A stretch of DNA of 64,000 nucleotides, taken from assembly GCA_016794145.1 (NCBI GenBank), contig JAEUKP010000010.1, positions 1 to 64,000 of the forward strand, read 5' to 3'. A program made the position numbers and the translations under genes. Positions 1 through 64,000 of the stretch are shown in pieces; position 1 is the first letter of the stretch, and each line of letters begins with the position of its first letter. Below the pieces are notes generated by a model, which saw nothing but the letters and a program-made list of their open reading frames with translations, had not been told where the DNA came from and searched no databases. The DNA comes from Alphaproteobacteria bacterium (GTDB lineage Bacteria; Pseudomonadota; Alphaproteobacteria; Micavibrionales; Micavibrionaceae).

Positions 1-65
1 GGGTACGGAAAATATTTCTTAATTCGATTAAACTGCTCTTCACTCAGATAAAACAAATCACTCAT
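1..65 (-). CDS. IS5-family-like transposase, N-terminal fragment cut by window edge
   Basis: Only the first 21-22 codons are present. They read MSDLFYLSEEQFNRIKKYFP, which resembles the start of many IS5-family (IS427-like group) transposases that open with MSDLFWLTDEQ and a conserved YFP. The start at 65 is supported by a strong GGAGGTG ribosome-binding site seven bases upstream on the minus strand. The DDE catalytic domain lies outside the window, so activity cannot be judged. Confidence 0.7.
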   Translation of the reverse strand, partial: MSDLFYLSEEQFNRIKKYFPY

Positions 66-137
66 GGCGACACCTCCACCACCAGTGAATCACATCTCAA
101 TCATTTTGTGAATCCATAATCATTAAGTCCTGAGCCT
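1..137 (-). mobile_element. Partial IS5-family-like insertion sequence (one end)
   Basis: The window opens inside an insertion sequence. It holds the N-terminus of an IS5-family-like transposase (1-65) and its upstream terminal region. Read on the minus strand, the outer end begins near position 137 with GGCTCAGGACTTAATGATT. The neighbouring binding-protein gene runs into this sequence and stops after four foreign codons, so the insertion point is about 133-138, next to a CCTAGG that would suit a CTAG/TA-type target. The exact boundary, target duplication and second end cannot be seen. Confidence 0.7.
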
Positions 138-605
138 AGGCTGGTTAATCGTATCTGGGCTCCGAAAACGTAAATCACCATTGTTTTTGTAGGGAAAAAT
201 GTCACTATAAAACAAAGGAGTGCTCAGCAGAAAACTCTTCATTTTTCCTGAGTCGGGCCACATTTGTGTACAAACCGCGTCATAACGGTTGGTCGAAAAA
301 CCTATACCAATATCACCCCACCCAATTTCTTCTGTGTATTCAATGCGCAGATCCAGACGATCGGCAATGGCTGATATGATATCAACACTGCTTCCTTGAG
401 GGGGCAATTCCGGGTGAAGAGGGTCTTTAAACGAATAAGGCTTCCAATTGATATAGGCACAACGAATAACACCAGTGCGGATCACACGTTCGTAAACTGT
501 TTCTTGCGGCTTTGTGTTTTGCTGATGGTTTTTTGAAAACCCCCATTGATATCCAAATATCAACGCTAAAGAAATTCCTACCAAGATCAAAAATGCTTGT
601 TTCAT
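123..605 (-). pseudogene. Periplasmic solute-binding protein (family 3), truncated by IS
   Basis: This encodes the N-terminal part of a periplasmic amino-acid-type binding protein or transporter-like sensor. A hydrophobic signal or anchor segment (residues about 3-20) is followed by family-3 features, such as the IRCAYINWKPYSF strand near the ligand pocket and the SVDIISAIADRL helix. The ATG at 605 follows AAGGAG with a six-base gap, better than the upstream in-frame start at 656. Family members are normally about 240-280 residues; this stops near residue 160, and its last four codons (RLRT) come from the adjacent insertion sequence. It has lost the second lobe, so it is probably non-functional. 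Confidence 0.75.
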
Positions 606-711
606 GCCATTCTCCTTTTGATTAAGTTTAATACGGAAAATTATGAAATGTGTCAAAATAAATATATTATGATATATTATAAATATACATTTCTAACCCA
701 AAATTATACAA

Positions 712-1365
712 ATGATAACAATCAAACAAATTAAGGCCGCCCGCGCCTTGCTCGAATGGACGCAAGAGGATCTTGCTCGATCCAGTGGTTTATCCTTACC
801 AACTCTGGCAAATATTGAACGGGGCTCAACTGTACCGCGACAAGACACGCTTCAAAAAATTCAAACTGCTTTTGAAGATGCAAATATCGAATTTCTGGAG
901 CCCATGGGGGTTCAACTCGCAGCCGAACGCCTGCAAGTCAAGGTTTGGTCTGGACGCGAATCTGCCATCAAATTGTGGCAAGATCTTATGCGTGAGTTTT
1001 CGGATATGAGGGGTGGAGACGTTCTTTTTTGTGGTGTGAATGAACGACAGTGGAGCGATAAATATCCAAAAGAACTTAAACCTTATATACAGAAAATGGT
1101 CTCATTTAAGGCAAACTACCGTTTGCTGCTGTGTGAGGGGGATAATTTCATTATTGGAAATCCAACACAATACAGGCAAATTTCAAAAGAGCTTTTTGCT
1201 CAAAATCCATATTGCATCTACCGCAAAAAAATTGCTTTGATTACATGGGGGCCACCTCAGCGCATTATCCTTATCGAGAACCAGACAATAGCTGAAACAT
1301 TCCGGTTGCAATTTGAAGCTAGCTGGCTAAATGGCAAAACAGTCAAAAATCCTACGTACGAATAG
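712..1365 (+). CDS. XRE-family regulator with C-terminal ligand/sensor-like domain
   Basis: This 217-residue protein has an XRE helix-turn-helix at residues about 4-60 (QIKAARALLEWTQEDLA, then LSLPTLANIERG). A second domain spans residues about 90-210. That second domain is clearly paralogous to the one in the regulator at 23742-24392: both share a CEGD/QEGD turn, a KE-F---P--IY-KKIA strand and a closing FEA-W. The C-terminal domain is not one I can name; a degenerate PLD-like or TrmB-like sensor is a guess. The ATG has no clear Shine-Dalgarno. The divergent intergenic region holds two TATATTAT direct repeats that could be its operator. It is next to the IS-truncated binding-protein gene. Confidence 0.75.
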   Translation: MITIKQIKAARALLEWTQEDLARSSGLSLPTLANIERGSTVPRQDTLQKIQTAFEDANIEFLEPMGVQLAAERLQVKVWSGRESAIKLWQDLMREFSDMRGGDVLFCGVNERQWSDKYPKELKPYIQKMVSFKANYRLLLCEGDNFIIGNPTQYRQISKELFAQNPYCIYRKKIALITWGPPQRIILIENQTIAETFRLQFEASWLNGKTVKNPTYE

Positions 1366-1382
1366 ATTGCGAACTAAATTAC

Positions 1383-1412
1383 AAAAAACGGCCCCCGAGA
1401 GGGAGCCGTTTT
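1383..1412. terminator. Bidirectional Rho-independent terminator between XRE gene and rplL
   Basis: An inverted repeat AAAACGGC (1385-1392) and GCCGTTTT (1405-1412) with a short loop is flanked by A/T tracts on both sides. The longer U-tract is on the minus strand, suiting termination after rplL, but it can also end the plus-strand XRE transcript. Its position right after rplL means rpoBC is not transcribed from here. Confidence 0.8.
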
Positions 1413-1448
1413 CAATTGGTTTTTGAAAACCAGAATTATTTACCAGAA

Positions 1449-1817
1449 TTATTTCAGGGCTACTTTCGCGCCAGCTTCTTCCAGTTTCTTTTTCAATGTT
1501 TCGGCATCTGCTTTTGCAACGCCTTCTTTGACTGGTTTTGGTGCGCCTTCGACCAGGTCTTTGGCTTCTTTCAGGCCCAAACCGGTGACTTCACGTACAA
1601 CTTTAATCACGTTGATTTTGTTGTCGCCAGCCGATTCCAGAACAACATCAAAGCTGTCTTTCTCTTCAGCAGGAGCAGCGCCAGCCGCCGCCGCAACAGC
1701 GACAGGAGCAGCAGCAGAAACGCCCCATTTTTCTTCCAGTAATTTTGCAAGATCAGCAGCTTCGATCACGGTCAAAGCGGACAGGTCTTCCACGAGTTTT
1801 TCAAGATTTGCAGCCAT
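1449..1817 (-). CDS. rplL: 50S ribosomal protein L7/L12
   Basis: This is the stalk protein that recruits translation factors to the ribosome. At 122 residues it has the usual length, with an N-terminal dimerisation domain ([26 protein letters not shown]), an alanine-rich hinge (about 35-52) and a C-terminal factor-binding domain with [22 protein letters not shown] and the KVALK terminus. It lies 70 bases downstream of rplJ on the same strand. In most bacteria rpoB follows; here a terminator and an unrelated XRE gene follow, so the usual rplKAJL-rpoBC cluster is broken. The tail shows a small tandem duplication of CCAGAATTATTT around the stop. Confidence 0.97.
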
Positions 1818-1887
1818 AGTTTAGTCTCCTTTTATAAAATGTGAATGAGCTACGTTAGTACGATAAGTTAGTCAGTTTAGAACCGTC

Positions 1888-2376
1888 CTAAGCTTGTTCT
1901 TTGTCGGCATATGCCTGAGCCAAGCGGGCCAGTTGGGCAGCAGGAGCCTGAATAAGGCCAACCAGCGTACCACGGATCTGATCGAGAGTTGGCAGTTTCG
2001 CCAGTTTCTCGACAGCAGCAGCATCCAGCTTCATATCGCCGAAAGCGCCACCCAGAATCACGAGTTTGCCATCAAATTTTTTGGCAAAATCGAAAATGGT
2101 TTTTGCAACAACCAAAGGTTCACCCGATGTTGTTGAAATCCCAGTAGGACCAGCCAGCAGATCGCCCACGTTTTCATAGCGTGTACCACTAATGGCGCGT
2201 TTGACGAGGGTGTTTTTGCTGACTTTATATGCGGCACCATTTTTGCGCAGGGTTCTCCGCAATTCTGTTACCTGTGCAACAGTCATTCCTTTATTGTGTG
2301 ACACGATTACGATTTCACTGGAATCCATTGTGGATTTCAGGGCTTCGATCTCGGTCTGTTTCTCGGTACGATTCAT
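1888..2376 (-). CDS. rplJ: 50S ribosomal protein L10
   Basis: L10 anchors the L7/L12 dimers to 23S rRNA and autoregulates its own operon in many bacteria. The 162-residue protein carries the RNA-binding N-terminal domain (ELRRTLRKNGAAYKVSKNTLVKRA, GPTGI) and an alanine-rich C-terminal helix (APAAQLARLAQAYADK) that binds L7/L12. It is first in a two-gene rplJ-rplL unit with its own promoter about 215 bases upstream and a hairpin in the leader. No rplK-rplA lies upstream; a porin on the other strand does. Confidence 0.97.
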   Translation of the reverse strand: MNRTEKQTEIEALKSTMDSSEIVIVSHNKGMTVAQVTELRRTLRKNGAAYKVSKNTLVKRAISGTRYENVGDLLAGPTGISTTSGEPLVVAKTIFDFAKKFDGKLVILGGAFGDMKLDAAAVEKLAKLPTLDQIRGTLVGLIQAPAAQLARLAQAYADKEQA

Positions 2377-2416
2377 TGTGAATCTCCATGTGTTAAATCA
2401 AGGTGTTAAATCAAAA

Positions 2417-2445
2417 CAAAAAAGCGACTTTTTAAAAAAAGCCGC
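2417..2445 (-). promoter_or_regulatory. Terminator-like hairpin in the rplJ leader (candidate attenuator)
   Basis: On the minus strand the leader contains GCGGCTTTTTTTAAAAAGTCGC followed directly by a run of six T, a typical intrinsic terminator shape. It lies about 40 bases upstream of the rplJ start and downstream of the predicted promoter at 2589-2617, so most transcripts would meet it before entering rplJ. L10 leader attenuation is known in other bacteria. That this hairpin does it here is inference; it could also just stop readthrough from upstream. Confidence 0.55.
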
Positions 2446-2588
2446 CTATCCAGAACATACCATAAAAAAGCCAAAATTCACCATACAAAAGCATGGTTTT
2501 TATTTTAGCCTATCTATGCGGGCGGAAACCCATTATTTTTGATAAATGAGAGATATCAAAAACCCACAGTCTCGGACAGGTAGGAGGG

Positions 2589-2617
2589 GTTATAAATAAA
2601 ACTTGGGATCTTGTCAA
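2589..2617 (-). promoter_or_regulatory. Sigma-70 promoter of rplJL
   Basis: On the minus strand a perfect -35 TTGACA (2612-2617) is separated by 17 bases from a -10 TATAAC (2589-2594). The predicted start near 2582 gives a leader of about 205 bases. This is among the best sigma-70 matches in the window and fits a highly expressed ribosomal protein operon. Confidence 0.75.
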
Positions 2618-2767
2618 CATTTTGCTTTCGAAATTTACAAAAACGCTAGGATATAGGGTGGCACCAAATAAAATAATGAGGAAATTTTTGCTAAAAACCT
2701 TTGGGTTTAAGGCCGTCTCTTGGCCTTTCCCTGTTGCAAGAGGCGGGAGGGGGCGGATTCCCAGATG

Positions 2768-2935
2768 AAGCCTCACTCATTTGATTTGGATTCTGCCATA
2801 GGCAGTTGACAGGGTAAATTAAAAATGTTGTTATAATATAACATATATGCATAAGGTCTTTCGTAGACCTAAACTATTTGATTCTGAGTAAAGCCAACAG
2901 AGTTTAAATCAATCCATCAAATGAGTCGATAGGCC
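2768..2935. repeat. Candidate IS5-related MITE upstream of the porin
   Basis: The stretch is bounded by inverted ACTCATTTGAT (2775-2785 and 2916-2926). Extended ends resemble the IS end seen at about 137 (GCCTCA...TTTGGATTC versus GGCTCA...TATGGATTC). At about 165 bases with no ORF it could be a non-autonomous derivative of the same IS family. It contains the candidate porin promoter and a perfect AGGTCT/AGACCT mini-hairpin near 2853-2869. Similarity was judged by eye and the outer limits are approximate. Confidence 0.4.
2806..2837 (+). promoter_or_regulatory. Possible promoter of the porin gene
   Basis: TTGACA at 2806-2811 and TATAAT at 2832-2837 are both perfect hexamers, but the 20-base spacer is longer than usual, so strength is uncertain. 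They lie within the candidate MITE and would give a leader of about 175 bases before the porin ATG. Confidence 0.4.
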
Positions 2936-3018
2936 GCATCTTCCATTCCGTCCTATACGGTCTCTTTTGGTGGAACATTTAATGACCATATCTTCATATT
3001 CACAAAAGGATAAACACT

Positions 3019-4134
3019 ATGAAAATAAACCCCCTCTTTCTGATTGCCCCTGTTTTGGCTCTTGTCCATCCGCTGCCGGCGGGTGCGGAAGACAGCCCTG
3101 TTACACTTGATATGAGCGGTCATTTTAAAATCTATGGTAATTACGCATCTCAGGATGGATCTTCTAAAACTGTTGATATGCTGCGCGATGTGGATGTCAC
3201 GTTTTCGGGTGAGACACTGTTGTCGAACGGGTTGACTGTTGGGGCCTTGGTCAATGCTGATGGGGATACGCAATTTGATGTTGAGGACAGCTTTGTTTAT
3301 GCATCAGGAAATTGGGGTCGTGTCAGTCTCGGGATAGAAGATGGAGCCGCTTTTTTGCTGCAGGTTGCTGCACCTTCTGCTGATGATAATGTGGATGGGA
3401 TGGAAACCTTTGTGACACCATTTAACATTGCATCGACCCGTCTTTCCGGGACAAGGTTCGAGACAGAGGTATCAACCTTTGGATTGGATTACGATAATGA
3501 TCTGACGGCTGGCATTGATAAAATATCTTACTATACACCTATCTTTTCAGGTTTTCAGGCTGGGGTATCCTATACTCCTGATGTCGCGAATTTCAGCCCC
3601 GCATCGCGTGGTATCAATGGGAATAATCCAGATGATCAACTTGATGAATACGGAACCGCATGGGAAACAGGTTTGCGGTACGAAAATCAAATATCAGATA
3701 AATTGGGCTATAAGGCTGGTGCAGGTTATACGTCTGTTGAGGTCGAAAATACAAATTCTGTATCGACCATCGACACATTCACCGAATGGAATATTGCTTT
3801 GGATCTAGATATTGGTGCGTATGGCATTGGCGGTGTTTATACCGAAAACAATGGTGGTGTCAAAAATAATGGCGAAAGCAAAACAAGTGTTCTTGGGATG
3901 GATTACACTGTTGGGCCGGTGAAATATGGGGCATCCTGGTTGCGCAATACACGCGAAGAAAGTGCTGTGGAAGAGATCAAGGCAAACCGCCTGGCAGCAG
4001 GGATTATTTATGAATATGGTCCTGGACTATCTTTCCGTGGAACAGTATCCCATTTGATGGTGGATGCACCATCAACGCTGGGTGGTGATGTTGATGGAAC
4101 AGCGGTGACTATTGGAACACAGATCTTCTTTTAA
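3019..4134 (+). CDS. Outer-membrane porin (Gram-negative porin family)
   Basis: This is a 371-residue beta-barrel porin. A signal peptide (residues 1-23, cleavage after PAGA) precedes VTLDMSGHFKIYGNYAS, the typical first porin strand. Alternating-residue strands and the motif WGRVSLGIEDGAAF follow, resembling the FGTLTLGR region of alphaproteobacterial porins. The chain ends in phenylalanine (TQIFF), the outer-membrane assembly signal. AAAGGA lies eight bases before the ATG. It stands alone between a repeat and the convergent htpX gene. Its solute cannot be inferred. Confidence 0.85.
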   Translation: MKINPLFLIAPVLALVHPLPAGAEDSPVTLDMSGHFKIYGNYASQDGSSKTVDMLRDVDVTFSGETLLSNGLTVGALVNADGDTQFDVEDSFVYASGNWGRVSLGIEDGAAFLLQVAAPSADDNVDGMETFVTPFNIASTRLSGTRFETEVSTFGLDYDNDLTAGIDKISYYTPIFSGFQAGVSYTPDVANFSPASRGINGNNPDDQLDEYGTAWETGLRYENQISDKLGYKAGAGYTSVEVENTNSVSTIDTFTEWNIALDLDIGAYGIGGVYTENNGGVKNNGESKTSVLGMDYTVGPVKYGASWLRNTREESAVEEIKANRLAAGIIYEYGPGLSFRGTVSHLMVDAPSTLGGDVDGTAVTIGTQIFF

Positions 4135-4152
4135 TCTGAATCTTTCAAGGAC

Positions 4153-5049
4153 CTATAATTCATGCGAGTCTTTTATCCATGGATTATAGGTTGAAGGGTT
4201 CATTTCTTTTCCCATTTCTTGGGCAATCATTTTCAACGCAGCAATTCTGTTTTGTGTATTTGGGTGGGTTGAAAACAGGTTGTCCATTCCACGCCCTGAT
4301 AACGGATTTATAATAAACATATGGGCGGTGGAAGGGTTATTTTCTGCGGTGGGGTTCAGAATCTGCTGTGACCCTCTTTCTAATTTTGCAAGGGCAGAGG
4401 CAAGGGCCTGGGGGTTTCCTGAAATCTCAGCCCCTGTTTTATCTGCGCTGTATTCACGCGTTCTTGAAATGGCCATTTGAACGATTGAGGCAACAACAGG
4501 GGCTGCAATCATAATCACGATTCCCAGAATGGGATTTCGGGTATGTCCATTTTCATCACGACCACCCCCCATGAACATCGCCATATTCCCTATCATTCCA
4601 ATGGCTCCTGCCAGTGTTGCCGTGATCGTCATAATCAAGGTGTCACGATTTTTGATATGGGCAAGCTCATGGGCGACGACCCCTCCTAATTCATCACGGG
4701 TCATTATGTTTATAAGGCCTGTGTTGACGGCAACAGCGGCATTTTCGGGGTTCCGACCTGTTGCAAAGGCATTGGGTTGCGGATTCTCGATAATATAGAC
4801 ACGTGGCATGGGTAATTGTGCGCGATGGGCCAGATCTTTAACCAGGAGGTATAGATCTCCGTCTGTGACGGGTTGTGCTTTATACATTCTGAGAACGATA
4901 GAATCTGAAAACCAATAGGATCCGACATTCATGACAGCCGCGATTCCGAATGCGAATACCATCCCCGTTTGCCCGCCAATCATATAACCAATCCCTGCGA
5001 ATAATGCGGTCATGGCGGCAATCAGAATAAATGTTTTTGTATAGTTCAT
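4153..5049 (-). CDS. htpX: Membrane zinc protease HtpX (M48B)
   Basis: HtpX is an inner-membrane metalloprotease that degrades misfolded membrane proteins with FtsH. The 298-residue protein has two N-terminal membrane segments, the HELAH zinc motif (after GGVVA), two further hydrophobic segments and the downstream [10 protein letters not shown] motif carrying the third zinc ligand. The ATG at 5049 is chosen over an upstream in-frame start because GAGGATC lies at the right distance. Its 3' end contains a 9-10 base inverted repeat (ACCTATAAT...ATTATAGGT, 4151-4191) that may form a weak hairpin. It borders the phage-like cassette on the left. Confidence 0.95.
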
Positions 5050-5148
5050 GGCTTTTTGATCCTCTATTTGATTTTCATCGAGAATATAGTACAAAAGCAA
5101 GAAGAATCCACAAACGCCATTGAAAAAATACAGAAGAATTTATAGTCA

Positions 5149-5721
5149 TTAAGGGTTGTAATGTCTTGTTGGTTTCTCTGGATAAACAGGTCCAGATAGC
5201 GGCGGAGTTATCGGAGGAGTTATAAGAGAATTTGTATCTATTTTCTTCTCTTCACTGCGTTTATAAACATAAATTCCCAGGACAGAAAGACCAATCCCCC
5301 AGATGGTTCCCAATGATTGAACGGCTTCAATGACCAAAGCGGCTTGTGTTGTTTCAAATACCATGACATACGCAATCGCAAACATCTGGGCGGCCCATGT
5401 GATTGCAATAATATAACCGAAAGTGGGTCGCATCCGCCGCACATATGGATCGTTTGAAGCAACCTCTGTTCGCAAGGATTCATTAATTTGTTGAATGGAG
5501 GTTTGGCGTTCTGCGGCCTCTAGCTCGTGCATTTTTTCGACATGACGGTTCAATTCGGCCAGTTGTTCCGGCGAAATTTCGCCTTTTCCAAAGGCCTCTA
5601 ATAATGCCCCAAGAGCACCTGAGGCGCCTTGTGCAACCGGCGTATTAACAGTTTTTAATCCATCGGCCAACCCCTTGATGAGAGCTGGCAATCCTGCTTG
5701 TAACAGAACGGGTAATACCAT
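5149..5721 (-). CDS. Phage/GTA-type 3TM holin
   Basis: This 190-residue protein has a coiled, charged middle region (ELNRHVEKMHELEAAERQTSIQQ). The conserved block RTEVASNDPYVRRMRPTFGY leads into hydrophobic segments at about 102-122 and 128-152, and the tail is Pro-rich. It fits the three-TM holin family described for gene-transfer release (GTA_holin_3TM). Such holins permeabilise the inner membrane so that the endolysin can reach the wall. It is the last gene of the cassette, directly after the endolysin. The assignment rests on motif and topology by eye. Confidence 0.75.
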   Translation of the reverse strand: MVLPVLLQAGLPALIKGLADGLKTVNTPVAQGASGALGALLEAFGKGEISPEQLAELNRHVEKMHELEAAERQTSIQQINESLRTEVASNDPYVRRMRPTFGYIIAITWAAQMFAIAYVMVFETTQAALVIEAVQSLGTIWGIGLSVLGIYVYKRSEEKKIDTNSLITPPITPPLSGPVYPEKPTRHYNP

Positions 5722-5744
5722 GATTTACAATCTTCCTATTCTAT

Positions 5745-6230
5745 CTATTCTGTAAGTGTATAAAAAATATGATGCCCAATACGCGCGGTTGGTTTCTGGC
5801 CTTTTGCCCAATGGGGAAGAATATTTAAGGTATGATAATGGGTCGCCCCTAGAGTCATATCTTTGATGAATCCCAAAACCGCACGTCGTGCAACACGGAG
5901 TCCTGTTGCAAAGTGCATATCATCTTCTGTAACCCCGATCAGCTTTTTGAAATTAGGGTCCTGTTTATTCCAGCAAGAAAACTGATATGGTTTTTGACAG
6001 ACTTGTAAAACCGTATTTCCCCACCAGTAGCCTTTATGACGTTTTGCAATCTCGACACGGTTCAGGATGACACAGGCAACAGCCTCCATTCCTGTGCTTC
6101 CTTCTCCTCTGGCCTCTCCCCATAGAGTACGTGCGAGAACATCGATTTCCAATTCCTTCAAAAATTCAGCAGACGATGAAGGTGGTACATTTTTGTTTTG
6201 TTGTGGTATCAACTTTGATTTTTGGTCCAT
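5745..6230 (-). CDS. SleB/CwlJ-type cell-wall hydrolase (endolysin)
   Basis: This 161-residue protein belongs to the Hydrolase_2 (SleB/CwlJ) family. It shows the LARTLWGEARGEGSTGMEAVACVILNR start with the catalytic-type glutamate of GEARGE, the QFSCW block and the ATHYHT segment. In alphaproteobacterial phages and GTAs, members serve as endolysins that cleave peptidoglycan. It has no signal peptide, so release would depend on the adjacent holin. It lies between the spanin-like gene and the holin in a tight lysis module. Confidence 0.88.
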   Translation of the reverse strand: MDQKSKLIPQQNKNVPPSSSAEFLKELEIDVLARTLWGEARGEGSTGMEAVACVILNRVEIAKRHKGYWWGNTVLQVCQKPYQFSCWNKQDPNFKKLIGVTEDDMHFATGLRVARRAVLGFIKDMTLGATHYHTLNILPHWAKGQKPTARIGHHIFYTLTE

Positions 6231-6232
6231 TT

Positions 6233-6493
6233 TTATTTCTCCCTTGTGTCTAATTTTGCTTCAATTCTCAATAGATGCGCGGTTAGGCGATTTTCAATGA
6301 TACGGATATCTCGGGTTTCCGCATATGTTCGTGCAACTTCGATGCGATGATCAGCCAATGATTGATTGATTTTCATCAGCCCGTTTTCGAATTCGCGGCG
6401 TGAATTCCAGATCAACCAGAATAAAGCAGATAGAATCGGCAATTCGATGACGGCGATCCACCATCCGAATAGGTCAATAAAACTTTTTTCCAT
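6233..6493 (-). CDS. Small membrane protein of the lysis module (possible i-spanin)
   Basis: This 86-residue protein has one membrane segment (residues about 9-28, FGWWIAVIELPILSALFWLIW) followed by a charged helix with heptad-like spacing (EFENGLMKINQSLADHRIEVARTYAETRDIRIIENRL). That topology is typical of inner-membrane spanins or accessory holins. The ATG at 6493 follows AGGAGAAACAAA; longer in-frame starts overlap the terminase gene without a ribosome-binding site. It sits between terL and the endolysin. The family is not recognised and the spanin role is inferred from position and topology. Confidence 0.6.
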   Translation of the reverse strand: MEKSFIDLFGWWIAVIELPILSALFWLIWNSRREFENGLMKINQSLADHRIEVARTYAETRDIRIIENRLTAHLLRIEAKLDTREK

Positions 6494-6503
6494 TTTGTTT
6501 CTC

Positions 6504-7982
6504 CTAAACATCAAAATCGGTTTTTGCTTTGACTTTTGGACGAACAGCAATCCATTTCCGGTTTTGATTTTCTTCGGCAGGGATTTTAGCGATTCGTACG
6601 GGTTGCAGGGACAAAGCACCTGCAACAGCATCCAGACAATCATCATGGCCACTCCGTTTATCGGGTCGCCAATCTTCCATTTCTTTTATAAATGGGGTTG
6701 TCAGGATGCTCCGGTGGACATGGATAGCGCGGGCAGCTAATGGTGCATCGAATGCTTCCATGATGCGGACAGATTTTATCTTGCGGCTTGTGATTTCCCG
6801 TATCCCGCACACAGCACCAGATACAGCCAATTCACGCCGCAAAATTCCAGGCAGAAATTTTCCCAACCCGTTTGTTTCGAGGGCAATAGATGGCAGGAAA
6901 AAGCGCTTTGCGATCTGTGCGACTTGTTCACATTGTTGTGTTGCCTCATCTTTATCGGAATGTGGTGATATTTTAATCTGGGCAAGATGGTGAATCCAAT
7001 ATTCTCCCATTTCATCCGTATAGACGATTGCCAGGATGCTGCGGTCTCCGTCAACTTTTCCGAATGCTGGATCCCACCATCCTGCCATGCTGACCAATTT
7101 TCGCCCACACAAAGATGACAAACGATTTCCATGCGCCTCGCGGTAGATGATATCTTCGTTATAAAATTGTAATGCAGACGGATCAAGCCGTGCATCACGG
7201 CTATTCATTGGTTGACAAAGCATCTGGCTTGCAAAATGCGCAGGGCCTGTTTTTTTTAGGATGTCATGAATCCTGTCAACTGTGAAACGCTCTGGCCAGA
7301 CACTTTGACCATCAATGGTTTGAATAGGTTGTACCAGACGGGTAAATCCATCAAGAAATAGAGTATCTTCGCCTAGTTCTTTGCGCGGTGTGTCTGCATA
7401 TATGGTATGCCAGCAATGCGGAGTCCCAACATATAGCAATGTGCCGCCCGGTGTCAGAATGTAATCTAGTTCCATCAATCGTTCACGCAGATCCATCCGT
7501 TTTTCCTGAGTATCCGATGTTTTTGGAACCTCGACATCATCACAAATAATCATATCTGCGCGTGTGCCTGTCAGATTTGTTGTGATTCCCTTGGCAAGCA
7601 TTGATGGATCCCGTAATTCCTGTGTTCGGTTCACGGTAAATTTTTCTGATCCCCATTGGTCTAGTTTTGTGGGTTTCAAATGTTTGGTCATTGGATGTTT
7701 TTCAATGATACGTTTCACATTCCTCACCATTTTACGGGCAAGAGCCAGATCAGCAGATAAGACCAATATTCTGGTATCTGGTGCATTCAGCAAAGACCAG
7801 GCGCAGAATACGCCGACCAATGTTGACTTTCCGCAAGACCGGAAAGCCATCAGCAGAAGTCGTGGATTGATGTTTGATGTCTCTGTCTGTAACCATTTGG
7901 CGATTTTCATGTGAACTTTTGGTGTCGTCTGGTTCTGACTGGCGTTCCATGTTGCCAAAAATAATGGAAAGGTGCATGTCAT
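6504..7982 (-). CDS. terL: Terminase large subunit (T7-like)
   Basis: This 492-residue DNA-packaging motor has an ATPase and a nuclease domain. The Walker A-like loop is AFRSCGKST (about 46-54), with Walker B MIICDDVE near 140. The RNase H-like nuclease begins at WWDPAFGK (about 302), and a further acidic pair lies in GHDDCLDAVAGAL. T7-like terminases normally have a GGG/RGG-rich loop, so the SCGKST loop is slightly unusual. The start overlaps the stop of the preceding small gene (ATGA), implying translational coupling. All catalytic acidic residues appear present, so it may be active. Confidence 0.9.
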   Translation of the reverse strand: MTCTFPLFLATWNASQNQTTPKVHMKIAKWLQTETSNINPRLLLMAFRSCGKSTLVGVFCAWSLLNAPDTRILVLSADLALARKMVRNVKRIIEKHPMTKHLKPTKLDQWGSEKFTVNRTQELRDPSMLAKGITTNLTGTRADMIICDDVEVPKTSDTQEKRMDLRERLMELDYILTPGGTLLYVGTPHCWHTIYADTPRKELGEDTLFLDGFTRLVQPIQTIDGQSVWPERFTVDRIHDILKKTGPAHFASQMLCQPMNSRDARLDPSALQFYNEDIIYREAHGNRLSSLCGRKLVSMAGWWDPAFGKVDGDRSILAIVYTDEMGEYWIHHLAQIKISPHSDKDEATQQCEQVAQIAKRFFLPSIALETNGLGKFLPGILRRELAVSGAVCGIREITSRKIKSVRIMEAFDAPLAARAIHVHRSILTTPFIKEMEDWRPDKRSGHDDCLDAVAGALSLQPVRIAKIPAEENQNRKWIAVRPKVKAKTDFDV

Positions 7983-8284
7983 TCGTCCTCCTCATAGGCA
8001 TTAATTTCTGCTTCGGCCTTGGTCATTAATCCTTGTAAATAATTTGCCTCTGTATCGCCGATGATTTCTTTGTCTGGAAGATCGGCCCACTTCGCAAGTT
8101 TGATTAAAAGTTCGATATGGCTGATAGCAACTTTTGCTTGTTTATGGTGTGATTCAAATCCTTTGGTATCAATGGGGGTCGCCATATGTGTACGATAGGA
8201 CGCAACGGCCAGTGAAATCGCTTCTGGAAGAAATTCTGCAATCTGCTGGCGTGTGGAATGTTCGATTGTAATGTTCTGGGTCAT
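7979..8284 (-). CDS. terS: Probable terminase small subunit
   Basis: This 101-residue protein is rich in helix-forming residues, with an acidic tail (AEAEINAYEEDE). Its position directly before terL with a 4-base overlap is where small terminase subunits lie in T7-like phages. The ATG at 8284 is preceded by AGAGGAACAGG; longer in-frame starts have no ribosome-binding site. No signature could be recognised by eye, so the call rests on size, position and coupling. It would select the DNA to be packaged, a key point if the element is a gene-transfer agent. Confidence 0.6.
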   Translation of the reverse strand: MTQNITIEHSTRQQIAEFLPEAISLAVASYRTHMATPIDTKGFESHHKQAKVAISHIELLIKLAKWADLPDKEIIGDTEANYLQGLMTKAEAEINAYEEDE

Positions 8285-8328
8285 CCTGTTCCTCTGGATT
8301 TTCTTTGGAGAGTTCATTAAATTTTTTC

Positions 8329-10353
8329 TTAAGGGTATCGGGCAATCACAAACCATTGACCGCCATCTGATACGACTGTGATAGATTGGAATTGTGCCGT
8401 CAGAGGTTGATTATATTGGTCTGGTCCGGCCCCCCCTTGAACGGTTACTGTAACGGCGTTGCTCGATACATCTGTTTTCTTGATGGTGATTTGTCGGCCG
8501 ATTGCCTTTTTCGAGTTCGCAGGTGGGAGACGCGCATTTAATGCGCCGCCAAAGCTTGATAACAAATACACATCAACGGCCATATCGATGTCGTATATTC
8601 CTGTTCCGTCATAAAACCGTGTGTTTCCGGGTGATCTGTTCGATGATAAAACAAACCATTCTGCCCCGTTTGACATGACCATCACGAAATCATTTTCGCC
8701 CCCCAGGAAATATGATGTGCCATCTGGTCCGGCGCCCCCACCATCTTCGGAAACGGTGATGATGTTCTTTGAACTATCGATCTTTTTAATGACCATCATT
8801 GCACCTGACGCAGTTGATGCGGCGGGTAGATTGATTGTCAATGCACCACTAAAGCTTGATACAAGATGGATAGAATGGGACAGGTCAAGTGTGAATGTTC
8901 CTGTTGTATCAATGTATTCTGTATCATATCGCTGTAATGTTGATGTCAGGTCATTGCAAATTGATTTCTGGAATTTGTTCTTATACGGATATCCTGCATT
9001 ATAGGCCGTGTATTGCCCACCGGAAAAATCCCAGATAGAGGCTCCGTCACTTGCCGATAAAAGATTATAAATTGCTGTTTCAATAGAGCCTGCATCAAGG
9101 CGGACATTCGGGACTCCACCATGTGATTCTGTGTATAAATTCACAAAGATTGTTTTGTTTGATCCTGGCCCACAGCGCACACAGGCTGTTGCCGTTGAAT
9201 TCAGATTGGCTTCAAAATCAGTAAAACTGTTATTGAATGACCCTTCCTCAACATAAACGCCATGGCCTGATGTCGTTGCGCCCAGTGAATAGACACGACA
9301 TTGTAAGAATCTATTTGCGTTGGGGGTATCACCCGCACCTGATCGTTTTAAATGAATCCCGTTGACGAATGGTTGTGCAACAAGAACCCTGGTAAAGTTA
9401 TTCCAGTAAACCGGTTTTGATGTTTCGTATCCACCATCCAGTAAAATACCGGTTTGGGCCTGCCATATAGAGATATCGACAATTGCACTATGAACACATG
9501 GGCCAGACAGGCCAGCAAATTTTAAACCAACTGTTCCACCTGATAATTTAAGGTTCGATAGGTGGTTATAACTTCCTGCGATATGAATGAGTGTGATAGG
9601 AAGAGTTGTTCTGATTTCTGATCCGTCACCGATACCAACCAGGCTGGATCCTGTTTCCAGTACCAAGGTTGATGATATGCGATATATGCCTGCAGGAACA
9701 AAAACGGATTTCGATGCGGCTAATGCATTTTGGAAGGCGACTGTATCATCTGCAACGCCGTCTCCGATGGCGCCGAAATCCTTCACAGAAATTATTTCTT
9801 TCAGTTTATCTCCTGTTGTCCTGGTGATGGCGCCTGTTCCTGCCGCTGTGAAACTTGGTTCTGCCATTGCACCTGTTAATGGGACAGCAATCATTTGCCC
9901 GTCACCGTCAAAACCCAACACTTTTCCGGCGCGAATATGTTTGTCGGGAATTATGTTTGAAAGTGGTGATTCATGCGGGTTGAACTGAAGCATTGAAGTC
10001 TGATCTTGTTCCAATTGCTGCAACCCTGCGACAATAGAATCCAATTCGGTATTAATTGTGGTTGCTGCAAAATCGCCCCCTTCAATAAAGTCAGTCAGAC
10101 GTTCGAATGGCATACGACGTTCGAGGGTTATCATTTGACCATCCAGTGGGGGGATATCGAATATAACAGAACCACCGGCTGTTTCACCTGGGCCGGTCAC
10201 ACTGAACCCACTATTTTGTAAAGCCCCATTGATGGATACAGATAGATCTTCGCTTGCAAAAATCGGGAATGGAAATTCAAAAATTGTTTGAATGCCATTT
10301 CCAACCAACCTGACAATTGGTGGAATATCGGGAATTTTAATATGACTTGTCAT
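8329..10353 (-). CDS. Tail fibre/tailspike with pectate-lyase-like beta-helix
   Basis: This 674-residue receptor-binding protein has three parts. Residues about 1-150 resemble the T7 fibre-type tail-attachment region (FEFPFPIFASEDLSVSINGALQNSG, MITLERRMPFERLTDF). Near residue 190 the Pectate_lyase_3 hallmark VKDFGAIGDGVADDTVAFQNAL opens a right-handed beta-helix. The C-terminal third carries two related modules, each with a VYLLSSF/IHLVSSFSGALTINLP-type strand and an ITIKKTD/MVIKKID strand, which look duplicated. Tailspikes of this type often cleave surface polysaccharide. It lies between the internal protein and the small terminase. The intact frame argues against long neutral decay. Confidence 0.88.
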   Translation of the reverse strand: MTSHIKIPDIPPIVRLVGNGIQTIFEFPFPIFASEDLSVSINGALQNSGFSVTGPGETAGGSVIFDIPPLDGQMITLERRMPFERLTDFIEGGDFAATTINTELDSIVAGLQQLEQDQTSMLQFNPHESPLSNIIPDKHIRAGKVLGFDGDGQMIAVPLTGAMAEPSFTAAGTGAITRTTGDKLKEIISVKDFGAIGDGVADDTVAFQNALAASKSVFVPAGIYRISSTLVLETGSSLVGIGDGSEIRTTLPITLIHIAGSYNHLSNLKLSGGTVGLKFAGLSGPCVHSAIVDISIWQAQTGILLDGGYETSKPVYWNNFTRVLVAQPFVNGIHLKRSGAGDTPNANRFLQCRVYSLGATTSGHGVYVEEGSFNNSFTDFEANLNSTATACVRCGPGSNKTIFVNLYTESHGGVPNVRLDAGSIETAIYNLLSASDGASIWDFSGGQYTAYNAGYPYKNKFQKSICNDLTSTLQRYDTEYIDTTGTFTLDLSHSIHLVSSFSGALTINLPAASTASGAMMVIKKIDSSKNIITVSEDGGGAGPDGTSYFLGGENDFVMVMSNGAEWFVLSSNRSPGNTRFYDGTGIYDIDMAVDVYLLSSFGGALNARLPPANSKKAIGRQITIKKTDVSSNAVTVTVQGGAGPDQYNQPLTAQFQSITVVSDGGQWFVIARYP

Positions 10354-10356
10354 TTT

Positions 10357-10827
10357 CTACCCCATTAGATCTGTGATAAAGCCCATTGCTGTTTTTTGCT
10401 TGAGCTGTTGTTTTTGCAGAAGGTTGAGTTGTGTTTGGTGTTTCAGATTTTGGTCAATTATGGTGTTATCCATTATTGTTTTGGATCGATTGTTCTGGCG
10501 TTCTATATCCGATGTTTCATTCAACCCCTGGAAAACAGAATCTGATGATCCGGTTACAGATCCTATCCCTTTGCCCCCAAAATTGGCCCGTTGGGTGGAT
10601 AGGGCATGACGTAATTTAGACAGCCGATCTGTTTCCTTCTGCTGCAGAACCAGTAAATTTGACTGTTTCTGCAAGGCCGCGCTTTGTTTTAATTGGGCGT
10701 TCTTGGCATTGAGGGCGTCCAGATCCCGCAATCGTTCAGAATTGGATAAAAAATATTGCCCGGCAGAGGCAATGGTTTTGACCCCGATATTTGCAATCGG
10801 GGCAACAACAGAACTTAAACTTCCCAT
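10357..10827 (-). CDS. Small internal virion/neck-type protein
   Basis: This 156-residue protein has an alanine/serine-rich N-terminus followed by a long helical region rich in Q, L and K (QLKQSAALQKQSNLLVLQQK and HQTQLNLLQKQQLKQK). Position between tail tubular B and the tailspike corresponds to the T7 internal virion protein gp14 slot. The much larger gp15- and gp16-like ejection proteins that normally follow are missing. Function is inferred from position and the coiled-coil character. Confidence 0.55.
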   Translation of the reverse strand: MGSLSSVVAPIANIGVKTIASAGQYFLSNSERLRDLDALNAKNAQLKQSAALQKQSNLLVLQQKETDRLSKLRHALSTQRANFGGKGIGSVTGSSDSVFQGLNETSDIERQNNRSKTIMDNTIIDQNLKHQTQLNLLQKQQLKQKTAMGFITDLMG

Positions 10828-10851
10828 GATGGTTTCTTTCTTTGATGGTTT

Positions 10852-12750
10852 TTATGAATTTGCAATCACTTCTGTATGAACAGATAGCAGGGCGAATGGT
10901 AACGGGAGACTTTGTTCAATTCGCCATAATGGTTTTGATGTATCGTTTTTCCATCCATAAGCCTTTACTTTTATATCGCCACTAATCAGCGGAGGCGGGG
11001 CATTCAAAAGGGTCGTTGTCCCAAAACTATTCAACGATATGCTTTTTAAACCACGACCTGTATCAAGTGTGAGTGCGGATGTGTTGCTGATCCGGAATGT
11101 TGCTTCAACCAATCTGACAGCGCGTGCATATCCGATCTCTGATATATTCGATGGTGGTAATGGCTCTATAATATGGGTAAATGGCAATCCTGCTTGCAGG
11201 TGATATGCGGGTTCGCCAATTGCAATCTCCCCGGATACGACACTTTGATCCGGTTGGACTTTACCATCTGCAACGATAGAGATGGTTCGCCCATTCAAAT
11301 GATCAAGACCAGACCATGTTGTTGTTGGGCTTGTATGATCACCGGATAAGGCAGAATCGAGGTGTAGATTGTCATCAACCAGCTCGATCATATAATCTTC
11401 ATTCCGTTTGATCAGTAAATATACACTATCGCCGACAACGGATACGGATATGACATTTCCTTGTGTTTCATGTAATGTCCATGCCGCCACTGCTTCGGCC
11501 CGATAAACTGTTAAGGTTGCAAATCTACCATCCGCCCGCACCAAGAATAATAATCGTCGTTTCTGGTCAAAATCCTGATCGACAGGTGTTGAAATAATAT
11601 GATGGGAAAGAAGGGCCAGATCTGTCGCCTGATACGCTTCTTCAATACTGGTATAAATAAATTCCCGCAATTCTTGCCCATTGCGCGCAACAAACAATGT
11701 GGCGCCATCTACATCAATCGGTGCGATGTAACGATCTACCATTGACCCCACGCGTGTTTGGCGTTTGATTTGTACATTTGCGGGCGTCAAAGGATCCCCT
11801 GTGACCATCCATTCAGATCCGCTTGTAAAGATTTGTAAGTGGCGCCCAGAGAAAACACCTCGGATCGCGTTGACTTGATCGGAGAAAATCCCGAATTCAA
11901 TAGCTTCGGCATCAAGCCCTGTTCCCAGGTCGAAATTAAATAAATCTCCTGACTGCGACATCCAGATACGGTTCGGTAAATCACGACTGCCGCCGATGAT
12001 TAATCTGTCCTGATGAAAGGCTGTTGTTGTTGGATACCCTCTGACGGCTGAGAAAGATTGCTCTTCCCAATCAACTGTTGCTGTTGTTGATAATAAGGTC
12101 TGAACAACTGTTGCAGTGACAACGGTTCCCGATGCAACGCTTGTAATGTGGACTTCTTTGTTTGAAATACGCAAACGTGTTCCTGTGTGTCCTGATAGAA
12201 AAACGGGTGCGGATGCTGTGACTGTAATCGTTCCGGATACGCCACTTGGTGTTAGGGTGACGGTATTATTGGCAAATTTGTACATTGGTTGATGGATCCG
12301 CCCAGCGGTCGTGTAAAATTCCCAATCGACAATTGACCATGCACCTAAGCCTGAGCGGATCAAACGGCGTGGTGGATAATTGGGGTGCGTTAACAAGAGC
12401 GTATCGGCACTTTGTGTCCACGCAAGTTGCTGGATATCATCTTCAACCCATGGTGTTGTGAGTGTTGTTTCCAGTGTATCTCCTGCGTAGATTGATAATT
12501 TAAGATGCGTCAGGACAAGAAGATATGTTTGTTCTGAATTGAATTCGAATGCCATCATGCGGCCTTTTCCATCTGCGGTATCAATATATCTCAACCCGGA
12601 CCGGCGAATAATTCCACCTGTTGGCTGAATAAAGACGTTCCGAAGCTTTAAAGCTCCGTTCTCGTAAGCGTTCAGATCTCCGCGTCCTAAGAGATCCGAA
12701 GATACCTCGCCGGATGTAAAGGTTGTTTTGATTGTTGGAATACGGGTCAT
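10852..12750 (-). CDS. Tail tubular protein B / nozzle (T7 gp12-like)
   Basis: This is a roughly 632-residue, beta-rich protein with the opening typical of podovirus tail nozzles: FTSGEVSSDLLGRGDLNAYENGALKLRNV, then PTGGIIRRSGLRYI. Further family features are LTHPNYPPRRLIR and AFHQDRLIIGGSRDLPNRIWMSQSGD. It would form the tail tip through which DNA leaves. The ATG at 12750 is preferred because AAGAGAT lies upstream; a longer start overlaps the preceding gene. It follows tail tubular A in the conserved order. Confidence 0.85.
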   Translation of the reverse strand: MTRIPTIKTTFTSGEVSSDLLGRGDLNAYENGALKLRNVFIQPTGGIIRRSGLRYIDTADGKGRMMAFEFNSEQTYLLVLTHLKLSIYAGDTLETTLTTPWVEDDIQQLAWTQSADTLLLTHPNYPPRRLIRSGLGAWSIVDWEFYTTAGRIHQPMYKFANNTVTLTPSGVSGTITVTASAPVFLSGHTGTRLRISNKEVHITSVASGTVVTATVVQTLLSTTATVDWEEQSFSAVRGYPTTTAFHQDRLIIGGSRDLPNRIWMSQSGDLFNFDLGTGLDAEAIEFGIFSDQVNAIRGVFSGRHLQIFTSGSEWMVTGDPLTPANVQIKRQTRVGSMVDRYIAPIDVDGATLFVARNGQELREFIYTSIEEAYQATDLALLSHHIISTPVDQDFDQKRRLLFLVRADGRFATLTVYRAEAVAAWTLHETQGNVISVSVVGDSVYLLIKRNEDYMIELVDDNLHLDSALSGDHTSPTTTWSGLDHLNGRTISIVADGKVQPDQSVVSGEIAIGEPAYHLQAGLPFTHIIEPLPPSNISEIGYARAVRLVEATFRISNTSALTLDTGRGLKSISLNSFGTTTLLNAPPPLISGDIKVKAYGWKNDTSKPLWRIEQSLPLPFALLSVHTEVIANS

Positions 12751-12778
12751 GATTCTATCTCTTTTCTCATCTCTTTTT

Positions 12779-13348
12779 CTAATCTCTGGCATCAATCAAG
12801 CTGAAATTTTCGATACGATTTGGGCTGTCTTGTTGTGAGTCGATCTGCCGCGCGCGTGTGAATTCTTGATCTGCTTGTTTACTCAGGATATCTGCACGTG
12901 ATGTGTTTTCGGTAAGAGGTAGACAGAATTCAGCGGCCAGTCGTGTCATCAGCAGTGAATCAAAATACGGTGGGAAATTGCTTTCATCCGGCCTAAAGAT
13001 ATAGGTTAGTAGGACTTCACTTGCATCTGTATGAAGTTCATTCCGTGATAGACGGTAATTGATTCCTCGTCCACGACCTCCAACTCCTGCCGATATCGCA
13101 CGAAGAAAATCATTGGGCAGTTGATAAGCATATTGATAATCCCCGTTCGGTGGTGTTGCCAATCGGGTCAGTAAAACCTGACGTGTTGCAAAGTTCCATG
13201 GAAACGATGATAAAACGGCATCCCGTAAAGGTGCATAAAGCAGGCCTGCGATTTCTGATTCTGTCGTTCCATCAGAGAACGAGGTGATAGGGTGAACCCC
13301 TATGCGTGCAAGAGCGCGGGCACAAAGCCCAATATCATCTAAAGCCAT
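12779..13348 (-). CDS. Tail tubular protein A / adaptor (T7 gp11-like)
   Basis: This 189-residue protein has the head-to-tail adaptor pattern: CARALARIGVHPITSF, then YAPLRDAVLSSFPWNFATRQVLL, and a region with YQYAYQLPNDFLRAI. These match tail tubular protein A / gp11-like adaptors that sit between portal and nozzle. It is the first gene after the strong terminator at 13385-13428, so tail genes may be expressed at a lower level than capsid genes by readthrough. Confidence 0.85.
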   Translation of the reverse strand: MALDDIGLCARALARIGVHPITSFSDGTTESEIAGLLYAPLRDAVLSSFPWNFATRQVLLTRLATPPNGDYQYAYQLPNDFLRAISAGVGGRGRGINYRLSRNELHTDASEVLLTYIFRPDESNFPPYFDSLLMTRLAAEFCLPLTENTSRADILSKQADQEFTRARQIDSQQDSPNRIENFSLIDARD

Positions 13349-13371
13349 TTTAAAAATCTCCGGTCTGTGTA

Positions 13372-13428
13372 AAGGAAAAAAGGGGGAATGACCTGTGGCC
13401 CGTTGCAGGCTGAAACACAGGTCATTCC
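13372..13428 (-). terminator. Strong intrinsic terminator after the capsid genes
   Basis: A perfect 13-base stem, GGAATGACCTGTG (13385-13397) with its complement at 13416-13428, is followed on the minus strand by CCCCC and a run of T. It separates capsid and small capsid-associated genes from tail genes, as the Tphi terminator follows gene 10 in T7. It would reduce but not abolish tail-gene transcription, giving stoichiometry control. Confidence 0.8.
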
Positions 13429-13456
13429 GGTGTCAGTACGTGGTGGTAGGTGTGTA

Positions 13457-13699
13457 TTACGCGGTGAAGACCGCAACAGTCACAGCAGAACCAGTGTTTG
13501 CTGTTACGATATAGAAGACTGTTGACGGTACGCCACCCGTACTGAGATTACAGATCAGTAAGTCATTGACGCGAAGCATCGATGCTGCTGAATTGAAATA
13601 ACCTGCGGTGACCACTGATGAATCAGTGGTTGTGTAGTGCCACAGGGTGAAATTATTGGCATAGGCCAATACACTCAGGTCTTTTGAAGCAAAAGCCAT
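13457..13699 (-). CDS. Small capsid-associated (decoration/head fibre) protein
   Basis: This 80-residue protein is rich in aliphatic, Thr and Ser residues with predicted beta-strands (LSVLAYANNFTLWHYTTTDSS, then TVFYIVTANTG). It lies directly downstream of the capsid gene and just before the terminator, the usual place for a highly expressed decoration or head protein. It looks intact. No specific family name is claimed. Confidence 0.6.
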   Translation of the reverse strand: MAFASKDLSVLAYANNFTLWHYTTTDSSVVTAGYFNSAASMLRVNDLLICNLSTGGVPSTVFYIVTANTGSAVTVAVFTA

Positions 13700-13756
13700 A
13701 ATTTAAACTCCTTGGTAATTAAGTGATAAGTGAATAGGTCTTGTGTTCAACGATGA

Positions 13757-14587
13757 CTAGTCTGGTGTTTCATCGCATCCAATGACAACAATCCCTGATC
13801 CATCGATAAGGGCTGCGCCTTGACTCATCATATTGTTGACAAAGTGGGCGGCCCGATCACCGTGCCACGTGATGTCTGACTGTACATCAGATCCAGACGC
13901 ATGCCCGATGGCTGTTTTGTGGAACCAGAAACAGGAACGAATATCATTCCCGTCAATAGGCAGGCCAGACATCGGGATCCAGGTTGTCCCCAGCCATTTT
14001 TTCGCTTGCATATTTTTATATGGGAGTTCGTCAGATCCAACATATTCGGAACTTGCAAATTCAGGGACCTTTAACAGTTCAGACCATTGTTTCCATCCAA
14101 TAACGGCAAAACGTTGGCCATCATCTGGCACATCTGCACCACCCAATTTTTCAAAGGCTAATAAAACCTTATCACGGGTCAAGCCAACGTTCCCGTCCGG
14201 AACCGTCAGTGTAGAAGCAGAGGCAAGCGCACTGATAATCAGATCATCTGTTTTCCGCCCGAGGGCATAGGCTCCGGCATTGGCAATGACGGCACGCTCA
14301 TCATGATTGATTTTTAATTCAGCAAGTTTGTCGACCCAGTCACCGGCATAGAAATCCTGTAACGTGCATTCAACAGATGTGTGGGACACATTCATAACCG
14401 GAATCATGCCGTTTGCTGATTTTGTTGATGCCGTTCCTTTTCCAACCTTTTGGAAAACAACGGATGATCCTTTTACGTTATTAATTGTTCTAACCGCAAT
14501 GCGCAATTTAGAACCTTGTCTTTGATAGGCTTCATGAACTTCGCGTTCAAACTGCTTTACAAAGGCGATATTTATATCTGTACTCAT
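13757..14587 (-). CDS. Major capsid protein
   Basis: This 276-residue protein occupies the capsid slot between scaffold and adaptor genes. It has a helical N-terminus (FVKQFEREVHEAYQRQGSKLR), a strand region with VMNVSHTSVECTLQDFYAGDWVDKL, a helix with DERAVIANAGAYALGRKTDDLIISAL and the late FWFHKTAIGHASG segment. These are features of phage capsid proteins of the HK97-like fold in temperate podoviruses. No delta domain or protease is present, consistent with a separate scaffold. The 262 bases upstream probably hold its own promoter, since the PilZ gene interrupts the operon. Confidence 0.82.
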   Translation of the reverse strand: MSTDINIAFVKQFEREVHEAYQRQGSKLRIAVRTINNVKGSSVVFQKVGKGTASTKSANGMIPVMNVSHTSVECTLQDFYAGDWVDKLAELKINHDERAVIANAGAYALGRKTDDLIISALASASTLTVPDGNVGLTRDKVLLAFEKLGGADVPDDGQRFAVIGWKQWSELLKVPEFASSEYVGSDELPYKNMQAKKWLGTTWIPMSGLPIDGNDIRSCFWFHKTAIGHASGSDVQSDITWHGDRAAHFVNNMMSQGAALIDGSGIVVIGCDETPD

Positions 14588-14816
14588 GTTAATCCTTTTT
14601 TGGGGTTAAAGTTAATTTTTCCCGGATCGGTTATCGCTAGGCGGCCAAGCAGGGCGGGGGGTAGACGGGCGGGCATAAGGTTACATACTTTGTTATGGGC
14701 CCCTATGTTCTCTGCCAGATTTCTTTTTCATAAAATAAAGCTTGATTTTTGGTTTGGTATCAGCTAAATATTTCATGTGTAATAGTTTTTAGTGCTTTGG
14801 GTGTGTCGTATAACAT

Positions 14817-14833
14817 TGTCATAACTATTGACA
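14817..14833. promoter_or_regulatory. Palindromic operator candidate between capsid and PilZ genes
   Basis: TGTCA-N7-TGACA lies just upstream of the PilZ ribosome-binding site and about 230 bases from the capsid start. A TATAAC that could be a -10 element lies at its left shoulder. The position suits a regulator of the PilZ gene, the capsid gene or both. The binding factor is unknown. Confidence 0.35.
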
Positions 14834-14849
14834 CAACTTGGAGCTTTTT

Positions 14850-15248
14850 ATGTTGCAGAACATCATGACTGCGTTTGGTTTAAAAAATTCAGTAACCGAT
14901 GATGGAACTGGGGGATTTTCATCCCGCAGATCTTACCCTCGTCGTGGTTGCGACCAATGTGTGGGTTTCCTTGATGGCAAAGCGCATCCCGTCCTGGATT
15001 GGAGTCCGGGAGGGCTACGCGTCTTCGCTGATCCACGCCCGTTACAAATTGGTCAAGAAATGGAGATTGAATTAAAATTCCATCTTCGTGATCAATTGGT
15101 CAATGTAAAGCAGAGGGCGAGGATTGTTCGTAAATCAACAGAATCTGTCTCGTTTCAATTTGCACCCGTCAGTAACGATATTCGTAAAACATTCCAAACT
15201 GTTATTGACGATTTTAATGCCCGTGAATTTTCAGGTTCACAGGCTTAA
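14850..15248 (+). CDS. PilZ-domain protein encoded inside the phage cassette
   Basis: This 132-residue protein carries a PilZ domain, the c-di-GMP receptor module. It has the arginine motif RRSYPRR (about 24-30), and the second motif appears as DWSPGG in place of the usual D/N-x-S-x-x-G. Later strands (QEMEIELKF, KQRARIVRKSTESVSFQF) complete the barrel. The ATG at 14850 follows TTGGAG with a six-base gap. It is the only gene of the cassette on the plus strand, sitting between scaffold and capsid. This is how morons or regulatory inserts sit in phages. It may couple capsid expression or release to c-di-GMP; that is inference. Confidence 0.8.
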   Translation: MLQNIMTAFGLKNSVTDDGTGGFSSRRSYPRRGCDQCVGFLDGKAHPVLDWSPGGLRVFADPRPLQIGQEMEIELKFHLRDQLVNVKQRARIVRKSTESVSFQFAPVSNDIRKTFQTVIDDFNAREFSGSQA

Positions 15249-15278
15249 AATTCGAAGGGGCCAGAGATTATGCTCTGT

Positions 15279-16013
15279 TTATTTTCCTGCGTATAATCTT
15301 TGGAAACCTTCGCTGACTTTTGCAATGAAAGCAGGATCGCGATCTCTCCAGTATTTAGGACTTTGCATCATATTGCGGAGGCCGGTTTCGTCCAGCCCGT
15401 CAAATGAGCCGCTTCCGTCTTTGGCGATGGGGCTATTTGATCCCATTTTCATCATATTATAAAGGGCCATAACGCCATCATAGGAACAGCATAGGCCTTC
15501 ATATGCAGATTCTGGAAGGTTTTTTGTTCCAAATTCTTGTAATTGTTTCGAAATAATACTCCATTTTTCTGATCCTCCGAATTCTTTGACCAGACGTTCC
15601 AATTCCCGGTCGGCTTGGAATTCTGCTGCCATTTCTAACAGCATTGGAACTAGCTTTTCTGTGGCGAGGTCATATATTTCTTGGACTTGCTCATTTGTAA
15701 ATCCTTTCGCGTGGAGTCGGGCATTCAGTTCGGGATCAATATCGATGACATCGCTTTGTAATTTAAGCTCATAGAGATCTGCTGTTTCAGGGAGACCAAG
15801 AATCTTTTGCAATCGTTTTCTGTCATCATCTGTTTCAGGAAGTGGAACCATTTTCGAAAGACGTTTTTCAAGAGCAAGGTAAGAGTTAAGAAGGGCATCA
15901 ATGCGAATTTCTTTTTTATCTGCATCCCAGAATTTATCGGGAACAGATGTCGGCTTATCGGGCTCGATAGGGTTTTGTGTATCTGTTTCGGCAATTAAAA
16001 GATTATCAGTCAT
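15279..16013 (-). CDS. Scaffolding / capsid assembly protein
   Basis: This 244-residue, acidic, helix-rich protein lies between portal and capsid genes, the position of T7 gp9-type scaffolds. It starts with a disordered region (NLLIAETDTQNPIEPDKP) and then KFWDADKKEIRIDALLNSY, a motif common in podovirus assembly proteins, followed by helices up to a C-terminal YWRDRDPAFIAKVSEGFQRLY. It would direct procapsid formation. The region 15249-15278 separates it from the convergent PilZ stop. Confidence 0.78.
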   Translation of the reverse strand: MTDNLLIAETDTQNPIEPDKPTSVPDKFWDADKKEIRIDALLNSYLALEKRLSKMVPLPETDDDRKRLQKILGLPETADLYELKLQSDVIDIDPELNARLHAKGFTNEQVQEIYDLATEKLVPMLLEMAAEFQADRELERLVKEFGGSEKWSIISKQLQEFGTKNLPESAYEGLCCSYDGVMALYNMMKMGSNSPIAKDGSGSFDGLDETGLRNMMQSPKYWRDRDPAFIAKVSEGFQRLYAGK

Positions 16014-16036
16014 GGTTTAGTCTCCTTTAGAATGAA

Positions 16037-17500
16037 TTAGAGTGGTGAATCGGACAAGTCTTGTTTTAAAAATTCTGGGACACCCAACATTTCAGTCAGA
16101 TATGCCATAAGGGCAGAGCGATCAATTTTTTCTGAAATCTCTGGTCCTAAAGAATGCGCAGCCTGAACCCATCCCAATGCGTTTTGGACGTTTCGGGATG
16201 ATTGGGACCTCGCAAGTGGTGATCTATGGTCGATTGAAACAATTCGACCATCTAATGGTAGATCCGGAATGGCTCCTCTGTGCCTTAGAATGCTGTAGGC
16301 TTTCTGGATAATAGGATTCAACAATTCAACCTGCAATCGTCCGAATGTTGCACCTAATAGCATTGTCATTTCATCAGATCGTGTTGTGATCTCTGTTGCT
16401 GTAATTTTCCTGCCATTCGATATTTGTGGTAATCTATCGACCAAAAGCGCGTGTCGGATGCGGTTCCGAAGGTCCTGTAAAACCAATTGTGACACATCAA
16501 AACGGGCTGGCATTTCGAGTGGTGTTAGACCTTTTGATCCGACAGCTTTTGGAATAATCGCCCCTGGAACAAGTTCGATATTCGCAGTGTTCAAGACACC
16601 GTCATCTTCTGCCTGCCAGATCCCTGTCACAGAAATAGATGCATTTTTTAAGATCAATTCGACAACTTTGTTCGCTGTTTTGATGTCTGGAAGCGTCTTC
16701 ATGATAGGGGATCTTCCGTATATTTCACCAGGGGATTTCATCCATCTAAAATTGATAAAAGGCGAGTGCGTTAAGTCTGTCTGGTAAATAATTTCGTCAT
16801 AATCAATTGAAAACAGGCAGAATAGATATCCGTTTCCATTGATGGATTCTGTTATGCTTTCAATCAAATCGAATTTTTCATCAGGATGGGTGTTTCCTTT
16901 TTGTAGGATCGATACAGGAATAATCGCCCCCTTAAAACGCATCAAGATCTGAGACAATGTCAAAGAGACTTTTCTAAAAACTGTGTCCAGCTTTCCGCGG
17001 CGGCCTTCTTCCAGGACCACATCGCTTAATGGAATCGCCGTAAACTGGAATGCAGATAATTCTCCTGGTTGTGCTTCTTCAAAAGCCAATGACGCGGTTC
17101 CTGCAACAACAAGATCAAGGAAGCATTGATGGATCTCGACAATAAAGTTAGATTGATCAAAGTGAGCTTGCATTAATCTGCTTGTTTTCTCTAAGGTTGG
17201 CGTGATCGCCTTTGCTTCGTCTATGCTAAGGTCTGTCCCTGGCTTTAGACCGAACCACGGTGTTAAAGGCGGCGTTAAATTGCCGAGCAGAAGACTTGCT
17301 AATTGATCGACACCATCCAGCGCTGTTGCATCATAAAGCCTTTCGCTGCGACGGTTTCCGGATGCATATTGGCCTGTTAACTGGCCTCGTTGTGGCAGTG
17401 CATAATCGTAACAATCCTGCCATAGGCTATGCCACAAATTATGTTTTGATTTTGCCCCATGGAATCTATGAAGGAGGATTTGATAAGTTTCATCTGACAT
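16037..17500 (-). CDS. Portal protein (T7-like head-tail connector)
   Basis: This 487-residue protein has the podovirus connector signature. The N-terminus SLWQDCYDYALPQRG is followed by RRSERLYDATALDGVDQLASLL, then TPPLTPWFGLKPG, and later GEIYGRSPIMKTLPDIKTANKVVELIL and the ITATEITTRSDEM segment. The portal forms the dodecameric ring for DNA entry and exit. It follows three small genes at the head of the cassette with a 3-base gap to the upstream short gene. Confidence 0.9.
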   Translation of the reverse strand: MSDETYQILLHRFHGAKSKHNLWHSLWQDCYDYALPQRGQLTGQYASGNRRSERLYDATALDGVDQLASLLLGNLTPPLTPWFGLKPGTDLSIDEAKAITPTLEKTSRLMQAHFDQSNFIVEIHQCFLDLVVAGTASLAFEEAQPGELSAFQFTAIPLSDVVLEEGRRGKLDTVFRKVSLTLSQILMRFKGAIIPVSILQKGNTHPDEKFDLIESITESINGNGYLFCLFSIDYDEIIYQTDLTHSPFINFRWMKSPGEIYGRSPIMKTLPDIKTANKVVELILKNASISVTGIWQAEDDGVLNTANIELVPGAIIPKAVGSKGLTPLEMPARFDVSQLVLQDLRNRIRHALLVDRLPQISNGRKITATEITTRSDEMTMLLGATFGRLQVELLNPIIQKAYSILRHRGAIPDLPLDGRIVSIDHRSPLARSQSSRNVQNALGWVQAAHSLGPEISEKIDRSALMAYLTEMLGVPEFLKQDLSDSPL

Positions 17501-17503
17501 AGG

Positions 17504-17752
17504 TTATTCTCCCAATAAAGATTTGCGATGGGGTCCGGTTTCCGTTCCGGACAATATCCCACGGAAACTTGTATACACAGTACCTAATGCACTGCGGGAC
17601 CTGCGTAGAATATTTTCAGCGCGGGTTTTTGCAATTTCTTCCGGGGTTGGCTCGACTGGTGTTGGTGTATCAATAGGAGATGTCGTGACCGGTGTCACAG
17701 CAGCAGGTGATGATACAGTTGGAATTTTTGGGCGTGATGTGACGCTTCCCAT
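17504..17752 (-). CDS. Short Pro/Thr-rich phage-cassette protein
   Basis: This 82-residue protein has a low-complexity N-terminal half (VTPVTTSPIDTPTPVEPTPEE) and a more ordered C-terminus (ENILRRSRSALGTVYTSFRGIL then KSLLGE). The ending FRGIL---KSLLGE recurs in small genes next to portal genes in alphaproteobacterial podoviral clusters as I remember them, but I cannot name the family. It lies 3 bases from the portal start and 1 base from the upstream gene. Confidence 0.6.
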   Translation of the reverse strand: MGSVTSRPKIPTVSSPAAVTPVTTSPIDTPTPVEPTPEEIAKTRAENILRRSRSALGTVYTSFRGILSGTETGPHRKSLLGE

Positions 17753-17753
17753 T

Positions 17754-18134
17754 TTATAATATCCTTTCGTGGTCTGTTTTTAAGAATCTGTATAATTGCC
17801 AGGGGGTTAAGATAAATGGATTGTGTACCCCCAAAGTACGCTTGACGGCCTCGACGCATGTAAAGAAACAAGGCCATAAAGGTTTCAATTCTGGCGATTT
17901 TCCGAAGAAGCGTAAAACCAGGTCACCCTGGCTTTCCAACCATCGTCGGAGGTCAAAACCATCCGGTAAATCGAGTCGCATCATTTCTGTTTTATGGGCC
18001 AGCGGGTCAAAACTGATCCAGACATCTGCAAATCGTAAAATTATAAAGCAATGACGGAATCCACGGCGCAAAAATTTAAGCCACCACAAATCCGTTTGGT
18101 CTGTAAAGACCACAAGAATTTCATCGGGCATCAT
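17754..18134 (-). CDS. Conserved cassette protein, possibly a permuted papain-like fold
   Basis: This is a 126-residue protein counted from the double ATG at 18129-18134. It has MPDEILVVFTDQTDLWWLKFL and RGFRHCFIILRFADVW, then later FFTCVEAVKRTLGV. A histidine in a GFRHCF strand followed about 60 residues on by a cysteine at the start of a helix is the order seen in permuted NlpC/P60, LRAT or YiiX-type folds. A hydrolase or host-wall role is therefore possible but unproven. It overlaps the upstream gene by 14 bases. Confidence 0.55.
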   Translation of the reverse strand: MMPDEILVVFTDQTDLWWLKFLRRGFRHCFIILRFADVWISFDPLAHKTEMMRLDLPDGFDLRRWLESQGDLVLRFFGKSPELKPLWPCFFTCVEAVKRTLGVHNPFILTPWQLYRFLKTDHERIL

Positions 18135-18534
18135 TATTCGAAACCAATTTGATCCAATGAGGACGGATAACAATGCGTTTGATAACAAGAGCATCTTCAA
18201 GTTTCGAGAGAGCCTCTTTCCAAAGGCCATACGCACGAATTTCTTTTTGTCTTCGTGGATCGGGTGATAATAGTCTCTGACCGTAATGACGAAGAACCAT
18301 CACATGATCCATTGTGACAGTTCTTGCGCGGTAAAGACGTTCCAAAGCTTTGATAATATCAACAGGTTCACAAGGTCTTGGATATAAGCCTGCCCCTGCT
18401 GTTATCCGCGCTCCCTCATTCCGCGCTGTTTGTGCTTGAATAAACCAGAACCAGGCTTCCTCGGCTGATTTAAATGGAACAGTGTCATCAGAACTCGCCT
18501 TTGGCGATCCTGTTATCGTTTTAAATATGGTCAT
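18121..18534 (-). CDS. First gene of the phage cassette, uncharacterised
   Basis: This 137-residue basic protein contains EEAWFWFIQAQTARNEGARI, PRPCEPVDIIKALERLYRA and VMVLRHYGQRL. These form a consistent helical pattern that looks like a conserved alphaproteobacterial family linked to podoviral gene sets. I cannot assign a function. As the first gene after the SOS-overlapped promoter it could be an early regulator or DNA-binding factor. The start is 66 bases downstream of the predicted transcription start. Confidence 0.6.
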   Translation of the reverse strand: MTIFKTITGSPKASSDDTVPFKSAEEAWFWFIQAQTARNEGARITAGAGLYPRPCEPVDIIKALERLYRARTVTMDHVMVLRHYGQRLLSPDPRRQKEIRAYGLWKEALSKLEDALVIKRIVIRPHWIKLVSNNDAR

Positions 18535-18589
18535 TTCGATTTTCCCAGAAGATGTTATGGAACACTCAACCTATCAAAAAGTTACAATT

Positions 18590-18604
18590 GTTCCCTTTAT
18601 GTTC
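18590..18604. promoter_or_regulatory. SOS (LexA) box GTTC-N7-GTTC
   Basis: GTTC at 18590-18593, seven bases, then GTTC at 18601-18604 match exactly the LexA operator known from alphaproteobacteria. It lies in the intergenic region between the phage cassette and the XRE-S24 gene. It overlaps the predicted transcription start of the minus-strand cassette promoter. LexA binding there should repress the cassette until DNA damage. Confidence 0.75.
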
Positions 18605-18607
18605 TCA

Positions 18608-18636
18608 TTGTTAGTCTTGTTTTGCGGGGTTGTCAA
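18608..18636 (-). promoter_or_regulatory. Promoter of the phage cassette
   Basis: On the minus strand a perfect -35 TTGACA (18631-18636) is followed after 17 bases by TAACAA (18608-18613) as a weak -10. Transcription would begin near 18600, inside the SOS box. A weak -10 plus operator overlap fits a promoter kept silent until derepressed. Confidence 0.55.
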
Positions 18637-18693
18637 GAAAAATATGATTCTTTTCCTATATCTAGGATTAAAGACTTATGAGATAATAAATCC

Positions 18694-19338
18694 ATGATGC
18701 TGACACATGATACAATATGGCAGGCTATTGACCGCCTTGCGCAGAGTTCGGGATACTCAACTTCTGGTCTTGCCAAGAAAGCAGGTCTTGATCCCACATC
18801 TTTTAATCGAAGCAAGCGAATTGGTGCGGATGGTAAGCCCCGATGGCCATCAACCGAAAGTATTTCAAGAATTCTGGCGGCCACCGGGGCCACGATGTCT
18901 GATTTTATCCAGTTGATAGGGCATGCTGCGCCTGTTTCGCCGGTAGAATCTCGTATTCCTGTTCTTAATTTTTCTCAAGCTGTGCGGAAAGAGTTTTTTG
19001 ATGATCATGGGTATCCTTTAGGAGAATCCTGGGATCATATTCATTTCCCAAACGCACCCGAAGAGGTGTTGGATGTTTATGCGCTTGAAGTTTCAGGAAC
19101 CTCTTTCCTTCCTTTTTTTCGTGAAGGAGATCGTTTGATTATTGCGCCTCACGCTCCTTTGCGCCGTGGAGATCGGGTAGTGATATGTACAATTTCCGGT
19201 AAACTTTTAGCCAAGGAACTCAATCGACAGACGGCAACAAAAATCGAGGTCAAATCACTCTCTTCCGATGAGGCATCTTTGAGTTTTTCACCCAAAGACA
19301 TTAGCTGGATTTCGAGGATTGTTTGGGTTAGTCAGTGA
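18694..19338 (+). CDS. XRE-S24 (LexA/CI-like) regulator divergent from the phage cassette
   Basis: This 214-residue protein has an N-terminal XRE-type helix-turn-helix (about 10-70, GYSTSGLAKKAGLDPTSFNR) and a C-terminal S24 peptidase-like domain. The active serine lies in EVSGTSFLPFFREGD and the lysine in GKLLAKELN, so self-cleavage is possible. It may be the cassette repressor, as in CI systems. However, similar stand-alone XRE-S24 regulators occur on many alphaproteobacterial chromosomes, so it could be an older host gene. There is no clear ribosome-binding site; two ATGs (18694 and 18697) are possible. Confidence 0.85.
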   Translation: MMLTHDTIWQAIDRLAQSSGYSTSGLAKKAGLDPTSFNRSKRIGADGKPRWPSTESISRILAATGATMSDFIQLIGHAAPVSPVESRIPVLNFSQAVRKEFFDDHGYPLGESWDHIHFPNAPEEVLDVYALEVSGTSFLPFFREGDRLIIAPHAPLRRGDRVVICTISGKLLAKELNRQTATKIEVKSLSSDEASLSFSPKDISWISRIVWVSQ

Positions 19339-19447
19339 TAAAAATTTTAAAGGGATCAGGGGTTTTCTTCATTCCCTACTTGTTCTTCAATCATCGAACG
19401 ATATCCTTTTAGGGTGTCGTCCGGTATAACAGAAAGTCATTTTATTT

Positions 19448-21505
19448 ATGTCCAATAATAGTCTTCTCAGAATATCACCTCTTCGTAATCAGGTTCCACA
19501 ATTCGATCAGATTCGTGAGGAGGATTTTAAGCCCGCTGTGATAGAGGCGATTACACAGGCACGCGAGAATATTGATCAGATCATTCATCATTCTGAGCCC
19601 CCTACTTTTGAAAATACGATTGTTGCTCTTGAAACAGCATCCGAGACATTGGGAAGTGTTACATCTGTTTTCTACAACCAATTATCCGCGGCTGGAACAG
19701 ATGGGCTTCAGGCCCTTGCAGAAGAAATTGGTCCGATACAGGCCAATTTTGGCAGTGATATTATTTTGAATGCTGATCTCTTTCATCGTATTAAGTCTGT
19801 CTATGATCAGCGGAGTTCATTGGTATTGACCCCAGAGCAAGATACCCTACTGGAAAACACCTATAAGAATTTTGTTCGTGGTGGCGCATTATTGGATGAT
19901 TTGAAGAAAGCAGAGCTTCGTAAAGTAAACGAAGCCAGTTCTACTCTGGGGCCTGTTTTTACAAATAATGTTAAAAAATCAACAGAGGCCTTTACATTAT
20001 GGATTGAAGATGAGGCCGACTTGGCGGGGCTCCCAGCGACCGTTGTTGAAAGTGCAAAGCAAGAGGCCGTTGAAAGAGGAGATGAGGGGAAATGGTTGAT
20101 CACTCTTGATTATCCCAGTTTTGGTCCATTTATCACCTATTCTTCGCGGCGTGATTTGCGCGAGAAAATCTGGAAAGCGAATAGTAATAAGGCTTTTCGG
20201 GATCAATTCGACAATACAGAGACTCTGTTAAAAATTGTAGAATTAAGACATAAGCGTGCCCAATTATTGGGATATAGGACACATGCAGACTATGTTCTTG
20301 AGCGGCGTATGGCCGAGAAACCAGAACATGTGATGCGTTTTCTGACCGAGCTTCGTGATCTTTATAAAGTGGCGGCTTTGAAGGACTTGGAAACCCTTAA
20401 ATCCTTTGCATCTGATGACGGTGTCGCAGATCTAAAACCATGGGATGTAGGATATTACTCTGAAAAATTGCGCCAGAAATTATATGCTTTCTCCAGTGAG
20501 GATCTTCGTCCTTATTTCCCGTTAGATAAGGTTTTAAAGGGGACTTTTGATCATTTTTCAAAATTATTTGGATTGAAATTCACATTGGCGACTGACTTGC
20601 CTGTCTGGCATTCTGATGTGATGGCTTACGATGTGACAGACCTTAAAACGGGTGATTTTGTCGGAACACTTTATGCCGATTTCTATCCAAGGCCAGGTAA
20701 AAAAGCAGGCGCATGGATGACCAGTTATCGCGATCAGGGTTTATTCCATGGGAAGGTAGAGAGGCCTGTCACTGCGATTGTTTGTAATTTCACAAAACCT
20801 GTCGGCAATAAACAATCGTTGTTAGATCATGATGAGGTACTCACATTGTTCCATGAAATGGGTCATGCCACGCACAGTCTTTTGGCAAAAGGAACCTATC
20901 CGTCGCAGACAGGTACGAATGTCCTTTGGGATTTTGTTGAATTGCCGTCTCAGCTTCAGGAGAATTGGCTTTATGAAGCAGAAACCTTGAATAGTTTTGC
21001 TGCCCATTTTGAGACAGGAGAAAAAATTCCTGCAGAGTTAATTCAGAAATTGCGCGCCGCAAAAAACTTTATGTCGGGCTGGATGGGGCTCCGTCAAATG
21101 GGAATGTCTATCTTGGATATGCTATGGCACACAGTAGATCCATCAATGATAACTGATGTCATTGCGTTTGAAGATGAAGCAATGAAAGGCACATCGCTGT
21201 TCCCACGATACGGGGGATCATTATCGACCTCGTTTAATCATATTTTTGCAGGAGGATATTCTGCAGGATATTATTCTTACAAATGGGCCGAGGTTTTGGA
21301 TGCAGATACGTTTGAAGCTTTTCTGGAAGCTGGACTCTATGACCCCGCAACGGCCCAAAGATATCGCAAAGAAGTTCTTGAGCCAGGAGGGGCCGAACAT
21401 CCGGCAATTCTGTACAGACGATTCCGGGGGCGTGATGCTGATCCTGCTGCGCTTCTTCGGCGGGAAGGGCTTCTGACCAAAAACCTGATGTCAGGAGGAA
21501 ACTGA
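19448..21505 (+). CDS. prlC: Oligopeptidase A-like M3 metallopeptidase
   Basis: This 685-residue cytoplasmic zinc peptidase of the thimet oligopeptidase family degrades short peptides, including cleaved signal peptides. The zinc motif is FHEMGHATHSLL (about 475), with the downstream glutamate in the QLQENWLYE region. The family ending GGYSAGYYSYKWAEVLDADTFEAF is present, and the full length matches the family. It may be OpdA/PrlC or the related Dcp; the length and N-terminus fit PrlC better. An 11-base perfect hairpin overlaps its stop. Confidence 0.9.
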   Translation: MSNNSLLRISPLRNQVPQFDQIREEDFKPAVIEAITQARENIDQIIHHSEPPTFENTIVALETASETLGSVTSVFYNQLSAAGTDGLQALAEEIGPIQANFGSDIILNADLFHRIKSVYDQRSSLVLTPEQDTLLENTYKNFVRGGALLDDLKKAELRKVNEASSTLGPVFTNNVKKSTEAFTLWIEDEADLAGLPATVVESAKQEAVERGDEGKWLITLDYPSFGPFITYSSRRDLREKIWKANSNKAFRDQFDNTETLLKIVELRHKRAQLLGYRTHADYVLERRMAEKPEHVMRFLTELRDLYKVAALKDLETLKSFASDDGVADLKPWDVGYYSEKLRQKLYAFSSEDLRPYFPLDKVLKGTFDHFSKLFGLKFTLATDLPVWHSDVMAYDVTDLKTGDFVGTLYADFYPRPGKKAGAWMTSYRDQGLFHGKVERPVTAIVCNFTKPVGNKQSLLDHDEVLTLFHEMGHATHSLLAKGTYPSQTGTNVLWDFVELPSQLQENWLYEAETLNSFAAHFETGEKIPAELIQKLRAAKNFMSGWMGLRQMGMSILDMLWHTVDPSMITDVIAFEDEAMKGTSLFPRYGGSLSTSFNHIFAGGYSAGYYSYKWAEVLDADTFEAFLEAGLYDPATAQRYRKEVLEPGGAEHPAILYRRFRGRDADPAALLRREGLLTKNLMSGGN

Positions 21506-21512
21506 CATCAGG
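21484..21512 (+). other. Perfect inverted repeat across the prlC stop codon
   Basis: CCTGATGTCAG (21484-21494) and CTGACATCAGG (21502-21512) form an 11-base stem with a 7-base loop around the stop codon. There is no T-run after it, so it may stabilise the mRNA 3' end more than terminate it. Confidence 0.5.
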
Positions 21513-21804
21513 CTTCAAGGTGTGGTTGGTCTATGGTGTGTTTGAGGTATAAGGATCGTTGAGTCCTGTCCTTTTTGTTCTTGCTGGAACTCATTCCCCC
21601 TTATTCTTGTATATTGACATAAAAATATGGCGATTTTATGGTTTTGGGTTGCCTTTTTTTGTCTAAATCTTAAGAAAAGGGATGTACCCTTTCGGATGGG
21701 GTCTTTTATAAATCCATCAAGAAATTTTCTCATTTTATTTGGTGTAGACTATATTCAGGAGTTTCTCTTTTTACCGTTTCAATGTCGTTCGAAAGCATTC
21801 CAAA

Positions 21805-22734
21805 ATGAATCATAATCAACGTTTATTCTCTCCCCAGTCAACAGATCATGTGTGGATGACCGAACCGGCCTTCTTTCATTGCAATGTCCAAACCATGGAG
21901 ACAAATACCTATCAAAGCCCCGATCCTGTGGATGTGGGCGCGGTACAGGCGGCGGCCTTGGCCGAATTCCGTGCGTTCCGTGACCGTTTGGTCGCGGCCG
22001 GCATCACGGTCACCACGGTTCTGGGCCATCCGGACAGTCCGGATGATATTTTTCCCAATTGGGCATCCACCCATATTCTGGAGGATGGAACGCGGGGCAT
22101 TATTTATTACCCGATGCTCAACGACAATCGCCGGATGGAACGGCGGCCGCATTTAAAAGCGGTGTTAGAGCGCAGTTATCGTGTGATTCTGGATATGTCG
22201 GAGGCCGAGCGCGTCAATAAAGCCATGGAGGGAACCTCGGCCATCTGGATGGATCGTATCCACAAAATTGGCTATTCCACCTTGTCGGCGCGGGCCGATC
22301 GGGGCTTGGTTCAGGACTGGTGCGCCTTTATGGGGTATGATCTGGTGGGGTTTGAAACCCGCAATCACGTCGGAAAGCCGGTCTATCACACCGATGTGTT
22401 GATGTTTATCGGGACGGGATATGTGGGCATTTGTCTGGAGTGCATCTTGCCGGAGTATCGTGCGGCGGTGCGTGCCAAGATCGCGTCCACGGGACAGGAG
22501 ATCATTGAGATCACGTTTGACCAATTGCGCGAATTTTGTGGCAATGCGTTGGAATTACGCGCCGCAGATGGATCGTTAAAACTGGTGATGTCGGGATCGG
22601 CCTATCGGGCGTATCGGGCTGACCAAAAAGCAGCGTTTTTAAAATACGTGTCTGAAATTATTTACACCGATATCCCCACCATCCAGACCTATGGCGGCGG
22701 CGCCGCCCGCTGTATGTTGATGGAGATGTTTTGA
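21805..22734 (+). CDS. ctlX: CtlX-type arginine/citrulline hydrolase (amidinotransferase fold)
   Basis: This 309-residue protein of the guanidino-modifying (arginine deiminase/amidinotransferase) superfamily resembles CtlX. It shows NPDxxxD-type spacing in the N-terminal block, IFPNWASTHILEDG with the substrate-binding segment, NRRMERRPHL, a central ARADRGLVQDWC and HVGKPVYHTDVLMFIG with the catalytic histidine. The final GGGAARCMLMEMF carries the catalytic cysteine. It probably hydrolyses a guanidino or ureido compound. Codon choice (GCG, GGC, CTG, TTG) is visibly richer in GC than both neighbours, hinting at separate acquisition. It stands alone on its strand. Confidence 0.85.
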   Translation: MNHNQRLFSPQSTDHVWMTEPAFFHCNVQTMETNTYQSPDPVDVGAVQAAALAEFRAFRDRLVAAGITVTTVLGHPDSPDDIFPNWASTHILEDGTRGIIYYPMLNDNRRMERRPHLKAVLERSYRVILDMSEAERVNKAMEGTSAIWMDRIHKIGYSTLSARADRGLVQDWCAFMGYDLVGFETRNHVGKPVYHTDVLMFIGTGYVGICLECILPEYRAAVRAKIASTGQEIIEITFDQLREFCGNALELRAADGSLKLVMSGSAYRAYRADQKAAFLKYVSEIIYTDIPTIQTYGGGAARCMLMEMF

Positions 22735-22743
22735 GGTTTTTTG

Positions 22744-23730
22744 CTATTTGCAATCAAAGCCGTGAATAACAGCTCCTGATCCATCTTTTTCGTAAAAGAA
22801 ACTGGATATCTTAGGGAAGCTCTTTATGAGGCGTTCTAGGCGTTCTGGTGATTGAGCAACGGAGAAAAACATAGGAAAGTGCTCTCCTTCATTGATAGCA
22901 AAGCATGTTCCATTTATTTCAACATCTTGGTCGCGCGTTGCTATCCAGTAGTGCGTAAGTGTTGATGCCGAGGTATTTGCTTTTGTTTCGTGTCTGAAGC
23001 CGCTGGCATCAAGTCTTACATCACCCATTCGTGATGCCTTAACAAGCGGATACATCAAAAAGTCGTCAATTTGTGGGCGGTTATATTGCTCTGCATTTAA
23101 GCTGGAATTATATCCCCACAAGATCTTACCTTGAGATCCCGCGAGCTCTGCCAGTTTGCTTATATGTTTTGTGACTTGCCCTTGCGGAAAGCTATGAGGT
23201 TGACAGTCCTCATAGTTTGTAAGGCTTCCAGTACTGATGACCAAGGCCGGTTGACTGTTTGCGATGTGTGATAGATCTGTGTCTCTAAAGTCCATTTCAA
23301 ATGGATGGATGGTCACACCAGACAGGTTTGCCCGCAATACATCGGCACTTTGTTGGTTAAATACAGGTGATAATTCAATGGTAATAACACGCTGCAAATT
23401 TTGCATGTGGGAAAGGATTGTGAGCTCTTTTTGTTGTACGGATTTTCCGGGCCCCGGACCCACTATGATGGCTGTTTCAATGCTTCCTATCCACTGCCCA
23501 ATTTTTTCGGCATTGTCATTAAGAAGTTTAATTTCTCCAGAAAAGGGTGTATACGCTTGGGCTCCCGATAGGATGTTTTCAAACTTTTCTGCGCCACCAT
23601 TCCGGTAGAGGTCTGGGCCTAAATTTCCCGTACGGTTACCTGAAAAGAGGTCGCACAAGCGCACAAGCAACGCATCGTCTGCCTTATGCCGACGAGAAAC
23701 AGTTCTAATTGCTGTTGCTACTGTTGTCAT
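22744..23730 (-). CDS. EgtD-like (histidine-specific family) SAM methyltransferase
   Basis: This 328-residue protein resembles the Methyltransf_33 / EgtD family. It has an opening LFSGNRTGNLGPDLYRNGGAEKFE, an AdoMet loop at IIVGPGPGKSVQQKE (about 105) in place of the usual ELGSGxxxKT, then ITIELSPVF and LVISTGSLTNYE. In EgtD the corresponding loop anchors AdoMet and further residues bind histidine; substrate here is unknown. The gene lies 11 bases after an XRE regulator, so they form an operon. No EgtB partner is seen, which argues against ergothioneine synthesis. Confidence 0.65.
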   Translation of the reverse strand: MTTVATAIRTVSRRHKADDALLVRLCDLFSGNRTGNLGPDLYRNGGAEKFENILSGAQAYTPFSGEIKLLNDNAEKIGQWIGSIETAIIVGPGPGKSVQQKELTILSHMQNLQRVITIELSPVFNQQSADVLRANLSGVTIHPFEMDFRDTDLSHIANSQPALVISTGSLTNYEDCQPHSFPQGQVTKHISKLAELAGSQGKILWGYNSSLNAEQYNRPQIDDFLMYPLVKASRMGDVRLDASGFRHETKANTSASTLTHYWIATRDQDVEINGTCFAINEGEHFPMFFSVAQSPERLERLIKSFPKISSFFYEKDGSGAVIHGFDCK

Positions 23731-23741
23731 TTTTACTGATT

Positions 23742-24392
23742 TTATCTCTTATTCGTAGGGTTATGCGAAATTTCCCACATCGCCTCGAATTGCTTGCGAT
23801 AAGCTTGCGAGATTAATGGGTATTCGAATACTAGAACTGTAGGTTCTTCTTCAAAAAGGATAACTGCCAACTTGTTTCCGTACACGTAAAATGGAACGGT
23901 AGAAAAAAATTCTTTTGGCAACCAACGGTATTCTGCGTAAGAAGATGCAACGAAATTTGTATCACCTTCTTGAACAAGAATCTTGTAGGTGATCCCATCA
24001 AGCTTTTTCATTCGTTCACTATGGGATAAGAAAATATCTTTTCCCCATTTCAGGAATACCGATTCTTCGACATTATTTACAAGAAAGGTGTTCTTTCCAT
24101 GCAGAGCCAAAGCTGTGTGATAAATATCATCGTAAAAATCACAGAAGCCTTTTTCTCCACGGAAAAAATTGATTAATTCACTTTTTTTCCGGAGACCATC
24201 ATTTGGAAGAAATTCAATCCCTGCGTCTTCGAAGGCTTTTTGAATCACAGCCAAGGTTGACTCGCGGGGTTGGGTCAATCCGTTTTCAATGCTCCCGATG
24301 GAGGTCGCAGAAATATCTGTCCGGTCCGACAAATCGCCTTGTGACCAGTTCAAGATTCCGCGTGCGCCACGTATCTGTGCTGTTGTAATCAT
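23742..24392 (-). CDS. XRE-family regulator of the methyltransferase operon
   Basis: This 216-residue protein has an XRE helix-turn-helix (residues about 4-60, QIRGARGILNWSQGDLSDRT then SATSIGSIENG). Its C-terminal domain (about 95-205) is shared with the regulator at 712-1365. The shared domain includes a VQEGD turn, YRWLPKEFF, PFYVYGNKLAVILF and KQFEAMW. It may sense a small molecule made or used by the downstream methyltransferase; that is inference. An imperfect inverted repeat just upstream (24399-24435) could be its operator. Confidence 0.75.
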   Translation of the reverse strand: MITTAQIRGARGILNWSQGDLSDRTDISATSIGSIENGLTQPRESTLAVIQKAFEDAGIEFLPNDGLRKKSELINFFRGEKGFCDFYDDIYHTALALHGKNTFLVNNVEESVFLKWGKDIFLSHSERMKKLDGITYKILVQEGDTNFVASSYAEYRWLPKEFFSTVPFYVYGNKLAVILFEEEPTVLVFEYPLISQAYRKQFEAMWEISHNPTNKR

Positions 24393-24398
24393 CGTATT

Positions 24399-24435
24399 CC
24401 GTTTTGGCTAACAGGCTTATGTTTATCCCAAACGG
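24399..24435. promoter_or_regulatory. Inverted repeat upstream of the XRE/methyltransferase operon
   Basis: CCGTTTTGG (24399-24407) and CCCAAACGG (24427-24435) form an imperfect inverted repeat a few bases before the XRE start codon. The position fits autoregulation. The binding protein is inferred only from location. Confidence 0.3.
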
Positions 24436-24510
24436 TTATAAGATGAAAGCCATTTTTACGCAAGAAAAAATATGAAAATAATTAAGCAATCTTTTATCTA
24501 CCTGAAAATC

Positions 24511-24543
24511 AAAGTCCCCGAGATACGGTTTAAGGGGCTTTTT
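24511..24543. terminator. Intrinsic terminator hairpin
   Basis: AAAGTCCCC (24511-24519) pairs with GGGGCTTT (24534-24541), and a T-run follows on the plus strand. On the minus strand the hairpin is followed by TTTGATTTT, so it may end miaA transcripts. No plus-strand gene upstream needs it, so the minus-strand role is more likely. Confidence 0.5.
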
Positions 24544-24602
24544 GCAATCTATATTATATGCATTCTATTGATATACCATATTAATTTAAAGTTTATCAAA
24601 CC

Positions 24603-24665
24603 TATAGCTTACGTCAAATAAAATGAGCTTATTTTTTTGAATCATTTTATTTGAATTCTGCTATA
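24603..24665 (-). repeat. Short copy of the 3'-end inverted-repeat element (copy 1 of 3)
   Basis: This 63-base element has ends TATAGC and GCTATA and an inner perfect inverted repeat TCAAATAAAATGA (24614-24626) / TCATTTTATTTGA (24642-24654). The right end lies over the miaA 3' end and provides its last codons and TAA stop. The internal core of the longer copies is missing, so the two ends almost touch and would fold into one hairpin. Related copies lie at 39258-39381 and 55148-55346. Confidence 0.75.
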
Positions 24666-25549
24666 TTGCCATCAGGCTGTGATGATACCTGATTTTTAAC
24701 CCATGTTGTTTGACGTTTTGCATAATGTCTTGTCTCGTTTTTCGAAAGGATAATCGCTGTTTCTAGATCGATTTCTCCCCTCACATATGATTGAAGGGGA
24801 CGGAATCCCAGTGCATGGGTCAGTGGGCAGTCAAAAGGAATTTTTCCGCCTAAAATTAAGTCATCAAAAGACCGGACTTCGTCGACAACGCCATTTGCGA
24901 TCATCACATCAAAGCGCGTATTGCATTTTTCATATAGAACATCGCGGTCCGGGAGAATAACCTCTAGCTGGAAATCATATTGATCTGGGGGCCCGAGCGG
25001 GGGCAAACTTTGCCAATAAGACATCGGTTTTCCTGTATGTATCATGACCTCGTACGCTCTGACCAATCGTCTGGGGTTTTGACGATCGATTTTTTCACAA
25101 AGAACGGGATCGAGCGTTCTGAGGTGTTCGAAAAAAGAATCAATCCCCAGATGATCCATCAAATCTTGTGACAAGATACGGATCTCTTCCGGAATCTCGG
25201 GAATAGGGGACAATCCTTCTATGAGGGTCTTGATATAAAATCCGGTTCCACCCACGATAATAGGGATTTTAGAATCTGCAGTTGCTTTCTCAAGCGCAGC
25301 CAGAGCCATTTTACGCCAATCCATAGCCGTCAGGGTGATATCCGGGGGTGTGATGCCATACAGCAAGTGCGGGATGTCTGCTTTATCCTCTTTTGAAGGC
25401 TGTGCCGTCAAGAGAGGCAATCCATTATAAAGTTGAAGTGAATCTGCATTGATAATTACGCCATCAATTTTACGCGCAAGATCTAATGCACGGGCCGACT
25501 TACCACTGGCAGTCGGCCCCGCAATCACGTAGACGGTTTTCTGATCCAT
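24647..25549 (-). CDS. miaA: tRNA dimethylallyltransferase
   Basis: MiaA adds the dimethylallyl group to A37 of tRNAs reading UNN codons. The 300-residue protein has the P-loop AGPTASGKSARALDLA, the INADSLQLYNGLPLLTAQPSKED block, DIPHLLYG, and PIIVGGTGFYIKTLIEG. The late segment NETRHYAKRQTTWVK is also typical. The start codon shares one base with the stop of degP (TAATG), so translation is coupled. The last codons (IAEFK) come from the inverted-repeat element that supplies the stop. Confidence 0.95.
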   Translation of the reverse strand: MDQKTVYVIAGPTASGKSARALDLARKIDGVIINADSLQLYNGLPLLTAQPSKEDKADIPHLLYGITPPDITLTAMDWRKMALAALEKATADSKIPIIVGGTGFYIKTLIEGLSPIPEIPEEIRILSQDLMDHLGIDSFFEHLRTLDPVLCEKIDRQNPRRLVRAYEVMIHTGKPMSYWQSLPPLGPPDQYDFQLEVILPDRDVLYEKCNTRFDVMIANGVVDEVRSFDDLILGGKIPFDCPLTHALGFRPLQSYVRGEIDLETAIILSKNETRHYAKRQTTWVKNQVSSQPDGNIAEFK

Positions 25550-27156
25550 TATTCTTTTGTATCGCCTTTGGAATCATCTTGATCTTCGGATTTATCAGCG
25601 GCTTTCAGCTTGAGAGCAACAAATCTGACATCTCCTTGTCCTTGATTGTTAACAAGCATGAGAACAGATTGTTTTCCTTCTGCTTTTAGGTCTTCAACAA
25701 TTTTTGAAACAGACCCTATCTCTTTCACTGGTTGTTGGTTTACTTCGACAATTATATCTCCAACACTTAGTCCTTTTTGAGCTGCATCGGATGCTGATTT
25801 GATTGATGTGACAACAACACCACTCACATCTTCTGGGATTCCGTAGGTTTCTCGCAGAAGTGGAGAAATATTATTGATTGTGATGTTGAGATCTTTCAGC
25901 TCTAATCCTTTTGTGGGTTTGCTATCTTTATCACCTGATGCTTTTTCAATCATCCCAGTGGTTTCGGCTTTTTCGAGTTCACCCACCTTTACTTTTGTCG
26001 TGATTGTTTTTCCATCCCGGATTAAGCTTACAGTCGCATCCTTTCCAATCGGTGTTTCTGCAACAATACGTGGAAGCTGACGCATAGCATCCAGTTTCTG
26101 TCCGTTAAATTCAATAATAACATCACCTGGTTTGATATCCGCTTTCTCTGCCGGTCCGCCGGGTGTGACGCTTGCGACCAATGCACCGTGAACCTCTTTT
26201 AACCCCAGCCCGTCTGCGATTTCATCTGTAACAGTCTGGATTTTCACACCCAACCAACCACGTCGCGTCTTTCCGAACTCGGCAAGTTGCATCACAACGG
26301 GTTTGGCAAGGTTAGCTGGAATTGCAAATCCAATCCCGACAGATCCACCCGAGGGAGAATAGATCGCAGTATTGATGCCGATGACATCTCCGCGTAGGTT
26401 GAACATCGGCCCGCCGGAGTTTCCCCGGTTGATAGATGCATCTGTTTGGATAAAGTCATCATAAGGGCCTGCGCTGATATCGCGTTTCCGTGCAGAAATA
26501 ATTCCTTGTGTAACTGTTCCACCAAGGCCGAAAGGATTTCCGATCGCCAGAACCCAATCTCCGACACGCATCTGATCACTATCCCCGAATGAAACTTCTG
26601 TGAGTTTGTGTTTCTTAGGATTTTTAACTTTCAAGACAGCCAGATCCGTTTTTTCATCATGTCCGACTAACTCTGCATCAAGAATTGTATTGTCTACAAG
26701 GGTTACACGGATTTCGTCGGCGTCCTTAATGACATGATTATTGGTCACAACAAGCCCTTTTGCACCATCAATGATAAAACCAGATCCCATTGATGTTGTC
26801 GGCAATTGTTCCATTGGACTTTCTCCATTGGGGGCCCCCATGCCTTGCTGTTTTTGCATGAAGTCCTTGAAAAAGTCTTCGAAAGGTGACCCTGGTGGAA
26901 ATTGTGGGAAATCTTGAGGTGTTTCAGATGATGTCTGAACGGCTTTCTGGGTTGATGAGATATTGACAACAGCGGGGGATAATTTCTCGGCCAGATCCGC
27001 AAAACTGAGAGGGGCCCCAGATGGCGGGGTCGTCACAGGAACCTGTACGCGCAAAGGTTCTTCTTTCTTATCAAAGAAACCGGCTTCGGCGGTGTTCCCA
27101 AATACAAAAGGAGACAGGAAAGTTGCTGCACATAATGCCAGAACGATTTTATTCAT
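25549..27156 (-). CDS. degP: Periplasmic serine protease DegP/HtrA family
   Basis: This 535-residue envelope quality-control protease has a signal peptide (ending TAEA) and a trypsin-like domain. The catalytic His lies in VTNNHVI, Asp in DEKTDLAVLKV and Ser in INRGNSGGPMFN. Two PDZ domains follow (about 300-390 and 430-520). The ATG at 27156 is chosen because GAGGTTACA precedes it. A heat-shock type promoter lies just upstream. It is coupled to miaA. The family includes DegP, DegQ and MucD, which cannot be separated by eye. Confidence 0.93.
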   Translation of the reverse strand: MNKIVLALCAATFLSPFVFGNTAEAGFFDKKEEPLRVQVPVTTPPSGAPLSFADLAEKLSPAVVNISSTQKAVQTSSETPQDFPQFPPGSPFEDFFKDFMQKQQGMGAPNGESPMEQLPTTSMGSGFIIDGAKGLVVTNNHVIKDADEIRVTLVDNTILDAELVGHDEKTDLAVLKVKNPKKHKLTEVSFGDSDQMRVGDWVLAIGNPFGLGGTVTQGIISARKRDISAGPYDDFIQTDASINRGNSGGPMFNLRGDVIGINTAIYSPSGGSVGIGFAIPANLAKPVVMQLAEFGKTRRGWLGVKIQTVTDEIADGLGLKEVHGALVASVTPGGPAEKADIKPGDVIIEFNGQKLDAMRQLPRIVAETPIGKDATVSLIRDGKTITTKVKVGELEKAETTGMIEKASGDKDSKPTKGLELKDLNITINNISPLLRETYGIPEDVSGVVVTSIKSASDAAQKGLSVGDIIVEVNQQPVKEIGSVSKIVEDLKAEGKQSVLMLVNNQGQGDVRFVALKLKAADKSEDQDDSKGDTKE

Positions 27157-27184
27157 TGTAACCTCATTCAATTAAACTGGTTAG

Positions 27185-27214
27185 AAGATAGGGGGGAGTT
27201 TCACTTCCGTCAAT
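27185..27214 (-). promoter_or_regulatory. degP promoter, RpoH-like
   Basis: On the minus strand CCTATCT (27186-27192) matches the alphaproteobacterial RpoH -10 (CYTATNT), and ATTG lies 18 bases upstream in place of CTTG. The same bases also read as TTGACG-N17-TATCTT for the housekeeping factor. Heat-shock control fits a DegP protease. Confidence 0.55.
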
Positions 27215-27251
27215 TCCCCAGATTATTGTTGTTTTTATTCTTTTTTTATTT

Positions 27252-28400
27252 CTAAGCAAAATACGACCTTAAAATCTCGGTATAAGTTGCGGTTAATGTC
27301 TCAATATCTTTGATGGATGCATGTTCATTCACTTTGTGGATGGTTGCGTTCAGCAATCCATATTCGATAACTGGACAATCACCTGCAATAAAACGGGCGT
27401 CCGATGTTCCTCCCCCCGTATCTGGTTTTGGTTTTTGGCCGGAAATTCTCTCGATGGAATTTATGACAAGATCTCTCCATGGATGATCTGATGTTACAAA
27501 GCTTTCTGCATTGCTCCAGACTGTCATTGTGTAATTTGGTGTTACCTGATCCAGAATAGATCTAAGTCGAGATTCAAGTGTTCGAGATGTCCAATGATCA
27601 TTAAAACGAATATTGAATAAAGCTTCGGCCTTTGCTGGGATCACGTTGGGGGCAGGGTTTCCAACATCGATTGACGAGATAACAATATGACTCGGCGGGA
27701 AATCATCTGTCCCGTCATCAAGTTTTTCTTCAATAAGCGCTGTTAATAAGCGTATGAGTGGGGGGATAGGATTATCTGATCGCTCTGGGTAGGCACTATG
27801 CCCTTGTATTCCCTTCACCATCAGTGTCCCATTCAGTGAGCCGCGTCGACCAACACGAATAGTTTCGCCCATCTCATTTGTATTGCTTGGCTCCCCAACC
27901 AATGCAACATCTGGCATTTGTTTTTGTGTTCGCATCCATTCTAGAACTTTGACGGTTCCGTTCACCGATTTCCCCTCTTCATCGCCAGTGATCAGGAGGC
28001 TGATCGACTCTGAAAAATCCGGGTTTTCATCAAGGAAGCGCGAAACTGCGGCAACAAAAGCGCAGTTTGCTGCTTTCATATCCGCAACCCCGCGACCATA
28101 TAAGATCCCATCCTTGACGGTTCCAGAAAAGGGCGGGTGTGTCCAGTCATTCTCATCCCCGACGGGAACAACGTCTGTATGTCCCATGTAACAAAGATGG
28201 CGACCTGTTGTCCCAAGACGGGCAAATATATTATCTATTGTATCGTATCCATCTTCTTCAAATCTAAGTCGATGAATCTGGAACCCCATTCTTGAAAGAG
28301 GTTGGCCTAAAGTTTCCAATGCCCCATCATCACGCGGGGTAACGCTTTGGCACCTTACAGATTCTTGGGTCAAGAAAATGGGATCAATCAGGTCAGTCAC
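27252..28400 (-). CDS. dapE: Succinyl-diaminopimelate desuccinylase
   Basis: DapE hydrolyses N-succinyl-LL-diaminopimelate in the lysine and peptidoglycan precursor pathway. The 382-residue M20-type enzyme has the metal ligands in [22 protein letters not shown] and [12 protein letters not shown]. The later [13 protein letters not shown] and [11 protein letters not shown] segments are also typical. The start overlaps the end of dapD by 8 bases, giving a dapD-dapE operon. Confidence 0.96.
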
Positions 28401-29211
28401 GGAGAAGCTCGTTCAAAGATGTTTTACTACGGGTTTGTGCATCAACGCGTTTAACGATCACCGCACAAGATAAATGGGCATGCTGTCCTGGAAGTGTTCC
28501 TGGAACAACAACTGAATAAGACGGGACACGCCCTATAAAGATATCACCCGTTGTGCGGTCTATTATTTTTGTTGATGCCCCTAGAAAAACACCCATACTC
28601 AAGACGGCCCCCTCTTCAACAATCACACCTTCCGCGACTTCGGATCGTGCGCCAATAAAGACATTATCTTCAATGATAACGGGGGAAGCCTGCAAAGGTT
28701 CAAGGACGCCACCTATTCCGACTCCTCCAGAGATATGACAGTTTTTTCCGATCTGTGCACAAGATCCAATTGTGGCCCATGTATCGATCATTGTGCCTTC
28801 ACCAACATTCGCACCAATATTTACAAAACTTGGCATCAGAACAGCATTCGGGCCAATATATGCGCCATGTCTGATAATAGCACCTGGTACGGCACGGAAA
28901 CCGGCGGATCCAAAGTCAATATCTGTCCAATGAGATGTTTTTAATGGCACCTTGTCCCACCATAATTGATCTCCGGATTCTATTTTTGTATTCGTATTTA
29001 TCCGGAAGGAAAGAAGAACAGCTTTCTTGATCCATTCATTCACCGCCCATTCCCCGTTTTTTTTCTCGGCAACCTGGATTTGGCCTTTATTTAAAAGGGT
29101 TAAGGTGTCCGCAATCACACATCGATCTTCGCCTCGTGTTCCTGGGGTCACATTTGTACGGTTTTCCCAAAGCGCTTCGATTGAGGATTTTAATTTATTG
29201 ATATCAGTCAT
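28393..29211 (-). CDS. dapD: Tetrahydrodipicolinate N-succinyltransferase
   Basis: DapD makes N-succinyl-2-amino-6-oxopimelate from tetrahydrodipicolinate and succinyl-CoA. The 272-residue protein shows the left-handed beta-helix hexapeptides ([55 protein letters not shown]) and the usual length. It is first in the operon with dapE. With DapE it shows that this organism makes meso-DAP by the succinylase route. Confidence 0.96.
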
Positions 29212-29317
29212 GATTCTTTAATTCCTGAATTGTTTTTCTTTGTCGTGTTGGGGGCTTGTTCCAAGCGAAAACCTATATACTATAGGTTTATAATCTTTAA
29301 TCTGAGGGATGCACGCT

Positions 29318-30145
29318 GTGAAGAGCCTATTTATCTGGACAAGCATATTTTTACTAGGAATTGGATCTCTGGCGGGGGGTGCTTCTGCAAAATCGGGTTC
29401 AGAGAAGACATCTGTATTAACCTATGACGTCTATGCAGGCGGGATTCATGCCATGAATGCCCGATTAACGCTTTATAAGAAACAGGGGCAATATGGTGTC
29501 TCCCTAACGGCAGGAACTCAAGGTATTCTTAAAAAATTGGCTAATTGGTCAGGGCGATTTCAGTCAGAAGGCCAAATTTCGGCAGGAAAGACGTTTCCAT
29601 TCACACATCAATCAGATTCTGTATGGAAAGAAAGTACACAATCCAAATATTTTAAATACGATGGAAAAGGGCATTTCAAATCTTATAAAATGACAGAAGA
29701 TGGTGATGACAAAACCCCCAAGGATGTTGATATCTCTCTTGCCAAAGGGACAACAGATATATTGTCATCAACGTTTGAATTGATGATATCAATGCCAAAA
29801 TCTAAGGTGTGCAAAGGGAATCAGTTGATCTTTGACGGAGATCGTAATTTTCGCCTGGTTTTTAAAGATACGAAAACAGAGGATTTGCAAAAAACAGATT
29901 TTAATACATTCTCTGGGCCTGCTCTTTCTTGTTCTGTCGAGGTCGTTCCCGAGAAGGGAAAATGGCGGAAAAAGCCGCGTGGATGGCTATCGATTCAAGA
30001 GCAAGGCCGCCAGAAAGGAGCGCTTCCAACTGTCTGGTTCGGGGCTTTAAAAGGGCAGCCTGATGTGTATGTTCCTGTTAAAATCCGGATTAAAACAGAT
30101 TACGGTACTCTGTTCATGCATCTGACATCCGAAAAGACATCTTAA
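29318..30145 (+). CDS. DUF3108-type secreted/periplasmic protein
   Basis: This is about 275 residues with a signal peptide (SLFIWTSIFLLGIGSLAGGASA) and an all-beta mature part, with LTYDVYAGGIHAMNARLTL near the start. This is the pattern of the DUF3108 family of periplasmic proteins of unknown role. The GTG at 29318 sits about 10 bases after GAGGG; the ATG at 29309 is almost on top of it and is less likely. It is monocistronic. No enzyme signature is seen. Confidence 0.7.
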   Translation: MKSLFIWTSIFLLGIGSLAGGASAKSGSEKTSVLTYDVYAGGIHAMNARLTLYKKQGQYGVSLTAGTQGILKKLANWSGRFQSEGQISAGKTFPFTHQSDSVWKESTQSKYFKYDGKGHFKSYKMTEDGDDKTPKDVDISLAKGTTDILSSTFELMISMPKSKVCKGNQLIFDGDRNFRLVFKDTKTEDLQKTDFNTFSGPALSCSVEVVPEKGKWRKKPRGWLSIQEQGRQKGALPTVWFGALKGQPDVYVPVKIRIKTDYGTLFMHLTSEKTS

Positions 30146-30221
30146 AATGCTTGCAATTCTTTGCAATATTGTGTGACTTGAGGGTTTAAAGAATTAAGGC
30201 AAGATAGTTAAAACCCCAAAT

Positions 30222-31610
30222 ATGACCATCATGAACGCTGCGAACATAAAAATGACCGATCACTCACCTTCTCTTCCCCCTGTCGTTGCCAAAGATTTGG
30301 CCGTTGTAATTCTGGCGGCGGGCAAGGGCACGCGCATGAAGTCCGATTTGCCAAAGGTGTTGCACCCGATTGCCGGTGTCCCGATGATCCGTCATTGTGT
30401 GGCCGCCGCAGAGGGGTTGAATCCTGGACACATCGTGGTTGTGGTGGCCCCTGATATGGAGAATGTTGCTGCTGCGGTTGCGCCGCATCAAACAGCCATT
30501 CAGGTGCAGCAATTGGGCACTGGCGATGCGGTTAAGGCTGCTATGGCGCAGTTGGGAGATTTTAAAGGCGATATTCTGGTACTGTACGGAGACGTGCCCT
30601 TGGTAAAAACCGGAACCTTGGCATCCTTGGTGGCGCATCACCGGAATGGCGTAGGGTTCGGGGCAACCGTTCTGGCGATGGTCCCACCATCCCCCACCGG
30701 ATATGGCCGGATCTTTCAGAACGCCGATGGCACCTTGGCGCGGATCGTCGAAGAAAAAGATGCGACGGAGGATGAAAAACTCGTGCGTCTGGTCACTAGC
30801 GGTTTGATGGTGATGGATGGAGATGGCTTGGCGGAGCATCTGGCACAGCTGAATAACAAAAATGCTCAAGGGGAATTCTATCTGGTCGATATTCCCAAAA
30901 TCATGTCAGAAACCGGGCGTCCATCCGGAGTAGTGCGCGGAGATTATTATGAACTGCGTGGAGTCAATTCGCGGGCGCAATTGGCTGAGCTGGAAATGGC
31001 ATGGCAACACCAGAAACGTCTGGACATGATGGATTCCGGTGTGACGTTGCTGGATCCCAATACCGTTTATTTTTCGCCCGACACACAGATCGGTCGGGAT
31101 ACTGTGATTGGCCAGAACGTGGTGTTTGGTGCGGGTGTGACGATTGAGTCTGGTGTCGATATTCGTCCATTCTGTCATATCGAAGGGGCGGTCATTCGTT
31201 CCGGTGCTGTGGTTGGCCCCTTTGCCCGTTTGCGGCCAGGGGCGGATATCGGGGAAGATGCCAAAATCGGCAATTTTGTCGAGGTAAAGAATGCCAAAAT
31301 TGGAACCGGTGCCAAAGCCAACCATTTGGGATATATCGGTGATGCCGCATTGGGGGCGCATTCGAATTTCGGGTGTGGCGCGATTACGGTCAATTACGAT
31401 GGGAAAAACAAATCCAGAACCGTGATCGGTGACCATGTGATGATCGGATCCAATGCCTCCTTGATTGCACCCGTGACCATTGCGGATGGAGCTTATATTG
31501 CGGCGGGCAGCACGGTCACTGCAGACGTCGAAGCAGATGCGTTGGTGATTGCCCGCGCCCGACAAGTGGCTTACCCGCAGCGCGGCAAAGGACGATTAAA
31601 GAAGGAATAG
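30222..31610 (+). CDS. glmU: Bifunctional GlcNAc-1-P uridyltransferase / GlcN-1-P acetyltransferase
   Basis: GlmU makes UDP-GlcNAc for peptidoglycan and LPS. The 462-residue protein has the uridyltransferase loop VILAAGKGTRMKSDLPKVLH (residues about 30-49), LYGDVPLV, and a long left-handed beta-helix ending with the acetyltransferase site (KAKIGTGAKANHLGYIGDA, GCGAITVNYDGKNK). Several starts are possible in the first 11 codons. The gene is GC-richer than its left neighbour and forms a functional pair with glmS downstream. Confidence 0.97.
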   Translation: MTIMNAANIKMTDHSPSLPPVVAKDLAVVILAAGKGTRMKSDLPKVLHPIAGVPMIRHCVAAAEGLNPGHIVVVVAPDMENVAAAVAPHQTAIQVQQLGTGDAVKAAMAQLGDFKGDILVLYGDVPLVKTGTLASLVAHHRNGVGFGATVLAMVPPSPTGYGRIFQNADGTLARIVEEKDATEDEKLVRLVTSGLMVMDGDGLAEHLAQLNNKNAQGEFYLVDIPKIMSETGRPSGVVRGDYYELRGVNSRAQLAELEMAWQHQKRLDMMDSGVTLLDPNTVYFSPDTQIGRDTVIGQNVVFGAGVTIESGVDIRPFCHIEGAVIRSGAVVGPFARLRPGADIGEDAKIGNFVEVKNAKIGTGAKANHLGYIGDAALGAHSNFGCGAITVNYDGKNKSRTVIGDHVMIGSNASLIAPVTIADGAYIAAGSTVTADVEADALVIARARQVAYPQRGKGRLKKE

Positions 31611-31703
31611 AATTTTATAAGAAGACATTTTTTAAACCACGAAGCATAAAAAGATGAATGGGCAGAGTGCATACTTCGTTCGGTTAATGGTCCGGAAAAA
31701 GAG

Positions 31704-31788
31704 CCCCCTCACCCGACTTCGGCTAAAGGCCTACAGCCTTAAGCCTGCCTTGCCATCTCCCTCGCGGGGAGAGGGAGGGGTGAGGGGG
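31704..31788. repeat. Stem-loop repeat, core related to the 3'-end element
   Basis: CCCCCTCACCC (31704-31714) and GGGTGAGGGGG (31778-31788) form a perfect 11-base stem. The interior holds CCTACAGCCTTAAGCCTGC, which recurs on the minus strand near 52465-52490 and in a diverged form at about 55206-55236 inside copy 3 of the element. Thus the core exists both inside and outside the terminal repeats. It fills most of the 272-base gap between glmU and glmS. Confidence 0.7.
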
Positions 31789-31882
31789 AAACTTTCGGGT
31801 GGTTTCATGAATAGGGTGCATCAAGCCGCAACACAAAAGAAATGTAAGATTATCACGGATTAAAAACACAGGAGAGAAAAAT

Positions 31883-33709
31883 ATGTGTGGAATTGTTGGA
31901 ATTGTATCGACCAAGAATGTTGTACCATCATTGGTGGAAGGCTTGAGTCGTCTAGAATATCGCGGTTATGACTCGGCGGGTGTTGCGACACTTGTTAACG
32001 GTCAGATTACGCGCTGTCGGGCAGAGGGAAAACTGATCAATCTTGAAGAGAAATTAAAAGAATCACCGTTGTCAGGAACCATCGGTATTGGCCATACGCG
32101 CTGGGCTACACATGGACAACCAACAGAGAACAATGCGCACCCGCATGCAACAGAACGCGTAGCGGTCGTTCATAACGGGATTATCGAGAATTATGCCGAA
32201 TTAAAAGCGGAACTGTCCGAACACCAAGTCCGCTTTGAAAGCGATACCGACACGGAGGTCATCGCCCATCTGGTCGATTTTTATTTAAAGCAAGGAGAGG
32301 TGCCGGAGATGGCGGCCCACAAAACCTTTGACCGGTTGCGCGGGGCTTATGCTGTTGTCCTGATGTTCAAGGGTGAGGATAAAATGTTGATGGCGGCACG
32401 GCAGGGAACACCTCTTGCCGTTGGATATGGGGAGGGAGAAATGTTCTTGGCTTCCGATTCCTATGCTTTGTCACCTTTGACCCGTAAAATCAGTTTTCTG
32501 GAAGATGGGGACCGCTTGGTGGTGACCAATGACAATGTCCGGATTATGAATGCCAAACGCAAACCGGTGGAACGCGCCATCCGCATTACGGCACAATCCG
32601 GCAGTACAACAGGCAAAGGCGAATACCGCCATTTTATGTTGAAAGAAATTTATGAACAACCCTCGGTCATCGCCGATACGATTAACAGCTTTATCAATCC
32701 GGCCACAGGACATGTGTCGTTGCCGAATGATATTCTGGAAGCCGCTTTGCGAGCCCCACGGATTACCCTGATTGCCTGTGGCACGGCTTATTATGCGTGT
32801 ATGGTCGGCAAATATTGGTTGGAAACCATTGCGCGTGTGCCATGTGAAGTTGATGTGGCTTCGGAATTCCGCTATCGCGAAGCCCCGTTGCCCAAGGATG
32901 GCATGGCAATCTTTGTATCCCAATCGGGAGAAACGTTGGATACTCTGGAAGCTTTGCGTTACTGCAAACGCGAACGGCAAATGTGTCTGGCGATCGTCAA
33001 TACGATTGAAAGCACTATCGAGCGGGAAGCCCATTTGTGCCTACACACGCTGGCAGGGCCAGAGATCGGGGTGGCATCGACCAAAGCGTTTACTACCCAA
33101 TTGTCAACCTTGGCCTGTCTGGCGGTGGCTGTGGCGGCTGCCAAAGGTGTGATTACACCTGCGCAGGAAGCTGAATTGGCGTATGAACTTCGTGCTTTAC
33201 CAAAGCTTGCCGCGTCTATTTTAAGCCACGATAAAGAAATTCACCATATTGCGATGTCGTTTTCAGAGTCCCGGGATGCGTTATATCTCGGTCGGGGTGG
33301 TCTTTATCCCTTGGCTCTTGAGGGGGCTTTGAAACTCAAGGAATGCTCTTATATCCATGCTGAAGGTTACGCAGCAGGAGAAATGAAACATGGACCGATT
33401 GCTTTGATTGATGAGAATATGCCGGTTGTTGTTCTCGCCCCTTACGATAAGATGTTTGAAAAGGCTGCGTCTAATGTTCAAGAAACTGTAGCGCGAGGCG
33501 GAAAGGTTCTCTTGATAACGGATGAAAAAGGCGCAGAGAAGTTAAAAGATATTTGCCAATGGATGGTGGTATTACCTGATGTTCATGCTTTGGTTGCTCC
33601 GATTCTTTATGCTCTTCCTATCCAATTGTTGGCGTATCATACAGCCGTTGCAAAGGGGACAGATGTTGATCAACCACGCAATCTTGCAAAATCTGTAACT
33701 GTTGAATAA
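31883..33709 (+). CDS. glmS: Glutamine-fructose-6-phosphate aminotransferase
   Basis: GlmS makes glucosamine-6-phosphate, the entry to amino-sugar synthesis. The 608-residue protein starts MCGIVGIV with the catalytic Cys2, has the glutaminase block GHTRWATHG, and two SIS domains with ACGTAYYA, SQSGET and the closing NLAKSVTVE. AGGAGAGAAAAAT precedes the ATG. Base composition changes inside the gene: roughly the first 1.3 kb uses GC-rich codons like glmU, the last 0.5 kb looks like the AT-richer flank. No GlmS ribozyme was recognised upstream. Confidence 0.97.
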   Translation: MCGIVGIVSTKNVVPSLVEGLSRLEYRGYDSAGVATLVNGQITRCRAEGKLINLEEKLKESPLSGTIGIGHTRWATHGQPTENNAHPHATERVAVVHNGIIENYAELKAELSEHQVRFESDTDTEVIAHLVDFYLKQGEVPEMAAHKTFDRLRGAYAVVLMFKGEDKMLMAARQGTPLAVGYGEGEMFLASDSYALSPLTRKISFLEDGDRLVVTNDNVRIMNAKRKPVERAIRITAQSGSTTGKGEYRHFMLKEIYEQPSVIADTINSFINPATGHVSLPNDILEAALRAPRITLIACGTAYYACMVGKYWLETIARVPCEVDVASEFRYREAPLPKDGMAIFVSQSGETLDTLEALRYCKRERQMCLAIVNTIESTIEREAHLCLHTLAGPEIGVASTKAFTTQLSTLACLAVAVAAAKGVITPAQEAELAYELRALPKLAASILSHDKEIHHIAMSFSESRDALYLGRGGLYPLALEGALKLKECSYIHAEGYAAGEMKHGPIALIDENMPVVVLAPYDKMFEKAASNVQETVARGGKVLLITDEKGAEKLKDICQWMVVLPDVHALVAPILYALPIQLLAYHTAVAKGTDVDQPRNLAKSVTVE

Positions 33710-33713
33710 AAAC

Positions 33714-35123
33714 TTATACGGTCGATGATCGTACAGTAACAACCCGTTGTGGAAAGGGAATTTCTATTCCTTTCCTATCAAAGACTATTTTCATGCGCCG
33801 ATTAAATTCACGGCCAACGGCCCATTGTTTGACAGGAAGGGTTTTAATCCGTGCCTTGATGATGACCGCATTGTCAGCAAATTTATCGACGCCAACAATT
33901 TCAATTGGTTCTAGAATCATCATTTTGAATTCTGGGTCTTCTCTCAGATCGTGATCTATCTCTTTCAGGGTATCAATCACATCATCTGTATTGTGTTTGT
34001 AATCGACGCTGATATCCATGACCCAATAACTGAAAATTTTTGTCATATTCTGGATGGTTGTGATTTGGCTGAAAGGGATTGTGTATACAATTCCTCCGAA
34101 GTCACGAAGCTGTACTTTCCGAAGGGTAATTTTTTCAACCGTTCCCGTACAACCACCAAGAGAGACAACATCCCCAACACGGATAATATCCTCGAGAACA
34201 ATCGTAAATCCTGTTAAAAGATCTTTGACCATTGATTGTGCTCCAAATCCGACTGCGACGCCAATAACGCCAGCACCGGCCAGAAAAGGGGCTACATCCA
34301 GACCCATTTCAGACATAATCACCAATCCAAATAACAGGCCGAAAACAGACAGGACGATGTTCCGGATGAGAGGAAGTAGTGTTTTGACACGGGTCTGGTT
34401 ATTGTCATCAGCTAATTTCAGGATGTAGGACAGGTAAATCCCGACAGCTTCCCAGATCAGGGCGGCCAGGATTGCAACCAGAAAAACAGTGATTGATGAT
34501 GTCAGGAATGATTTCATCTGTGAACTTTCAAAAAACCTGACGACAGAATCAAGATCCCAGATTTTGGATAATGTGTAGATCATGATGCCTATAATCAAAC
34601 ATTTCAACAAAGTTTGAAGAACGCGGGTGTAGAATGAAATGCGAGAAAGGCGCAATCCTATTTTTTCTGATAGATGCTCTATCCCTTTAATTGCTCTGGC
34701 TGCAATTTTACGGACACCTAGAAATAATCCGATGCCGAAAAGAAGTGTAATGAAACTACCGAGACTCTGGTGTACGAAAGATGATGAAATCGCATTTTTA
34801 TCTAAAAACTTCTCATACTTTTTAACAGCTGTAGATATTTTGCCTCTTAATCCCAATTGCTCTGTTAAAGATGGAAGATTCTCAGCATTGGACACGGTCT
34901 CTTTTTTAGCTTGTTGCGTGAGTAAAAGTTCAAGATTTGTAATCAAATCTTTCCGATCTGTTTCATTTTCCAGTGTTTTGATCAGTTTTTCAATATTCTC
35001 TTTCGGGACGGTTTCTTTGGGAGCCGTAACAGATGGAAGGAAAGGTCCCATTTGTGCATAGGACGGAAGAGTCGAGACAAGCAAAAAGAGAGAGAGTAAA
35101 GGCAGTAGGATGTATTTTTTCAT
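33714..35123 (-). CDS. MscS-family mechanosensitive channel
   Basis: This 469-residue protein has a signal-like N-terminus, a helical periplasmic region (about 35-110) and several membrane segments. The MscS pore helix appears as FLAGAGVIGVAVGFGAQSMVKDLLTGFTIVLED (shown here in two parts: FLAGAGVIGVAVGFGAQ, then SMVKDLLTGFTIVLED). It is followed by the beta domain (RVGDVVSLGGCTGTVEKITLRKVQL). Extra N-terminal helices suggest a medium-size MscS-like channel such as the YnaI/YbdG type. It converges on glmS with only 4 bases between stops. Confidence 0.88.
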   Translation of the reverse strand: MKKYILLPLLSLFLLVSTLPSYAQMGPFLPSVTAPKETVPKENIEKLIKTLENETDRKDLITNLELLLTQQAKKETVSNAENLPSLTEQLGLRGKISTAVKKYEKFLDKNAISSSFVHQSLGSFITLLFGIGLFLGVRKIAARAIKGIEHLSEKIGLRLSRISFYTRVLQTLLKCLIIGIMIYTLSKIWDLDSVVRFFESSQMKSFLTSSITVFLVAILAALIWEAVGIYLSYILKLADDNNQTRVKTLLPLIRNIVLSVFGLLFGLVIMSEMGLDVAPFLAGAGVIGVAVGFGAQSMVKDLLTGFTIVLEDIIRVGDVVSLGGCTGTVEKITLRKVQLRDFGGIVYTIPFSQITTIQNMTKIFSYWVMDISVDYKHNTDDVIDTLKEIDHDLREDPEFKMMILEPIEIVGVDKFADNAVIIKARIKTLPVKQWAVGREFNRRMKIVFDRKGIEIPFPQRVVTVRSSTV

Positions 35124-35217
35124 ATTCTGATTATAGTCCTATAAATTTATCGGGCAACCCCGAAATCTTCATAAAACCTTATAGACATGATTCGCTTGAA
35201 TCGCTAAATCATAAAGA

Positions 35218-35733
35218 ATGACATATAAACTCTCTCTTATCTGTGCCATGTCACGTAATCATGTTATTGGTATCCGCAATGATTTGCCGTGGCATATACC
35301 CCAAGATCTGGAGCATTTCAAAAATCTTACCAGATCAAAACCGATTATCATGGGCCGCCTGACCTACGAATCTATTCTGGCACGTCGCAATGGGAAGCCG
35401 CTTCCGCAACGTCCCCATTATGTTGTTTCACGTAAGGCACCGGATCATTCTTTGCCGGATGGCGTCAAGTTCCTAACAGATCTTACTTCGGCAATTGATG
35501 AAGCCGGGAAGGATTACCCGGACGCTGAAATCTTTATTATTGGGGGTGCAAGTATTTATGCCCAATCTCTTCCATTGGTTAGCAGAATGTACCTGACGGT
35601 CATTGACCAGAATATTGAAGGGGATGCTTTTTTTCCGGACTGGAATCCCTCAGAATGGCAACAAACTGAGGTTGAAATGTTTACAGAGCCAACCCCATTT
35701 CAATTTATAACATTCGATAAATGCAGGGCCTGA
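35218..35733 (+). CDS. folA: Dihydrofolate reductase
   Basis: This reduces dihydrofolate to tetrahydrofolate. The 171-residue enzyme shows the N-terminal block NHVIGIRNDLPWHIPQDLEHFK with the catalytic-type acidic region, the IIMGRLTYESI NADPH segment and IFIIGGASIYAQSLP. The length matches family members. It is separated from mscS by a short divergent promoter region. No thyA is seen nearby. Confidence 0.95.
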   Translation: MTYKLSLICAMSRNHVIGIRNDLPWHIPQDLEHFKNLTRSKPIIMGRLTYESILARRNGKPLPQRPHYVVSRKAPDHSLPDGVKFLTDLTSAIDEAGKDYPDAEIFIIGGASIYAQSLPLVSRMYLTVIDQNIEGDAFFPDWNPSEWQQTEVEMFTEPTPFQFITFDKCRA

Positions 35734-35876
35734 AGCTTTGCAAGGCAAAAGACCTCTGAATATCACTATTTTTAGAAACTTCTTGCTAATTTGCTTAGAT
35801 TTCTGCTAAATCGGCTTCATCTTGCTGGCACCCCTGGAGGCCGGCTTAACTTTTATAACTGATAAGGAAAACTGCT

Positions 35877-36524
35877 ATGTCAAAAAATTATGCATTGACG
35901 GCGACAAAACGTGAGAGGGCCGGTAAGGGGGTCGCTCGTGCACTTCGTCGTGAAAATAATATTCCCGCTGTGATTTACGGAGATCACAAAGAACCCCTCA
36001 TGATTTCTATGCCTGTGAAAGATGTTACTCTGCGCTTCCAGCAAGGCGGAATGAAAACACATATCTGTGAATTGACCGTTGATGGTAAGAAAGAAACTGT
36101 TCTTGCTCGGGATGTTCAGTTAAACCCGGTTACAGATCGTATCGAACATGTTGATTTTATGCGCGTTGGGCCAAAGACAAAATTGATCGTCCATGTCCCG
36201 ATTCATTTTGTGAATCAAGAGATTTCGCCAGGTATCAAAGCAAAAGGTATTTTGAACATTGTTCATCATGATCTGGAATTGCGCTGTGCTGCCGCTGATA
36301 TACCAGAGGCTTTGGAAATTGATATGGCGTCTGTTGATCTTGGTGATGCCATGAAATTGAGCGCAATCAAATTGCCAAAAGGTGCAGAGATTATGGGTCA
36401 CAAAGGTGATGACATTACTGTGGCAACCATTGTCCCGCCAACTGTTAAGGCAGAAGAACCGGCTGTGGCTCCTGCTGCTGCCCCTGTCGCTGCCGCTGCA
36501 GCAAAACCTGCTGCTAAGAAGTAA
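35877..36524 (+). CDS. rplY: 50S ribosomal protein L25, CTC form
   Basis: L25 binds 5S rRNA. The 215-residue protein has the N-terminal RNA-binding domain (KRERAGKGVARALRRENNIPAVIYG, then VQLNPVTDRIEHVDFM) and the extra C-terminal domain of the long CTC form, ending in an Ala/Pro-rich tail. AAGGAAAACTGCT precedes the ATG. A strong intrinsic terminator follows, so it is monocistronic; the usual pth partner is absent. Confidence 0.95.
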   Translation: MSKNYALTATKRERAGKGVARALRRENNIPAVIYGDHKEPLMISMPVKDVTLRFQQGGMKTHICELTVDGKKETVLARDVQLNPVTDRIEHVDFMRVGPKTKLIVHVPIHFVNQEISPGIKAKGILNIVHHDLELRCAAADIPEALEIDMASVDLGDAMKLSAIKLPKGAEIMGHKGDDITVATIVPPTVKAEEPAVAPAAAPVAAAAAKPAAKK

Positions 36525-36548
36525 GACTTATTATTCTTTGAATGATTT

Positions 36549-36586
36549 ATATCCCCCCTTTTTTAAGCAAGGGGGGATATTTTTTT
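36549..36586 (+). terminator. Intrinsic terminator of rplY
   Basis: A perfect 10-base stem ATATCCCCCC (36549-36558) / GGGGGGATAT (36571-36580) is followed directly by six T. It reads only in the plus direction and overlaps the last base pairs of the convergent gene. Confidence 0.9.
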
Positions 36587-37115
36587 ATCGTGTTTGTTGT
36601 TTCTTTTCGAAATAACGGTGGCAGGCTTCAATCAATGCTGTGATCAGTTCCTCTCCGCGTTTTCCACCATCACCCTTGATGCGTCCCAAGATAACAGCAC
36701 GAATGGTTGTGTGGAAGGCAATGATGATCTCCAATGCATCTGGATCGATTGTATCGATGACCTCTATAAATTGGATAAACCGATCTGCAATCTGGGTCAC
36801 CAATTGATATTGGAACATTCCCCCGTTGGCTTTCAGTTGCATTCCAGGGAAAAGGATTGCAGCAATCATAGTATCCTTGTTCAAATCCGGGCTTGGTGTA
36901 CGGGCTTGTTCAATCCCTTTCATCATGGCATCAAGATACATCTCTGCCAGTGGTGTAAAGTCAACCGAGTTATTTTCAAGAAGAGCCTGTGCTTTGTTCA
37001 AGATATTTTCAGTTAGACCACCATTCCCAACTTTAAGTTTCAGATGGTTTGGGGGATTATAGAATTCTGCTTTTCGACGTGGTTGCATGTTGTAGTGATC
37101 TTCCGTATCGGTCAT
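36585..37115 (-). CDS. Uncharacterised protein paired with a response regulator
   Basis: This 176-residue, mostly helical cytoplasmic protein has segments NPPNHLKLKVGNGGLTENIL, FTPLAEMYLDAMMKGIEQAR and a C-terminal EELITALIEACHRYFEKKQ. It lies 21 bases downstream of the response regulator on the same strand, a pair that seems to recur in alphaproteobacteria from memory. No domain is recognised. It may be an output or phosphotransfer partner, but this is only context. Confidence 0.6.
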   Translation of the reverse strand: MTDTEDHYNMQPRRKAEFYNPPNHLKLKVGNGGLTENILNKAQALLENNSVDFTPLAEMYLDAMMKGIEQARTPSPDLNKDTMIAAILFPGMQLKANGGMFQYQLVTQIADRFIQFIEVIDTIDPDALEIIIAFHTTIRAVILGRIKGDGGKRGEELITALIEACHRYFEKKQQTR

Positions 37116-37136
37116 TTTTCTTCTTTTATTTTTAAA

Positions 37137-37805
37137 CTATTTAAAATCTATATCAAAATCAATTTCGCTTGCTTTGTTCATATCCAAAGTTTTGGTGTCG
37201 ACTCTTTTAATTCCGATATCGCCTATCTTATCTGTTTTTGACAGGCCTGATTCTTTCCGTAGCTTATCAAGTTCAAGAGAGGCTTCTTTCTTTCTAATGT
37301 TCTGGGCGGCCATAGCGGCAACATCGGATTCCCGTTTAAAGGGGCCGTTAAAGACGGCATCTGCTTTCCTCCGGCGATCGGGCCCAAAGAATTCTTCTGA
37401 TCTAACGAATTGGCGGGGACGTTCGATAATCTGCGCAATGCGTTTATACAGGTCCCGGGCTGTAAACGGTTTCACAAGGAATTCTGTGACCCCGGCATCA
37501 CGGGCTTGGACAACCCTTTTCTTCTCGCTGAACCCTGTCATGAGGATAATGGGAACATAATGGTTGGGGCTGAAACTATCTTTCCGGACCCTCCGGGTCA
37601 TGCTGATTCCGTCCGTTGGTTCCATCATCCAGTCGGCAATAATAATGTCCGGGTTTTCTTTACACGCAATTTTGAAACCTTCTTCACCGTTTCTCGCCGT
37701 CAGAACCTCCCCGACACCAAAGGTCAGGAGCAAGGTTCTACAAATGTCCAGCATCGGTTGGTTATCCTCAATCACAAGGATTCTGACACGGTCAAAACTA
37801 TACAT
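37137..37805 (-). CDS. Response regulator (receiver domain with novel tail)
   Basis: This 222-residue protein has a CheY-like receiver domain at about 5-128, with the acidic pocket in VIEDNQ, the phosphorylatable aspartate in PDIIIADWMM, Thr in ILMTGFS and Lys in FLVKPF. The C-terminal 90 residues contain FFGPDRRRKADAVF and then a low-complexity charged tail without a DNA-binding fold. It probably acts through protein contacts. The partner gene follows downstream. No histidine kinase is adjacent. Confidence 0.85.
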   Translation of the reverse strand: MYSFDRVRILVIEDNQPMLDICRTLLLTFGVGEVLTARNGEEGFKIACKENPDIIIADWMMEPTDGISMTRRVRKDSFSPNHYVPIILMTGFSEKKRVVQARDAGVTEFLVKPFTARDLYKRIAQIIERPRQFVRSEEFFGPDRRRKADAVFNGPFKRESDVAAMAAQNIRKKEASLELDKLRKESGLSKTDKIGDIGIKRVDTKTLDMNKASEIDFDIDFK

Positions 37806-38000
37806 ATCTTATCAATCTCAATTTAATCTAAATACCCCGGGCAAATACCCCAAGACAGCCTGAATACGGAATTCTTCACAGCTCAGAGACAAGGTTATAA
37901 CACAAATCTAAATAAAATATAAATCTTTTGGATAGGTATATGATTGCCTTTATCTGATCTGCATGCTATCGGGAAATATACATTATTCAGGAGATTTTCG

Positions 38001-38753
38001 ATGGCTGGTCATTCGCAGTTTAAGAATATTATGCATAAGAAAGGGCGTGCGGATGCCAAGCGCGCAAAGGTGTTTACAAAATTAGGGCGCGAAATTCAGG
38101 TTGCCGCAAAATTGGGGGGTGGGAATGTCGAATTTAATCCGCGTTTGCGTGCCGCCGTTTCTGCTGCCCGCGCAGAGAATATGCCAAATGACAGGATTAA
38201 GAAATCAATTGAGTCCGGTTTGGGGATCGGGGATACCGCGGATTATGTTGATATCCGGTATGAAGGCTACGCTCCTAATGGCGTTGCTGTGATTGTCGAA
38301 GCTTTGACAGACAATAAGAATAGAACCGCGTCTGAGGTTCGTGCAGCGTTTACAAAGTTCGGGGGGAATTTGGGTGAGACAGGATCTGTTGGGTTTATGT
38401 TTGACCATATTGGACAAATTATCTATCCCTTGTCGAAAGCAAATGCAGATGAAATGTTTGAGGCTGCGTTAGAGGCGGGGGCAGATAATGTTGAAACAAC
38501 AGAAGATGGGCATGAAATTATAACAAGTCCCGAGGGCTTTATAGCTGCACGCGATGCATTAGAGATTAAATTTGGTGAAGCAGAGCGTGCCGCAATTATC
38601 TGGAAACCGAATGTTATGACCACAATAGATGCTGATGTTGCCAGGGTTATTCTAAAAATGGTTGATCAGCTTGAAGACAGTGATGATGTTCAGGCCGTGA
38701 TTACCAATTTTGAAGTCAGCGAAGAGGATATGGCAAAACTTGCAGCATCTTGA
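38001..38753 (+). CDS. yebC: YebC/PmpR-family protein
   Basis: This 250-residue protein of the YebC/TACO1 family is linked to translation of difficult sequences and, in some species, to gene regulation. The start [20 protein letters not shown] is diagnostic; CAGGAGATTTTCG precedes the ATG at 38001. Longer in-frame starts lack support. Its position directly before ruvC is a common arrangement. Confidence 0.96.
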
Positions 38754-38767
38754 TAGGGCTATCAATC

Positions 38768-39262
38768 ATGCGCGTCTTAGGAATTGATCCGGGATTAGAA
38801 AGAACAGGGTGGGGGATTGTTGATCATCAGGGATCCCGTCTTTCTTTTGTTGCGGCAGGTGTTATCAAATCCAAATCAACCGAGACGATGGCTGTCCGCT
38901 TATGTCGGATTGACCAAGAGCTAACAAAAATTGTCGCGGCCTATCACCCTGATACAGCGGCTATTGAAGAAACATTCGTTAATACAAACTCTGCATCCTC
39001 ATTAAAACTTGGTCAGGCACGGGGAGTCGCCATTTTATCGCCGGCTCGTTTCGGGCTCGATGTTGCAGAATATGCTGCAAATACTGTTAAAAAATCGGTT
39101 GTTGGGGCGGGGCACGCGTCAAAAGACCAGATTGGAATGATGGTAAAGGTATTGCTGCCCACGAGTGGGGAGTTGGAGGCTGATGCTGCGGATGCTCTGG
39201 CTGTTGCCATCTGCCATGCGCACCATTATAAGCATTTTTCAGGAAAAGTGTCTAAAATATAG
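38768..39262 (+). CDS. ruvC: Holliday junction resolvase RuvC
   Basis: RuvC cleaves Holliday junctions. The 164-residue protein shows the acidic catalytic residues in [21 protein letters not shown] and the C-terminal [17 protein letters not shown]. The ATG at 38768 is chosen over a TTG upstream. The TAG stop overlaps the first bases of the inverted-repeat element copy 2, and the expected ruvA-ruvB genes are not downstream, so the ruvCAB order is broken here. Confidence 0.95.
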
Positions 39263-39381
39263 CAGCATTCAAATAAAATGATTCAATTTTAGCTGGGAAT
39301 TTACCTGCACCCCTCTCCCAAATCTTTTTCACCGGGGGGCAAGTTCATAAAAATAAGTTGATTTTTGTGACACGCCCTATA
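39258..39381 (+). repeat. 3'-end inverted-repeat element (copy 2 of 3)
   Basis: This 124-base element begins TATAGC at 39258 over the ruvC stop, carries TCAAATAAAATGA just after, and ends CCTATA at 39381. The interior (CTCCCAAATCTTTTTCACCGG and flanks) matches part of copy 3 at 55148-55346 in reverse orientation, with an internal deletion. The gene-facing end is the same one that faces miaA and the SDR gene. The second end is more diverged here. Confidence 0.75.
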
Positions 39382-39509
39382 GCTATTCGGAATTTAATTC
39401 AAATGCCATCTAAAGTTAAAACTGTCTTTATTCCAGCTTGTTACTCTGGCTTAAGATCGCGATCAAGCGATTCTGACCGGACAAATGGATCAGAGGGAAA
39501 GTGAATACC

Positions 39510-39548
39510 AAAGGAAGGCCAGCAATTATTGCGGCCTTTTTCCTTTTT
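39510..39548 (+). terminator. Intrinsic terminator downstream of ruvC (or of a small RNA)
   Basis: AAAGGAAGGCC (39510-39520) pairs with GGCCTTTTTCC and a T-run follows to 39548. It lies about 250 bases after ruvC, so it either ends a long ruvC 3' region or belongs to a small transcript starting within 39382-39500. The 39382-39509 stretch has a GATCGCGATC palindrome but no ORF or recognised RNA. Confidence 0.7.
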
Positions 39549-39627
39549 AAAAATTGAAGAAGTGGATGGATTCCTTTTCTGATAGACTTCATGTATAATC
39601 CCGCCCAGATTTTAAAAAGGAATGACT

Positions 39628-40521
39628 TTGGAAATTAATACAACCCTCCTGCGAGAAAGATTTATTATTCGTGACACCGAAAATGACAACGAATCGCCTG
39701 TCGTTGCTGTCAGCAATAGGCTTTCGCTTCCTCTTTATAATGCGAACGGTGATTTAACGGATACATTTGTTATCCGTGCCCAGAATATGCATAGCTGCCT
39801 TCGAATGACAGCTAGGGTCTTGCAAAGCTTTATCAGGCAAGGCCCCTTGTTAAAAAGAACATCTCCTTTCGATTTTTTAGATGCGTGGGAGAAATCTTGT
39901 TCAGATTATGAAATTTTCTATAATAAAAATCGCTGGGTAGCTGTATATACCAAAGGAACAGAGATTTTCTCATCTGGTCACCCTCATAGTTTTTTAAATG
40001 TCATTGAAAAATGTGATTCAAAAAACCCAGGACATTATGATTTATCTGTCAAAATTGCCGAAGACGCCTTCGGGAAAATGGGACGGAAAATTGGTATTTC
40101 CTATGAATCGAATATCGGAATGGTATTGAATATTAAATCCGAAATCGGGCGTTGCGGCCTTGTTCACCGTGGAGTCGATCGAAATTCGACATTTAACTTT
40201 ACATCGGAACCACGAGAGGAAGAAACTATCTCAGCGGTTCATTGCCTTAATATCTGCGCATGTTTTCTTGAGGGATTACAGTTAGCCTATTTTATCGGAA
40301 CGACAAACGACAAGTTGAAATCATCAATTGTTAAACGATTTTCAATTGAAGAAAAACAAGCTGAGCAGGCTTTAAAACGTATTGAGGAATTAACCGTTGA
40401 ATTAGAGGTTTTCGAGAGTCGTTATAAATTGAAATTTCGGCCGGAAAAACCAGAATTCTCGCAGGCGATTGCAGATGCAGAGCGGGCGCATCGTAAACAA
40501 ACACCATTAACATCTGCTTAA
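39628..40521 (+). CDS. Uncharacterised cytoplasmic protein
   Basis: This protein of about 297 residues has no signal peptide or membrane segment. The N-terminal half is beta-rich (RERFIIRDTENDNESPVVAV, LYNANGDLTDTFVIRAQNM), the middle has a Cys/His patch (AVHCLNICACFLEGLQLAYF), and the end is a helical coiled region (EEKQAEQALKRIEELTVELE). AAGGA lies six bases before a TTG at 39628; an ATG at 39622 abuts it and is less likely. I do not recognise the family. It is monocistronic next to tRNA-Gly. Confidence 0.65.
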   Translation: MEINTTLLRERFIIRDTENDNESPVVAVSNRLSLPLYNANGDLTDTFVIRAQNMHSCLRMTARVLQSFIRQGPLLKRTSPFDFLDAWEKSCSDYEIFYNKNRWVAVYTKGTEIFSSGHPHSFLNVIEKCDSKNPGHYDLSVKIAEDAFGKMGRKIGISYESNIGMVLNIKSEIGRCGLVHRGVDRNSTFNFTSEPREEETISAVHCLNICACFLEGLQLAYFIGTTNDKLKSSIVKRFSIEEKQAEQALKRIEELTVELEVFESRYKLKFRPEKPEFSQAIADAERAHRKQTPLTSA

Positions 40522-40547
40522 AAAACAAAAAATTTATTGGGGAAAGT

Positions 40548-40622
40548 TGGAGCGGGTGATGGGCTTCGAACCCACGGCCTAAACCTTGGCAAGGTTTCGC
40601 TCTACCCCTGAGCTACACCCGC
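40548..40622 (-). tRNA. tRNA-Gly (anticodon GCC)
   Basis: The minus strand folds as a complete tRNA. The acceptor stem GCGGGTG pairs with CACCCGC, the D-arm region is AGCTCAGGGGTAGAGC, the anticodon loop CTTGCCA gives GCC, the T-loop is GGTTCGAAG, and the 3' end TCCA is encoded. GCC anticodon and T discriminator agree with glycine. Confidence 0.97.
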
Positions 40623-40624
40623 AT

Positions 40625-40676
40625 CCTGTCTCTAGCTGTGCCGGAAGAACGACCGGACGCAAAACAACGAGACAGG
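40625..40676. other. Inverted repeat flanking the tRNA-Gly 5' side
   Basis: CCTGTCTC (40625-40632) and GAGACAGG (40669-40676) form an 8-base perfect stem. A smaller CCGG..CCGG pairing lies inside. It sits between tRNA-Gly and the upstream small operon on the same strand. It could separate their transcripts or form part of the tRNA leader, but has no T-run. Confidence 0.4.
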
Positions 40677-40740
40677 GGCGATTTATAAACAGACTATTGG
40701 CAAAATGCAAGCAAGAAATTGCAAATTTTTTGGGACCTTT

Positions 40741-41052
40741 TTATGCGGCTCCCGCACGGGCGAAATTGACACATTCTCCCACTTGAATGAGGGAGGTATA
40801 ATATCCGGTGGCTTTTCCGGTTTTTTTATTCGGTTCGATCACAACCAACGAACTACAACGTTGTACTTTCTGGGCCACTTCTGGCTCTAATTCATAATGC
40901 ATCAATTCTCCTTCATGGTCAGGAAGGTCATACACCAACATAAACAAGCGCTGTGCGCGGTAATATTCCACGCGTTTTAAATCCGCAGGAAGAGCGGCTC
41001 CGCAGACCAATGCCAAATCACCATCAGGGAGTTGTCCCAATTCAATATCCAT
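40741..41052 (-). CDS. Uncharacterised 103-residue protein
   Basis: This soluble, acidic protein has segments DIELGQLPDGDLALVCGAAL, RVEYYRAQRLFMLVYDLPDH and LVVIEPNKKTGKATGYYTSL. The beta-rich layout with a mid-protein YDLPDHEGELMHYELEPEV suggests a small alpha/beta fold, but no family is recognised. Its ATG follows 2 bases after the stop of a 54-residue upstream ORF, so the two are very likely coupled. Confidence 0.6.
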   Translation of the reverse strand: MDIELGQLPDGDLALVCGAALPADLKRVEYYRAQRLFMLVYDLPDHEGELMHYELEPEVAQKVQRCSSLVVIEPNKKTGKATGYYTSLIQVGECVNFARAGAA

Positions 41053-41054
41053 GA

Positions 41055-41219
41055 TTATACCCCCAATCCTGGTCCAGAAATTCCTGGCCCTCTAACAGGT
41101 TGAGGTGCAGGAGTATGATCTGCGCTGGCGGCAGCGACTACGGTCCCTATAGGACCAGGTTGCCCGATAACAGGCGCTAACCTCTGAACCGAACCATCTA
41201 TCTCAAATCTAGATACCAT
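41055..41219 (-). CDS. 54-residue Pro/Gly-rich small protein
   Basis: This is a short ORF on the minus strand. It starts MVSRFEIDGSVQRLAPVIGQ and ends in a repeated Gly-Pro tail with [25 protein letters not shown] precedes the ATG, and the stop lies 2 bases from the start of the 103-residue gene. It has no signal peptide or membrane segment. It could be a regulatory or precursor-type peptide; no family is recognised. Confidence 0.5.
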   Translation of the reverse strand: MVSRFEIDGSVQRLAPVIGQPGPIGTVVAAASADHTPAPQPVRGPGISGPGLGV

Positions 41220-41368
41220 ATTTCATATCCCCTAGTTATTTATTATCTATATATTATGTCATACTCCGAAAAGCTTTACAAATTATTGAAAATGGATACA
41301 ATTTGAAACAATTTTGATTCGTTTCGTCCTCTCTGCTATGACTATTATAGCTTGAATAGGTTATTAAA

Positions 41369-41890
41369 ATGCAAACCTCCCCACGTTTTTATGCACAAAA
41401 TCTGTTGGATTTCATGACGAATTCCGGCGTTTTATATGAACTTCACACTCATCCTGCAATTTTTACAGTGGAAGAAGCCTGTCAGATTGATCTGCATATC
41501 CCTGGGACCCATACACGGAACTTGTTCTTACGTGATCACCACGAAACAATGTTTCTGGTTACCTTGCGCCATAATACACGAATCGACCTAAAAAAATTAT
41601 CCGCTTTGTTAGGATCAGGACGCCTTTCGTTTGGATCCCCAAACCGACTTTGGACCTATTTGGGGGTTAAACCAGGTTCCGTTACCCCTTTATCCATCCT
41701 GAATGACACAGACAAAAAGGTTAAATTGATTCTGGAACAAGACATGATGGATGCAGAACGTATCAATTTTCATCCCTTGGATAATACAATGACGATCGGA
41801 ATGGCTCCATCACAATTGATGACAATCCTTGAAGAACAGGGTATTAAAGGCCATATACTGGATTTAAACCCTGCCAGGCCGGATGCCTGA
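41369..41890 (+). CDS. ProXp/YbaK-family aminoacyl-tRNA deacylase
   Basis: This 173-residue trans-editing protein hydrolyses misacylated tRNA, most likely alanyl-tRNA-Pro (ProXp-ala/PrdX subfamily). Typical parts are YELHTHPAIFTVEEA, HTRNLFLRDHHETMFLVTL and LGVKPGSVTPLSILND with the GxxPGxV-type motif. The length is right for a free-standing domain. The stop overlaps the region upstream of the thioredoxin-like gene. Confidence 0.88.
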   Translation: MQTSPRFYAQNLLDFMTNSGVLYELHTHPAIFTVEEACQIDLHIPGTHTRNLFLRDHHETMFLVTLRHNTRIDLKKLSALLGSGRLSFGSPNRLWTYLGVKPGSVTPLSILNDTDKKVKLILEQDMMDAERINFHPLDNTMTIGMAPSQLMTILEEQGIKGHILDLNPARPDA

Positions 41891-41918
41891 CCAACTCCTG
41901 AGAAATAAAGGAAGTCAT

Positions 41919-42863
41919 ATGCTGATTGGAATACCGCCCCAAAAGAAACAAGATACGCTTTCACCCCCAAAGCCTGGGGACGCATTTATTTTTGAAACAT
42001 CAACGGAACATTTTGAAACAGATGTTCTAAAATTATCGTTAGAAAAACCTGTTCTGGTTGAATTCTGGGCCCCGTGGTGTGGCCCCTGTAAACAATTAAT
42101 GCCCGTCCTAGAACAATTGGTTGGGACACGTCAGGGCAAAATTGCCATGGCAAAAGTCAATATTGATGAAAACCCAGACCTTGCGCAAGCCTTCCGTGTG
42201 CAATCTGTTCCGATGGTTGTTGCCCTTTACAAAGGCCAACCTGTTACTGGTTTTGCAGGGATGCGCCCCACAAAAGATATTGACCATTTGATTGAACAAC
42301 TCTTGGCCCTGCACAATCAAAATCAACCCGAATCGCTTGATATTCCTGCCGCATTGAAAGAAGCCGCAACATTCTTGAATGCCGGAGATTTGGCCGCAGC
42401 CCAAGATTTATATGCTGCTATTTTGCTGCAAGATGGATTACAAGTTGAAGCCTATATCGGTATGGTTCGTGTTATGATCGCTGCAGACGATATTGATCAG
42501 GCCCAAGGAATGATTACAGGTGCCCCGTTACAGATTTCAGGCGATCCTAAATTCGCAGCCGCCAAAACAGCACTTGAGCTTGCCAAAAAAAAGGAGACTG
42601 CAGGGGATCTTTCGCTGCTTGAAAAAAGAATAAATCTCGATCCAGAAAACTTGCAAGCGCGATTTGATTATGCCGAAAGCTGCTTTGCCCATGGACATAA
42701 AGAAAAAGCTGTTGATGCCCTTATTTCAATCATCCGCACCAATCGAACATGGGAAAATGACAAAGCAAAAAATCTGCTTTTAAAATATTTCGAAGGATGG
42801 GGTTTTTCTGACCCTGTGAGTGTATCTGGACGGAAGAAACTTTCTCTTGTCCTTTTTTCCTGA
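41919..42863 (+). CDS. Thioredoxin-like YbbN/CnoX chaperedoxin
   Basis: This 314-residue protein has a thioredoxin domain with WCGPC (residues about 46-50) and a C-terminal TPR-like helical half (from about 140). It resembles YbbN/CnoX, which protects proteins from oxidation and links to GroEL. AAAGGAAGTCAT precedes the ATG at 41919, better than the longer start. The CGPC motif is typical of alphaproteobacterial members, which keep both cysteines. Confidence 0.85.
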   Translation: MLIGIPPQKKQDTLSPPKPGDAFIFETSTEHFETDVLKLSLEKPVLVEFWAPWCGPCKQLMPVLEQLVGTRQGKIAMAKVNIDENPDLAQAFRVQSVPMVVALYKGQPVTGFAGMRPTKDIDHLIEQLLALHNQNQPESLDIPAALKEAATFLNAGDLAAAQDLYAAILLQDGLQVEAYIGMVRVMIAADDIDQAQGMITGAPLQISGDPKFAAAKTALELAKKKETAGDLSLLEKRINLDPENLQARFDYAESCFAHGHKEKAVDALISIIRTNRTWENDKAKNLLLKYFEGWGFSDPVSVSGRKKLSLVLFS

Positions 42864-42888
42864 AAAAAGCGTACTACATCTTCATATT

Positions 42889-43524
42889 ATGCCCTATAAT
42901 CCTTTTGACCCACTCTTTGAAGATTTACCAGAGGTTATTCCTATCTTCCCTCTGGAGGAGACTCTTCTTCTTCCGCGTGGTGAGCTGCCATTGAATATTT
43001 TTGAACCCAGATACCTTGAAATGGTTTCAGATGCCCTCAAGACAAATCGATTAATCGGAATTATGCAGCCTGAGTTTAAAACAGGATGTGTCGGTCGCAT
43101 TGTCCGCTTTGAAGAGGCCCAGGATGGCCGATATTTGATTAATTTGCGTGGGTTATGCCGCTTTCGTTTAGGTCCGATTGATACAACAAGACCCTCGACA
43201 TCCTATCAATGCGCCTATGTCAGATGGGATGAATTCTCTCAAGATATGGCAAGAGTTGGATGTCTTGGCATTGATAAATCTTACTTAAAAACGTTGCTCC
43301 GGCAATATTTCTGCCTTCATGGGTTGTCTATTAATTGGCAATTGGTAGATGAGGTGGGGGACGATGGGTTATTCACAACCCTTGCGATGGTTTGCCCCCT
43401 CCCGGCGTCCGAGAAACAGGCTTTGCTTGAAGCCTCTGACTGTAAAGATCGCGCAAATTTACTGGTCAAATTGCTTGAAATGGCTTTACAATCAGGATCC
43501 ACCCCAACAACAAGATCACATTAA
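42889..43524 (+). CDS. LON substrate-binding-domain protein
   Basis: This 211-residue stand-alone Lon N-terminal (PUA-like) domain has EVIPIFPLEETLLLPRGELP, IFEPRYLEMVSDALKT and GCVGRIVRFEEAQDGRYLINLRG (shown with gaps). The protease and AAA parts are absent, as usual for this family. It follows the YbbN-like gene and precedes the Trm112-like gene, a conserved alphaproteobacterial order. Confidence 0.88.
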   Translation: MPYNPFDPLFEDLPEVIPIFPLEETLLLPRGELPLNIFEPRYLEMVSDALKTNRLIGIMQPEFKTGCVGRIVRFEEAQDGRYLINLRGLCRFRLGPIDTTRPSTSYQCAYVRWDEFSQDMARVGCLGIDKSYLKTLLRQYFCLHGLSINWQLVDEVGDDGLFTTLAMVCPLPASEKQALLEASDCKDRANLLVKLLEMALQSGSTPTTRSH

Positions 43525-43544
43525 CCATTTAAGAGAGTTTTTTG

Positions 43545-43745
43545 ATGTTACATGGACTGACAGACCCCCGCCTTCTTGAGATTCTGGTTGATCCAATCAG
43601 CAAAGTTCCATTACGCTATGATTCCGATCACCAAGAATTGATCTGTGATAGTGGTCGCCGTGCGTATCCGATCCGTGATGGAATTCCTATTTTATTGGTT
43701 AGCGACGCACGGCTGATAAACGAAGACGAGATTAAAAAACCGTGA
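43545..43745 (+). CDS. Trm112/UPF0434-family small protein
   Basis: This 66-residue protein is related to YcaR, with [17 protein letters not shown], then [21 protein letters not shown]. The usual Cys-x-x-Cys pair of the zinc-ribbon form is reduced to a single cysteine here (ICDS). The start ATG at 43545 is preferred over TTG at 43542. It overlaps the DUF971 gene by 4 bases (GTGA). Confidence 0.9.
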
Positions 43746-44074
43746 CATCCTCCTCCCCCGTTCCCTCCCACTGGCCGACCCAGATTGTTTATAAGAAATC
43801 AAATCGCATTTTATGCATCACTTATGATACAGGCGAGAGCTTCTCGCTAACTGCTGAGTTATTGCGTACGGAAAGCCCGTCAGCAGAGGTTCAAGGGCAT
43901 CACCCCTCCCAGAAGATCAATGTAATAGGTAAAGAAAATGTGAATATTAGCGCCATTGAACCAATAGGCCGCTATGCTGTACGCCTTGTGTTTGATGATG
44001 GGCACCAAACAGGGATTTACACATGGGATTTCCTCTATAACCTGGCACACGCAAACACTGCGGGATCAGTTTAA
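43742..44074 (+). CDS. DUF971-family protein
   Basis: This 110-residue protein has the DUF971 (gamma-butyrobetaine hydroxylase N-terminal-like) fold: [28 protein letters not shown] in two strands, a central [22 protein letters not shown] and [10 protein letters not shown]. Such proteins are linked to iron-sulfur handling in some bacteria. The GTG start overlaps the stop of the preceding gene. Confidence 0.85.
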
Positions 44075-44187
44075 GTTTTCTTAAGTCTTTTCATATTGAA
44101 TAAGATTGGGAGAGGATGACGCAGGTTTCTGCTTATGGTATGATTCTGTGACATTATGTTCCAATATTCATTCGGAAAGTTCCTTCT

Positions 44188-44544
44188 ATGTCACCTACAG
44201 CGAAAGCACTGTTCTTTATTTTTTTCTTTCTAGGCCTTTGTATGCTTGCCCATGATATCTATGTCTGGCAGAATTCAGGCGGACATCCCTTTCATTTCGC
44301 GGCCCTTGGTTGGATATTGAGATCCTATTATCCGCACGAGTTCCAGATGAGTGTTGATATATTGGGAGCGGATCTGTTCAATTTTATCCTAACCCCCCTT
44401 CTAAAACTGCCTGCATTTTTTATAACAATGGGCGGGGCTTTCTTTATCTTCGCTGCCGATCTAATCCGCAGGAAAATGAATACCCTCACTCCCGGTCGTG
44501 GAAAAGAGAGAGACCAGAAATTAAAATCAAGACGGTATCAATAG
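44188..44544 (+). CDS. Small membrane protein
   Basis: This 118-residue protein has two hydrophobic segments (about 6-27, KALFFIFFFLGLCMLAHD, and about 68-92, TPLLKLPAFFITMGGAFFIF) and a basic C-terminal tail. It lies 6 bases before rpoN and shares its strand. The family is not recognised. Confidence 0.65.
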   Translation: MSPTAKALFFIFFFLGLCMLAHDIYVWQNSGGHPFHFAALGWILRSYYPHEFQMSVDILGADLFNFILTPLLKLPAFFITMGGAFFIFAADLIRRKMNTLTPGRGKERDQKLKSRRYQ

Positions 44545-44550
44545 GTTCTC

Positions 44551-46020
44551 ATGTCCCAAAAATTAACCCAGACGCTCAATTTCAAACAACAACAAAATCT
44601 GGTGATGACCCCCCAGATGCAACAAGCTGTCAAATTGTTGCAGATGAACAATATTGAGTTACAGGCCTTCCTGGAAGAGGAAATGGTCCAAAACCCTTTG
44701 CTTGAGAAAGTTGATCCTGACCCGGAATCAGAAAGCCAAGAACCCTCTGATAATATATCTTCTAACGATATAAATGAATCAAAAGAAGAGAGTGAATCAC
44801 CGCCAGAAACAATTCATGAAGATGCCCATGAGGATTTTGATGCTGGCCACAAAATGGCCGATGTTGGGGGCGGTGGGAACAGCCAGTTCAATGATGATCT
44901 CCCAGATTTCGAAGATAGGCTTGTTCGTCAGAAAACATTGCGCGAACATTTAACAGAGCAGTTGCAGATTGATGCAGATACAATCCTTGAAAAATCAATC
45001 GGGGCGTTACTCATCGATCGTCTTGATGAATCAGGATATTTGCGCGATGACAGCATGACCCTTGCAACACAAATCGGGTGTTCTGAAACAACAATCAAAT
45101 CTGTCCTTACCCGTTTAAAGACATTTGATCCAACAGGTGTCTTTGCCCATGATCTGTCGGAATGTCTTTCTTTGCAACTCGAAGAACAGGGAGAATTGAA
45201 CACGGCTTTTGAAATCCTGCTTCAGAATCTAAATCTTCTTGCACAACATGATTATCGAAAGCTTTCAAAGATTTGCAATGTTGATGAAGATGAATTGAGC
45301 GAAATGACAAGCCTTCTTCGTACGCTTAATCCCCGACCATCCTCTTTATTTGATCATGTTGTTGTTCAAACAGCCATCCCCGACGTATTAATGAAATCAC
45401 TCCCCAAGAATATAGGAGGAGGATGGAGAGTCGAACTCAACAGTGAAACCTTGCCACGTGTCCTTGTAAATCAGCAATATTATACCGATGTTTCTGCACA
45501 GACAAAAGATAAGGAAGAACGCGAGTATCTTTCAACACAATTGAATAATGCCTCATGGCTTGTAAAAGCGCTGGAGCAGCGGGCTATGACCATTTTAAAA
45601 GTTGCAAGTGAAATTGTCGAACGCCAAGATGGGTTCTTTCTCTACGGAATTGAGTTCTTAAAACCTTTGACCTTACGTGAAATTGCAGAAGCAATTGATA
45701 TGCATGAAAGCACGGTGAGCCGGGTTACAACAGGAAAATTTATAGGGACACCAAGGGGTCTTTTCGAACTGAAATTCTTCTTTTCTTCGTCAATTGACGG
45801 TGCAGATGGAACAGCCATCTCATCCCAATCTGTAAAAGCACGAATAAAATCTTTGATTGATGCAGAAACGATAGATAACATTCTATCAGATGATGACCTG
45901 GTCAACAGCCTCAATCAAGAAGGCATGAATGTTGCCCGCCGGACTGTTGCAAAATACAGGGAAGCCTTAGGAATCCAATCATCCGTTCAACGTCGCCGGA
46001 TTAAAAAGAATCATCGATAA
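44551..46020 (+). CDS. rpoN: RNA polymerase sigma-54 factor
   Basis: RpoN directs transcription of nitrogen, surface-structure and stress genes through enhancer-binding activators. The 489-residue protein has the Q-rich activator domain (KLTQTLNFKQQQNLVMTPQM), an acidic stretch, the core-binding region, the helix-turn-helix (LREIAEAIDMHESTVSRVT) and the RpoN box ARRTVAKYREAL. In other species hpf and ptsN follow; here an uncharacterised gene does. Confidence 0.96.
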   Translation: MSQKLTQTLNFKQQQNLVMTPQMQQAVKLLQMNNIELQAFLEEEMVQNPLLEKVDPDPESESQEPSDNISSNDINESKEESESPPETIHEDAHEDFDAGHKMADVGGGGNSQFNDDLPDFEDRLVRQKTLREHLTEQLQIDADTILEKSIGALLIDRLDESGYLRDDSMTLATQIGCSETTIKSVLTRLKTFDPTGVFAHDLSECLSLQLEEQGELNTAFEILLQNLNLLAQHDYRKLSKICNVDEDELSEMTSLLRTLNPRPSSLFDHVVVQTAIPDVLMKSLPKNIGGGWRVELNSETLPRVLVNQQYYTDVSAQTKDKEEREYLSTQLNNASWLVKALEQRAMTILKVASEIVERQDGFFLYGIEFLKPLTLREIAEAIDMHESTVSRVTTGKFIGTPRGLFELKFFFSSSIDGADGTAISSQSVKARIKSLIDAETIDNILSDDDLVNSLNQEGMNVARRTVAKYREALGIQSSVQRRRIKKNHR

Positions 46021-46090
46021 ATTCCAGCATTTTCTATTCATCTTAATAACTTCTAAACTATTCCAGCGTTTTAATGTCAAGATGGATAGA

Positions 46091-46666
46091 ATGATTTCAG
46101 AATCTGAATTAGCACGGTTATATCTCTCTCTTGAGGGGGCTCAGTTGGTACGTGATCTTTTAAGAGACGAAGAAATCGGAATTGATGGATTCGATTTTGA
46201 TCTTTTAGCAAGTCTTCTATCGGAATCCACCCCGCAGAAATGTTTGTTAATTCTTGCTTGCTCTGCTGGGTCCATGTGCGATTATGTCGATGTTGACCCA
46301 GCGCTTAAACTTTCTTTTAAAATGTTGGCTGGCGATGTTTTAGACGATTATGCCCCTCTCTATTTAGACGCATTGAAGTCTGGAAATATGGCGAACTTTG
46401 AGGCCGAAATAATCTATATGCAAGAAGATCTTGAAAGTTTTTCTGAATTATTTGCGCTTGCTGGAGACTTATCAGATCCAGAGTCTCTTGAGTATCAGAT
46501 CTGCACGATTCTTTCTGACCAAGCGTGTGCCCAGGCCGAATATCTGGATACAGAAGATATAGAAATTGACTATACTCCCGATCATCAGAACGAGATAGAA
46601 AGACCGTCTTTGATTATCTTTTCGGATAACATCATCCCGTTTCCTGGCCTTCTCCGTAAACAGTAG
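46091..46666 (+). CDS. Uncharacterised acidic protein after rpoN
   Basis: This is a strongly acidic, helical, soluble protein of about 191 residues (LARLYLSLEGAQLVRDLLRD, DFDLLASLLSES, then EAEIIYMQEDLESFSELFAL) with a proline-ended tail. The start may be 46082 or 46091. It lies 61-70 bases after rpoN on the same strand. No family is recognised. Confidence 0.6.
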   Translation: MISESELARLYLSLEGAQLVRDLLRDEEIGIDGFDFDLLASLLSESTPQKCLLILACSAGSMCDYVDVDPALKLSFKMLAGDVLDDYAPLYLDALKSGNMANFEAEIIYMQEDLESFSELFALAGDLSDPESLEYQICTILSDQACAQAEYLDTEDIEIDYTPDHQNEIERPSLIIFSDNIIPFPGLLRKQ

Positions 46667-46696
46667 AATCAGATAGTCTTTCTGACGAACAAGAAA

Positions 46697-47062
46697 TCAG
46701 ACTGTTTCTCTATGAACCATTGGGCCGATTGGCCCCCCTCCCAGAAGGTGGAGGTGGAAATGAGGGACCTCTTGCCCGCCATGTACTCCCGTATTCGCAA
46801 TAGATCTAAACCCTTGATGAGAGAGCCCTTGATCACTTGCAATCTTTGCAACAGCTTTGAAAAACCCCTGGATCTCAGAGCTTGTTGCGCGCTGACCAAA
46901 ATCGGGTAAATCAATATAAGCCCCCTTAGGAATCACAAGAATATGAACAGGTGCTTTGGGCATAATATCATGAAAAGCAAGTGCAAATTCATCTTCATAA
47001 ACTTTACGGCAAGGAATTTCACCCCGTAAAATGCGTGCAAAAATATTCTGAGAATCATACAT
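46697..47062 (-). CDS. HIT-family (HinT-like) hydrolase
   Basis: This 121-residue nucleotide hydrolase of the histidine-triad family has the opening NIFARILRGEIPCRKVYED, the central DIMPKAPVHILVIPK, and the triad motif HFHLHLLGG preceded by NTGVHGGQEV. Likely substrates are purine nucleoside phosphoramidates. Two TA-rich bases separate it from YggT, and the two form an operon. Confidence 0.95.
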   Translation of the reverse strand: MYDSQNIFARILRGEIPCRKVYEDEFALAFHDIMPKAPVHILVIPKGAYIDLPDFGQRATSSEIQGFFKAVAKIASDQGLSHQGFRSIANTGVHGGQEVPHFHLHLLGGGPIGPMVHRETV

Positions 47063-47073
47063 ATTTTATCCCT

Positions 47074-47352
47074 CTAAACCAGGATCTTCCAAACCATTGA
47101 ATTCAAAATCTGCAATCCAATAATCACGACAACAGGGGTCAAATCAATACCACCAATAGGAGGGATATATCTTTGGACAGGTTTCATAACTGGATCTGTT
47201 GCCTTTTGAAGCAAAGCAATCAGATTTCTGGCTTGCGGGTTATTGACATCAATCACCTTAAACACAATCAACCAAGAAATTCCGATGTGTAAAATAATTA
47301 CAAATATATAAGTTTTAATCAAAAAAGATAGCAGCTCCGCAAGAAAAATCAT
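47074..47352 (-). CDS. YggT-family membrane protein
   Basis: This 92-residue protein has two membrane segments. The central PVMKPVQRYIPPIGGIDLTPVVVI is the hallmark of the YggT family, often linked to cell envelope and osmotic or division functions. It is immediately upstream of the HIT gene. A divergent promoter region (47353-47446) separates it from the next gene. Confidence 0.92.
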   Translation of the reverse strand: MIFLAELLSFLIKTYIFVIILHIGISWLIVFKVIDVNNPQARNLIALLQKATDPVMKPVQRYIPPIGGIDLTPVVVIIGLQILNSMVWKILV

Positions 47353-47446
47353 TCTGTTGTCTCCTAAAATCTTATCATAACCTGTCTTATTCGAACTGAC
47401 AATTTGTTAATCTTCTCCCTCTATACTCTAGCACTGAGGTTATAGC

Positions 47447-48133
47447 ATGAAAATTGTTTTTTTGAGTCTTGGGATTCTTGCCTTCTTTCTGACAGCAGGG
47501 TCGGAATCAGCGGTTTCTGAGGAATGGTGTAAACCCTCAAAGCCCCCTTCTATTTCAATTAGGACCTCAACGGATCAAATCAGTTATGATTTTTCGAAAT
47601 CAGAAAAACAATTAAACAACTTCCATATTACAACAAAGAACCCCTACGCCAATAACGTCATTACAGATGTCGGGGGGGTCATGAAAGGTGGAATTGAAGC
47701 TCAACAAAAAATGAGTTTTGGAACACTTAAAAATCAACACACAAATCAGATCTGTTTTTGGTATGATTCTATTGATGTTCTGATACATATCAAACCAACT
47801 ATTTTTATCGCCAGTGAATTTCCGCCCGCGACATGCATGCACAACGCTATCATGGAACACGAACAGAAACATATTCAGGTCGATCGCGAAATCGTGAATA
47901 AATACGCAGCGTTAATTGGGAACGCCTTCAAAGAAGATTTAACAAAATATTCTGTCTTTGGTCCCTTTCCACTTTCAAATGAACAAGTGATGATAGATCA
48001 GATTAAAAGTAGAATGCAAAATATCCTGAAATACTATACCAATCAAATGTCGATCGAAAGACAGTCACGACAACAAGAAATTGATACTCTTTCAGAATAT
48101 CAACGCGTGAACAAATCCTGCCCTGCCAGATAA
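47447..48133 (+). CDS. Secreted putative zinc protease (DUF922-like)
   Basis: This 228-residue protein has a signal peptide (residues 1-22) and then beta-rich segments (ISIRTSTDQISYDFSKSEKQ). A zinc-binding type motif HEQKH lies in IMEHEQKHIQVDREIVNKY near residue 140. HExxH within such a secreted protein fits the DUF922 group of putative predicted proteases. Cysteines at the start, middle and end could make disulfides. It is convergent with pyrC. Confidence 0.65.
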   Translation: MKIVFLSLGILAFFLTAGSESAVSEEWCKPSKPPSISIRTSTDQISYDFSKSEKQLNNFHITTKNPYANNVITDVGGVMKGGIEAQQKMSFGTLKNQHTNQICFWYDSIDVLIHIKPTIFIASEFPPATCMHNAIMEHEQKHIQVDREIVNKYAALIGNAFKEDLTKYSVFGPFPLSNEQVMIDQIKSRMQNILKYYTNQMSIERQSRQQEIDTLSEYQRVNKSCPAR

Positions 48134-48145
48134 GCAGATAGGTTC

Positions 48146-49282
48146 TTACGCTGTTCTATCGGTAATAGACCATTCGATTGTTGCCACATCAGCGTCAACA
48201 AGCCCCAAAGGCAAAGGCTTGATGATTCCTTGTTCGGTCAAGGTCCCAGAAACAGTGGACGGAATCTGTTTCAGGGCAAACGTTTCCTTTGGAATCGGTA
48301 GGTCATAAAACTCGGCTCCTAAATAACAAAGGAATTTTTTAAATCTCTGTTGATGTTCAGGATCATCAAGTCTACATCCGGCTTGTTCAAATGCCATCGC
48401 ATATAATTGAGGTGCGATTCCGCCCGTATAACATCCCGCAGCGCAGCCACATTCCGTTACTTTCTTACTATGTGGCGCACTATCAGTTCCCGCAAAAAAT
48501 TGTGTATTGTTCGCAGATGTAACCGCAGATTGGAGCGCCGAACGGTCCTCGTCAAATTTAAGAAGGGGCAAACAATAAAGATGGTATTTCAATCCCTGAA
48601 GCAAGTCACCAACAGTATAAATAAGATGTTGAGGGGTCACGGTCGCCCCAACATTTTCGCCAGATTGGCGAACAAAGTTGACGCCCTCTTTTGTTGTCAG
48701 GTGTTCTGCCACACATTTTAATCGAGGGAACAAATCCCGGAGCCTTGGGGCGTGCTCTGTATAAAACACCTTTTCGGCACTGTGATGCGCATCAAAATAA
48801 TGAACACCTTTTAAACCATGCTCTTCCCCATGCATACAAAGAACAATATTGTGATCCTGCATTGCGCTGAAAACACCATTTTTCAGGAACTCTGCAAACG
48901 GATAACCTGAATCTGCTCCTGTTGTCCCATGGGGGGGGTAATATTTGACGGCTTTTAATAAACCTGATCGAGCCCCATCTTCAATCATTTTAGGAGTTGT
49001 ATGTCTTGTCAGATAAAGAGGGACAATGATCTGGTCAAAAATCCGACCACCTGATGTCTGGATCATCGAAAGATATTTTTCAATACTCCAGACATCAGGA
49101 AATGTGTCGTCTGATTCCAGAACCTTTGCAACCGGCGGCTTCGTATTTGGCATCGCCAGAATTCCGGCACACCCCATACGCGCGTGGTCAGCCAATATAT
49201 ATTTTAAAAGACCATCCTGCCGAAAATGCGCATGCAAATCATACCATTTTGGAAGCGTAAATTCTGTAATCTTTGGGATCAT
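48146..49282 (-). CDS. pyrC: Dihydroorotase (class II)
   Basis: PyrC cyclises carbamoyl aspartate to dihydroorotate in pyrimidine synthesis. The 378-residue protein has the metal motif WYDLHAHFRQDG, MPNTKPP, the carboxylated-lysine segment KAVKYYPPHG, CMHGEEHG and the late FAGTDSAPHSKKVTECGCAAG. It is somewhat longer than the E. coli enzyme. AGAGAGGTTTT precedes the ATG. It follows the infC terminator. Confidence 0.95.
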   Translation of the reverse strand: MIPKITEFTLPKWYDLHAHFRQDGLLKYILADHARMGCAGILAMPNTKPPVAKVLESDDTFPDVWSIEKYLSMIQTSGGRIFDQIIVPLYLTRHTTPKMIEDGARSGLLKAVKYYPPHGTTGADSGYPFAEFLKNGVFSAMQDHNIVLCMHGEEHGLKGVHYFDAHHSAEKVFYTEHAPRLRDLFPRLKCVAEHLTTKEGVNFVRQSGENVGATVTPQHLIYTVGDLLQGLKYHLYCLPLLKFDEDRSALQSAVTSANNTQFFAGTDSAPHSKKVTECGCAAGCYTGGIAPQLYAMAFEQAGCRLDDPEHQQRFKKFLCYLGAEFYDLPIPKETFALKQIPSTVSGTLTEQGIIKPLPLGLVDADVATIEWSITDRTA

Positions 49283-49394
49283 AAAACCTCTCTATAACTT
49301 CAGCATAAGAGGATGCATCATTCTCAATTGCTTCCTGACCTTCGTGGTACAAAAAATCTTTTCGAAGATGTCCGATTTTATTTCAAAGTAGTAT

Positions 49395-49423
49395 AAAAGC
49401 CCCGCTACAGCTGCGGGGCTTTT
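49395..49423 (-). terminator. Intrinsic terminator after infC
   Basis: AAAAGCCCCGC (49395-49405) pairs with GCGGGGCTTTT (49413-49423) in a perfect 11-base stem. On the minus strand it directly follows the infC stop and ends in a TTTT tract. It ends the thrS-infC unit before rpmI-rplT would normally follow. Confidence 0.9.
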
Positions 49424-49426
49424 GGA

Positions 49427-50080
49427 TTATTTCAGACCGAGCATCGGGTCAGCCTGTTTTTCGACAGGCTTGTCTGCTCCTTTATCAACTACTTTTGCAG
49501 GGCCAAGAACCATCATAACCTGGCGACCTTCCATTTTGGGTTCGAATTCGACCTTGGCCGTAGCCCCTAGATCCTCAATCATTTTTTTAAGCAATCCAAA
49601 ACCAATCTCGGTATGGGCCATTTCACGCCCACGGAAACGGAGAACAACTTTAACCTTATCCCCCTCTTCCAAAAACCGTTTGGCCGCACGAAGCTTGACC
49701 TGATAGTCATTGTCCCCGATCATCGGACGAATCTGGATTTCCTTGACTTCAACGATTTTCTGTTTTTTCCGAGCCTCAGAAGCTTTCTTTTGTTGCTCGT
49801 ATTTGTATTTACCGTAGTCAAGAATTTTACAGACCGGCGGGTCAGCATTCGGTGAAATTTCAACCAGATCAAGACCGGCTTCACCGGCCTGACGGAGAGC
49901 TTCACGTGTCGTGACAATACCAACCATTTCGCCCTCTGCATCAAGCAGACGGACGCGTTCAATTCTAATTTGTTCATTCACACGTGGGCCGTTCTCGGTT
50001 TCACGTTGATCTCTTGGGTCTCTCGACTCTCTGCGAACAGGACCACTAGAGGAAGGGGGAGGGCTAGGCTTACGGATAAT
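49427..50080 (-). CDS. infC: Translation initiation factor IF-3, with AUU/AUC start
   Basis: IF-3 monitors start-codon choice on the 30S subunit. The conserved part runs from [21 protein letters not shown] through [20 protein letters not shown] to [11 protein letters not shown]. An in-frame GTG at 49981 would cut off the usual leader just before NEQIR. The frame stays open upstream to an ATT at 50080 and ATC at 50077, with AGGAG placed 3 or 6 bases before them. AUU starts are known for infC as autoregulation. This adds 32-33 residues and gives about 217. Both starts are possible; AUC has better spacing. Confidence 0.9.
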
Positions 50081-50120
50081 AGGCTCCTATTGTTGGTTAG
50101 AAAATAAATATATGATCGTA

Positions 50121-52109
50121 TTAATAAGGCGGTTTGGCTTCATTTGCAAGAGCTTCAACAGCCTCTATCAATTTTACAATATTCTGGGCATCAGACCCAA
50201 GTCTTCTTATGGCAATTGTCTGATCTGCTTCTTCACGAGCCCCGACGACAAAGAGCGCAGGCACTTTTTGCAACGAATGTTCCCGGACTTTCAGATTGAT
50301 TTTTTCGTTGCGCAGATCCAGCTCGGCGCGAATGCCTTGCTTTTTAAGTTCTCCATAGACTTTACGTGCGTAGTCATCTGCATCACCGGTAATTGACGCA
50401 ACAACGCATTGCACCGGCATCAACCACATGGGCAATTTGCCCGCATAGTTTTCCAGCATAATGCCGATAAAGCGTTCAATTGCCCCCAGAACTGCACGGT
50501 GTAGCATCACAGGCCGATGGCGCTGTCCATCTTCGCCGATGTAATTGGCATCTAACCGTTCCGGCAGGTTAAAATCCAACTGGATCGTGCCACATCCCCA
50601 TTCACGCCCAATGGCATCCCGGATGATAAACGCCAGTTTCGGGCCATAAAACGCCCCATCCCCTTCGGCGATTGTGTAGGGCATCCCGAGTTTTTCTAAA
50701 GCCTGTTTCAACCCACCTTCGGCCTTGTCCCATAATTCGTCGGAGCCAATCCGTTTTTCGGGGCGCGTTTCGAGGCGTACTGTAAAGTTATCCATCCCCA
50801 GATCTTTGTATACCGCACGAGTCAGTTCACAGAATTTAATGCATTCTTCCTGAATTTGGTCTTCACGGCAAAAAATATGGGCATCATCCTGTGTAAACTG
50901 GCGCACACGCATAATACCGTGCAAAGCTCCGTGTGCCTCGTTCCGGTGACAACATCCGAATTCGGCCAACCGCAATGGCAAATCACGATAGGATTTTAAG
51001 CCTTGTTTAAAAATTTGCACATGCGCAGGGCAGTTCATCGGCTTCAACGCCATAAAGGATTTGGGGTCCTCTTTAAAGACTTTGCCACCCTCTTCCGTAT
51101 TCGGCACAACATCGGGCACAACAAACATATTTTCGCGATATTTACCCCAATGTCCGGAGGCTTCCCAGAAACGCGAGTCCATCAATTGTGGGGTTTTAAC
51201 CTCTTTATAACCATCATTCTGCAAACGACGGCGCATATAAGATTCCAACGCGACCCAGATCGTCCAGCCTTTCGGATGCCAGAACACCGATCCATGCGCT
51301 TCTTCCTGCAAATGGAACAAATCCATCTCTTTGCCGATTTTGCGGTGATCGCGTTTTTCGGCTTCTTCCAATTGGTGCAGATGGGCTTTGAGTTCGTCAT
51401 CCGTGCGCCATGCGGTCGCATAAATCCGGGTTAACATTTGTTTGTTGCTATCACCGCGCCAGTACGCTCCCGCCACTTTCATCAATTTAAAGGCCGTGCC
51501 GATCTGGCGGGTATTCGCCATGTGGGGCCCACGGCAGAGATCAAGCCAGTCGCCTTGGCGATAGATTTTAATATCTTCGGTGCCCGGCAAATCCTGGATC
51601 AGCTCGACTTTGAAATGTTCGCCTTTGTCCTTGAAATAGGCGATCGCTTTTTCCCGGCTCCAGACTTCGCGGACGAAATCGCTCCCACGTTCGACAATCC
51701 GGCGCATTTCGGCTTCGATGGCGTCAAAATCTTCGGTGGTAAAAGGTTGGTTGCGGAAAAAATCGTAATAAAAGCCGTTTTCCACCGTTGGGCCAATCGT
51801 GACCTGTGTGCCGGGAAAGAGTTTTTGCACGGCCTCCGCCATAATATGGGCGGCGTCATGGCGGATCAGTTCCAGACCTTCGGGATCTTCGCGTTTGACA
51901 ATCGCCACTGTGGCTGAGTGATGAATTGGCAAGGACAGGTCAGACAGCACCCCGTCAATTTTGACGGCAATGGCGGCCTTGGCCAAAGATTTGGCAATCG
52001 AATCGGCTATTTCGGCCCCTGTGACGCCAGTGGTATAGTCACGGGTTTTCCCATCGGGAAACGTGATGACAATACGATCGGCAACCGGAGCACAAGCAGA
52101 TTCGGACAT
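50121..52109 (-). CDS. thrS: Threonyl-tRNA synthetase
   Basis: ThrRS charges tRNA-Thr and autoregulates in some bacteria. The 662-residue protein has the TGS domain ([21 protein letters not shown]), the editing domain with [11 protein letters not shown], and the class II core: motif 2 ([19 protein letters not shown]), motif 3 ([18 protein letters not shown]) and the anticodon-binding C-terminus. Composition is GC-rich over most of the gene but AT-richer in its last 180 bases. It lies 40 bases before infC. Confidence 0.97.
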
Positions 52110-52326
52110 AATACAAACCTTTCAAAAGGGTGTTAAGGTTTTAAGGAAACCCTAAAAAGGCCGAATTTTCAAGGGGAAAATGTGGTCAGGAGGAAACAAC
52201 AGATCATCCCCGTGTCCTGAGCGCGGTTAGGGGTATTGTTTCACCACAGAGACCGCAGAGAACACAGAGGGGTTTTTTCGTGATCGTTGCAGAGTCTTCG
52301 TGATTTTTACGGGACCTATTTTTTTA

Positions 52327-52410
52327 CCACGAAGCGCACAAAGATCTCGAAGTTCACGAAGTTTTTTGTGCTTGAGAAATTCTTTCGTGACTTTCGTGGT
52401 CTTCGTGGTT
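52327..52410. repeat. ACCACGAAG/CTTCGTGGT inverted repeat
   Basis: ACCACGAAG (52327-52335) and CTTCGTGGT (52402-52410) bracket further CACGAAG and TTCGTG motifs in both orientations. A related element lies at 59167-59260, and single ends at 31635 and 52246. These are widespread short palindromic repeats in bacterial genomes; spacing is irregular, so it is not a CRISPR array. It occupies part of the 390-base thrS-recR gap. Confidence 0.65.
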
Positions 52411-52430
52411 CAATTTTACTTTTTTCTGGA

Positions 52431-52490
52431 TCCCCCGATCACGTCGGGGGATGACGGGGCGAGGGCAACGCAGGCTTAAGGCTGTAGGTC
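52431..52490. repeat. REP-like hairpin plus shared repeat core
   Basis: ATCCCCCGA (52431-52439) and TCGGGGGAT (52444-52452) form a 9-base hairpin. It is followed by GCAACGCAGGCTTAAGGCTG at 52465, a minus-strand copy of the core found at 31721-31750 and, diverged, at 55206-55236. The rest of 52110-52499 holds no ORF; its left part has a CACAGAGACCGCAGAGAAC-type repeat. Confidence 0.6.
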
Positions 52491-52499
52491 TTTCAATTG

Positions 52500-53102
52500 T
52501 TATCCCCGGGCGCGGAACGCGGTCAGGATCGTGCCGTCATCCAGATAATCCAGCTCGCCGCCGACCGGCATGCCATGGGCCAAACGGCTGGTCTTGACCG
52601 GTGTTTCGGATAGCATGTCCATCACCACATGGGCAGTGGCTTGGCCGTCGACGGTTGCGGGAAGGGCCAAAATAATTTCACGAGGACTATTTTTCTCGAT
52701 GCGTGATTTCAAAAGGTCGAGAGACAAATCCGCAATTGAGATCCCATCTAATGCCGATAAAATGCCACCAAGAACATGGTATACACCACGATACCCACCT
52801 GTCCGTTCAATCGCCCATAAATCAGAGACCCCAGATATTACACAAATCAACCCGTGATCCCGATGATGATCCTGACAAATACGGCAAGGCGATAAGTCAT
52901 CCAGATTACCACAATTCGGGCAGGTTTGAATTTTATCTGCTGCTTCGTTCAACGCAGCAGCAAGAGGACGAAGAGTGTCTTCCTTGCGCATGACAAGATG
53001 GAGTGCCGCCCGTCTTGCCGAGCGGGGACCAAGACCCGGCAACCCCGCCAATTGCTTGATTAAGTGCCCTAAAGCCCCGTCTTTTGATGTATCTTTATTC
53101 AT
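52500..53102 (-). CDS. recR: Recombination protein RecR
   Basis: RecR works with RecO and RecF to load RecA at gaps. The 200-residue protein has the helix-hairpin-helix (LAGLPGLGPRSARRAALHL), the zinc finger with CPNCGNLDDLSPCRICQD, and the Toprim segment (LICVISGVSDLWAIERTGGYRGVYHVLGG in two parts). The usual dnaX-ybaB-recR order is absent. The last 175 bases are GC-rich like the thrS region, the rest is AT-richer. Confidence 0.95.
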   Translation of the reverse strand: MNKDTSKDGALGHLIKQLAGLPGLGPRSARRAALHLVMRKEDTLRPLAAALNEAADKIQTCPNCGNLDDLSPCRICQDHHRDHGLICVISGVSDLWAIERTGGYRGVYHVLGGILSALDGISIADLSLDLLKSRIEKNSPREIILALPATVDGQATAHVVMDMLSETPVKTSRLAHGMPVGGELDYLDDGTILTAFRARG

Positions 53103-53114
53103 CTGATACAGATC

Positions 53115-53846
53115 TCATTTTTTTGTTATCGCGATTAAATTGCCCAAATCCACCAAATCGACCAGATCAGCCAGATCAGCCAGATCAGAATGTATCACAT
53201 CAGGCAACACACCCTTTGCCAAGGCCTGGGTGACTGTTCGTCGGACCATATCCACAGGACCTGCAACATAAACCCGGGCCTTCATCAGGTCAGGGTGTTG
53301 GAGTGCAATATCCCCCACAACACCATGGGCTATGTCATCAACCCATTCGTCGGAAAGACAAGGAATATAGGAAAAGTGATTGTGCATAACCATCATTTCT
53401 TTCAAGCGCGTATCATAATACAAATCCGCCAAATGACGCCCCCCATAAAATAAAAAAACAGAACGGGATAGATTGCTCTCAAAACTCGCTGCTGCAATAG
53501 ACAACATTGGTGCCAAACCCGTTCCCCCCGCAACAAGAATGAGAGGGCGCACACAATCAGGAATAGATGTATAATGGCCTCCAAAACCGTGAAATATGAC
53601 TTTATCACCTATTCCGAGAGATGTTGTGGCGACGGTACTACCACCTGCATGCCCCCCATTCTTAATGTGGAACTCTAAATAAGTATCGTTAGGTGAATTT
53701 GCAATAGAATATGGACGCGCAGGGTGATCACCAAATTGCAACAAAGCATAGTGGCCCGGGAAATGTCGTGGCAAAGTGGATATGACCCCTAAACGGATGA
53801 TCCGTACCAAACCATGGTCTTCAAAGGAAAGAACAGTTAACTCCAT
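53115..53846 (-). CDS. FAD-binding NAD(P)H oxidoreductase (Fre-like)
   Basis: This 243-residue protein has ferredoxin reductase folds: the FAD-binding motif RPYSIANSP (about 53-61), then GHAGGSTVATTSLGIGDKV and the NAD-binding LILVAGGTGLAPMLS and YVAGPVDMV segments. It resembles flavin reductases acting with multicomponent oxygenases. The C-terminus contains tandem DLADLADLVDLVDL from a 9-base DNA repeat. It lies 12 bases before recR. Confidence 0.78.
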   Translation of the reverse strand: MELTVLSFEDHGLVRIIRLGVISTLPRHFPGHYALLQFGDHPARPYSIANSPNDTYLEFHIKNGGHAGGSTVATTSLGIGDKVIFHGFGGHYTSIPDCVRPLILVAGGTGLAPMLSIAAASFESNLSRSVFLFYGGRHLADLYYDTRLKEMMVMHNHFSYIPCLSDEWVDDIAHGVVGDIALQHPDLMKARVYVAGPVDMVRRTVTQALAKGVLPDVIHSDLADLADLVDLVDLGNLIAITKK

Positions 53847-53865
53847 CCAAACGATTTAGGGCATT

Positions 53866-55053
53866 TCAGGCCTTTCCGCAAGGAGAACCATCAAGAATAA
53901 CTGTTTGATATTTACCAAATCCGTTAAAATTGGTTCGACACGAAGAACTATAAGCTCCGGTCAGACCGACCTCGATCCAATCCCCTTCCGAGATTTCAGC
54001 AGGAAGCAGAAAAGGACCCGGCATCATATCTATGGAATCACACGTCGGACCACAAAAACGATAAGGGATCAAGCTACCATCCCCCGCTTCATCAGATTGT
54101 TTCCCGATCAATCTGACTGGATAGATAAAACCACCTTGATGCTTTGCGGCCTCGACCAATCCGCCATAAACACCATCATTCAAATAGAGGGTGTTTCCCT
54201 TGCGTAACTCAACCCGCACAATTAATTTCCCTGCCTCCGCCACAAGGGCGCGCCCCGGTTCGCAATACAAATCAAGAGCTGACAAACCGTAATCATCAAT
54301 AGCTTTATGGATGGTTGAAATATAATCAGATAAAGAGGCTAAAGTCTGGCCTGGATACTGGACCGGAAACCCTCCCCCGACATCAATCGACTCAACTTTA
54401 ACACCGGACTTTCTAATAACATCTGCGGCAACCGCAATTCCCTTACGAAAAACATCCGGGTTTTTAGATTGTGACCCAGGATGAAACATAATTCCCAAGC
54501 GGGCAGAGACAAGTCTGGCTTCCTGCAGCAATTGAACAGCTTTTTCAGGCGATGCGCCAAACTTGGCAGAGAAATCAGTCGAGGCCTCCTTGTTCTTAGG
54601 TAACGCCAATCGCACATAAAGATCAAGATCTGGGGCCAGATCTGTTTCATGAATAATTTTACGAAGCTCATCCGCAGTATCCAGGACAAAAACTCGGACA
54701 GCATGATCAAAATACGCTTCCCGTATGGACTCGCGTGATTTCACTGTATGCATAAAATGAATTTTAGCCCCCGGCACCCATTTACGAATATTCCTGATTT
54801 CTTCAATCGACGCCGCATCAAAAGTTTTAATACCTGCCTTTGCAATCGTGCGGATAACTTCCTTGCTTGGATTACACTTAACAGCGTACATGACAGTTCC
54901 ACGAAACAAGGACTTAAATTCTTTTGATTTTCTTGTTAAGGCTTTCAAATCAAGAAGATGTAACGGAGTGCTTGGCTTAAGGTGATGGACGATATGGTTG
55001 ATACGATGATCGAGATCCTTTTTTTCAGATAACAGGGGAGCAGAATAAACCAT
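53866..55053 (-). CDS. Ornithine decarboxylase (PLP group IV, eukaryotic-type fold)
   Basis: This 395-residue protein makes putrescine from ornithine, or decarboxylates a related amino acid. The PLP lysine is in MYAVKCNPS, the phosphate-binding GGGFP and EPGRALVAEAG follow, and the C-terminal active site is FCGPTCDSIDMM. A DAP decarboxylase would have a different specificity loop; the CDSID motif supports ornithine. The long promoter region to its right holds the repeat copy 3. Confidence 0.88.
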   Translation of the reverse strand: MVYSAPLLSEKKDLDHRINHIVHHLKPSTPLHLLDLKALTRKSKEFKSLFRGTVMYAVKCNPSKEVIRTIAKAGIKTFDAASIEEIRNIRKWVPGAKIHFMHTVKSRESIREAYFDHAVRVFVLDTADELRKIIHETDLAPDLDLYVRLALPKNKEASTDFSAKFGASPEKAVQLLQEARLVSARLGIMFHPGSQSKNPDVFRKGIAVAADVIRKSGVKVESIDVGGGFPVQYPGQTLASLSDYISTIHKAIDDYGLSALDLYCEPGRALVAEAGKLIVRVELRKGNTLYLNDGVYGGLVEAAKHQGGFIYPVRLIGKQSDEAGDGSLIPYRFCGPTCDSIDMMPGPFLLPAEISEGDWIEVGLTGAYSSSCRTNFNGFGKYQTVILDGSPCGKA

Positions 55054-55147
55054 ACGACCTCCTTCATATCCAATACCACAATTATAGATTACAACATGGG
55101 ATATTAAGAAAGACCTAAGAAACGATCGAGTCTCTCTGCATCGTTCA

Positions 55148-55346
55148 TATAGCCTACGTCAGATAAAATGAGCTTATTTTTATGAACTTGCTCCCTCACC
55201 CGATTTCAGCTAAAAGTCTACAACTTTAAGCCTGCGTTGCTCTCTTGTCCCAGTGAAAGAGATTTGGGAGAGGGGGGAGGGAGTCAATTCAGTGAGGGGG
55301 TAAATTCCCGGCTGAAATTGAATCATTTTATTTCAATTTCGCTATA
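55148..55346 (-). repeat. 3'-end inverted-repeat element, full copy (copy 3 of 3)
   Basis: This 199-base element has TATAGC at 55148 and GCTATA ending at 55346. The SDR-facing end carries TCATTTTATTTCAATT, and the other end has TCAGATAAAATGA. The interior has CTCACCC/GGGTGAG-like arms and the CTTTAAGCCTGCGTTG core. The SDR gene's stop and last codons lie in this element. It is the longest of the three copies; the other two look like internal-deletion derivatives. Confidence 0.78.
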
Positions 55347-56072
55347 TAACTTTATATCTTCAGGCGATAATATTTCACCATGTCGTACCCAAGATGGAAG
55401 AGACAGCTCAACAAACATTGGAGCAATATCTTCTGGCATCCGTAGATTGGGCCCATGGTAGCCACCTGGAAAAGCTTCTGCTAATAATTCTGTATCAACG
55501 GCACCCGGGCAGACAATATTAATCTTGAGGTTGGTATGCTTTGTTTCTTGCGCCCATGTCCTGGCAAGAAGCATCATAGCCGCTTTACTGACGCCGTACT
55601 CTCCATAAAACGCATAAGGATCGATCCCCATACCAGATCCAACAAAAATTGCGCGGCCAGCATCCGACGCTTTTAACAAAGGTTCAAGTGTCCGGATCAT
55701 TTGAACATTTGAAAGAACGTTTAATGTATAAACATCCCGCCAATCTTTTATTTTTGAATGGGAAACTGGTGTCAGTGTTCCAAGTTTTCCTGCGTTTGCA
55801 ATCCAGATATCAAGCCGTTTGAAGCGATCTAGAATCGTTGGCCCCAAGGCCTCTAGCTCCTCAAGATGGGTTAAATCGAAAGGCATGATGGTTGATGTTC
55901 CACCATTTTCATTAATGATATCATATGTTTCTTCAAGACCAGATTTGGTTCTTGCCAGAAGAATAACATGGGCTCCTTCTGCTGCTAAGGATTTCGCAAC
56001 AGCCGCACCTATACCACGGGATGCACCAGTCACAAGAGCAACACGACCATCTAATCTTTGAATAGGTTTCAT
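55323..56072 (-). CDS. Short-chain dehydrogenase/reductase
   Basis: This 249-residue SDR has the cofactor loop GASRGIG, NAGKLG, and the catalytic YGVSKAAM motif, with Ser in VGSGMGID. The N-terminus VALVTGASRGIG is typical of classical SDRs; substrate is unknown. Its last codons (YSEIEIK) and TGA stop are provided by the repeat element. It lies 4 bases downstream of purF. Confidence 0.85.
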   Translation of the reverse strand: MKPIQRLDGRVALVTGASRGIGAAVAKSLAAEGAHVILLARTKSGLEETYDIINENGGTSTIMPFDLTHLEELEALGPTILDRFKRLDIWIANAGKLGTLTPVSHSKIKDWRDVYTLNVLSNVQMIRTLEPLLKASDAGRAIFVGSGMGIDPYAFYGEYGVSKAAMMLLARTWAQETKHTNLKINIVCPGAVDTELLAEAFPGGYHGPNLRMPEDIAPMFVELSLPSWVRHGEILSPEDIKLYSEIEIK

Positions 56073-56076
56073 AAAT

Positions 56077-57513
56077 CTAACCTGCTTTTTTCAGCATTTG
56101 ATCCGTCAACGCAACCGGATAATCTCCGGTGAAACACGCATCACAATATTGAGGCGTGTTGGTGTTGCGTTTATCCTCTCCCATTGCACGATAAAGGCCA
56201 TCGGGGGATATAAAAGATAAGCTATCAACACCGATAAATTTTGCCATCTCTTCAATCGAGTGTGTTGCTGCAAGCAATTCAGCAGACGTCGGGGTATCAA
56301 TGCCATAGTAACAGCTATGCTTTGTTGGAGGACATGCAATTCTCATATGGACTTCTTTTGCCCCTGCTGCACGCATCATTTCAACAATTTTTCTGGATGT
56401 TGTGCCACGGACAATAGAGTCATCAACCAATACGATTCGTTTTCCATCAACGAGTCCACGATTTGCATTATGTTTACGTTTGACGCCAAGGTGCCGAATT
56501 GTTTGGGTTGGTTCAATAAAAGTACGGCCTACGTAATGGTTTCGAATAATCCCGAGTTCAAAAGGAATTCCAGTTTCTTGGGCATAACCAATCGCAGCAG
56601 GAACTCCGCTATCGGGGACAGGAACAACAAGATCAACGTCACAAGGCGATTCCTGCGCCAGAACAACACCGATATTTTTTCGTTTATCGTAAACCGATTT
56701 GCCTTCGATCATACTATCGGGACGAGCAAAATAAATATACTCGAAGATACAGAAACTATGGTTCGCAGGATTGAGGGGACGATGACTTTGAAGCCCCTGT
56801 TCTGTGATGACAACCAATTCGCCGGGTTCAATATCACGAATAAATTCTGCGCCAATAATATCAAGAGCACATGTCTCTGATGCCAGGATATACGATGAAT
56901 CCAGTTTTCCTAAAACAAGTGGACGAAATCCGTTCGGATCACGTACTCCCATCATTTTCCCTTCGGCGTGAATGATCAGCGAGTAAGCTCCCTCAATCTG
57001 TTTTAACGCATCAATTACGCGATCAAAAACACTTGTTTTACGAGAAAGGGCGACCAAGTGAATAATGACTTCTGTATCACCTGTTGATTGAAAGATTGAT
57101 CCCTGTGTTGTTAGGTCAGATCTTAATTTTGATGCATTTGTCAAATCGCCGTTATGTGCGACTGTAAATCCACCAAAAGCCAGATCGGCGTATAAGGGTT
57201 GTACGTTACGTAAGCCCGCCCCACCTGTTGTTGCATAGCGGTTATGGCCAATTGCTGCAGTTCCTTTTAAGGCGGCTATGGTGGATGATTCATTAAAAAT
57301 ATCATCAACAAGCCCCAGTCCGCGATGCGCAAAATATTGTTTTCCATCAACAGATACAATCCCTGATGCCTCCTGCCCGCGGTGCTGAAGGGCATGTAGC
57401 CCCAGCGCAGTTAAGGTCGCGGCATCTTTGTGGTTGAAAACACCAAACACTCCACACTCATCGTGAAATTTGTCATCTTCGTAGGTCAATGGGTTTATTG
57501 TCATTTTATTCAT
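56077..57513 (-). CDS. purF: Amidophosphoribosyltransferase
   Basis: PurF makes phosphoribosylamine, the first step of purine synthesis. The 478-residue protein has a short propeptide, the Cys start of DECGVFGVF, the glutaminase block QHRGQEASGIV, HNGDLTN, and the PRPP-binding loop IVLVDDSIVRGTTSRKIV. Metal-type cysteines (ACFTGDYP at the end) suit the Fe-S class. It overlaps cvpA by 8 bases, the classic cvpA-purF arrangement. Confidence 0.97.
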   Translation of the reverse strand: MNKMTINPLTYEDDKFHDECGVFGVFNHKDAATLTALGLHALQHRGQEASGIVSVDGKQYFAHRGLGLVDDIFNESSTIAALKGTAAIGHNRYATTGGAGLRNVQPLYADLAFGGFTVAHNGDLTNASKLRSDLTTQGSIFQSTGDTEVIIHLVALSRKTSVFDRVIDALKQIEGAYSLIIHAEGKMMGVRDPNGFRPLVLGKLDSSYILASETCALDIIGAEFIRDIEPGELVVITEQGLQSHRPLNPANHSFCIFEYIYFARPDSMIEGKSVYDKRKNIGVVLAQESPCDVDLVVPVPDSGVPAAIGYAQETGIPFELGIIRNHYVGRTFIEPTQTIRHLGVKRKHNANRGLVDGKRIVLVDDSIVRGTTSRKIVEMMRAAGAKEVHMRIACPPTKHSCYYGIDTPTSAELLAATHSIEEMAKFIGVDSLSFISPDGLYRAMGEDKRNTNTPQYCDACFTGDYPVALTDQMLKKAG

Positions 57514-58234
57514 TGTAACGGCTTTCTAGGCTTTTTGTCTTGTCTGGCTCAATCAAATCTTCAAGTTTTTTTCGGTCTTTGTTGGAATATCCTTTAGATT
57601 CTTTTTCTGTAGACTTCTCTATCGGAGCATCAGTGATTCTTTTATCGCCCAATACATCGATAGCATTCAGTTTATCACGTGTTTCATCAACAATTTTCCC
57701 AGACGTGGTGTCCTGGGGAACAAAGGAAATAAGCCATTTTGTTGTGCCCTCAATAAACACCATTGTTTGTGAATTTTCAAACCATTGTTTTTTACTATCC
57801 TCGGGGAGGATAAGGTGGAATGGCAAGTACAGAACGCCCAGAAGCAGCAAGCCTCTGGCTAAGCCAAAGAAGATCCCGAGTGTTCTATCGACTGGCCCCA
57901 GTCCAACTGCCTGGGCAGCATTGGAAATCAGGTGACTTGCGAGTTGGAGGATAATAAAGACAATGACAAAAATCCCCGCATAAGCAGTAATCTGGGCCGC
58001 AAGTTCGACAGGAATCATATCAAACAGCTTGGCAGATTCTTTTCCGTCTTCAACCCCAAACCATTTGGATGTTAAGGGGATTAAAGATGGCCCGAATGTC
58101 AGGGCCGCGAATCCACCTCCCAAAGCACCAACGATGGTTAAAACTTCGCGTATAAGGCCACGGAAAAATGACACCCCTGCAGAAATCAGAAGGACAACAA
58201 TAACACCTATATCGATCAAAACGGAAATATCCAT
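57506..58234 (-). CDS. cvpA: CvpA-family membrane protein
   Basis: This 242-residue inner-membrane protein has four hydrophobic segments in the first 150 residues, with SAGVSFFRGLIREVLTIVG, the signature of the CvpA family, then GPVDRTLGIFFGLARGLLLL. A charged C-terminal tail follows. The ATG at 58234 follows AAGGCGAT. CvpA supports envelope functions and colicin V export in E. coli. Confidence 0.93.
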   Translation of the reverse strand: MDISVLIDIGVIVVLLISAGVSFFRGLIREVLTIVGALGGGFAALTFGPSLIPLTSKWFGVEDGKESAKLFDMIPVELAAQITAYAGIFVIVFIILQLASHLISNAAQAVGLGPVDRTLGIFFGLARGLLLLGVLYLPFHLILPEDSKKQWFENSQTMVFIEGTTKWLISFVPQDTTSGKIVDETRDKLNAIDVLGDKRITDAPIEKSTEKESKGYSNKDRKKLEDLIEPDKTKSLESRYNE

Positions 58235-58321
58235 AAATCTATCGCCTTGTCTGTGTAATGAAAGGCCAGTGATAAGGGAAAACCAAAAAGATTGCAAGAT
58301 CAATGACGTTGAACTTCGCTA

Positions 58322-58906
58322 TCAGCCGCACCATAATACTGAACCGTCCCCTGTGCAAACTGATTTTTTTTCCTGCCTGTCTCCGGGTGGGGTGGTGTTT
58401 CCTTCACTAACCATTTTTTTCAGGATCTCTGATGTTATGGAACCACCCGTGTGGGTTATAATAGAATCATCAGCGGTTTCTTTTATTCTTTTTTTATGTT
58501 CTAACTCTTTACGAATTCTCTCTGTTTCAGGATCCTGCCCTATAAGCGATGTTCGTGCTGTTATCTCCTCAAGATCTTTACGAAGATTAAGAATGTCCTG
58601 TTCCACTTCTGTGTATACCCGATTCCAGATAACGAGTGCGGCAGGATTAAATCGACCATCTGCGGACCTGCCTAATAAGGCAGAATAGGCAATTCTTCTT
58701 CCTTCCAAGCAAGAAAGGTCGTTTTCGGCAGCTGTTTTAAAAGAAAAACCTATGACGAAGGAGGACTGAAGGCCACCTTCTTTCCACGTAGTGCAAGACT
58801 CTTCATTAACAACATGATGATTTGTTGCACATCCACTGATACCTATTGATCCAAAGGCAATTGGGGTTGCCAATAAAAAAGCGTGAGAGAGTTTCCTAAA
58901 CATCAT
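58322..58906 (-). CDS. Putative lipoprotein
   Basis: This protein of about 194 residues has a signal peptide and lipobox GISGCA (Cys at about 25), then a globular region with FNPAALVIWNRVYTEVEQDI and a long charged helix (LRKDLEEITARTSL, RIRKELEHKKRIKE). Short tail cysteines occur. It lies about 3 kb from the Dot genes on the other strand, so a secretion-system role is possible but unsupported. No family is recognised. Confidence 0.65.
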   Translation of the reverse strand: MMFRKLSHAFLLATPIAFGSIGISGCATNHHVVNEESCTTWKEGGLQSSFVIGFSFKTAAENDLSCLEGRRIAYSALLGRSADGRFNPAALVIWNRVYTEVEQDILNLRKDLEEITARTSLIGQDPETERIRKELEHKKRIKETADDSIITHTGGSITSEILKKMVSEGNTTPPGDRQEKKSVCTGDGSVLWCG

Positions 58907-58990
58907 CAATCAATATTTTCCATAGTTTTTTTATTGTGTCAACAAAAAAGGGCGATAAACACAAGATCAATTGTTCATCTAAAAATTTTA

Positions 58991-59130
58991 TATAGTAATT
59001 TAAAATAACAATTAGATATTTCCAATTTTTCGTCATTGCGGTGCCAAGGGATAAAAGCCGCAATCTCACTTGTATAAGAGGAGATTCTGGCGTTCGCCAG
59101 AATGACAAATTCGTATTTTAAATTACTATA
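58991..59130. mobile_element. 140-base MITE with 17-base perfect terminal repeats
   Basis: TATAGTAATTTAAAATA (58991-59007) is repeated exactly inverted at 59114-59130. The inside has GCGGTGCCAAGG and TCTGGCGTTCGCCAGA palindromes and no ORF. TA at both ends suits a TA target duplication as in IS630/Tc1-like elements. It fills the 59 kb intergenic region left of the secretion-associated genes. Confidence 0.8.
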
Positions 59131-59166
59131 GTGCTTCCATATAGAAAGCAGACAGTTTTAAAAAGA

Positions 59167-59260
59167 TTTTTGAACCACTAAGATCACCTGAGAATCAAGT
59201 ATTAGAACTGAAATTATTACAAGACCTTTCGTGTCTTTCGTGCTCTTCGTGGTTTAAAAA
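59167..59260. repeat. TTTTTGAACCAC/GTGGTTTAAAAA inverted repeat
   Basis: TTTTTGAACCAC (59167-59178) and GTGGTTTAAAAA (59249-59260) form an inverted pair with one mismatch. The inner CTTTCGTGTCTTTCGTGC matches the CACGAAG family seen at 52327-52410. It could end transcripts from either side. Confidence 0.6.
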
Positions 59261-59285
59261 CTGACTCCTGCTGTGTTCAGATAGA

Positions 59286-60083
59286 TTATTTTCGCTCACA
59301 ACTATGGTGTCTTACTTGAGCTCTGGGTCTGACGGTAGATGGAACGGCAGATGGACAGGCAGGAGGTGTCTCTACTTTAACAAAAGGAGTTTGTGCAGGA
59401 GGAGGTGTCTCTACTCTAACAACAAGAGTTGGTGCTGGGGCTCCTTCGTTGTTTCTATAGCCAGTAGGGGCAGCAGGGGCTCCTTCGTTGTTTCTATAGC
59501 CAGTAGGGGCAGTGGCAACCGCAAACAATGCCATAGCGGCTTTGCCTTCTTGAGTTTTGAGAAAATCCAACCCCTCCTTTCCAACAACTTCATATACTGC
59601 CAGAGCCGTAAGGGCAGGATTAGCACTCCCACTCGTCAGAACAGCTTGTACAAAAATCCTTTTGAGCATCGCTTCATGGCAGCCTGGGATTGTTTTCGCG
59701 TCATTAGAAAAATTCAAGCTAACCCCAGCACCGAACGTGTAGACAGCCCCGCCGCCCCCCGTTATGTAATTACAGTTACTCACTTGGCTAGCGGCTGGTC
59801 CGAGTCCTCCCATTCCCAATAACTGTTTGATTTTTACATCACTACTGTTAATCACATCTCCCGTCGAATTACCTGAAGAAGATCCGCCAGGAGCAGGAGT
59901 CGGGGCGGATGGCGATGGGCAAGGTGTTCCTGTTGTCGTTGTTGATCCGTCAGGAAGTCTTGTCGTTGTTATTCCACATGATGATTGGGCATGGGCATCA
60001 GGGCTTACCCCCAAGGCGGCAAAAACAACACCCGCAGTCATGACAGATGTAGAAAAAACAGTGTTCAATCCAGTTGGTTTCAT
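59286..60083 (-). CDS. Secreted repeat-containing protein near the Dot genes
   Basis: This 265-residue protein has a signal peptide (cleavage after DAHA). A Thr/Pro/Ser-rich linker (about 40-75) precedes a conserved-looking core with NCNYITGGGGAVYTFGAGVSLNFSNDAK, and then helices (KRIFVQAVLTSG). The C-terminus has a 13-residue tandem repeat, PTGYRNNEGAPAA twice, and VRVETPP/VKVETPP. It is probably periplasmic or surface-exposed. No family is recognised; the position next to the Dot-linked genes makes it a candidate accessory. Confidence 0.6.
   Translation of the reverse strand: MKPTGLNTVFSTSVMTAGVVFAALGVSPDAHAQSSCGITTTRLPDGSTTTTGTPCPSPSAPTPAPGGSSSGNSTGDVINSSDVKIKQLLGMGGLGPAASQVSNCNYITGGGGAVYTFGAGVSLNFSNDAKTIPGCHEAMLKRIFVQAVLTSGSANPALTALAVYEVVGKEGLDFLKTQEGKAAMALFAVATAPTGYRNNEGAPAAPTGYRNNEGAPAPTLVVRVETPPPAQTPFVKVETPPACPSAVPSTVRPRAQVRHHSCERK
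59437..59514. repeat. 39-base tandem repeat (two copies) in the secreted protein
   Basis: The unit beginning GGGGCTCCTTCGTTG starts at 59437 and again at 59476, a period of exactly 39 bases (13 codons). It is nearly identical between copies, pointing to recent duplication or length variation of the exported C-terminal region. Confidence 0.85.
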
Positions 60084-60251
60084 AGCACACGCCCTCCTTC
60101 AAGAAGACAAAAGGTTAAATCTTTTTGTATAAGGCGGACAATAATTGAAACGCCCCGTTTTTGTCAAGATAATTTTCAGAATAATTTTTCTTGCTCTTGG
60201 AAGGCAGGGCATGGTATTTGTTCACACCCACGAATTTTAAGAATAAAAAAT

Positions 60252-60308
60252 AAACCAGGCAGGATCGCGTTTTAAAAATTCTTATGCTGTTTGGCCTGCT
60301 CCTGGTTT
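60252..60308. other. Inverted repeat before the EPAP protein gene
   Basis: AAACCAGG (60252-60259) and CCTGGTTT (60301-60308) pair, with CAGG/CCTG extending the stem after a small bulge. It lies 50 bases before the next gene's start and could be a leader structure or a terminator for an upstream transcript. No T-run follows. Confidence 0.4.
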
Positions 60309-60359
60309 CCGGAGATCAACTTCGGGGGATCAGCGTTGTAACGTTATGAAGGTGTGAAG

Positions 60360-61634
60360 ATGGTAGATATGATGTCAATGACCCGTGGTTTTTTGTTTGA
60401 AGGTTTACCCCAAGATCAGATAAACCCAGATCATCAGAATTCAAAACCGGCCAAAGGTTTTGGTGCGCGTCTTTTGGGTCGGGTTCAAAAGGTCAGTGAA
60501 AGACTCCGGAATGCAAGTCGCGAGGATCTTGTCTTTGCTGGACTAAGCGTCGGTGCTGGTTTGATTGCAAAACCGGCTGTCTTGGCGATGTTTGGTTTCG
60601 CCTCAGGCGGGGCGACAATTGCAGGAGCTTTTGTGGGGGCCGCGGCTGTTGCGTTTTCAAAAGCCGCAATCAATCACGTACAAAACCGCAGAAAAGGAAT
60701 CAAAGAGACATCTCCGTTCTTAACCCGCGCCTGCTTACAAACGGTTTCCAGTGCGGCCCTCTCTGTTGCAACATTGGGGGCAAGTGAATTATTTGAATAC
60801 TGGTCCGGTCAAACGGTCGGCCAGGCTTTGGGGCGCGCACTTTTTAATCTGGCGCCATTTGGCAATCTACATGCAGCGGATTTTCCGGATATCCCTGTTC
60901 ACCCTCCTCACCTGGATCTGGAGTCTGCTCCACATGATTCCGCATTTGCGCGGGAACCAGCACCAGAACCAGCACCGGAACCAGCACCGGAACCAGCACC
61001 AGAACCAGAACCAGCACCAGAACCAGCACCGGAACCAGCACCCCAAGCTTCGCAGACGCAAACTCCTCGCGTTACTAACGTTTTTTTGACTGAGAATGCT
61101 GGAAATGCACGAATTAATGACGAGACACGCAAAAAGGCCCTGGAATGGGCGGCTGCACGGGCTAAAGAAGCTGAAAACGCGCGAAAGCTCGCTGAGGTGG
61201 ACGCCAGAATACCAGCGGCGGCGGTCATAGACGATGAATTCAAGAGAGCTCAAGAGGCTGTAAAAGAAGAACTTCCAGAAGGGTTGGACCGCAGAAAAAT
61301 TGCTGCCGCTTGTCTGACAGACCTTCCTGCAGCAAACGACGATTATAAGGGGCAAAACAACATTCTTCCAGTCAGGTGTACCGAAGTTCCTGCAAAGGGA
61401 GGAATCATCGACCAAGGAGAATATGTCACCCTCCGCGATATCAATCCGGGTGAGACCGGTACCTCTGGAACCCCTGAAACTTCTAGGGAAACTCAACAAC
61501 CTAAACGAAGGGGGATTCGGGTTTTGTTTGCAAATGCAAGGGGGTCTCTGTATGGTTTTCTTGGGTCTGCAATCGGTGAAACAGCACCAGCGATGGGGGC
61601 TGAAAAGCTGGCTCTTGAATCGCCTGCGCCGTAA
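60360..61634 (+). CDS. EPAP-repeat membrane protein upstream of dotD
   Basis: This protein of about 424 residues has a helical N-terminal region and hydrophobic segments (about 55-105, FAGLSVGAGLIAKPAVLAMF then GGATIAGAFVGAAAV, and about 130-150). A repeated Glu-Pro-Ala-Pro stretch follows near residues 200-230, then a charged C-terminal region. EPAP linkers often span the periplasm. GAAGG lies 7 bases before the ATG at 60360. It lies 100 bases before dotD on the same strand. Family not recognised; it could be a structural accessory or a secreted substrate. Confidence 0.65.
   Translation: MVDMMSMTRGFLFEGLPQDQINPDHQNSKPAKGFGARLLGRVQKVSERLRNASREDLVFAGLSVGAGLIAKPAVLAMFGFASGGATIAGAFVGAAAVAFSKAAINHVQNRRKGIKETSPFLTRACLQTVSSAALSVATLGASELFEYWSGQTVGQALGRALFNLAPFGNLHAADFPDIPVHPPHLDLESAPHDSAFAREPAPEPAPEPAPEPAPEPEPAPEPAPEPAPQASQTQTPRVTNVFLTENAGNARINDETRKKALEWAAARAKEAENARKLAEVDARIPAAAVIDDEFKRAQEAVKEELPEGLDRRKIAAACLTDLPAANDDYKGQNNILPVRCTEVPAKGGIIDQGEYVTLRDINPGETGTSGTPETSRETQQPKRRGIRVLFANARGSLYGFLGSAIGETAPAMGAEKLALESPAP
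60954..61042 (+). repeat. 12-base tandem repeat encoding EPAP
   Basis: The unit GAACCAGCACCG/A is repeated about seven times, with one six-base irregularity, and codes for a chain of Glu-Pro-Ala-Pro. Such arrays can vary in length between strains and stiffen periplasmic linkers. Confidence 0.9.
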
Positions 61635-61734
61635 ATCTTCCGGAAATATGATAAAATGTATGAAGTCCTGCTTGTAAGGGGGCTCCCGAAACGCTATTGT
61701 ATCAGGGATTTTAAATAAAGGGTGTTATATCCAA

Positions 61735-62268
61735 ATGATTCGTTCAGTATTTTTATCTTTATCTGTTATAGGGATTGCCTTTGGTTTGACAGGATGTGGG
61801 ACAGGTTATCCCATTCATGTCAAGGACCCGCAATTGGTGTCGCAACCTGATAAAGTATCTATGATGTTGGCTCAGGCTGCTGATAAGGCTTCTCACGCTC
61901 TTGAGGCCTTGGCCGCTGTTGAGCAGAAAAGAACCCCTGCTGGCCAAGTTCCGGCGATTGTTGGGGCGCCTGCCGAATTGAACCGGGCGATTACAATTAA
62001 CTGGATTGGTCCTGTCGATCAGATCACCAAGCTTCTTTCCGATAAAGCCAGCTATCGTTTTGTAGCGCTGGGAACCGTTCCCGCTACGCCAGTTGTTGTG
62101 AATGTGAATGTCACAAATACACCGATTATTGAGGTGTTGAGAAGTATCGGTTTCCAGCTTGGTTCCCGCGCCGACATCTATGTTGATAGTGCTGAAAAAA
62201 TGGTTGCTTTAACATATGCTCCGGTGACTGGTCGGGGTGATGTCGCCTTGAACCCGATTGGTCAATAA
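61735..62268 (+). CDS. dotD: Type IVB secretion lipoprotein DotD
   Basis: DotD is an outer-membrane lipoprotein of the Dot/Icm core complex that with DotC places DotH in the outer membrane. The 177-residue protein has a signal peptide and lipobox LTGCG (Cys about 21), then PDKVSMMLAQAADKASHALEAL and a C-terminal domain (TINWIGPVDQITKLLSDKASYRF, VNVTNTPIIEVLRSIGFQLG) as in DotD/TraH-like secretin N0-type domains. It is followed immediately by dotC, as in Legionella. Confidence 0.88.
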   Translation: MIRSVFLSLSVIGIAFGLTGCGTGYPIHVKDPQLVSQPDKVSMMLAQAADKASHALEALAAVEQKRTPAGQVPAIVGAPAELNRAITINWIGPVDQITKLLSDKASYRFVALGTVPATPVVVNVNVTNTPIIEVLRSIGFQLGSRADIYVDSAEKMVALTYAPVTGRGDVALNPIGQ

Positions 62269-62289
62269 GTGTGGAGAAAGACTCAATCA

Positions 62290-63267
62290 ATGCTGTATTC
62301 TTTTAAACCCACCAAACTGAAAAGAATATCAAAAACGACAGTTTTTGTTTTCGGGTTCATCCTTGGTTTATCGGCTTATCCATCCGCTGGTTTTGCAACA
62401 TCTTTCTTTCAACCACAGCAAAGTACCCCTCAACCACAGGTCCAGCTCGAAGATATTGACGTCAATGAAATGATGCGCCAAGAAAACATGACCCAGAGTC
62501 AGGTTGATGCGGCTTCTGAAATGGCGATCCCCAAAACTCTTACCGATTTGCAAGAAATTGCGGGCTATAAAGGCCTTCAAGATGATAGCAAAGAAATGCC
62601 TTTTGATATTCGCAAAGAGTCTTTAAAGGAAGCGGCCCTTTCTTATGGCGCGCGTGGTGGTCTTGCTGCCCGGAGTTATGAGATCAATAAAAGCATGGCA
62701 GGCCGCGGTGTTTATCTGGACAAGGTCTATGATTTTCGTCAGCTTTTGATTGCAGCTCCGTCTGGTTTTATGATTGAGCCTCCTATTATCTCGGAATCAC
62801 TGAAAGCGTTATTGATTGAAGGTGATGGCCAGAAAGCAGCCGTTGCCGATGCCATTTATAAAATCAACGAGAATGTCAAAATCGTTTCTGCCCCCCGGAA
62901 TTGGCGGCAATATCTTGAAAGAACATGGGGGCCTGTTGAGGATCCTCCTGACATTCTTCGTCCCAAAGATGAAAAGGAACGTGCCGAATGGCGGATCAAT
63001 GTTAAAAAAGGATGGCTTGAAGGCATTGAACAAGCTGACGAGGTGTTTGCCCAGGATTTAAATCGCTTGCACTATGAATTTAGTGGCATGGTCCGTTATC
63101 GACAACTTTTGGCGCAGGGCATGGTTTCGGCTCCTTTTGCACAACAAATTGATCGCGGCGTCACCGGTGAGGATGCAACAATGCGTGTCGGTGATCGTGC
63201 TGTCGTGATTACGGGCGTCCCTGAACTTATAACGGAATCGCAAAGATGGCAGCCCGCAAACCGGTAA
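62290..63267 (+). CDS. dotC: Type IVB secretion protein DotC
   Basis: DotC is an outer-membrane-associated component of the same core complex. The protein of about 325 residues has a signal segment (VFVFGFILGLSAYPSAGFA), then LTDLQEIAGYKGLQDDSKEMPFDIRKE and ALSYGARGGLAARSYEI, features of DotC/TraI-type proteins. The lipobox cysteine expected for Legionella DotC is not seen. A GTG at 62269 directly after dotD is an alternative start. Its 3' end overlaps dotB by 22 bases. Confidence 0.88.
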   Translation: MLYSFKPTKLKRISKTTVFVFGFILGLSAYPSAGFATSFFQPQQSTPQPQVQLEDIDVNEMMRQENMTQSQVDAASEMAIPKTLTDLQEIAGYKGLQDDSKEMPFDIRKESLKEAALSYGARGGLAARSYEINKSMAGRGVYLDKVYDFRQLLIAAPSGFMIEPPIISESLKALLIEGDGQKAAVADAIYKINENVKIVSAPRNWRQYLERTWGPVEDPPDILRPKDEKERAEWRINVKKGWLEGIEQADEVFAQDLNRLHYEFSGMVRYRQLLAQGMVSAPFAQQIDRGVTGEDATMRVGDRAVVITGVPELITESQRWQPANR

Positions 63268-64000
63268 GTCTTACCAAGGGAGACCAGTCCCTTGTCCAAA
63301 CATGGCCTGATGAGCCGCATCGCTTTACCGAGGAGCATGTCGATCCTTTCCTGATGTGGTGTGTTCGCAAGGGAACGTCCGATATTTCCATCCAAACTGA
63401 CAGGCCTGTCTATACCGATATTTATGGGACTCTTTATCCTGCGACCTATCGGGCCTTAGACGGGGTTGATATGACCGTCTTTCTTCACAAGATTTATGGA
63501 CCTGATGCGTTGGCACGACTGGCATCAGGCAAGGATCTGGATGTTTCTTATGAAATTCGTCCCGACCGTTACTCTCGTTCGCGTTTCCGGGTTAATATTA
63601 CCGCCATTTTATCGCGGGGCCGTGACGCGGCGCAGATTACGATGCGCGTTATGCCGTCTGAGCCCCCCCGCATGCTTGATATGGGGATTGAACAGCAAAT
63701 TATTGACCATTTCGCACCCCGCCAGGGGATGATTGTTGTAACGGGCCCAACTGGTTCAGGGAAAACAACCTTGTTGGCTGCGGGTATGCGTATGTTGCTT
63801 GAGCGTCCCCATGGATGCGGCAAAGTTCTAACATATGAGGCCCCGATTGAGTTTACTTATGACTCAATTCATTCGCCGCGATCCCTTGTGGCGCAGACAG
63901 AGGTCCATCGTCACTTACCCGACTTCTCATCAGGCGTTAGAAATGCTCTTCGTCGTAAACCCAATATTATTCTGGTTGGTGAAGCCCGCGATCGGGAGAC
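63246..64000 (+). CDS. dotB: Type IVB secretion ATPase DotB (partial, cut by window end)
   Basis: DotB is the cytoplasmic hexameric ATPase of the VirB11/PilT type. The first 251 residues are present, with an N-terminal domain (VRKGTSDISIQTDRPVYTDIYG), Walker A GPTGSGKTTLLAAG, the acidic box EAPIEFTYD and Walker B NIILVGEARDRE. The full protein is about 370-380 residues, so about 120 are missing beyond the edge. The ATG at 63246 overlaps the dotC stop. Presence of dotDCB in order shows a chromosomal I-type system continuing to the right. Confidence 0.93.
   Translation, partial: MAARKPVSLTKGDQSLVQTWPDEPHRFTEEHVDPFLMWCVRKGTSDISIQTDRPVYTDIYGTLYPATYRALDGVDMTVFLHKIYGPDALARLASGKDLDVSYEIRPDRYSRSRFRVNITAILSRGRDAAQITMRVMPSEPPRMLDMGIEQQIIDHFAPRQGMIVVTGPTGSGKTTLLAAGMRMLLERPHGCGKVLTYEAPIEFTYDSIHSPRSLVAQTEVHRHLPDFSSGVRNALRRKPNIILVGEARDRE

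Follow-up and report, generated by a model that had tools for sequence, protein, structure and literature searches.

The 16 minus-strand genes at positions 5149–18534 of the window, by which we mean the whole analysed stretch of 64,000 nucleotides, encode a full T7/HTVC010P-like podovirus particle and lysis set (Pfam, PHROGs), and we consider it likely that this cassette is a vertically inherited, independently domesticated gene transfer agent (GTA) of podovirus type, with DNA packaging and transfer being inferred from sequence. That the locus may be a podovirus-derived GTA or domesticated particle had been suggested in the original prediction, and this reading is now supported by synteny, single copy, host-congruent phylogeny and low dN/dS.

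Gene content of the cassette

The cassette and its control region comprise the following features.

5149–5721, minus: holin, GTA_holin_3TM family (PF11351, 9e-10; syntenic in relatives)
5745–6230, minus: endolysin, Hydrolase_2/SleB-like (PF07486, 3e-18; phrog_938)
6233–6511, minus: g15, small conserved gene after TerL (phrog_29007, 7e-18; start 6511 set from homologue alignments)
6504–7982, minus: TerL, terminase large subunit (phrog_38, 2.5e-79; motor and nuclease residues intact)
7979–8284, minus: probable TerS, a predicted helical hairpin without DNA-binding domain (directly upstream of TerL; AlphaFold pLDDT 86)
8329–10353, minus: tailspike, pectate-lyase fold (PF12708, 6e-13; full length conserved, 57–69% across genera)
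10357–10827, minus: g11, small possible internal virion (ejection) protein (weak match, phrog_418, E=0.004)
10852–12750, minus: tail tubular protein B-like (phrog_376, 5e-145; start inferred from relatives)
12779–13348, minus: tail tubular protein A-like (phrog_394, 3e-49)
13457–13699, minus: g8, small conserved head gene (phrog_18004, 3e-11; after the capsid gene in nearly all loci)
13757–14587, minus: major capsid protein (PF19821, 3e-76)
14850–15248, plus: PilZ-domain protein, on the opposite strand between capsid and scaffold (PF07238, 9e-9)
15279–16013, minus: scaffold/capsid assembly protein (PF05396, 1e-8)
16037–17500, minus: portal, head-tail connector (PF12236, 1e-127)
17504–17752, minus: g3, small fast-evolving gene (syntenic; no family)
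17754–18131, minus: g2, small gene present in related podophages too (start inferred)
18121–18534, minus: g1, first cassette gene, unknown helical fold (absent from phage records; model pLDDT 87)
18590–18604, minus: LexA box GAACATAAAGGGAAC at the start of the cassette promoter (exact-box count over loci)
18608–18636, minus: promoter, -35 TTGACA at 18636–18631, 17-base spacer, -10 TAACAA at 18613–18608 (conserved across loci)
18646–18667, minus: operator-like inverted repeats TCCTA-N4-TAGGA / AGGA-N6-TC, just upstream of the -35
18694–19338, plus: divergent S24/LexA-like repressor, RogA-like (PF00717, 3e-12)

The original prediction of a T7-like particle with a lysis set agrees with the Pfam and PHROGs matches for portal, capsid, tail, TerL, endolysin and holin, while its count of seventeen minus-strand frames has to be corrected to 16, with the plus-strand PilZ gene lying between capsid and scaffold. 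Both this gene and the divergent S24 repressor had been overlooked. Alignments with relatives also indicated that several listed starts (TerS, g15, g2 and tail protein B) were too long. As anticipated, Pfam and PHROGs revealed no integrase, polymerase or replication gene in the cassette, and there is no flanking direct repeat or att site, the att search having returned internal chance repeats only. The neighbours of the cassette are housekeeping genes. Two defining properties of a GTA, namely phage structural, packaging and lysis genes clustered in the chromosome and the lack of genes for self-replication or integration, are thereby met.

Packaging motor

The claim that catalytic motifs are intact held for TerL, where conservation over 22 loci is 97% or higher for the residues of the Walker A and Walker B motifs and for the acidic ones of the nuclease, with G51, K52, S53, D148, D149, E151, D304, E369 and D447/D448/D451 being invariant. 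The parallel claim that both terminases are present is secure for the large subunit, whereas for the small subunit the assignment rests on position and shape alone. Its AlphaFold model lacks a helix-turn-helix (HTH), and a fold search against the PDB gave no significant or informative match. A TerS without HTH is also found in RcGTA, as gp1 (PMC6854486), a likeness which on the cassette's side rests on the model.

These genes bear on whether the particle might have been domesticated for another job, such as killing competitors or prey, or as a lysis or DNA-release device. The conserved tailspike and lysis set would suit such a role, as would the fact that several hosts are Micavibrio-like predators. 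Nonetheless, we regard it as unlikely: the portal, both terminase candidates and the TerL catalytic residues are kept, although bacteriocin-like particles need no packaging motor, and the cassette is equally fixed in the non-predators Azospirillum and Magnetospirillum.

Inheritance and selection

Whole-cassette synteny was found in 12 relatives and at further loci, with gene order kept across Micavibrionales genera, and the cassette is nearly always single-copy. Its chromosomal site is mostly constant, beside NAD kinase/purC in most of the family, and up to 38 Micavibrionales loci share one conserved neighbourhood; in the window's genus it sits at htpX/prlC instead. The synteny expected at htpX/prlC was thus recovered as far as gene order is concerned, but that site is peculiar to the window's genus. 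The portal was found in 45 of 45 Azospirillum species and also in Magnetospirillum relatives, and the other cassette genes covary with it. Patchy presence, which would have refuted domestication, was not what we saw, the cassette being near-universal in the groups tested; a number of genomes (G012, G017, G018, G034, G041) are without it or have it in broken form. Likewise, no integrase-bearing version of the cassette, another observation named as a refutation, occurred in the relatives examined.

For phylogenies, the frame that best matched the window protein was taken. The portal and RpoB trees have 29 of 46 splits in common (shuffled maximum 2), without any strongly supported conflict, and the two are correlated with a Mantel r of 0.78. 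Trees built from the longest open frames were discarded on account of wrong frames in GC-rich genomes. Across the cassette, dN/dS is mostly 0.01–0.2 (several pairs), and frames are intact and gene order is kept across dozens of genera. Vertical phylogeny and dN/dS well below 1, both proposed as checks of domestication, are therefore borne out, and so is the third property of a GTA, vertical inheritance under purifying selection.

The same data speak to the alternative that had been left standing, a decayed or cryptic prophage that is functionless and retained by chance. Missing integrase and replication genes are what one would expect of such a remnant, and in a few relatives the portal is indeed split or frameshifted. 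Yet low dN/dS, intact frames and a host-congruent tree contradict it, the regulatory DNA is conserved (see below), and neutral remnants with open frames at 55–60% protein identity do not last; we consider this explanation extremely improbable.

Some hosts carry split cassettes with single-copy genes, as in Azospirillum TSH64, where the capsid gene lies 315 kb from the portal, and such cassettes thus cannot be viral genomes. In four Azospirillum species, small phage-like elements lie inside the portal gene. These elements, and the possibility that replication genes sit elsewhere in the genome, could point to a capsid donor or defective helper dedicated to packaging one particular mobile element or plasmid that resides at another place in the genome. 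However, the inserted elements break the portal rather than exploit it, no recurrent partner element was noticed, inheritance is vertical across orders, and the modelled TerS appears to have no sequence-reading domain, so that we find a helper role very unlikely.

Regulation

The LexA-type box GTTCCCTTTATGTTC at 18590–18604 has just one counterpart elsewhere in the 64 kb. Its exact form is kept in 51 of 72 loci against 0.4 expected; the 21 loci without it are mostly from Magnetospirillum, with some from Azospirillum. A promoter with TTGAC and an A/T-rich -10 is conserved across loci, as is an AGGA...TC element upstream of the -35. If one mismatch is allowed, the published RogA repeat, GGAA-N4-TTCC, is present in 48 of 66 loci, where 3.7 would be expected; enrichment is confined to this one-mismatch form, the exact form being rare (2 of 66), and the window's own operator fails the one-mismatch threshold.

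An S24 repressor gene adjoins g1 in nearly all loci, and we conclude that it belongs to the cassette unit. RogA is a GTA repressor of Caulobacter (PMC9632790), and we describe the S24 gene as RogA-like, without direct comparison with the Caulobacter sequence; a sequence search of solved structures gave no significant match. The repressor has homologues in RcGTA-marker genomes, too. Taken together, the conserved LexA box and RogA-like divergent repressor would fit control by host regulators, albeit without expression data. In Micavibrionales, the PilZ gene is kept between scaffold and capsid, and its c-di-GMP-binding motifs RxxxR and [DN]xSxxG are retained in 38 of 39 cases.

The first gene, g1, had no match among 50,697 phages, and neither a fold search with its model nor a sequence search of solved structures gave a significant match. 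Among class genomes with g1, 41 of 47 also carry the GTA-type portal (Fisher 9e-37).

Phage and plasmid relatives

HTVC010P-like Pelagibacter phages and related podophages (EXVC031P Hodr, L040, L041, L046) share ancestry with the cassette. L040, L041 and L046 have the cassette-like order g2, portal, scaffold, capsid, g8, tail genes at 23–51% identity; the phage genomes or contigs measure ~34–39 kb, and none of g1, the S24 repressor or PilZ turned up in the contigs examined. The shared gene order is what could be said for a functional temperate podovirus lineage inserting repeatedly at preferred sites. We see this possibility as virtually ruled out, given the absence of integrase and att, a portal tree which tracks RpoB, and cassettes whose parts lie hundreds of kilobases apart in some hosts. 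Moreover, portals in phage and plasmid records reach at most 36% identity, the one exception, at 50%, being an unverified faecal contig of 5 kb, and a complete phage genome with a replication/integration module, which a temperate podovirus would require, is not present. The listed plasmids showed no copy of the cassette type; their portals were distant ones of phage type, at no more than 30% identity.

Comparison with known gene transfer agents

Known alphaproteobacterial GTAs derive from long-tailed phages or are confined to Bartonella. Like the cassette, the RcGTA type (Rhodogtaviriformidae, alphaproteobacterial type I) is a vertically inherited virion-plus-lysis cluster of Alphaproteobacteria without replication genes, mostly single-copy and accompanied in its genomes by a RogA-like repressor. 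Its particle, however, resembles a siphovirus, with an HK97 capsid, a long tail and the GTA_TIM protein, whereas that of the cassette is T7/HTVC010P-like. Homology to RcGTA is not supported, since GTA_TIM (PF13547) is found neither in G000 nor in any of the 55 class genomes that carry the GTA-type portal; portal type and RcGTA marker occur together in none of 387 class genomes. In Rhodospirillales, RcGTA-like predictions number zero (PMC6821227).

BaGTA of Bartonella (Bartogtaviriformidae), an alphaproteobacterial GTA of second independent origin with a ~14 kb core, is tied to a replication origin and has an HK97 capsid (PMC9662315); the cassette has neither, its capsid belonging to PF19821 (no sequence comparison). 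FpGTA of Faecalibacterium is a podovirus-like GTA-type operon over two loci whose particles hold ~9 kb of host DNA (PMC12946183, 2026). It resembles the cassette in being podovirus-like, and its TerS lacks an obvious DNA-binding domain, as does the model of the cassette's probable TerS (again no sequence comparison), but its host is a Firmicute, while the cassette is inherited across several alphaproteobacterial orders.

As cited in PMC3899980, mitomycin-treated strains of Azospirillum lipoferum / B510, from the genus whose 45 tested species all have this portal, yielded particles with random ~10-kb host DNA (Boyer 2008). Later work put these particles down to RcGTA-like prophage genes by sequence resemblance and did not consider a podovirus cassette. 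An experimental link between the A. lipoferum particles and the cassette is possible, but is inference only.

Proposed mechanism and implications

As a GTA, the cassette would be held off by the S24 repressor and LexA, and might be triggered in some cells by DNA damage or by an unknown starvation or c-di-GMP signal (through PilZ in Micavibrionales). The terminase, whose small subunit seemingly lacks a sequence-reading domain, would then load heads with arbitrary pieces of the chromosome, holin and endolysin would lyse the producer, and the conserved tailspike would bind kin. The DNA would reach at least the periplasm, with subsequent uptake probably by ComEC, in which case the missing large ejection proteins would be dispensable; ComEC is present in 19 of 19 relatives.

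In no host has the cassette been shown to give rise to a particle, to packaged DNA or to transfer, which counts against the GTA reading.

With less assurance, we think it probable that the cassette represents a third independent alphaproteobacterial GTA lineage, of podovirus type, which arose before Micavibrionales and the Azospirillum/Magnetospirillum lineage diverged, is guarded by a repressor of the RogA family that also controls the unrelated RcGTA type, replaces the RcGTA type over much of the class, and is the true source of the A. lipoferum 10-kb particles. If true, a podovirus GTA older than its carrier orders exists in culturable Azospirillum, Magnetospirillum and Micavibrio, and at least twice, hosts have recruited unrelated phages to one and the same task, placing them under related repressors. 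The purpose of GTAs would then become testable via comparison of two independent captures. Furthermore, many viral contigs in public catalogues (L021–L037) may be host GTA loci.

Content and distribution of the cassette

Family searches of the window, which is contig C2 of a 24-contig, 1.9-Mb genome, bore out the minus-strand podovirus particle and lysis set of the original prediction, and neither these searches nor a flanking-repeat search of the cassette found an integrase, replication genes or an att repeat, in line with their claimed absence. Large ejection proteins are absent, the one ejection-protein candidate being a 156-residue product with only a weak match. The predicted particle and lysis genes stood, but two genes identified by family search had been omitted:

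14850-15248, plus strand, PilZ gene in the scaffold/capsid interval
18694-19338, plus strand, S24 repressor gene, upstream of g1 (the first cassette gene) and divergent from it

The gene order is S24 repressor / g1, g2, g3, portal, scaffold, PilZ (opposite strand), capsid, g8, tail tubular proteins A- and B-like, g11, tailspike, small terminase (TerS), large terminase (TerL), g15, endolysin and holin. Minor losses or contig ends aside, it recurs from repressor to holin in 12 relatives of many genera, and most of 80 named loci show the same order within their reach. In this named-locus survey PilZ is restricted to Micavibrionales-type loci (a label based on the relatives' names), and its c-di-GMP motifs are intact in 38/39.

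A portal match, mostly single-copy, was found in 68 of 95 relatives; we regard matches of at least about 50% identity as cassette type and a few at 23-32% as ordinary phage portals. The closest named portal relative belongs to an alphaproteobacterial MAG (87% identity), followed by Micavibrio sp. and other alphaproteobacterial MAGs. The cassette-type portal is present in all 45 Azospirillum species tested and also in Magnetospirillum, Paramagnetospirillum, Telmatospirillum, Caenispirillum and Terasakiella.

Portal homologues are also retained in very small alphaproteobacterial genomes, namely the 0.9-Mb genomes G181, G280, G425 and G485, and also G359. G181 keeps capsid, tail and TerL pieces too, g1 is distant from the portal in G181 and G359, and repressor matches in these genomes are short HTH-only stretches. 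Such retention in reduced genomes suggests function or altered use.

Vertical descent and selection

A host-congruent portal phylogeny and dN/dS well below 1 had both been named as signs of domestication, and both were obtained. Across 49 genomes, 29 of 46 splits are common to the portal and RpoB trees (label-shuffle control: mean 0.14, maximum 2), and no conflict was found between 17 strongly supported portal splits and 24 strong RpoB splits. Deep Micavibrionales branching is unresolved in the portal tree. Portal and RpoB distances correlate overall (Mantel r = 0.78), and those of capsid, tail, scaffold, g1 and S24 covary with portal distances.

Values of dN/dS are mostly 0.01-0.2 (Nei-Gojobori, unsaturated pairs), with 0.008-0.05 for capsid in three pairs and 0.04-0.08 for TerL. 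Some pairs give higher values for g3, TerS and g15, and one Azospirillum pair does so for capsid (0.28), scaffold (0.33) and tailspike (0.75). The tailspike is usually the most variable phage gene; in Micavibrionales it is as conserved as the portal.

Relation to phages and chromosomal site

Among 50,697 phage records the best portal identity is 36%, one 5-kb contig excepted, and TerL reaches about 30% at best. True phage relatives with the same core virion genes do exist, namely Pelagibacter phage Hodr and the IMG/VR contigs L040, L041 and L046; unlike the cassette, these three contigs lack g1, the S24 repressor and PilZ. The cassette is no longer a phage.

The excepted contig, MT838907.1 (L261), is an unverified human-faecal 'Bacteriophage sp.' record with a portal 50% identical to that of the window, and is probably a fragment of a gut alphaproteobacterial gene-transfer agent (GTA). 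IMG/VR contigs L021-L037, catalogued as viruses, are of cassette type, most with the S24 repressor and/or g1, and probably represent GTA loci of hosts, not viruses.

The htpX/prlC locus named in the original prediction holds only locally: the cassette has htpX as its neighbour in the window and in the relative nearest to it, but the site differs elsewhere. NAD kinase comes next after the S24 repressor in up to 38 other Micavibrionales loci, and in most of these purC, Grx4 glutaredoxin, rodA, mrdA and mreC come after it. This common neighbourhood indicates that the usual site is fixed and that the window's genus has the cassette elsewhere. The window also carries a ribosomal protein L10 gene (1888-2376; NCBIfam 2e-42) and rpoB lies on contig C14, so that this genome may have lost the usual linkage of rplJL with rpoBC.

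Some hosts of Rhodospirillales type have a split cassette: the sole capsid gene of Azospirillum TSH64 lies 315 kb from the sole portal, and the distance in A. halopraeferens is ~130 kb. Such an arrangement could not be packaged as a viral genome; a dispersed gene layout is known for GTAs (PMC12946183).

Regulation and proposed working

An exact alphaproteobacterial LexA box occurs in the repressor-g1 interval of 51/72 loci (0.4 expected). It lies immediately downstream of the A/T-rich -10 element of the cassette promoter, whose -35 element TTGAC is conserved, and from its presence we infer that DNA damage would induce the cassette. Any c-di-GMP input via PilZ is speculation. Immediately upstream of the promoter is an AGGA...TCCT-like inverted repeat; GGAA-N4-TTCC with at most one mismatch was found in 48/66 loci against 3.7 expected. 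RogA, the 213-residue LexA-like GTA repressor of Caulobacter, binds the gafYZ promoter region, which features GGAA-N4-TTCC repeats, and Rhodospirillales is described as one of the groups in which RogA homologues are enriched (PMC9632790). At ~50% identity, the window's 214-residue repressor has homologues in class genomes with the marker of RcGTA, the siphovirus-like alphaproteobacterial GTA. We infer that the S24 repressor is a RogA relative, without comparison with the Caulobacter sequence.

The g1 product (18121-18534, minus strand) is a conserved helical protein with invariant W27, W29, R52 P53 C54 and W104. It has no match in the 50,697 phage records and no relatives in Pfam, PHROG or PDB, and 41 of the 47 g1-bearing genomes of the class sample (387 Alphaproteobacteria) have a cassette-type portal. 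Being LexA-boxed and first in the cassette, g1 is a good candidate for a regulator or assembly factor.

TerL motifs are intact. The product of the preceding gene, taken as TerS by position, forms a helical hairpin with no DNA-binding domain in the structural model, and a small terminase lacking that domain is a proposed GTA hallmark (PMC6854486). Holin and endolysin would release the particles. DNA carried by RcGTA is delivered to the periplasm and then taken up by competence; as ComEC is encoded in 19/19 relatives tested, the same route may be inferred for cassette DNA.

Relation to known GTAs

The RcGTA marker GTA_TIM (PF13547) and the cassette-type portal did not co-occur in the class sample (0/40 against 5.7 expected, p ~0.0015, phylogeny ignored), which fits the absence of RcGTA-like GTAs from Rhodospirillales in a published survey (PMC6821227). 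FpGTA of Faecalibacterium was reported in 2026 as the first podovirus-like GTA (PMC12946183). Our literature search found no podovirus-type GTA in Alphaproteobacteria or GTA of that type in Micavibrio; subscription journals were mostly uncovered, and a published report is not excluded.

Random host DNA of ~10 kb is contained in particles from both A. lipoferum and Azospirillum B510, and work with mitomycin C induction had led to the name GTA for these particles. A later paper ascribed their origin to prophage genes resembling those of RcGTA (PMC3899980). Given that the portal occurs in every Azospirillum species tested, the podovirus cassette is another candidate source, and perhaps a better one than RcGTA-like genes, though this is unproven.

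In four Azospirillum species (L257 = G515, L258 = G541, G520 and G537) an insertion of ~16-17 kb interrupts the cassette-type portal at residues ~291-299, flanked in L257 by the 13-base repeat GCATCTGGCAGGC. The inserts are unlike, one with a lambda-type terminase and portal and the other with an HK97-type portal, and the GTA portal seems to be an integration site for small phage-like elements. In a fifth Azospirillum genome (G509, C1:599496-647077) ~46 kb splits the portal at a different point, residues 218/247.
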